NCBI GenBank assembly: GCA_011772595.1
Contig: WVZH01000481.1
Span: 348 to 21,898 of the forward strand
Length of the DNA stretch: 21,551 bases
Direction of reading: 5' to 3'
Source of the DNA: Anaerolineales bacterium
Lineage (GTDB): Bacteria > Chloroflexota > Anaerolineae > Anaerolineales > E44-bin32
This document shows positions 1 to 21,551 of the stretch, one piece after another. Under the pieces are notes generated by a model. The model made no database searches. It worked only from the letters and a program-made list of their open reading frames with translations, and was not told the origin of the DNA. Within the stretch, counting starts at the first letter, position 1. Each line of letters opens with the position of its first letter. A program made the position numbers and the translations under genes.

Positions 1-99
1 GATCAGGTGTTGTCCAACGACCATATGTGGACCAGAATTAGTTCCCACTATTGAACTACGTCGATGGTAATTCAACATGAGCGGCAAAAGATCATCCGA

Positions 100-105
100 T
101 ATAAT
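100..105 (+). promoter_or_regulatory. Possible -10 box upstream of the SNase/SGNH gene
   Basis: A perfect TATAAT hexamer lies 20 bases before the GTG start at 126. No convincing -35 hexamer is found 16-18 bases upstream. If used, transcription would begin near 112, giving a very short leader that carries the AGGTGAT Shine-Dalgarno sequence at 113-119. This rests on one motif only. Confidence 0.3.
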
Positions 106-125
106 CTCACTCAGGTGATCGTCCT

Positions 126-1556
126 GTGAGAATTAAGATAAAGTCTTTCTTATTCGATTCAATTCAATATAAACCACTCCTCATTGGAGCGGCAATTATC
201 ATGATGTTTACCCTTCCATTCATTGCGTACACGAGCTTGAGAGGGACTGCCAATAAAGCTTCTACCGAGGGGGCATCATCATCCGATCAAACCTTTGATG
301 ATGAGACGATCCGTGTCACACCACAGCAACACACACCCAAAGAGTATCCATACCAACCTGTCGATGATCCAAGCATGGCATCGGAAACACCGCACGATGA
401 GCAAGAATCTACGATTGAACAGTTTCTTGCTACCGATGGAGCCTTGTGTGCCACTAGACTTGCGGAACCCCAATTTGGCTTGGTGACGGATGTCCTCGAT
501 GCAAGCAGTTTACTTGTATTAATTAAAGGGCGACCCACAAAAGTGAAGTTTATCGGGATAGAGACAACTTCCCTTCATCAAGGAATTAAGAAGCAGGCCC
601 TGCTTGTTAATCGCTCATTAATCGGACAAACCGTCGCACTGGTTAGGGATGTGTCAGACACTGATGCAGAGGGGAGACTGCTTCGATACGCGTTCACCGA
701 GGATACCTTTATCAACCTGTACCTATTGGAAAATGGACTGGCGACTGTATTAAACAACTCTCCAGATCAAGCTTGCGTTGAAACTTTCACAGCTGCCCAA
801 GAGCATGCCAAGCGTCAGGAACTTGGAGCCTGGGAACGTTTGAAGCCCAATGATTGGCGTGAGTGGCCAGTCGTTCCTGTCATCCGTGAAAATGCGATCG
901 AAATCTATCTGCGCGGATTAGAAGAAGGCAGAGACTCTCAATCATTTTCCATCGTGGGTGATTGTCAGAGCATTCCCAATAGACTGTTTCGCCGTATAAA
1001 TTGGGCCGAGTTTTCACTCCCCCCGCAATACGAATACCTCCAGACGACAGTCGATCATTTCAGATTGGTATGGTCTCGCCCTCATGTCACCGTAGATTTA
1101 AACATGGTCGCTGCGTCGATGTTCTCCTATTTTTGGACCGATCTCGATCGCTGCAACCCATCAGAAATTCCTCTGGAATGCGAATTCCGTCTGAATAACC
1201 CAAGCATTCTTCTCATCAGCATTGGCTCAAATCAAAAACCGGGCGACAATGAAAACTTCGACCTCTACATGCGCAAAATCGTAGCGTATAGTATCGAACA
1301 TAATGTTCTACCGATTATCGCCACGAAAGCAGACCCCACGGAAGAAGGCTTCCCACTCAACCAAATCATGGCTCAAATTGCTTACGACTACGACATCCCC
1401 TTATGGAATTTGTGGGCCGCTGTGCAAGATCTCCCCCATCACGGGTTAGACCCTGATGACCATATGGAGATTCACCTGACTTCTGAAGGATACAGTATGA
1501 AACGCATCACCGGAATACAGGTTCTCCACGCTGTGTTGACAGCAGCCCAGCGCTAA
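126..1556 (+). CDS. Membrane-anchored protein with degenerate SNase-like domain and SGNH-like C-terminal domain
   Basis: The 476-residue protein has an N-terminal membrane anchor (about residues 18-37), a polar Ser/Thr/Asp/Glu-rich linker to about 95, a thermonuclease-like OB fold (about 115-240) and an SGNH/GDSL-like domain (about 275-475). The GTG start is chosen because AGGTGAT lies 6 bases upstream. In the nuclease domain the usual R-L-I-G-I-D-T-P-E signature reads K-F-I-G-I-E-T-T-S, so the catalytic Arg, Asp and Glu equivalents are Lys, Glu and Ser; a later Gly-Arg-Leu-Leu segment is retained. The nuclease fold is therefore probably inactive. In the SGNH part, block I reads G-D-C-Q-S (D279, C280) instead of GDS, and a His (H450) sits in an H-L-T block near the end. 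It is probably extracytoplasmic. Domain calls are by eye; the substrate is unknown. Confidence 0.75.
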   Translation: MRIKIKSFLFDSIQYKPLLIGAAIIMMFTLPFIAYTSLRGTANKASTEGASSSDQTFDDETIRVTPQQHTPKEYPYQPVDDPSMASETPHDEQESTIEQFLATDGALCATRLAEPQFGLVTDVLDASSLLVLIKGRPTKVKFIGIETTSLHQGIKKQALLVNRSLIGQTVALVRDVSDTDAEGRLLRYAFTEDTFINLYLLENGLATVLNNSPDQACVETFTAAQEHAKRQELGAWERLKPNDWREWPVVPVIRENAIEIYLRGLEEGRDSQSFSIVGDCQSIPNRLFRRINWAEFSLPPQYEYLQTTVDHFRLVWSRPHVTVDLNMVAASMFSYFWTDLDRCNPSEIPLECEFRLNNPSILLISIGSNQKPGDNENFDLYMRKIVAYSIEHNVLPIIATKADPTEEGFPLNQIMAQIAYDYDIPLWNLWAAVQDLPHHGLDPDDHMEIHLTSEGYSMKRITGIQVLHAVLTAAQR

Positions 1557-1683
1557 AACTAAGCTTTAAGATCCACCAGAGTTGAGAAAAATGGATGCAA
1601 CCCATTTAATTTGTCATTCAATCCAGATACCACCATCCTCCATTACCCCTTATTGCTCCAATGACGTCCTGATTACTACTGGT

Positions 1684-1692
1684 GGAGGAGGG
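1684..1692 (+). promoter_or_regulatory. Strong ribosome binding site for the 49-codon ORF
   Basis: GGAGGAGGG ends 7 bases before the GTG at 1700. An in-frame TGA at 1694-1696 closes the frame just upstream, so GTG 1700 is the only start this site can serve. The site is the main reason for calling a gene too short for ordinary ORF finding. Confidence 0.6.
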
Positions 1693-1699
1693 CTGAACC

Positions 1700-1849
1700 G
1701 TGAAGGAGAAGATCACCGGGCGAGGATTTCTTACAAATGCAATAACATGGTTGGGGGCGGGAATCGTTTACCTTGCTCACGAAGGACAATCAAGCGAATT
1801 TGAGCAAGTAGACGAATCCCTTGCGAAACCTGCGTTAAAGGACACATGA
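1700..1849 (+). CDS. Small 49-residue protein, translationally coupled to the GH99-like gene
   Basis: The ORF starts with GTG 7 bases after a strong Shine-Dalgarno sequence. It ends with TGA at 1847-1849, overlapping the ATG of the next gene (1846-1848) in an ATGA junction, the classical arrangement for translational coupling. The product has a basic start (MKEKITGRG), a hydrophobic stretch at about residues 10-26 (FLTNAITWLGAGIVYLA) that could be one membrane segment or amphipathic helix, and an acidic tail. I do not recognise a family. It could be a small membrane partner of the glycosidase lipoprotein, or only a leader ORF that delivers ribosomes to it. Expression is inferred. Confidence 0.5.
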   Translation: MKEKITGRGFLTNAITWLGAGIVYLAHEGQSSEFEQVDESLAKPALKDT

Positions 1850-3378
1850 ACATGAAAAACAAACGACTGGGTGTTCTAATTCTCATCATCGGGATGACCT
1901 CATGCTCAAGAATTGAGAATTTCTTCACATCGGACCAAGGACCTCCCAGAAGAACCGCAATCACAGAAACTCCTACTGTTGCTGTACCCACCCCCTCGGA
2001 GACACCTCTCCTCCCGACCTCTACACCAACGGAGATACCAATTCAAATGACCTCGTTTTCCTTCCTACACCTGCGAGTAGAGTTCACATCGACCTCCGAT
2101 TGGACAACTCTCGAATTCACTTCCGCGGAGAATATCCTCACCGCACGCCGGATCTCTTCGATCGGGAATCCACAACACCCTTATGCGGGCACCGATCGTC
2201 TTTCCTTTGGTCAGTCCATCAACGATCCAACGGAGGCGGAGACAGTTGGTATGGTCGTGGACTTATTCCTGTCGCCTGAGGCGCGCAGCCATGAGTTCTC
2301 CATGGTCCTTCAAAAAGGGGATTGGAATGGAAGCTTCGTGCAGATCAGTCACGTCGTTGGTGATGAATTAAAAGAAATCACGTCTATCTCGCACGAGGGT
2401 GTCGTCCCGGATAGCGGCGGATTGAACACGCTGCCCGTTCGCATCGACCTCGCCAATCAAGCAGATCTCGCCCTGGAGACTGCGCAGATTCAGCGCTTGG
2501 CATTACCCAGGATGATCTGGGCGTTCTACTACCCCTGGTATCGCCTTGATGATTGGGGCAGCGATATTCTCATCGATCGCCCGGCGAAACCCTACGCTTC
2601 GCACGACCCCGAGTCGATCGCCCGCCACATCGAACAAGCTCAGGATGCAGGTATCGATGGTTTTATCTCCTCCTGGTGGGGTCCGGAGGATTACACCGAT
2701 CGCAACTTGGAAACCTTGCTAGACCTAGCGCAGGATCGAGGCTTTTCAGTTACGGTCTACTTCGAGACCCTGCGCGGGGACGGTCCGCAGCCCAGGAATG
2801 TGATCATCCGATGGCTGAGATACCTGCTCTCGACCTATGCCGAGCACCCAGCTTTCTACAAGGTGAACGGAAAGCCGTTGGTCTTGTTTTGGGCTTCCGA
2901 TACGGTCCCAATTGAAACTTGGCAGGAAATTTTCGATACTTTGCGTGCCGAAGGTCTGGAGTCTTTCAGCCTCGGTATTGGCTATTCAGCCACAAACCTT
3001 GAGGTCTTCGATGGTATCCATGAATACGGTGTGTTCCTGTACGAGGATCTCTCGCAGACCTTTCTTGCTGCCAACCGATTGACCCGGTACTACACAGCTC
3101 TAACAGTAGATTCGCCACCCAAGGTGTGGGCGGCCACCGTGCAACCTGGTTATGACGATCGCCTCATTCCGGGGCGTGAGGGGTTGGTGCAGGATCGCGA
3201 AAACGGCGACTTCTATCGCAGCACCTTTGAGGCCGCCATCGCTAGCGATCCGGACTGGATTTTCATCACGACCTGGAATGAATGGTGGGAGCACACGCAC
3301 ATCGAGCCCAGTGAGAACTTCGGCGAACTGTATTTGGAGATTACTCGAGCTTATGCTGATCAGTGGAAAAATCCATAG
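1846..3378 (+). CDS. Lipoprotein with GH99-like (endo-alpha-mannosidase/WbsX-type) glycoside hydrolase domain
   Basis: The 510-residue protein begins with a lipoprotein signal (basic start, hydrophobic core, M-T-S-C with Cys at about 20), then a Thr/Pro-rich linker (about 35-68), a beta-rich region that could bind carbohydrate (about 70-215) and a C-terminal TIM-barrel-like domain. The barrel opens with F-Y-Y-P-W-Y at about 227-232 and ends with T-W-N-E-W-W-E-H (E479, E482), followed by an I-E-P motif. In GH99 enzymes the two acidic residues of the W-x-E-W-x-E region form the active site, and both are kept here. The ATG at 1846 has AAAGGA (1837-1842) upstream; an in-frame ATG at 1852 is an alternative. 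It probably acts on mannan- or mannose-containing glycans outside the cell. The GH99-like family is fairly sure; the exact linkage is not. Confidence 0.8.
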   Translation: MNMKNKRLGVLILIIGMTSCSRIENFFTSDQGPPRRTAITETPTVAVPTPSETPLLPTSTPTEIPIQMTSFSFLHLRVEFTSTSDWTTLEFTSAENILTARRISSIGNPQHPYAGTDRLSFGQSINDPTEAETVGMVVDLFLSPEARSHEFSMVLQKGDWNGSFVQISHVVGDELKEITSISHEGVVPDSGGLNTLPVRIDLANQADLALETAQIQRLALPRMIWAFYYPWYRLDDWGSDILIDRPAKPYASHDPESIARHIEQAQDAGIDGFISSWWGPEDYTDRNLETLLDLAQDRGFSVTVYFETLRGDGPQPRNVIIRWLRYLLSTYAEHPAFYKVNGKPLVLFWASDTVPIETWQEIFDTLRAEGLESFSLGIGYSATNLEVFDGIHEYGVFLYEDLSQTFLAANRLTRYYTALTVDSPPKVWAATVQPGYDDRLIPGREGLVQDRENGDFYRSTFEAAIASDPDWIFITTWNEWWEHTHIEPSENFGELYLEITRAYADQWKNP

Positions 3379-3446
3379 CCAAGAATTCGTATCCAGTCCG
3401 TCACGGAACCATCCGGAAGAGGTGCGGGGAATAGGATTCTTCCCAT

Positions 3447-3482
3447 CCTTCGACTTCGCCTCCGGCTCCGCTCAGGATGAAC
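3447..3482. repeat. Dispersed repeat fragment of the CCTTCGAC...GCTCAGGATGAAC type
   Basis: The sequence begins CCTTCGACTTCGCC and ends GCTCCGCTCAGGATGAAC. The same core recurs as TCTTCGTCAAGCTCAGGATGAAC at 13261-13283 and, as its reverse complement with one-arm variation, at 13338-13360. Repeats of this kind are common between genes in several environmental bacterial lineages, including Chloroflexota as I recall. No function is visible. Confidence 0.6.
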
Positions 3483-3698
3483 TACAGGAAATGGTTGGAA
3501 TTGGACAAGGAGTGATATGAAAGCAATATTGCATTCATTCCTGCTCAAGTCCGATTCGGAGACATAGCCGAAAGGGGCGAACGGGGGGTGATCAGAAAGC
3601 AAGGTCTTCCACCCGGACAATGAAATCCCATACCGAGACATCGCCATAATCAAACCGGGTCTTTTCCAAGAGGCGTTGAAGTCCAATTGAGAAAACGA

Positions 3699-3732
3699 GA
3701 TTCCTCACTCGCTCCGCTCGTTCGGGATGACA
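3699..3732. repeat. Dispersed repeat fragment of the GATTCCTCACTCGC...GGGATGACA type
   Basis: The stretch reads GATTCCTCACTCGCTCCGC then TCGTTCGGGATGACA. It is a familiar intergenic repeat sequence with short internal complementarity (CGCTC/GAGCG-like) and no coding potential. Only one copy is present here, so the repeat call depends on recognition rather than on an internal match. Confidence 0.45.
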
Positions 3733-3855
3733 GCACAAAGAGAATCTTGTACTCGCCAGCTTAAATCGTAGTCATTGAACCATGAGCAAAAACGGCAGCA
3801 CGCTCACATTTCATCCATGAACCACATTCGTGCCACATACCCACTGGCATTCCCC

Positions 3856-4773
3856 TCACTTGGCATCGATCTCGCCTACGAAGCGGAACTCTAGCCCATC
3901 CGCTTCATAGATCCACTGTATTCTCTCGCCTGACACATCCCAGGTAAGGATCATATCCGGCATACCATCGCCGGAGTGGTCGGGAGAATCTTCAGACCAT
4001 TCGACCGCAATCAGCTTACCTGGGACCTCTTCTGTCGACCACAGGAGTATGTCCGTCCTCGGCTCCCAATGGTATCGCCTGAGCTGCCCCCCATCCTGGA
4101 GCCAGAAATCGAGGGGGGCCTTCATACTAAAACGCGTGACGATTAGCGTGAAATCATCCGGGTTGGAAAGCGGAAATATGCCTGTGAGTTGCAGATCATC
4201 ACCAGGGCAGTCACCAGACACGACACCCGTTTTCCAGGCACCATCGGGTTCCCTCATCAGAAATTGGATCCTAATAGTCCCATCTACGGATATATCAAAT
4301 AGATAGATCTCCAACCACTGTTCGGGAAATAGACCCTCATCGCCCCAATGCCAAAGGATTTCATGCTCACCCGAATGAACAGCTCCGTCCCGTTCGCGCG
4401 GAAGTCCCACGATCACGAGATTCAACCCTCCCCTTCGGTGAGGCTCACGATAGGGAAATGCAATGATGAAGCGCGCATCGCAAGCATCAACCAATCCCAA
4501 AGCCATTTCCGGAATCACCTTCGCGCTATGTCGGAGTTTGCTCTCGACACCCATTAAATATCTGGCCAACTCTGAATCAGGCGTGGGTGTTTGAAGGAGG
4601 ATGATCGTCCGATGCGTGAGTTTTGGGGATAAAGCCACAGTAGGAGAAGCGGGAGTGATTGTTGCACCCATGGTCGAGCTTGTGGGTGTTGAGATTTTCC
4701 CACCAAACGTGGAGCAAGCAACGCCTAGACCGACAGCGCCGACCCACAATAGCCACCATAGTAATTTCTTCAT
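3856..4773 (-). CDS. Hypothetical lipoprotein with a D-x-S-G-D-G-type motif near the C terminus
   Basis: The ORF can be extended to 4827, but the start at 4773 places a lysine pair and a hydrophobic signal first (MKKLLWWLLWVG) and gives 305 residues. Cys20 follows G-V-A and probably is the lipidated residue, although the -3 position is Gly rather than Leu. A Ser/Thr/Pro-rich linker follows (about 25-50). The rest is a soluble beta-rich region ending with D-H-S-G-D-G-M-P-D at about 265-273, resembling Ca-binding D-x-[ST]-x-D-G loops of FG-GAP or thrombospondin-type repeats. No family is recognised. It lies 104 bases downstream of the DUF2877 gene on the same strand and may be transcribed separately. 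An extracytoplasmic location is likely; the function is unknown. Confidence 0.7.
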   Translation of the reverse strand: MKKLLWWLLWVGAVGLGVACSTFGGKISTPTSSTMGATITPASPTVALSPKLTHRTIILLQTPTPDSELARYLMGVESKLRHSAKVIPEMALGLVDACDARFIIAFPYREPHRRGGLNLVIVGLPRERDGAVHSGEHEILWHWGDEGLFPEQWLEIYLFDISVDGTIRIQFLMREPDGAWKTGVVSGDCPGDDLQLTGIFPLSNPDDFTLIVTRFSMKAPLDFWLQDGGQLRRYHWEPRTDILLWSTEEVPGKLIAVEWSEDSPDHSGDGMPDMILTWDVSGERIQWIYEADGLEFRFVGEIDAK

Positions 4774-4877
4774 CGAAGGATCCCATTCATACACGGACTG
4801 AAGATTACGGGTATCTCCACAAGCCAATCATGATGAATGGTGGGACAGGATAGCAATATCACCCGTTCTAACGCTTC

Positions 4878-5699
4878 TCAGCCCTCACTTATTAGCGCAA
4901 CAAAGCCCGCTAGTGAATCTGCCCCCGATGTGTGGCCAAGCTGTGCGAGGTCGTTCACAGCCTGACGTATCTCTCGATCTTCACCCTCAAGTAATGCGCC
5001 AAATAATACATGCCAGCGCTCACTACAGGCGCCACCCACTGCAGCTCGCAGCAAAGCCACAGAAAGCGTCGTCGTGCGCACGGCAGCCACGTCAAAGATT
5101 GCGGAACCCCAACGCTTTGCTTGCGCGTCATCTTTTATAGTGTGGAGTGCCAAAAGACAGCCGACGATCCAGTCATCTCCTGCAGGCGTCAACCCGCCGC
5201 CCAATCCTGCCAGAGCTTTTGCGCCATTCAGGCAAAGGTCGAGGTCACCTGCACGCAAACCACCTACCAACTCCATCGCGGGTTCACGTGCCGCCTCGAC
5301 CGCTACGCTTAGATGGTTAGAGCCATATGAAAACCCCTCGAGTAACCCTGCCAGGCTACCTTCCGGCGCGCTTAGTTGAAGACTCTCCTGTACGACCTCA
5401 ATTCTCGCCCGAACCTTTCTGACTTGGTCGCGCAAAATTTCCCAATGTGGACGTGGGTTCCAAATCACCGCATCGCCAGTCTGAAAGTTCAAATCCCCGA
5501 CTTGGAGCCCATCCAAATGCGCTACAACGGTAGCGGCTTCATCGATATGCTGTGGAAAGGCAATCCTTGGAACGGACAGCGAAAACGGGCCCATCCCGAC
5601 CTCAGCATTTGCAAGGGCTAGCACCTCATCCTTTGCGTTGACCAGGTTGCAAACTTGATCGAAGATAGAGAGCATCCGGGCCTCGGTGGTCTCGTTCAA
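4878..5699 (-). CDS. DUF2877 / AllH-family protein (oxamate carbamoyltransferase subunit-like)
   Basis: The protein shows the two DUF2877 signatures: G-L-G-G-G-L-T-P-A-G-D-D (about residues 168-179) and, near the end, G-H-T-S-G-A-D-S-L-A-G. In E. coli the family member AllH (YlbF) works with AllF (FdrA) and AllG (YlbE) in oxamate carbamoyl transfer during allantoin use; those partners are absent from this window. The start is uncertain. TTG 5699 is the only conventional start before ATG 5675, but it lacks a Shine-Dalgarno sequence. The frame stays open upstream to a stop at 5763-5765, and the upstream residues (R-I-T-P-I-A-R-A-W-L) look like genuine family sequence. The gene follows the molybdenum-subunit gene and, if longer, would abut or overlap its end, suggesting one operon. 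Confidence 0.75.
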   Translation of the reverse strand: MNETTEARMLSIFDQVCNLVNAKDEVLALANAEVGMGPFSLSVPRIAFPQHIDEAATVVAHLDGLQVGDLNFQTGDAVIWNPRPHWEILRDQVRKVRARIEVVQESLQLSAPEGSLAGLLEGFSYGSNHLSVAVEAAREPAMELVGGLRAGDLDLCLNGAKALAGLGGGLTPAGDDWIVGCLLALHTIKDDAQAKRWGSAIFDVAAVRTTTLSVALLRAAVGGACSERWHVLFGALLEGEDREIRQAVNDLAQLGHTSGADSLAGFVALISEG

Positions 5700-5746
5700 C
5701 CAGGCCCGGGCGATAGGCGTAATTCGCAGGGCAGAAATTCTTTTGA

Positions 5747-8104
5747 TTACGCTCTTTCCCCCTCATCCTGCATCGCCAGGAACACTTTCTCCGCGCTGAG
5801 CGGCAAGGAAGGGCTGCGCACGCCGACCGCCGCGGCTACTGCGTTCGCGATCGCCGGCGCGGTCGGGACCATCGGGTGTTCACCGATGCCGCGCGCCCCC
5901 CACGGCCCGTCATCTTGCGGCACCTCAACGATGATGGGGATGATCTCTCCCGGGATATCCACGCTCGTTGCGATGCGGTAGTCGGTGAAGCTCGGATTCT
6001 TGGGGATGCCACCTACCAGTTGCAGCTGCTCGAACAACGCCGTGCTGGCCCCCTGGACCACCCCGCCTTCCATTTGCGCGTTCACCTGATCCGGATTGAT
6101 CGCCTTACCGACGTCGAAAGCCGTAGCGACTCGCAGGATGGTGATTTGTCCCGTCTCGACGTCCACCTCCAGATCGACCGCCTGGCAACCGGTTGTGAAG
6201 TGCACTACCGCGCGCGGTCCCTGGCCAGTCTCCGGATCGAGCGGCGTGACGTAAGTGGGCATGAAGGAACCATTTCCAACGATGGGTCCTCCTCGCCACC
6301 CTGAACCGTCCTCTTTAGGTAAGCCGTACACCACGACGTCCTTCAGAGACATCACCTCTTCCGACCGGTAGGAGATCACCTGTCCGTCCTTGATGTCCAG
6401 ATTTTCGGTGTCCTCCTCCCAGTGCTCGGCGAGCAATTCGAGGATCTGGCGACGAGCGTCCTTCGCGGCGGCGACGATGGCGTTCCCCATCGACCACGTG
6501 AGACGACTGGCGACCGTCTGCCACTCGTAGGGGCTGTATAAAGTGTCGAGCGGGGTGCTGACTTTCACCCACTCGAACGGTATGCCCAGCGTAGCGGCGG
6601 CCATTTGTGCAGCGATGGTGAAAGCGCCCTGACCAATCTCCTGTCCGCCGACTCCCACCGACAAGGTGGCGTCTTCATTGAAGCGCACCCATGCAGATGA
6701 ACCGGGGTTGGGAGGCATGGCCGGCGCCTTCCACATGATGGCCAATCCCTTTCCACGGCGTTTGTGTGCAGCGCTCGCCGGTTCCTCCTTACCCCATTGA
6801 ATGGCTTCAGCTGCCTTTGTGATGCAATCCGGCAATCCTGTGGGATGCATTCTTGAGCCGGTGACGGTCATCGCCCCTTCGCGCAGACAATTCTTCAACC
6901 GGAACTCGACCTTGTCCATCCCCAACTCTTCGGCGACCATATCCATGATTTGCTCGATGCCCCAATGGATCTCGGGCATTCCGAAGCCTCGCATCGGTCC
7001 GCCGACGGGATGGTTGGTGTAGACGCAATACGAATCAGCCCACACATTAGGCACTTCATACGGCCCTGTGGAAGAATACCCGGCTGCACGGGTGATGTTA
7101 ACACCGTACTCCGTGTAGGCACCGGCATCCCAGAAATATTCGGTCTTCATGGCCTGAAGCTTGCCATCTTTGCTGGCACCGACTTTGATGCGCGCGACCA
7201 ATCCTTGTCGCACGAAGGCGCAGAAGAACTCCTCTTCGCGCGTGAGACGCAGCTTGACGGGGTGCCCGGGTACCGCGCGCGCCATCACTACTGCCAGTGC
7301 CTCCATCGAGACGCCCGCCTTCGATCCGAAACCACCGCCAACGTATGGCGCAATTACGCGCACGTCGCTTTGTGACAATCCCAACGCTTCGGCGATCAGA
7401 TTACGCTGTGCAAACGGTGATTGGCTGCTCCCCCAGAGCGTGACCTTGCCGGTATGCTCGACGAGTGCGACCGCCACATGAGGCTCGATCGGCGCGTGCT
7501 GGATATGTGGTACGCGGAATTCGCGCGCCACGACAACATCGCACATCGACCACGCCCCATCCACGTCGCCTTTGCGCACTTTGAAGTGGTTCGAGATGTT
7601 GGTACCCGGTCTGGGAAGGATGAAGTTGGCTACCGTGTAATCACCCAGATCTGGATGTAGAAGGGGCGCATCACGGTCGAATCCCTCCACAGGGTCGAGA
7701 ACTGGCTCCAGCAGCTCATACTCGACCTCGACCAGATCACAGCCTTGCTCGGCGACCTGCTCACTCGTCGCCACAACGCCGACGACCGGATCGCCGACGT
7801 AACGCACCCGATCACGACAGAACGTATATCGATCTTTGAGATACAAGCCGATGCGATCTTGGGTCTCCTCGCCCGTGACAACCGTTTTCACACCGGGTAA
7901 CGCACGCGCTTTGCTGACATCGATCTTCTTGATGCGTGCATGTGGATGTGGGCTGCGCACGACGCGGCCATAGAGCAGATCGGATCCGAAGCGCAGATCG
8001 TCGGCAAATTTGGCTTCACCGGTCACCTTCTCACGTGCATCGACGCGGGCGACGCTCTTACCGATCGGGGAGGGAATTTGCTCGCTTTTTATGCTCGCAT
8101 TCAT
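5747..8104 (-). CDS. Molybdopterin-binding subunit of a xanthine-dehydrogenase-family hydroxylase
   Basis: At 785 residues this matches the stand-alone large subunit of three-subunit molybdenum hydroxylases. An N-terminal aldehyde oxidase/xanthine dehydrogenase hammerhead domain (about 15-135) precedes the cofactor-binding region. Visible motifs are Y-V-G-G-G-F-G-S-K (254-262), G-G-P-M-R-G-F-G (368-375), V-G-G-Q-E-I-G-Q-G, and G-A-R-G-I-G-E with the expected catalytic Glu742. R372 aligns with bovine xanthine oxidase Arg880, but Ala263 occupies the place of Glu802, which contacts xanthine, so the substrate may not be xanthine. ATG 8104 has GGAGGG just upstream. The gene starts one base after the [2Fe-2S] subunit stop, so the two are co-translated. 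It is presumably cytoplasmic, since no Tat signal is seen. Confidence 0.92.
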   Translation of the reverse strand: MNASIKSEQIPSPIGKSVARVDAREKVTGEAKFADDLRFGSDLLYGRVVRSPHPHARIKKIDVSKARALPGVKTVVTGEETQDRIGLYLKDRYTFCRDRVRYVGDPVVGVVATSEQVAEQGCDLVEVEYELLEPVLDPVEGFDRDAPLLHPDLGDYTVANFILPRPGTNISNHFKVRKGDVDGAWSMCDVVVAREFRVPHIQHAPIEPHVAVALVEHTGKVTLWGSSQSPFAQRNLIAEALGLSQSDVRVIAPYVGGGFGSKAGVSMEALAVVMARAVPGHPVKLRLTREEEFFCAFVRQGLVARIKVGASKDGKLQAMKTEYFWDAGAYTEYGVNITRAAGYSSTGPYEVPNVWADSYCVYTNHPVGGPMRGFGMPEIHWGIEQIMDMVAEELGMDKVEFRLKNCLREGAMTVTGSRMHPTGLPDCITKAAEAIQWGKEEPASAAHKRRGKGLAIMWKAPAMPPNPGSSAWVRFNEDATLSVGVGGQEIGQGAFTIAAQMAAATLGIPFEWVKVSTPLDTLYSPYEWQTVASRLTWSMGNAIVAAAKDARRQILELLAEHWEEDTENLDIKDGQVISYRSEEVMSLKDVVVYGLPKEDGSGWRGGPIVGNGSFMPTYVTPLDPETGQGPRAVVHFTTGCQAVDLEVDVETGQITILRVATAFDVGKAINPDQVNAQMEGGVVQGASTALFEQLQLVGGIPKNPSFTDYRIATSVDIPGEIIPIIVEVPQDDGPWGARGIGEHPMVPTAPAIANAVAAAVGVRSPSLPLSAEKVFLAMQDEGERA

Positions 8105-8105
8105 G

Positions 8106-8573
8106 TCACCCTCCTACAGCCGCAGTCTGCACGGCGTGGATAATGCGTACATAGCCCGTGCAGCGGCAAAGGTGGCCGCGCAATGCATTTTTGACTTCCT
8201 CCTCTGTGGGTGAGGGGTTTCGATCCAACAAGGCCCGGGCAGACATCAGGACTCCGGGGGTGCAGAAACCACACTGAACGGCGCCGTGCGCGATCAAGGC
8301 TTCCTGAACCGGATCGAGGCGTCCATCCTGTGTCAGACCTTCGACTGTGAGGATCTCCGCATCTGCCGCCTCCACAGCCAGCACCAGACAAGCGTTGATC
8401 GGTTCTCCATTCATCAACACCGTGCAAGCCCCACATTCACCTGCCGAGCATCCGTTTTTTGTACCCATCAGCCCGATACGATCACGCAGCAAGCTGAGAA
8501 GAGTCATGTTGGAGGGCACCTCCGCATCCTCTCGAACGCCGTTGACCATCAGTGAAATCACATGATTTCCCAT
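8106..8573 (-). CDS. [2Fe-2S] subunit of the molybdenum hydroxylase
   Basis: This 155-residue protein is the usual size for the small iron-sulfur subunit. The plant-type ferredoxin cluster is bound by C42, C47, C50 and C62 (G-C-S-A-G-E-C-G-A-C). The second, helical cluster is bound by C101, C104, C136 and C138 (Q-C-G-F-C-T-P-G and L-C-R-C-T-G-Y). All eight ligands are present. It passes electrons from the molybdenum centre to the FAD subunit. Its ATG directly follows the stop of the FAD-subunit gene with no gap, behind a GAAGGAGGG sequence that lies in the end of that gene. This is typical of a co-translated heterotrimer. Confidence 0.95.
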   Translation of the reverse strand: MGNHVISLMVNGVREDAEVPSNMTLLSLLRDRIGLMGTKNGCSAGECGACTVLMNGEPINACLVLAVEAADAEILTVEGLTQDGRLDPVQEALIAHGAVQCGFCTPGVLMSARALLDRNPSPTEEEVKNALRGHLCRCTGYVRIIHAVQTAAVGG

Positions 8574-9473
8574 CTAACCCTCCTTCTCCATCATCGACCA
8601 CACTTCTCGTATACCGCGCAACGTGAGCGCCTTTACCATGGCCTTCCGATAACCTGCTGAAGCGCGCACGTCATCGATCGGCGCACTGACCGCCTTGGCC
8701 GCTTCGGCAGCCTGTTCAAACATCTGCTCATCGAGTGGCCCCTTAGCGAGGATCGCTTCGGCTTCAAGCGCTCGAATGGGCGTAGGTGCGACCGAGCCGA
8801 GCGCAAGGCGAAAGAGATATCCACTCGTCGCGCTTTGCTCGGGATATGCCATCACCGCCACACTAACGACTGCCAGATCGCCGTGCTTGTTACGCCCGAG
8901 TTTGTGATAACTGCCTTGCCAACGGGCAGGTGGGACGGGATAAACGATGCTGATTAGGAACTCGTCCTTATCAAGCACATGTTCACCAGGCCCTCGGAAG
9001 AACGCCGTGGCGGGGATAGACCTCTCTCCCTTCGGCCCATGGGCGATCATGGAAGCTTCAAGGACTAGCGACGGCGGCGCCAGATCCGCGGCGGGAGAAG
9101 CATTGCATAGATTCCCACCGATCGTGGCCCTGTTTCGAAGCGGGTACGAAGCCACCGTATTGGCGGCTATTTCCAGCATCGGATAATGAGCCCTCACAGC
9201 CTCGTATTTGGCAAGGGCATTCATTGTCACAGCCGCACCCACACGCAACCCCGATTGCGAATCGAAGTCGATAGAATTCATTCCCGGCAAAGCCTTCACA
9301 TCGAGAAGCACAGCCGGCGAAAGCTCACGCCCTCTCATCTGCATGAAGATATCCGTGCCGCCCATGAGAAGTCGAGTTTCCTTACCTTTTTTGCGAAGCA
9401 ACTCGACGACCTCAGCGGGTGTCTCAGCACGGACATAATCAAAGCTAGGTAGACCAGGCATTGGTAGCGTCAT
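8574..9473 (-). CDS. FAD-binding subunit of the molybdenum hydroxylase
   Basis: The product has 299 residues, about the normal family length. It carries the FAD-binding signatures L-M-G-G-T-D-I-F (about 37-44) and A-T-I-G-G-N-L-C-N-A-S-P-A-A-D (about 115-129), followed by the CO-dehydrogenase flavoprotein C-terminal region. A GTG at 9479 would lengthen it by two codons, but that GTG lies inside the Shine-Dalgarno sequence GGGAGG (9479-9484), which is spaced 5 bases from ATG 9473; the ATG is therefore the start. It leads the three-subunit block FAD, [2Fe-2S], Mo. The 203-base spacer upstream holds three inverted repeats and probably the control region. Confidence 0.93.
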   Translation of the reverse strand: MTLPMPGLPSFDYVRAETPAEVVELLRKKGKETRLLMGGTDIFMQMRGRELSPAVLLDVKALPGMNSIDFDSQSGLRVGAAVTMNALAKYEAVRAHYPMLEIAANTVASYPLRNRATIGGNLCNASPAADLAPPSLVLEASMIAHGPKGERSIPATAFFRGPGEHVLDKDEFLISIVYPVPPARWQGSYHKLGRNKHGDLAVVSVAVMAYPEQSATSGYLFRLALGSVAPTPIRALEAEAILAKGPLDEQMFEQAAEAAKAVSAPIDDVRASAGYRKAMVKALTLRGIREVWSMMEKEG

Positions 9474-9478
9474 GTCCA

Positions 9479-9484
9479 CCTCCC
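9479..9484 (-). promoter_or_regulatory. Ribosome binding site that fixes the FAD-subunit start
   Basis: GGGAGG on the minus strand sits 5 bases before ATG 9473. The alternative GTG start at 9479 overlaps this site and would leave no binding site of its own. Confidence 0.65.
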
Positions 9485-9566
9485 ATCACAGGATAAGAAC
9501 CAAGATCTTGCTATTAGAAAGCCCTCATCCATAGAGAGAACTTATTGTGACTCCTAAATCCCCCTG

Positions 9567-9587
9567 ATGAAATCGACCTCATTTCAT
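9567..9587. promoter_or_regulatory. Inverted repeat, candidate operator 1
   Basis: ATGAAAT and ATTTCAT form perfect 7-base arms around a 7-base spacer. It lies 94 bases upstream of the FAD-subunit start, in the only large spacer before the molybdenum hydroxylase genes. There is no T-tract and the stem is AT-rich, so a protein-binding site is likelier than a terminator. Confidence 0.4.
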
Positions 9588-9612
9588 AGCGAGCCCGAGT
9601 AACGGAGATTCA

Positions 9613-9628
9613 CCTTTGAGTTCAAAGG
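9613..9628. promoter_or_regulatory. Inverted repeat, candidate operator 2
   Basis: CCTTTGA and TCAAAGG are perfect 7-base arms around 2 bases. A 2-base loop is too tight for an efficient RNA hairpin of this kind, which favours a dimeric DNA-binding protein. It lies between candidate sites 1 and 3 in the same spacer. Confidence 0.4.
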
Positions 9629-9631
9629 ACC

Positions 9632-9660
9632 TTAACTGTTTTTGATTGTCTTTCAGTTAA
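9632..9660. promoter_or_regulatory. Inverted repeat, candidate operator 3 or weak terminator of the cyclase gene
   Basis: TTAACTG and CAGTTAA are perfect 7-base arms around a 15-base spacer. The repeat lies 17 bases past the cyclase stop codon on the minus strand. It could form a stem in the cyclase transcript, but no U-tract follows on that strand, so a strong intrinsic terminator is not supported. Confidence 0.35.
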
Positions 9661-9676
9661 ACTCGCCAGGCTGTCA

Positions 9677-10525
9677 TTACGACTGTGGACGCTGGCAAAC
9701 GCAATCGCCGAACTTCGTCAGATCAAACGATTTCTTTTTCTCCATTAAAGCTTCATACCGTGCATCGTCGACGAATGCCACAATGCGGCTTATGCTTGCC
9801 TCGCCATCCACAAAACGCCATGGGAAACAGCCGACGTCCACACGCTCATTGAGCAGAAGATCGATGTCGCCGCCCAGACACTCCGCATGGATGATCCCGA
9901 GCGGGAACAAATCGATGTGCATGAGTTGGTACTTATCATCGGTGAAGATTTCCGCCAGCGGTACTCCGTACGTTTTCTGGAAATGTGCTTCCGCCTCTTT
10001 CGCCTGACGTGGCATCCAGGTGCGAATGATCGTATTCATTGGATGGTCGGCGCTACCGCAGTCGACTCCCAGCCATTTGAGTTTCTTCTTCTTGCACCAC
10101 TCGGCGAACTCTCGATCCGGTCCTGGATGCTTCACCATGTAACGAACTTCGTCTGCGCCAGGCTGATCCCATCCATAGCGGTGATAGCCGGTATGGATCA
10201 GCAGGATATCCCCCTCCCGCACCTCCACGCGGTCCTCAATCATCTTCGAGGTGTAGATGTCGTAGTCACCAGCGGCGTCCGAAAGATCAACGATCACACC
10301 CGGTCCAAATAAGAAATCAAAATCGAGCGCGGCGATATCTTTCCCGGGTGTGTAGAAATGAATCTCACCATCCAAGTGCGTACCAAGGTGATTAGAATGC
10401 GTGAGCACCTGACCGTTAGCGCCGTTGGGCGCAAGACGCTTGAAGTACTTAACTTCCAGTGGCTCGTATGTCGGCCAGGGGGGCGTACTCACACCTAGCG
10501 GAATGGAAAGATCAATGATTTTCAT
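9677..10525 (-). CDS. Cyclase-family (kynurenine formamidase / isatin hydrolase-like) metal-dependent hydrolase
   Basis: The 282-residue protein carries the cyclase-family metal site H-L-G-T-H-L-D with H46, H50 and D52, and a further His56 as in the family motif H-x-G-T-H-x-D-x-x-x-H. Family members hydrolyse amide bonds, including those of N-formylkynurenine and the isatin ring. ATG 10525 is preferred to the ATG at 10549, because GGAGGGG lies 8 bases upstream and the protein then begins MKIIDLS, matching family N termini. It sits between the thiolase-like/DUF35 genes (147-base gap) and the molybdenum hydroxylase genes (203-base gap). Such a neighbour suits opening of a ring hydroxylated by the molybdenum enzyme. 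The substrate is not determined. Confidence 0.85.
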   Translation of the reverse strand: MKIIDLSIPLGVSTPPWPTYEPLEVKYFKRLAPNGANGQVLTHSNHLGTHLDGEIHFYTPGKDIAALDFDFLFGPGVIVDLSDAAGDYDIYTSKMIEDRVEVREGDILLIHTGYHRYGWDQPGADEVRYMVKHPGPDREFAEWCKKKKLKWLGVDCGSADHPMNTIIRTWMPRQAKEAEAHFQKTYGVPLAEIFTDDKYQLMHIDLFPLGIIHAECLGGDIDLLLNERVDVGCFPWRFVDGEASISRIVAFVDDARYEALMEKKKSFDLTKFGDCVCQRPQS

Positions 10526-10672
10526 CTCCTCGTCCCCTCCGTGCTGCAAATTGCTTTTCTCAACGTGAATGTCCCCCCACTTTTCACAATTCTTGTTGAG
10601 CTATAAAGACCTCAAGGAGTCAAACATTCGGCGATGCCTGACGATCATAAGTTGACAACCTTGTTTTCGAGA

Positions 10673-11011
10673 TTACCGGGTCGGATGAAAGATGAGACCC
10701 ATGATTTTCTCGCCGCCAATCACTCGGACGGGGCCCCAATCGGCTTTCAGTTTCATCCCAATGCGTGGGTTCTCAGACTGGATCAACCCCAACGCCTTAA
10801 CGCCGTTATCGAATTGGACGACGCCGAGCACACGCCCGCGTTCATCTATTCCCCACGGAAGCTGATCGATGACGGTGTAGGTGACCAGTTTTCCACCAGA
10901 CGAGGGGGACATCTCCTTGAATTCGCGCCCGTTGCAATTAAGACAGCGGTAGTGATGTGGATACATCACCAACCCACAGTTCTTACATTTATAGGCCGTG
11001 ATGGTCTTCAT
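10673..11011 (-). CDS. DUF35 Zn-ribbon/OB-fold protein, thiolase partner
   Basis: This 112-residue protein has an N-terminal rubredoxin-like Zn ribbon (C9, C12, C23, C26) followed by an OB fold (about 35-112), the standard DUF35 architecture. DUF35 proteins bind thiolase-fold enzymes and help place CoA substrates; known cases are archaeal thiolase/HMG-CoA synthase complexes and the ChsH2-Ltp2 steroid aldolase. Its start overlaps the end of the thiolase-like gene by 4 bases (ATGA), which fits a stoichiometric complex. A long plus-strand ORF across the same bases is a shadow, because this frame carries the conserved family motifs. Confidence 0.88.
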   Translation of the reverse strand: MKTITAYKCKNCGLVMYPHHYRCLNCNGREFKEMSPSSGGKLVTYTVIDQLPWGIDERGRVLGVVQFDNGVKALGLIQSENPRIGMKLKADWGPVRVIGGEKIMGLIFHPTR

Positions 11012-12192
11012 ACGTCACTCCTTAACACAAAGGCCAAAACATTGTTACCAAATCCACCGAAATTCAATGAGAAACCCTTCTTGGCTTTTTTGACCTGTCG
11101 CTCCCCTGCTTCCCCTCGTAATTGCCAGACGAGCTCTACCACCTGCGCCACGCCCGTCGCACCGACAGGATGGCCGCGTGCTTTGAGACCTCCGGAAGGG
11201 TTAATGGGTAATTTTCCACCGATGCGGGTTACCCCCTCTTCCAATGCTTTGGCGCCTTCGCCAATCTTAAAGAAACCGGCATGTTCGCTCTCCGCAATCT
11301 CTAGAATGGTGAAGGCGTCGTGTAGTTCGGCAACGTCGATATCCTTAGGTTTTACTCCCGCCATCGAAAAAGCTTTCTCCGAGGCGATCCTCACCGCTTT
11401 CAAATCCGTGGGATCGCTTCGCTCGTGGAGTGTATGGGTATCCGTGGCTTGTCCAACGCCAACGATCTTTACCGGAGGCTTTTTCCACTTCGCTGCCAAC
11501 TCTTCCGTGGTCAGCAGCACGGCGGCCGCGCCGTCACTCACGGGACAGCAGTCGTAAAGGTGAAGCGGCTCCGCGACGACAGGGCTGTTAACGTGCGCTT
11601 GAGGATGGGTGAGGATGCCTTCCATTGTGATCTGCATCTGGATATGAGCGTAGGGGTTGAGCAATCCATTTTCCTGATTCTTGATCGCCACCATGGAAAG
11701 ATGCTCACGCGTGACGCCGTATTTTTCCATGTAAAGCCGTGTGAACATGCCTGCCATCGCAGGTAACGTCAAGCCGTATATGTACTCAGCTTCCGGATGC
11801 GTCATCGCAGCCACGATGTCCGTGGCTTTCGGCCCGATGACTGCGCGCATCTTTTCACCTCCCACGACAAGCACAACATCGTGGTAGCCCGATGCGACGG
11901 CGAGAAAGCCGTTTTTGATCGCCGAACCACCTGAGGCTGGACCATTCTCGACGCGGTCGGCCGCAGCAGGCATCAGACTAAGTCGATCAACCAGTGCGCT
12001 GGCAACGGAAACTTGATGGTTGAACAAACCCGATGCCATATTGCCCACGTACACTGAATCGACGGGATGATCGCCGATCCCTGCATCATCCATGGCATTC
12101 AGGCCGGCTGAAGCGAGCATATCGACGAGACTATCATCGTCCCGCCTTTCGAAAGGGATCATACCTGCGCCGGCAACTACGACGGATCTCAT
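11008..12192 (-). CDS. Thiolase-fold (SCP2-type) protein lacking the nucleophilic cysteine
   Basis: The 394-residue protein has the complete thiolase fold with G-G-L-K-A-R-G-H-P-V-G-A-T-G (H341) and E-L-H-D-A-F (H291). At the place of the acyl-accepting Cys (usual V-E-x-x-C-A-S-G-G) it reads V-E-N-G-P-A-S-G-G, with Pro85; the DNA codon is CCA. Without this Cys, ordinary thiolysis by a covalent acyl enzyme is unlikely. DUF35-paired thiolase-like proteins lacking this Cys include the steroid side-chain aldolase Ltp2, so a retro-aldol or related CoA-thioester reaction is possible. It overlaps the GNAT-like gene and the DUF35 gene by 4 bases each. The fold is certain; the reaction is inferred. 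Confidence 0.88.
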   Translation of the reverse strand: MRSVVVAGAGMIPFERRDDDSLVDMLASAGLNAMDDAGIGDHPVDSVYVGNMASGLFNHQVSVASALVDRLSLMPAAADRVENGPASGGSAIKNGFLAVASGYHDVVLVVGGEKMRAVIGPKATDIVAAMTHPEAEYIYGLTLPAMAGMFTRLYMEKYGVTREHLSMVAIKNQENGLLNPYAHIQMQITMEGILTHPQAHVNSPVVAEPLHLYDCCPVSDGAAAVLLTTEELAAKWKKPPVKIVGVGQATDTHTLHERSDPTDLKAVRIASEKAFSMAGVKPKDIDVAELHDAFTILEIAESEHAGFFKIGEGAKALEEGVTRIGGKLPINPSGGLKARGHPVGATGVAQVVELVWQLRGEAGERQVKKAKKGFSLNFGGFGNNVLAFVLRSDV

Positions 12193-12881
12193 GGGGTCAT
12201 CCTCCTGCGCACACCGAGGATCTTTTCCAGGATGTCATCCTCGCTGGCAACGATGATTTCCTTTTTCGCCTCTTCCAATAATTCTGGTGGCACGGGGCGT
12301 TCCCCAGCCACTAGACGGTCCTTGTTTTTGAAATACAGCTCCCGTGTCAACGCATAAGGCGCGGCGCCGCCGAGTTCATGCTGGCCTTCACGTGACTCAA
12401 GAGCATACTCGATCATCCAGCGACGGAACCCAATTGGGCTCTCGGCGGTGATCAGGACCTCCTCCTGACCAATGTGTTCGATTGAATACTCCATCTTGGC
12501 CGCAAACAGGTGGGCTCCGATGCGCAGACCGCGTTCGATTGCCAAGGTGTGGTAGCTCATACCTACCTCTCGGGAAACCAAACGAGTGTTGACGATCCCC
12601 ACCAGCAATCCTTGGATCTGACCGATGAGACAAAACTCATCCCGCACACGATAACGTTGCCAACCGAGAAGCTCCGCGTAAAGTCTGGCTCCGACGATGT
12701 CGTAATAATCCCTGGCTACTTCGAACGTCGGCTTTACGGCCTTGAGCAATATCGGCACGTCCTCACGTGTAGCCTGTCTGACGACCAGTTTCCCTCCAGT
12801 GGAAAGTGTGATCACCTTGGGGGGATATGGAGGAATCTCCAACTCCGGTGGTCGCAAGTATGCTTCGACGTCCATATCCAT
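12189..12881 (-). CDS. GNAT-like acetyltransferase-fold protein in the thiolase operon
   Basis: The 230-residue protein has a GNAT-like core: a beta strand with V-R-Q-A-T-R-E-D-V-P (about 34-43), a central strand region (about 78-105), and an R-I-G-A-H-L-F segment (about 120-126) resembling the acetyl-CoA loop, followed by a helix and a Gly-Phe-Arg-Arg-Trp strand/helix. The first 30 and the last 60 residues are not typical of GNATs. ATG 12881 has AGGAGG upstream at 7 bases. Its stop overlaps the thiolase-like start by 4 bases, so it heads a coupled three-gene unit. A CoA- or acyl-group role would suit the neighbours, but the family assignment is moderate and the substrate unknown. Confidence 0.65.
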   Translation of the reverse strand: MDMDVEAYLRPPELEIPPYPPKVITLSTGGKLVVRQATREDVPILLKAVKPTFEVARDYYDIVGARLYAELLGWQRYRVRDEFCLIGQIQGLLVGIVNTRLVSREVGMSYHTLAIERGLRIGAHLFAAKMEYSIEHIGQEEVLITAESPIGFRRWMIEYALESREGQHELGGAAPYALTRELYFKNKDRLVAGERPVPPELLEEAKKEIIVASEDDILEKILGVRRRMTP

Positions 12882-13450
12882 GTTTTGTCCTCCTGGGATG
12901 TTCTAAGCGTGCAAGCAAACGAGATCGAATCGACTTTTAAAGAGCATGAGATCAATGGGCATGAAATACGCCATCCTGCTCATGATGGTCGCTCAATTCT
13001 TTTCTTGTGATCCTTTCCTGGAATGTAGAGGAAGTCCGAATTTACTACCTTGATCTCACTCTTGATCGTTCATGCGAATGCACTCGCCTCGACGACCAGT
13101 ACGTCAGAAGCATGATGAGTTGCATTGGTTCTGGCAAACGCCCCCCCGAATCGCCAGCTCCCACACTCTAATTCTAGCCCTATGGTAGCGGAAAGCAAGG
13201 TGTAAAATGACGCTCTCTTCGTGTGCCAATCATACAGACTTGTATGGCATTGCGAGGCACTCTTCGTCAAGCTCAGGATGAACTCCGTGCCGAAGCAGTT
13301 CCCGACATGCAATTTGGGGATCGGTTCGCCCCTGTAGTTGACCCTGAGCGTAGTCGAAGGGGGGCTCGCAATGACAATACACATCCCTTCTGGCAGATTT
13401 TGGTGAGTGGAGGTATCCTATCGGCGCACGTCAGGACAAGGAGACACAGC
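12882..13450. other. Divergent intergenic region
   Basis: This 569-base spacer separates the minus-strand GNAT-like operon from the plus-strand zinc-ribbon gene, so promoters for both must lie here or the transcripts begin elsewhere. I found no strong -35/-10 pair. The left part (12900-13240) shows no credible gene or structured RNA. The right part holds the inverted-repeat element at 13246-13375. A minus-strand ORF and the upstream extension of the zinc-ribbon frame cross it, but both translate repeat sequence. Confidence 0.55.
13246..13375. repeat. 130-bp imperfect inverted-repeat element (MITE- or REP-like)
   Basis: The left arm (13246-13282) begins GGCATTGCGAGG and contains CTTCGTCAAGCTCAGG. 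The right arm (13338-13375) is its imperfect reverse complement, containing CCTGAGCGTAGTCGAAGG and ending CTCGCAATGAC. The arms extend outward weakly through GTAT and ATAC. The centre contains CCGAAGCAGTTCCC and GGGGATCGGTTCG, a second, looser complementarity. No transposase or clear target duplication is present. The element is non-coding. It lies 75 bases before the zinc-ribbon start and may carry transcription signals. Confidence 0.65.
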
Positions 13451-14539
13451 ATGGTTAGAAAGACCGTCGGCTACGTTGAGCTCGAGTGGACATGCCCTAA
13501 CTGCAACTCACGAAATCCAGGACCCAATAAGTTCTGTAACGGTTGCGGAGCACCACAACCGGATGACGTCGAATTTGAACAGCCGGCCGAGGAGAAGTTG
13601 ATCACAGACCAGGCCAAGATCGCCCGCGCCAAAGCCGGTCCCGATGTCCATTGTCCCTATTGCGGGACGCGCAATCCAGGGGATGCAAAGTTCTGTGGCT
13701 CGTGCGGCGGTGATCTGACTGGGGCGACGGCACGCCAAGCCGGGAGGGTGGTCGGCGTTCATAGAACCGCACCCGCAGGTATGGTCAACTGCCCCTCCTG
13801 TCATGCCGAGAACGACGCCACCGCCTTTAATTGCTCCCAATGCGGTGCTAGTCTAGCTGACGTGCGAGCAAAACCCGTCGCTCCCGAACCTCCGACACCG
13901 ACGGCGGCTGTGAGGAAACCCTTCCCTGGTGGACTCGCTATCGGCCTGATTGTTTTTTGCTTCGCCGTGGTGGCCGGTGTGTTCTTCCTCTTCATTCGCA
14001 CGGAGACATTTGTCGGTCAGGTTCAGAGCGTGGAGTGGACTCGTAGCATCCCGATCCTGGCCATGGGAGAAGTTGAAAACGAGGATTGGCTAGAAGATAT
14101 CCCCTCCGATGCTGAGATCGGAACTTGCCGGCTGGAGCATCATCACACCCAGGATGAACCCGCTCCCAACGCAGAAGAAGTCTGTGGAGAGCCGTACACC
14201 TTGGATACCGGCAGCGGATACGGCGAGGTGGTTCAGGATTGTGTCTACGAAGTGTATGAAGAATATTGCTCGTACACGATGCTGGATTGGATCGAGATTG
14301 ACACGATCACGGCTAGCGGTGGAGACTTGAATCCGTATTGGCCGCAGGTCAATTTACAATCCGACCAACAGCAGGGTGAGGGCGAGGAAAGCTACGAAAT
14401 CGTCTTTATGGCCGACGACGTGCCATACACCTATACAACGACCGACAGTGCCGAGTTCTCGCAATTCACGGTAGGAAGCACCTGGCAATTGAACGTGAAC
14501 GCTCTAGATGCTGTCGTGTCCGTTGAGCCTGATCGTTAA
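13451..14539 (+). CDS. Triple zinc-ribbon membrane protein with Cys-containing extracytoplasmic domain
   Basis: The frame is open from 13223, but its first 76 codons translate the repeat element. ATG 13451 follows an AAGGAG at 13438-13443 and gives 362 residues. Three zinc ribbons follow: C15/C18/C29/C32, C68/C71/C82/C85 and C114/C117/C128/C131. A Pro/Thr-rich linker leads to one membrane segment (about 160-182), then a C-terminal domain with four cysteines (C226, C245, C264, C273) and many acidic residues. With the ribbons inside, the C-terminal domain would be outside, where the cysteines could form disulfides. Multi-zinc-ribbon membrane proteins are common but mostly uncharacterised. The MFS gene follows after 48 bases. 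Function unknown. Confidence 0.8.
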   Translation: MVRKTVGYVELEWTCPNCNSRNPGPNKFCNGCGAPQPDDVEFEQPAEEKLITDQAKIARAKAGPDVHCPYCGTRNPGDAKFCGSCGGDLTGATARQAGRVVGVHRTAPAGMVNCPSCHAENDATAFNCSQCGASLADVRAKPVAPEPPTPTAAVRKPFPGGLAIGLIVFCFAVVAGVFFLFIRTETFVGQVQSVEWTRSIPILAMGEVENEDWLEDIPSDAEIGTCRLEHHHTQDEPAPNAEEVCGEPYTLDTGSGYGEVVQDCVYEVYEEYCSYTMLDWIEIDTITASGGDLNPYWPQVNLQSDQQQGEGEESYEIVFMADDVPYTYTTTDSAEFSQFTVGSTWQLNVNALDAVVSVEPDR

Positions 14540-14587
14540 TTCGAGACGTAGGTCATACGCCTTCAGAAACGCCTCCGTCGCTTGAAA

Positions 14588-15841
14588 ATGACTCAAACGC
14601 TTCATCAACAGGTGGATATACCACCCCGTGTTGTCCGTCGTACCCTGCTACCGCTTGGCATCGGTACGGCGGTATCCTTGTTAGGGGACAGCACGCTTTA
14701 CACCGTCCTGCCCAGACCTCAAATCGCTTCCCAGGTCGGCGTAAACCTAGCCATGGTCGGTGTGTTACTAGGGGCCAACCGCGTCGCTCGCATGCTATCC
14801 AATCCTATTGCAGGCACACTTTACGACCGATTTCCCAGGCGACCGTTACTCATCGTCTCGCTTCTCTTCGGCGTGGTATCCACCTTGATCTTCGCCACGG
14901 GTTCAGGCTTTGGAATCTTGTTGCTCGCCAGGATCCTGTGGGGGATCGCCTGGTCAGGCTTGTGGATCGGCGGGAACACCGCAATCCTGGATCTCACATC
15001 TGAGGCAAACAGGGGGCGTTTAAGTGGCCGATATCAGATGTGGTTCTTTTTGGGAGTGGGGATCTCGGCATTCCTTGGAGGCCTTTTCACCGACGTGTTC
15101 GGCTTTCGTGAAGGATTGTGGATCAGTGCCGGCATCATGACCTTGGCGCTCATAATGTGGTTACTCATGCTTCCTGAGACGCAACCCGGTTTGGGAGATA
15201 CGCTGCCTCAGCGTGCAATCGAGGTCTCCGCACCGTTTGCTTGGAGGCAGGTGATTCCCTTGGCCGTGCCCTTGTTTGCGGCGCGATTAAGCTTCGCGGG
15301 TGTGCTCGCATCGACATCCATTCTCTGGTTGACAGACTTCCTCAGTGCCGGGCTTCCAATCGCTTCGTTTTTCCTACCAATAGCTACCGTCACTGGCATC
15401 TTCGTCTCACTACGTATGATTGCGAGCGTAATCGGGGCCCCCCTTGCTGGTTTGTTGTCCGATCGGGTTGATCAACGCTGGTACATCATGGCCGCAGCAC
15501 TCGCATTTGGCGCTATTGGAATGTGGTTCATGGGGAGTTCGACCCTGGTCTCAGCACTACCCGCGGCTCTCCTCGCCGCGGCCGCCGGAGGAGCTGTGCA
15601 GTCGCTCACTCCCGCCATCGCAGGCGATCAGATTCACGTCTCGCAACGAGCCCGCGTGCTGGGCATGATCTACACGCTCGGCGACATCGGCAGCGCAGTC
15701 GGACCCCCGCTGGCGCTAGCATTGGTCTCAACCTTACGAGTCAGCGTGATCTACCGCATCTGCGCGGGACTGTTTCTGATAGTATCCACATTCACACTTC
15801 TTCAGACCTACCTATCAGCACAGACCAAGAACGAGGTGTAG
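14588..15841 (+). CDS. Major facilitator superfamily transporter
   Basis: The product is 417 residues with about 12 hydrophobic segments. The loop between segments 2 and 3 has the MFS signature A-G-T-L-Y-D-R-F-P-R-R-P (about 75-86), and the matching loop in the second half reads A-G-L-L-S-D-R-V-D-Q-R. It starts at ATG 14588 or at TTG 14582, two codons earlier; neither has an obvious Shine-Dalgarno sequence, so translation may depend on the upstream zinc-ribbon gene 48 bases away. A sugar, drug or metabolite exporter is possible, but nothing in the sequence points to a substrate. The stop codon lies inside the 5' arm of a long hairpin. Confidence 0.88.
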   Translation: MTQTLHQQVDIPPRVVRRTLLPLGIGTAVSLLGDSTLYTVLPRPQIASQVGVNLAMVGVLLGANRVARMLSNPIAGTLYDRFPRRPLLIVSLLFGVVSTLIFATGSGFGILLLARILWGIAWSGLWIGGNTAILDLTSEANRGRLSGRYQMWFFLGVGISAFLGGLFTDVFGFREGLWISAGIMTLALIMWLLMLPETQPGLGDTLPQRAIEVSAPFAWRQVIPLAVPLFAARLSFAGVLASTSILWLTDFLSAGLPIASFFLPIATVTGIFVSLRMIASVIGAPLAGLLSDRVDQRWYIMAAALAFGAIGMWFMGSSTLVSALPAALLAAAAGGAVQSLTPAIAGDQIHVSQRARVLGMIYTLGDIGSAVGPPLALALVSTLRVSVIYRICAGLFLIVSTFTLLQTYLSAQTKNEV

Positions 15842-15919
15842 GGGTGAAGCATCTCTCATTTTGGGATGGTAAAGATTTTATCCAACCGAGACAGATGCTT
15901 CGCCCCTACTTTGTTTTAG
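15838..15919 (+). terminator. Long hairpin overlapping the MFS stop codon, with downstream T-rich tract
   Basis: GTAGGGGTGAAGCATCT (15838-15854) pairs with AGATGCTTCGCCCCTAC (15893-15909) over 17 positions, all Watson-Crick except one U-G pair. The 38-base loop holds a weaker GGAT/ATCC stem. TTTGTTTT follows the 3' arm. The stop codon TAG (15839-15841) is in the stem. It would end the MFS transcript before the convergent gene. The arm sequence also resembles a dispersed palindromic repeat, so it may be a mobile repeat used as a terminator. Confidence 0.65.
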
Positions 15920-15957
15920 CGGTCACCACCCCCAAGATTGAAAGCTCGTTTGTTGGG

Positions 15958-17301
15958 CTACGACCGTGCAAGCGCATCCTGTAAATCGCCCGATCCCAGC
16001 ACTCCTCGGCTACGCCACCAGAGCCATGCCACCTGTGCGCTCGTTCCCAAACTGAATGACAGCCACCCAACATAAAGACCCACCGACTGCCCCCAAATGA
16101 CCCCCAAAACGAGACAGAAGGAAATCACAATCAGCGAGATCGCAACGGCCTCGGTTACGGCACGCGTGCGACGCGAATTTAATATCACGCCTTGATACCA
16201 ACTCTGAAGAACACTCAGTGCCGGAAGCGGGAAGGCAAACCATAGCGACTGTCCTGCCAGCGCCGCCAGTGTGGGTTCGAGCGACGACAGGTCCTCGAAC
16301 CAGAGCTTGGCGAGAGGGGACGCTGCGACCAGAATCAACAATCCTGTTGCACAAGCCATCAATAAGGATGAGAAACGTTTCAGTGGACGGACCGCATCGG
16401 GCTCGTCCAGCATCGCGACTACAACCTCGTTGAACGCCACACCTGGGCTGCGTAATAGGAACACGAAACCTGTGATGACCGGCCAGACAGCGAGCGACTC
16501 AAGCGCCAAGGGCATTCGGCTTAAAGCCGCGCTCCCGATGGGTTGGGTTAAAAGCAACAAGAGAGAGGTCATCGCCAACGGTATGTAGAACTGCAAGAAA
16601 GAACGAACCATCAGAGGTTCGCCTATAGGAGTGGCATCGCGCACTTGATCGCGCAACACCGGACGCACTCGCAAGCCTGCGTAAAGTGCTTCGCTTAGCA
16701 CACCCGCAGATATCGCCGCGCCGGCAACGGCAATTCCGGGCCAAATTTTAAAAAGAAGACCAGCGATGAGGACTGTCATCTCCGCTAGCAGCCGGATGAC
16801 CGTCCCTGCTCCCACTGCCTGTGAGTGACCAAAGCGGATAAGAACACCTTGATGAAAACGTCTGAAAGCGATCGACCATGTCCATGGGAGCATCATCCGC
16901 AATCCGAGTCGCGCCGGCTCAACGATCTCCGCAGGAGCCCCAATCAATTGCACCGCGACGACATCATACATCGGAGTGAAGGCGATAAGTGCGTGGAGTG
17001 CCGTCAATCCTCCCCCCATCCACATCATGTACCTTCGCAATCGACAGAATGAATCCCAATCCTTGCTCAACGCCGTAGAGGCCGCGAGCAGCATCATGAT
17101 CGGGGACTCGATCAACAAGGCCAGAGGAAAGACTACACCGCCCCAAGCTGCAAGGTTGATTTGCGCATTCGGAAGTCTGGCGACGACAGCGCTAACGGCC
17201 GGAAGATCTAACGCCATCAACAGCCAACTGGCGGCCAAGGGCCACCATGTGCGGAACACACGTCTTAGCGACACGGAAGCAGGTGACAAAGTTTGGGCCA
17301 C
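15958..17301 (-). CDS. Polytopic membrane protein, MATE/MOP-flippase-like
   Basis: The 447-residue protein has about 12 hydrophobic segments in two similar halves; each half opens with a W/Y-x-P-L-A segment (F-R-T-W-W-P-L-A at about 16-23 and F-Y-I-P-L-A-M-T in the second half). This two-repeat layout with an internal Pro suits the MATE/MOP flippase fold, and the pattern is also reminiscent of the ankyrin-like ANKH transporters. No diagnostic substrate motif is seen. The GTG start lies 11 bases after the TPR gene, with a GGAG about 14 bases upstream, rather far, so the start is not certain. It may export a polymer precursor or small molecule linked to the LCP protein of the same operon; this is inference. 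Confidence 0.65.
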   Translation of the reverse strand: MAQTLSPASVSLRRVFRTWWPLAASWLLMALDLPAVSAVVARLPNAQINLAAWGGVVFPLALLIESPIMMLLAASTALSKDWDSFCRLRRYMMWMGGGLTALHALIAFTPMYDVVAVQLIGAPAEIVEPARLGLRMMLPWTWSIAFRRFHQGVLIRFGHSQAVGAGTVIRLLAEMTVLIAGLLFKIWPGIAVAGAAISAGVLSEALYAGLRVRPVLRDQVRDATPIGEPLMVRSFLQFYIPLAMTSLLLLLTQPIGSAALSRMPLALESLAVWPVITGFVFLLRSPGVAFNEVVVAMLDEPDAVRPLKRFSSLLMACATGLLILVAASPLAKLWFEDLSSLEPTLAALAGQSLWFAFPLPALSVLQSWYQGVILNSRRTRAVTEAVAISLIVISFCLVLGVIWGQSVGLYVGWLSFSLGTSAQVAWLWWRSRGVLGSGDLQDALARS

Positions 17302-17312
17302 TGCGATTCTAT

Positions 17313-18566
17313 CTACTCCGATGGCAGGGTTGAGGAAGCGGTAGGTGTCGCAGTTGCGGATGAGGTTGGTGTAAAGGTGGGTGTAAAGGTGGCACCGGAG
17401 GTGGCAGTCGGTGTGGGTGTGTTGGTTGGTGGCCCACCAGAAGTCGGCGAGGGTGTCGGAGAGGCACTCGCCGTTGGCGTGGGCGTGAGCGAAGCCAAGC
17501 CGATCGTCGCAGTGGCGGTAGATGTGCCCACACTAAATGTGGGGGTCGACGTGAAGGTCGCCGTGGGCGTGGAGGTTGGTGGCGTCGTCGTGGCAGTGAT
17601 GCAGACGATGGCGGCCTGCGTTGCCGTGGGAACGAGGCCGCGGTCGTCTCTTTGCGCCAACGATTCAGCATAATAGAAACTGGCCGAGCAATAGTCTGCA
17701 TCCTTGATGAGTAAATTAGCATACTCACGAGCAGCATCCGCATATTTGAAGCATGCACCCCATATCTTCGCCACACAGATCTGTCCGAAGTATTCTGCGG
17801 CCAACCCCCAATCCAATCCGTAATAGCTGTTTGCGAATACATAGAACACTGCGGATCGCCGCCAGCTAGTTGCCTGGTTGTCAAGCGGCCCAAAACGCTC
17901 CGCCAGATTCAAATCGTAAACACCCTGCTCCAACTCACTCCGGAAGAGTTTCTCCATTCCACGATTGCGCAATGCCACCGCCATCATCTGATTGACTTCG
18001 GTGAGCTTGAAATTAGGATCCTCTCCGCGGAGCAGAAGGAGAAGATTGAGTGTGGTGTCCCAATCTTCGCGAGCGAAAGCCGACTGCGCACTCTTGAAGA
18101 TGCCTTCATATGAGCCCAGATCCGGCGTTTCCGTTGGGGTTGGGGAGATTAAGGGAATGGGTGTGGGCGTCGGTTGGTTGAGAGCTTCAAGTGCTCTGCC
18201 AAGTAACTCCGTCACTCCAGGGTAGGAGGGGTCCAAGGAAAGCACGTATTCAAACCGTTGCCGTGCTAGCTCATACCGTCCGGCTAGTAGATCCTCAACA
18301 CCGAGGTCAAATTGCTGTTGGCTGACCTCCACCTGCCTCTCAGCAACAAATGCGCCTCGAAGCTTCAGGCCAGCGTTGGCACCGCTGATGATCGAGATAC
18401 CAAATACGAACAGTACGAAAACCGGGATCGCGATCAGCCATGGCCAGACCTTGCGATTCTTCTTCTCCTGAGTGCCTCTTTTGATTGGTTGGGTCTGATC
18501 GGGGGGCTTCTCGGTCATCTTTTCCATAGTAGGTTGCGTGATGTTTGGGCGCGTTTCCTGCGGCAT
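17313..18566 (-). CDS. TPR-containing single-pass membrane protein with Thr/Pro-rich tail
   Basis: The 417-residue protein has a charged cytoplasmic N terminus (1-38), one membrane segment (about 41-61) and an extracytoplasmic part. The latter holds a TPR-like region (about 84-130), a TPTPTE-type linker (about 131-148), a second helical repeat region (about 150-315, with several Cys) and a Thr/Ser/Pro-rich tail of about 90 residues to the C terminus. The tail may span or attach to the cell envelope and is likely glycosylated or extended. ATG 18566 follows GGAGAGGG closely. The gene lies 18 bases after the LCP gene and 11 bases before the MATE/MOP-like gene. It may scaffold a cell-wall assembly; no specific family is recognised. 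Confidence 0.75.
   Translation of the reverse strand: MPQETRPNITQPTMEKMTEKPPDQTQPIKRGTQEKKNRKVWPWLIAIPVFVLFVFGISIISGANAGLKLRGAFVAERQVEVSQQQFDLGVEDLLAGRYELARQRFEYVLSLDPSYPGVTELLGRALEALNQPTPTPIPLISPTPTETPDLGSYEGIFKSAQSAFAREDWDTTLNLLLLLRGEDPNFKLTEVNQMMAVALRNRGMEKLFRSELEQGVYDLNLAERFGPLDNQATSWRRSAVFYVFANSYYGLDWGLAAEYFGQICVAKIWGACFKYADAAREYANLLIKDADYCSASFYYAESLAQRDDRGLVPTATQAAIVCITATTTPPTSTPTATFTSTPTFSVGTSTATATIGLASLTPTPTASASPTPSPTSGGPPTNTPTPTATSGATFTPTFTPTSSATATPTASSTLPSE
17325..17620. repeat. Low-complexity Thr/Pro/Ser coding tract
   Basis: On the plus strand this is GTG/GGT-rich, and on the coding minus strand it encodes repeated T-P-T-P/T-A units. It is a compositional repeat within the TPR gene, with non-identical codons, not a tandem DNA array. 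It creates long spurious ORFs on the plus strand. Confidence 0.7.
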
Positions 18567-18584
18567 TAACCCTCTCCGTCGCCC

Positions 18585-19712
18585 TTAAGGAGTGATACCG
18601 GGAACTATGGGACCGAGAGCGCTCGTATCTGTAAAGATCCGATCTCGCAGCTCACGAATCTGAGCCGGAACAGCCCGTAAGACCTGAGCGCCGTCGGGAC
18701 GTGTGTGAAACCCGACCATTTTCGGAGGTCCAATCACACCTTTCTGGATTTGATCTTTCGGAATCTGGATGGCTAGCCATGCCAAGGACACCATCTGCTC
18801 CAGCGTCAAGCTGGTACGTACGCCTGTGGACATTTCTTGATAGAGAGTCGGGGCTTTTTGCACCAACGTTGGCAGCATCTCTAAAGTGACCAGGCGGTCC
18901 AGGACAGCGAGAACGACCTGTTGTTGCCTCTCAGCCCGCCCGAAATCACCGCCTGAGCCCTCACCTTTTCGAACACGGGCATACGCTAATGCATCAGGAC
19001 CGTCCAGGTGATGGAGGCCCGCTTCCAACCATCGTTGATGCCGGCCAATCGCTGAGATCTTGATGCGCTGAGGAACCTCCACATCAATGCCTCCGATTTC
19101 GTCGATCATGCGCTCGAAAGTGTGGAAGTCGATCACGGCGTAATGGGTGATGGGGACGCCGATTAAAGCCTCGACGGTCTTCATGGCCAGTGCAGGTCCT
19201 CCACCTGGAAGTCGCGAGCTTTCTCCAAATCGATATGCCGTGTTGATACGGTTGTATGTGAAACCCGGTATCTCAACCCACAAATCACGCGGGATGGAGA
19301 GCAAACCTGCTTGGAGGGTGATCGGGTCGATGGTGACCAACATCATCGTGTCACTTCTTGGAGCACCGGCGTCTTCCAACCAATCGCGATAGTCGACTCC
19401 CATCACCAGAATCGTTACCCGAGCTTTCCCATCCCAAGGTTGTGGCTCAATGGGTAGCTCGACCGCAGTAGGTGTCGTGTCAGGAAGCGGCGTATCGTAG
19501 AGTTCATCGCCTCCTACGGCTTCGAAGGGATTGAGTCCGACGCCTGTATAGCCTGCGGCAAGATCGCGTACCACGTAATGGAACACCACTGCGGCGACGA
19601 GTGTGCTGATAACAAAACCTAAGGCTAACGCCATGACAGCGCAGGAATAAATCGACCTTTGATTGCGTTCTCCCGCGATTCGGTCCGTATACCTGGAGAT
19701 AAACTCTCGCAT
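18585..19712 (-). CDS. LytR-CpsA-Psr (LCP) family cell-envelope glycopolymer transferase
   Basis: The 375-residue protein has a short cytoplasmic N terminus, one membrane anchor (about 22-46), a Pro-rich spacer, and an LCP domain (about 98-310). Family motifs are L-V-M-G-V-D-Y-R, R-S-D-T-M-M-L-V (R119, D121), S-I-P-R-D-L-W-V (R142), N-R-I-N-T-A-Y (R155) and, later, D-F-G-R-A-E-R-Q-Q. The Arg and Asp residues bind the polyprenyl-phosphate head group in known LCP enzymes, which attach secondary polymers to the cell wall or another envelope acceptor. ATG 19712 has AAGAAGG about 10 bases upstream. It is the first gene of a close-packed minus-strand operon with the TPR and MATE/MOP-like genes. The polymer is unknown. 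Confidence 0.92.
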   Translation of the reverse strand: MREFISRYTDRIAGERNQRSIYSCAVMALALGFVISTLVAAVVFHYVVRDLAAGYTGVGLNPFEAVGGDELYDTPLPDTTPTAVELPIEPQPWDGKARVTILVMGVDYRDWLEDAGAPRSDTMMLVTIDPITLQAGLLSIPRDLWVEIPGFTYNRINTAYRFGESSRLPGGGPALAMKTVEALIGVPITHYAVIDFHTFERMIDEIGGIDVEVPQRIKISAIGRHQRWLEAGLHHLDGPDALAYARVRKGEGSGGDFGRAERQQQVVLAVLDRLVTLEMLPTLVQKAPTLYQEMSTGVRTSLTLEQMVSLAWLAIQIPKDQIQKGVIGPPKMVGFHTRPDGAQVLRAVPAQIRELRDRIFTDTSALGPIVPGITP

Positions 19713-19831
19713 CAGTAATAAACCTTCTTGAGGCTCAACTTTATCAGTTAACGATGATGAATCACGAAGTTTAACATTATCCTACATTTCACCCTACCTG
19801 CCACTCTCGGAAAGAGATGTATGAGATGAAC

Positions 19832-19877
19832 CAAAATAATACCCGACGATTCCGTTCCGCGACGACAACTTTCGGGC
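19832..19877 (-). terminator. Possible terminator of pckA
   Basis: On the minus strand a CCCGA/TCGGG stem (19872-19876 with 19842-19846) encloses 25 bases, and is followed by TATTATTTT. The stem is short and the loop long, so this is a moderate to weak call. It lies just after the pckA stop codon, at the right place and orientation. Confidence 0.35.
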
Positions 19878-19881
19878 TGGA

Positions 19882-21522
19882 TTAGAGCTTAGGTCCTTCT
19901 TTCACGACTTCGGGAGGGCTATCAGGCGCGAACTTCTTGAAGTTATCGACAAATCGAGTGGCCAATTGCCGATATTTTTCCAAGTAACTTTCTTCGCTCG
20001 GCCAGGATGAGGCGGGATCCAACACCTCGGACGGAACACCATTGCATGACTTCGGCACTTTAAATCCGAAGACGGGATCGGTCTTATACGCCACATCCAA
20101 CAACGACCCATCGAGCGCCGCGTTGAGCATGGCGCGCGTGTATCCAATGCTTATTCGTTTACCCACACCATATGGACCCCCGACCCAACCCGTATTCAGC
20201 AACCAGCAGTTTACGTCATAGCGTTCGATTTTGCGTCTGAGAAGTTGTGCATAGAAAGACGGATGATGGACCATGAACGGGGCGCCAAAACAGGTGCTGA
20301 AGGTGATCTCTGGTTCCTCCCCTAGTCCCACTTCGGTCCCACCTACTTTGGCCGTGTACCCCGAAATGAACTGGTACAAGGCTTGGTTGGTCGTTAGGCG
20401 GGCGATGGGGGGCATCACACCAGAGGCGTCACACGTGAGAAGAATGATGTTCCGTGGATGTCCTGCCATCTTTTCAGGGATAGCGTTCTCGATGAAATCA
20501 AGTGGATAAGAAGCGCGCGTGTTTTCAGTGATCGATTCGTCATCGAGGTCGATCAGGCGAGTGACCGGGTCGAGAATAACATTTTCGAGGATGGTACCAA
20601 AACGGCGGGTGCAAGCGTAGATCTGAGGCTCCGCCGTGGGAGACAACTGGATAACCTTGGCATAGCATCCGTTCTCGAAGTTGAAGATACCGCGGTCACT
20701 CCACCCATGCTCGTCATCGCCCACCAAGCGCCGACCGGGATCCGCCGAGAGGGACGTCTTCCCGGTCCCAGAAAGTCCAAAGAAAAGGGCGACATCGTCA
20801 TCCGCTCCGACGTTGGCGGAACAATGCATCGGCATCACACCCTCTAGCGGCAGCAAGTAATTCAACAGGGTGAACACCGACTTCTTGATCTCGCCACCGT
20901 AGGCCGAATCACCAATGATGCACAATTTCTGATCGAAATTGAGAATGATGAACGTTCCTGTCCGAGTACTGTCAATCGGCTGGAAGGCTTGGAATGACGG
21001 CACCGCGAGCACAGTGAATTGGGGAACGTGCTGACGATAGGCTTCTGCGGATTTCGGTAGCAGGAACATGTTCCTTGCGAAAAGGCTGTGCCAGGCGTAT
21101 TCCGTGACGATCCGGATGGGGATGCGATATTCCGGGTCTGAGCCGGCGAAGCAGTCTTGCACGAACAAATCGCGACCTTGCACGAATCCTTGCAGCCTGC
21201 TGAAGAGCTCGTCGAACTTTTCCGTGCTGAAGGGACGGTTGTATTCACCCCACCAGATCTTGTCTTCCGTTGAAGGTTCGCGAACGATGAATTTATCACC
21301 CGCTGCACGAGCAGTGTGCTTGCCGGACTTGACGAGCACAGGTCCTTGCTGGGAGATGCGACCTTCACTCCTGAACGTAAGCTCCTCATAGAGCGCTTCG
21401 GTGGGCAGGTTCCAATATATAATGTTCTGATTGGTGAGGCCGTGGTTTTCCAACCCGAAATCTGAGTGCAGCACATACGCTTCGTTTTGTGCAGGTGTCT
21501 TGATATTCAACAGGTTGTTCAT
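19882..21522 (-). CDS. pckA: Phosphoenolpyruvate carboxykinase (ATP)
   Basis: The 546-residue protein converts oxaloacetate and ATP to PEP, ADP and CO2 at the junction of the TCA cycle and gluconeogenesis. It has the ATP-type signatures: kinase-1a G-L-S-G-T-G-K-T (249-256), kinase-2 with D-D-E-H-G-W (269-274), Y-G-G-E-I-K-K with the metal-binding Lys at about 213, and the C-terminal L-N-T-G-W-V-G-G-P-Y-G-V-G. The region normally T-G-K-x-T-G-R-S-P reads S-G-K-H-T-A-R-A-A, keeping the substrate Arg but changing its neighbours. ATG 21522 is preferred to TTG 21528, two codons upstream, because AGGG lies at a suitable distance. The length is usual for the family. It shows no functional link to its neighbours. 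Confidence 0.96.
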   Translation of the reverse strand: MNNLLNIKTPAQNEAYVLHSDFGLENHGLTNQNIIYWNLPTEALYEELTFRSEGRISQQGPVLVKSGKHTARAAGDKFIVREPSTEDKIWWGEYNRPFSTEKFDELFSRLQGFVQGRDLFVQDCFAGSDPEYRIPIRIVTEYAWHSLFARNMFLLPKSAEAYRQHVPQFTVLAVPSFQAFQPIDSTRTGTFIILNFDQKLCIIGDSAYGGEIKKSVFTLLNYLLPLEGVMPMHCSANVGADDDVALFFGLSGTGKTSLSADPGRRLVGDDEHGWSDRGIFNFENGCYAKVIQLSPTAEPQIYACTRRFGTILENVILDPVTRLIDLDDESITENTRASYPLDFIENAIPEKMAGHPRNIILLTCDASGVMPPIARLTTNQALYQFISGYTAKVGGTEVGLGEEPEITFSTCFGAPFMVHHPSFYAQLLRRKIERYDVNCWLLNTGWVGGPYGVGKRISIGYTRAMLNAALDGSLLDVAYKTDPVFGFKVPKSCNGVPSEVLDPASSWPSEESYLEKYRQLATRFVDNFKKFAPDSPPEVVKEGPKL

Positions 21523-21551
21523 AGCCAATCCCTAATGAGCTTACGATCGCC

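Follow-up and report, generated by a model that had tools for sequence, protein, structure and literature searches.

A conserved eight-gene cluster as a candidate unit for the oxidative breakdown of uracil-type pyrimidines

The known oxidative route of pyrimidine breakdown, as set out in the available part of PMC3758960, employs barbiturate, a barbiturase (Bar, of the AtzD family) and a ureidomalonase, and it is rare, AtzD/Bar enzymes occurring in 3% of the 6423 genomes that this source counts. In E. coli a ureide, oxalurate, is phosphorolysed by AllFGH (PMC11326118, available text), and AllFGH has also been noted in nitrifiers in the accessible portion of PMC12625717. Thiolase-like proteins paired with DUF35 partners act in steroid breakdown, and the available text of PMC12329534 cites TbSLP, a thiolase-like protein without the usual cysteine, for slow decarboxylation of malonyl-CoA, as well as stating that no such decarboxylation was found for CtSal, another thiolase-like DUF35 partner. 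Here we describe a locus in which AllH-family and thiolase-fold/DUF35 genes stand together with a molybdenum hydroxylase and a cyclase-family hydrolase. The literature searched, outside which most subscription journals and preprints fall, holds no description of this gene set, which if our reading is right would be a new form of oxidative pyrimidine catabolism, with its membership predicted.

Eight consecutive minus-strand genes at 4878..12881 of the window, by which we mean the whole 21,551-nucleotide stretch of DNA analysed, were confirmed as real (Table 1). Their families had been named correctly in an earlier sequence-only reading, Pfam backing seven of the eight and a predicted fold the GNAT call. 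The FAD subunit starts with GTG at 9479, an ATG at 9473 being a possible alternative, and the cyclase frame is open as far as 10549. A promoter and terminator consensus scan of 3500-13500 gave signal no higher than shuffle level.

Table 1. The eight genes of the block, listed as read along the minus strand
Feature	Position	Strand	Remarks
GNAT-fold protein	12189..12881	-	230 aa; first gene of block; family without library model
Cys-less thiolase-fold protein, PRK06064 subfamily	11008..12192	-	394 aa; Pfam and NCBIfam PRK06064 above cut-off, 445 vs 420 bits
DUF35/ChsH2-type OB-fold partner of thiolase	10673..11011	-	112 aa; OB_ChsH2_C above cut-off
Cyclase-family (PF04199) hydrolase, proposed ring opener	9677..10525	-	282 aa; Pfam 114 vs cut-off 23.1 bits
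FAD subunit, molybdenum hydroxylase	8574..9479	-	FAD_binding_5 and CO_deh_flav_C
2Fe-2S subunit, molybdenum hydroxylase	8106..8573	-	155 aa; Fer2 and Fer2_2
Molybdopterin subunit, proposed uracil/thymine hydroxylase	5747..8104	-	785 aa; Ald_Xan_dh_C, MoCoBD_1, MoCoBD_2
AllH-family protein, proposed AllFGH-type carbamoyltransferase subunit	4878..5699	-	273 aa; PF11392 86 vs 25 bits

We propose, with moderate confidence, a model in which the block is a catabolic unit for the oxidative breakdown of uracil-type pyrimidines. The three-subunit molybdenum enzyme would hydroxylate uracil or thymine, with barbiturate or 5-methylbarbiturate as the respective product, and the cyclase-family hydrolase would then open the barbiturate ring to give ureidomalonate. 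An AllFGH-type complex, its AllH coming from the cluster and its AllF and AllG from elsewhere in the genome, would use phosphate to split ureidomalonate into malonamate and carbamoyl phosphate, and carbamate kinase would turn the latter into ATP. Finally, the Cys-less thiolase/DUF35 pair and the GNAT protein would between them carry the malonyl amide to a malonyl thioester and, by decarboxylation, to acetyl-CoA, positions that in other lineages would be filled by a CoA-transferase accompanied by an amidase or nitrilase, plus a Na+-pumping decarboxylase. Uracil-type nucleobases would probably be opened and dismantled here by enzymes not previously linked to the job. We infer the step reactions, the substrate and the role of the GNAT/thiolase/DUF35 trio from sequence, the end step above all. 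The sequence of molybdenum hydroxylation, metal-type ring opening and CoA chemistry follows the sequence-only reading and is kept as the most sensible arrangement of the predicted steps. A broader version of the model is more tentative, and we regard it as conceivable without expecting it: a route of oxidative pyrimidine breakdown that yields ATP and has so far gone unrecognised would be widespread among Chloroflexota, spirochaetes and candidate phyla. It would start with a molybdenum hydroxylase and a PF04199 barbiturase that has no kinship with Bar, phosphorolyse ureidomalonate in the manner of AllFGH, and finish with end modules that can be exchanged, among which GNAT with the Cys-less thiolase/DUF35 pair would be a new solution for the passage from malonamate to acetyl-CoA.

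The genes of the block are a conserved set. We use CYC_A for close relatives of the window cyclase, with at least 65% identity to a marker. In the cyclase scan of species genomes the best 80 of 315 confirmed stretches were retained; the short pieces L081-L130 were excluded, and L183-L185, added later, lie outside the counts. Removal of identical cyclase DNA reduced 114 CYC_A loci to 113 distinct ones, the window included, and in 12 of the 112 others, many of them incomplete, all eight genes lie on one strand (L001, L004, L010, L013-L016, L050, L052, L065, L067 and L074, from Anaerolineae, spirochaetes and one Caldiserica MAG). L061, another locus with all eight, was stopped by the label filter and is excluded from this figure. 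The order GNAT-thiolase-DUF35-(AllG)-cyclase-FAD-FeS-Mo-AllH is kept at several Anaerolineae loci with 84-87% cyclase identity, and the same set occurs in differing orders in spirochaetes, the Caldiserica MAG and a Phycisphaerales MAG (cyclases 75-78%), so that the three blocks do keep company in relatives, as a single cluster had been taken to imply. With the count confined to genes at most 9 kb from the cyclase and on its strand, the neighbours in the 113 loci, many incomplete, were AllG (72), AllF (63), FAD (49), Mo (48), FeS (44), AllH (42), NCS2 (34), GNAT (33), thiolase (29), DUF35 (27), amidase (19), CoA-transferase (19), mmdA (10), Na-pump (9), nitrilase (9) and carbamate kinase (3). 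Two cultured bacteria, Alkalispirochaeta alkalica DSM 8900 (L019) and Sphaerochaeta halotolerans (L050), carry the cyclase. No viral contig matched the cyclase patterns.

Might the block nevertheless be two unrelated neighbouring operons, a GNAT-thiolase-DUF35 acyl-CoA unit next to a Mo enzyme/cyclase/AllH unit? The gaps of 123-147 bases between DUF35 and cyclase and of 197-203 bases between cyclase and FAD subunit would allow it, as would the steroid role of thiolase-like/DUF35 pairs elsewhere, the 83 of 113 CYC_A loci (many incomplete) without thiolase or DUF35 within 9 kb, and L183, where the trio is present and the genome yields no CYC_A match. Yet the trio accompanies CYC_A in varied orders in Anaerolineae, spirochaetes and the Caldiserica and Phycisphaerales MAGs, the distances of cyclase and thiolase are correlated (r 0.76, 23 loci; Mo distances mix two cluster types and were excluded from use), and the thiolase lacks the catalytic residues of Ltp2/Sal. 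Furthermore, among 150 genomes sampled from the class, 40 of them with CYC_A after G042 (48% cyclase identity) had been dropped from 41, CYC_A is present in 9 of the 10 genomes with GNAT versus 31 of the 140 others, and conversely GNAT in 9/40 CYC_A genomes versus 1/110. We consider two separate operons highly improbable.

The domain make-up of the Mo subunit is that of the wider molybdenum hydroxylase family. It reaches no NCBIfam equivalog cut-off, the best model being XdhA (553 vs 780 bits), and its top PDB matches are 4-hydroxybenzoyl-CoA reductase alpha (345 bits) and, next, nicotinate dehydrogenase (254). In the cyclase the residues of the HxGTHxDxxxH motif, whose His and Asp we take to be of metal-ligand type, are invariant across 23 aligned sequences, and the predicted structure, of moderate confidence (pLDDT 74.9, residues 11-50 below 50), groups with isatin hydrolases and kynurenine formamidases (best E 9.4e-9). 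Sources label the clade of the window cyclase arylformamidase or kynurenine formamidase. The AtzD-family barbiturase (PF09663) is absent from the window genes and was found in 0/34 carrier genomes, yet the control genomes are equally silent.

AllH had been read as a sign of carbamoyl transfer, a reading that is supported. In relatives the FdrA/AllF and AllG models match a gene pair beside the cyclase (AllF of L001 at 432.8 vs a cut-off of 433). AllF, AllG and carbamate kinase had been expected close by; they are missing from the 21,551 nucleotides of the window and were met in the relatives instead. As a sequence query against the PDB, AllH gave no match. The reading of AllH as a lone orphan was rejected, given that in the genomes of the window-like loci without the AllF/AllG pair (L006, L008 and L016) AllG is located elsewhere. 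AllF and AllG belong there to a second cluster, which also holds a double-domain cyclase, a further Mo enzyme and a nitrilase-type gene; a CoA-transferase is part of it wherever the contig extends that far. The AllH markers had no match in the second-type clusters L132-L134. Of the 24 relatives' genomes tested, 22 contain AllG, and of 14 control genomes E. coli alone does; in the class sample it is present in 36/40 CYC_A genomes versus 16/110 others (p 9e-18, kinship ignored). Carbamate kinase scored above cut-off in 21/24 carriers, but likewise in 107/150 class genomes, and its presence, common in the class anyway, is not discriminating.

The product of 12189..12881 has a predicted GNAT fold and found no match in the PDB by sequence. 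In all 29 aligned thiolase sequences the nucleophilic cysteine is replaced by proline (ENGPASG, Pro85) and the second catalytic cysteine, of the HDCF-type motif, by alanine (HDAF), the GHP motif, its His included, being kept in 28/29. The DUF35 protein scores 29.6 vs 27.1 bits for OB_ChsH2_C and slightly below the cut-off for zf-ChsH2, its best PDB match being the DUF35 subunit of 6esq. A classical thiolytic thiolase was rejected, both catalytic cysteines being missing in 29/29, and so was a steroid-type aldolase of the Ltp2/Sal kind, with HDAF in place of the YDHF/YDCY motif in 29/29. The CoA-dependent chain cleavage that the sequence-only reading had assigned to this pair is unlikely because of the substitution of cysteine by proline. 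Cys-less ketosynthases act as malonyl decarboxylases, and a malonyl-type decarboxylation is a better guess for the thiolase-fold protein than thiolysis.

The GNAT protein and the thiolase/DUF35 pair appear to alternate with other genes at the end of the route. Among the 113 loci there is no overlap between thiolase/DUF35 and decarboxylase genes (2.9 expected, p 0.028), between GNAT and amidase/nitrilase (8.2 expected, p 1.1e-5) or between GNAT and CoA-transferase (5.5 expected, p 0.0007), and the same three overlaps are zero when only the 54 loci that reach 4 kb or more in both directions are taken (p 0.075, 0.00012 and 0.0073), all by Fisher test with kinship ignored. GNAT and mmdA share a strand in a single case (L078), and genome G022, with no GNAT match, carries a CoA-transferase and a nitrilase-like gene, so called from its opening residues (L131), plus thiolase/DUF35 (L071). 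This pattern fits a GNAT protein that could replace amide removal and CoA activation, and a thiolase/DUF35 pair that could replace decarboxylation. The exchange is not strict, given that L183 holds GNAT, thiolase, DUF35, AllF and nitrilase all together and that in the L006 genome GNAT/thiolase and CoA-transferase/nitrilase occupy two different clusters.

The substrate had been left open between a purine-like compound, another N-heterocycle and an aromatic. The neighbour genes of relatives favour pyrimidines over purines and aromatics. Aromatic, indole and isatin substrates were rejected, despite isatin hydrolase being one of the closest folds to the cyclase, because the ureide-splitting AllFG genes would be useless there. 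At 34/113 CYC_A loci an NCS2 permease adjoins, and 28/28 aligned permeases carry Glu-Asn in the NCS2 motif, like UraA, as read off the alignment (a regular expression with a one-letter extension at the end fitted 13/28). Gln in this motif marks purine permeases. The single permease tested is nearest UraA (147 bits), followed by an SLC23 protein (66) and a urate-xanthine permease (36). A dihydropyrimidinase above cut-off (571 vs 393 bits) stands next to one second-type cluster, L140. The spirochaete amidase scores best against malonamidase E2 (194 bits, with 139 for the next family), and malonamate had been predicted as an intermediate when this neighbour was known only as an amidase, the likeness to malonamidase E2 coming afterwards. 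Genes for an mmdA-like protein, a biotin carrier or a Na+ pump adjoin the cyclase in 11/113 loci, the pump's beta subunit above cut-off (448 vs 191) and the mmdA-like alpha subunit below it (745 vs 999). From the UraA-like permease, a cytosine-deaminase-like gene, the malonamidase-like amidase, the CoA-transferase, the Na+-pumping decarboxylase and carbamate kinase we infer that the neighbourhood points to pyrimidines.

Not all of these neighbours speak with one voice. The CoA-transferase is ambiguous, its best NCBIfam model being CoA:oxalate CoA-transferase (381 vs a cut-off of 522) and its best PDB match succinate-HMG CoA-transferase. The oxalate-type model, XdhA as top model of the Mo subunit, though below cut-off, and the fact that in the available text of PMC11326118 AllFGH is proven for oxalurate/oxamate only would suit a branch of purine or allantoin type, in which the Mo enzyme and cyclase give oxalurate, for example by opening parabanate, AllFGH splits this, as it does in E. 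coli, into carbamoyl phosphate and oxamate, and oxamate and oxalate are dealt with by the amidase and CoA-transferase; parabanic acid is also named as an enzyme inducer in a streptococcus, by the title of a reference. This branch is decidedly unlikely against UraA-like permeases, an amidase nearest malonamidase E2, mmdA-like/Na+-pump genes that have no role in oxalate handling, and the scanned part of the neighbour genes, where no allantoinase above cut-off was seen. The deaminase-like neighbour raises a different doubt, since it matches the triazine enzyme AtzC best, at 178 bits, and cytosine deaminase next, at 161. Together with the BMP-type ABC transporter genes that replace NCS2 at many loci and the second Mo enzyme/cyclase cluster in the same genomes, which makes at least two substrates likely, it would agree with another N-heterocycle with a ureide core, such as a cytosine derivative or a hydantoin-like or triazine-like ring, as the true substrate of this chemistry, with uracil no more than a relative of it. 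We judge this unlikely, since UraA-like permeases stand at 34 loci and the malonamidase-like amidase agrees with a three-carbon unit placed between the nitrogens of the ring. Uracil or thymine is retained as the preferred substrate. The reductive pyrimidine route may coexist with the proposed one, given that dihydropyrimidinase is above cut-off in 24/34 genomes tested.

The carrier bacteria are abundant in sediment. If true, the uracil/thymine model would explain how such little-known bacteria might live on these bases, with carbamoyl phosphate as a means of saving energy and, for certain lineages, a Na+ pump as another. It would also assign roles to a cyclase clade, to a Cys-less thiolase family and to a GNAT family for which the library has no model.

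Compared with the known barbiturate pathway (PMC3758960, available part), the proposed route shares barbiturate, ureidomalonate and a malonate-level C3 product and differs in its ring opener, an AtzD-family enzyme there and a PF04199 cyclase here, and in the fate of the ureide, which is hydrolysed there to malonate and urea and would here be split with phosphate, saving ATP. The window cyclase shares family, fold and metal-ligand type motif with isatin hydrolase and kynurenine formamidase, but it is 12-21% identical to the solved structures bearing these names and belongs to a separate clade tied to AllF/AllG. With the oxamic transcarbamylase AllFGH and AllK of E. coli (PMC11326118, as far as available) the cluster's relatives share the AllF, AllG and AllH families and, in some cases, an adjoining carbamate kinase like AllK; unlike that system, no allantoin genes were seen in the scanned neighbourhoods, the predicted substrate, ureidomalonate, is one CH2 longer, and the window AllH lies apart from AllF/AllG. 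The amidase and Na+-pump genes of relatives, akin to malonamidase E2 and the Na+-translocating methylmalonyl-CoA/malonate decarboxylases, fit an end part leading from malonamate to acetyl-CoA; they are absent from the window, where GNAT, thiolase and DUF35 would take their place. Finally, the window pair has in common with Ltp2-ChsH2 and Sal-Shy a small DUF35 partner and, with these aldolases and TbSLP, a thiolase fold without the nucleophilic cysteine, and departs from them in carrying HDAF rather than the YDHF/YDCY/YDCF of the Ltp2/Sal/TbSLP group and in having nucleobase genes as neighbours, where the Ltp2/Sal complexes have steroid genes (PMC12329534, available text).

A second cluster bearing AllF and AllG, the partners of AllH in AllFGH-type carbamoyltransferase, is found at loci L131-L134 and L166 of other genomes and partly at L140. 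Its Mo enzyme shares 29-33% identity with that of the window, some of these clusters have BMP/PnrA-type ABC transporter genes in their vicinity, and in genome G022 the second cluster is contiguous with window-type genes.

Features of the second cluster, of locus L001 and of the window
Feature	Location	Position	Strand	Remark
CoA-transferase or amidase, AllF, nitrilase-type gene, AllG	second cluster, start			
Double-domain cyclase	second cluster			about 557 aa; 45-48% to window cyclase
NmrA-type protein	second cluster	after cyclase		often present
FAD, FeS, second Mo enzyme, CoxG	second cluster, rest			
AMP-forming acyl-CoA ligase	L001	within 1071-4489	as cluster	upstream
HpaB-like monooxygenase-family gene	L001	within 1071-4489	as cluster	upstream
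2-Hydroxyacyl-CoA dehydratase activase	L001	within 16356-19587	opposite to adjoining cluster	score over cut-off
Two dehydratase/benzoyl-CoA-reductase-like subunits	L001	within 16356-19587	opposite to adjoining cluster	scores below cut-off
CTTCGACTACGCTCAGG	window	13343-13361		

A candidate for the CoA ligase that the sequence-only reading had sought near the cluster is present at L001. Genes similar to the activase/dehydratase-like set of L001 also occur at L003.

At L183 the GNAT-thiolase-DUF35 genes are adjoined by AllF, a nitrilase and a cytosine-deaminase-like gene, and the genome carrying them (G108) has no match to CYC_A, the close relatives of the window cyclase. A GNAT of a second subfamily (about 241 aa, 36-43% identity to the window GNAT) is located after the cyclase at L164, L168, L175 and L078, with no thiolase labelled at these loci. 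At L002, which is otherwise typical, the GNAT gene was not found and the thiolase ORF is shortened to 332 aa, reflecting either a deletion or an assembly fault. Finally, CTTCGACTACGCTCAGG has a single match within the window, and we take it to resemble a dispersed repeat of such genomes.
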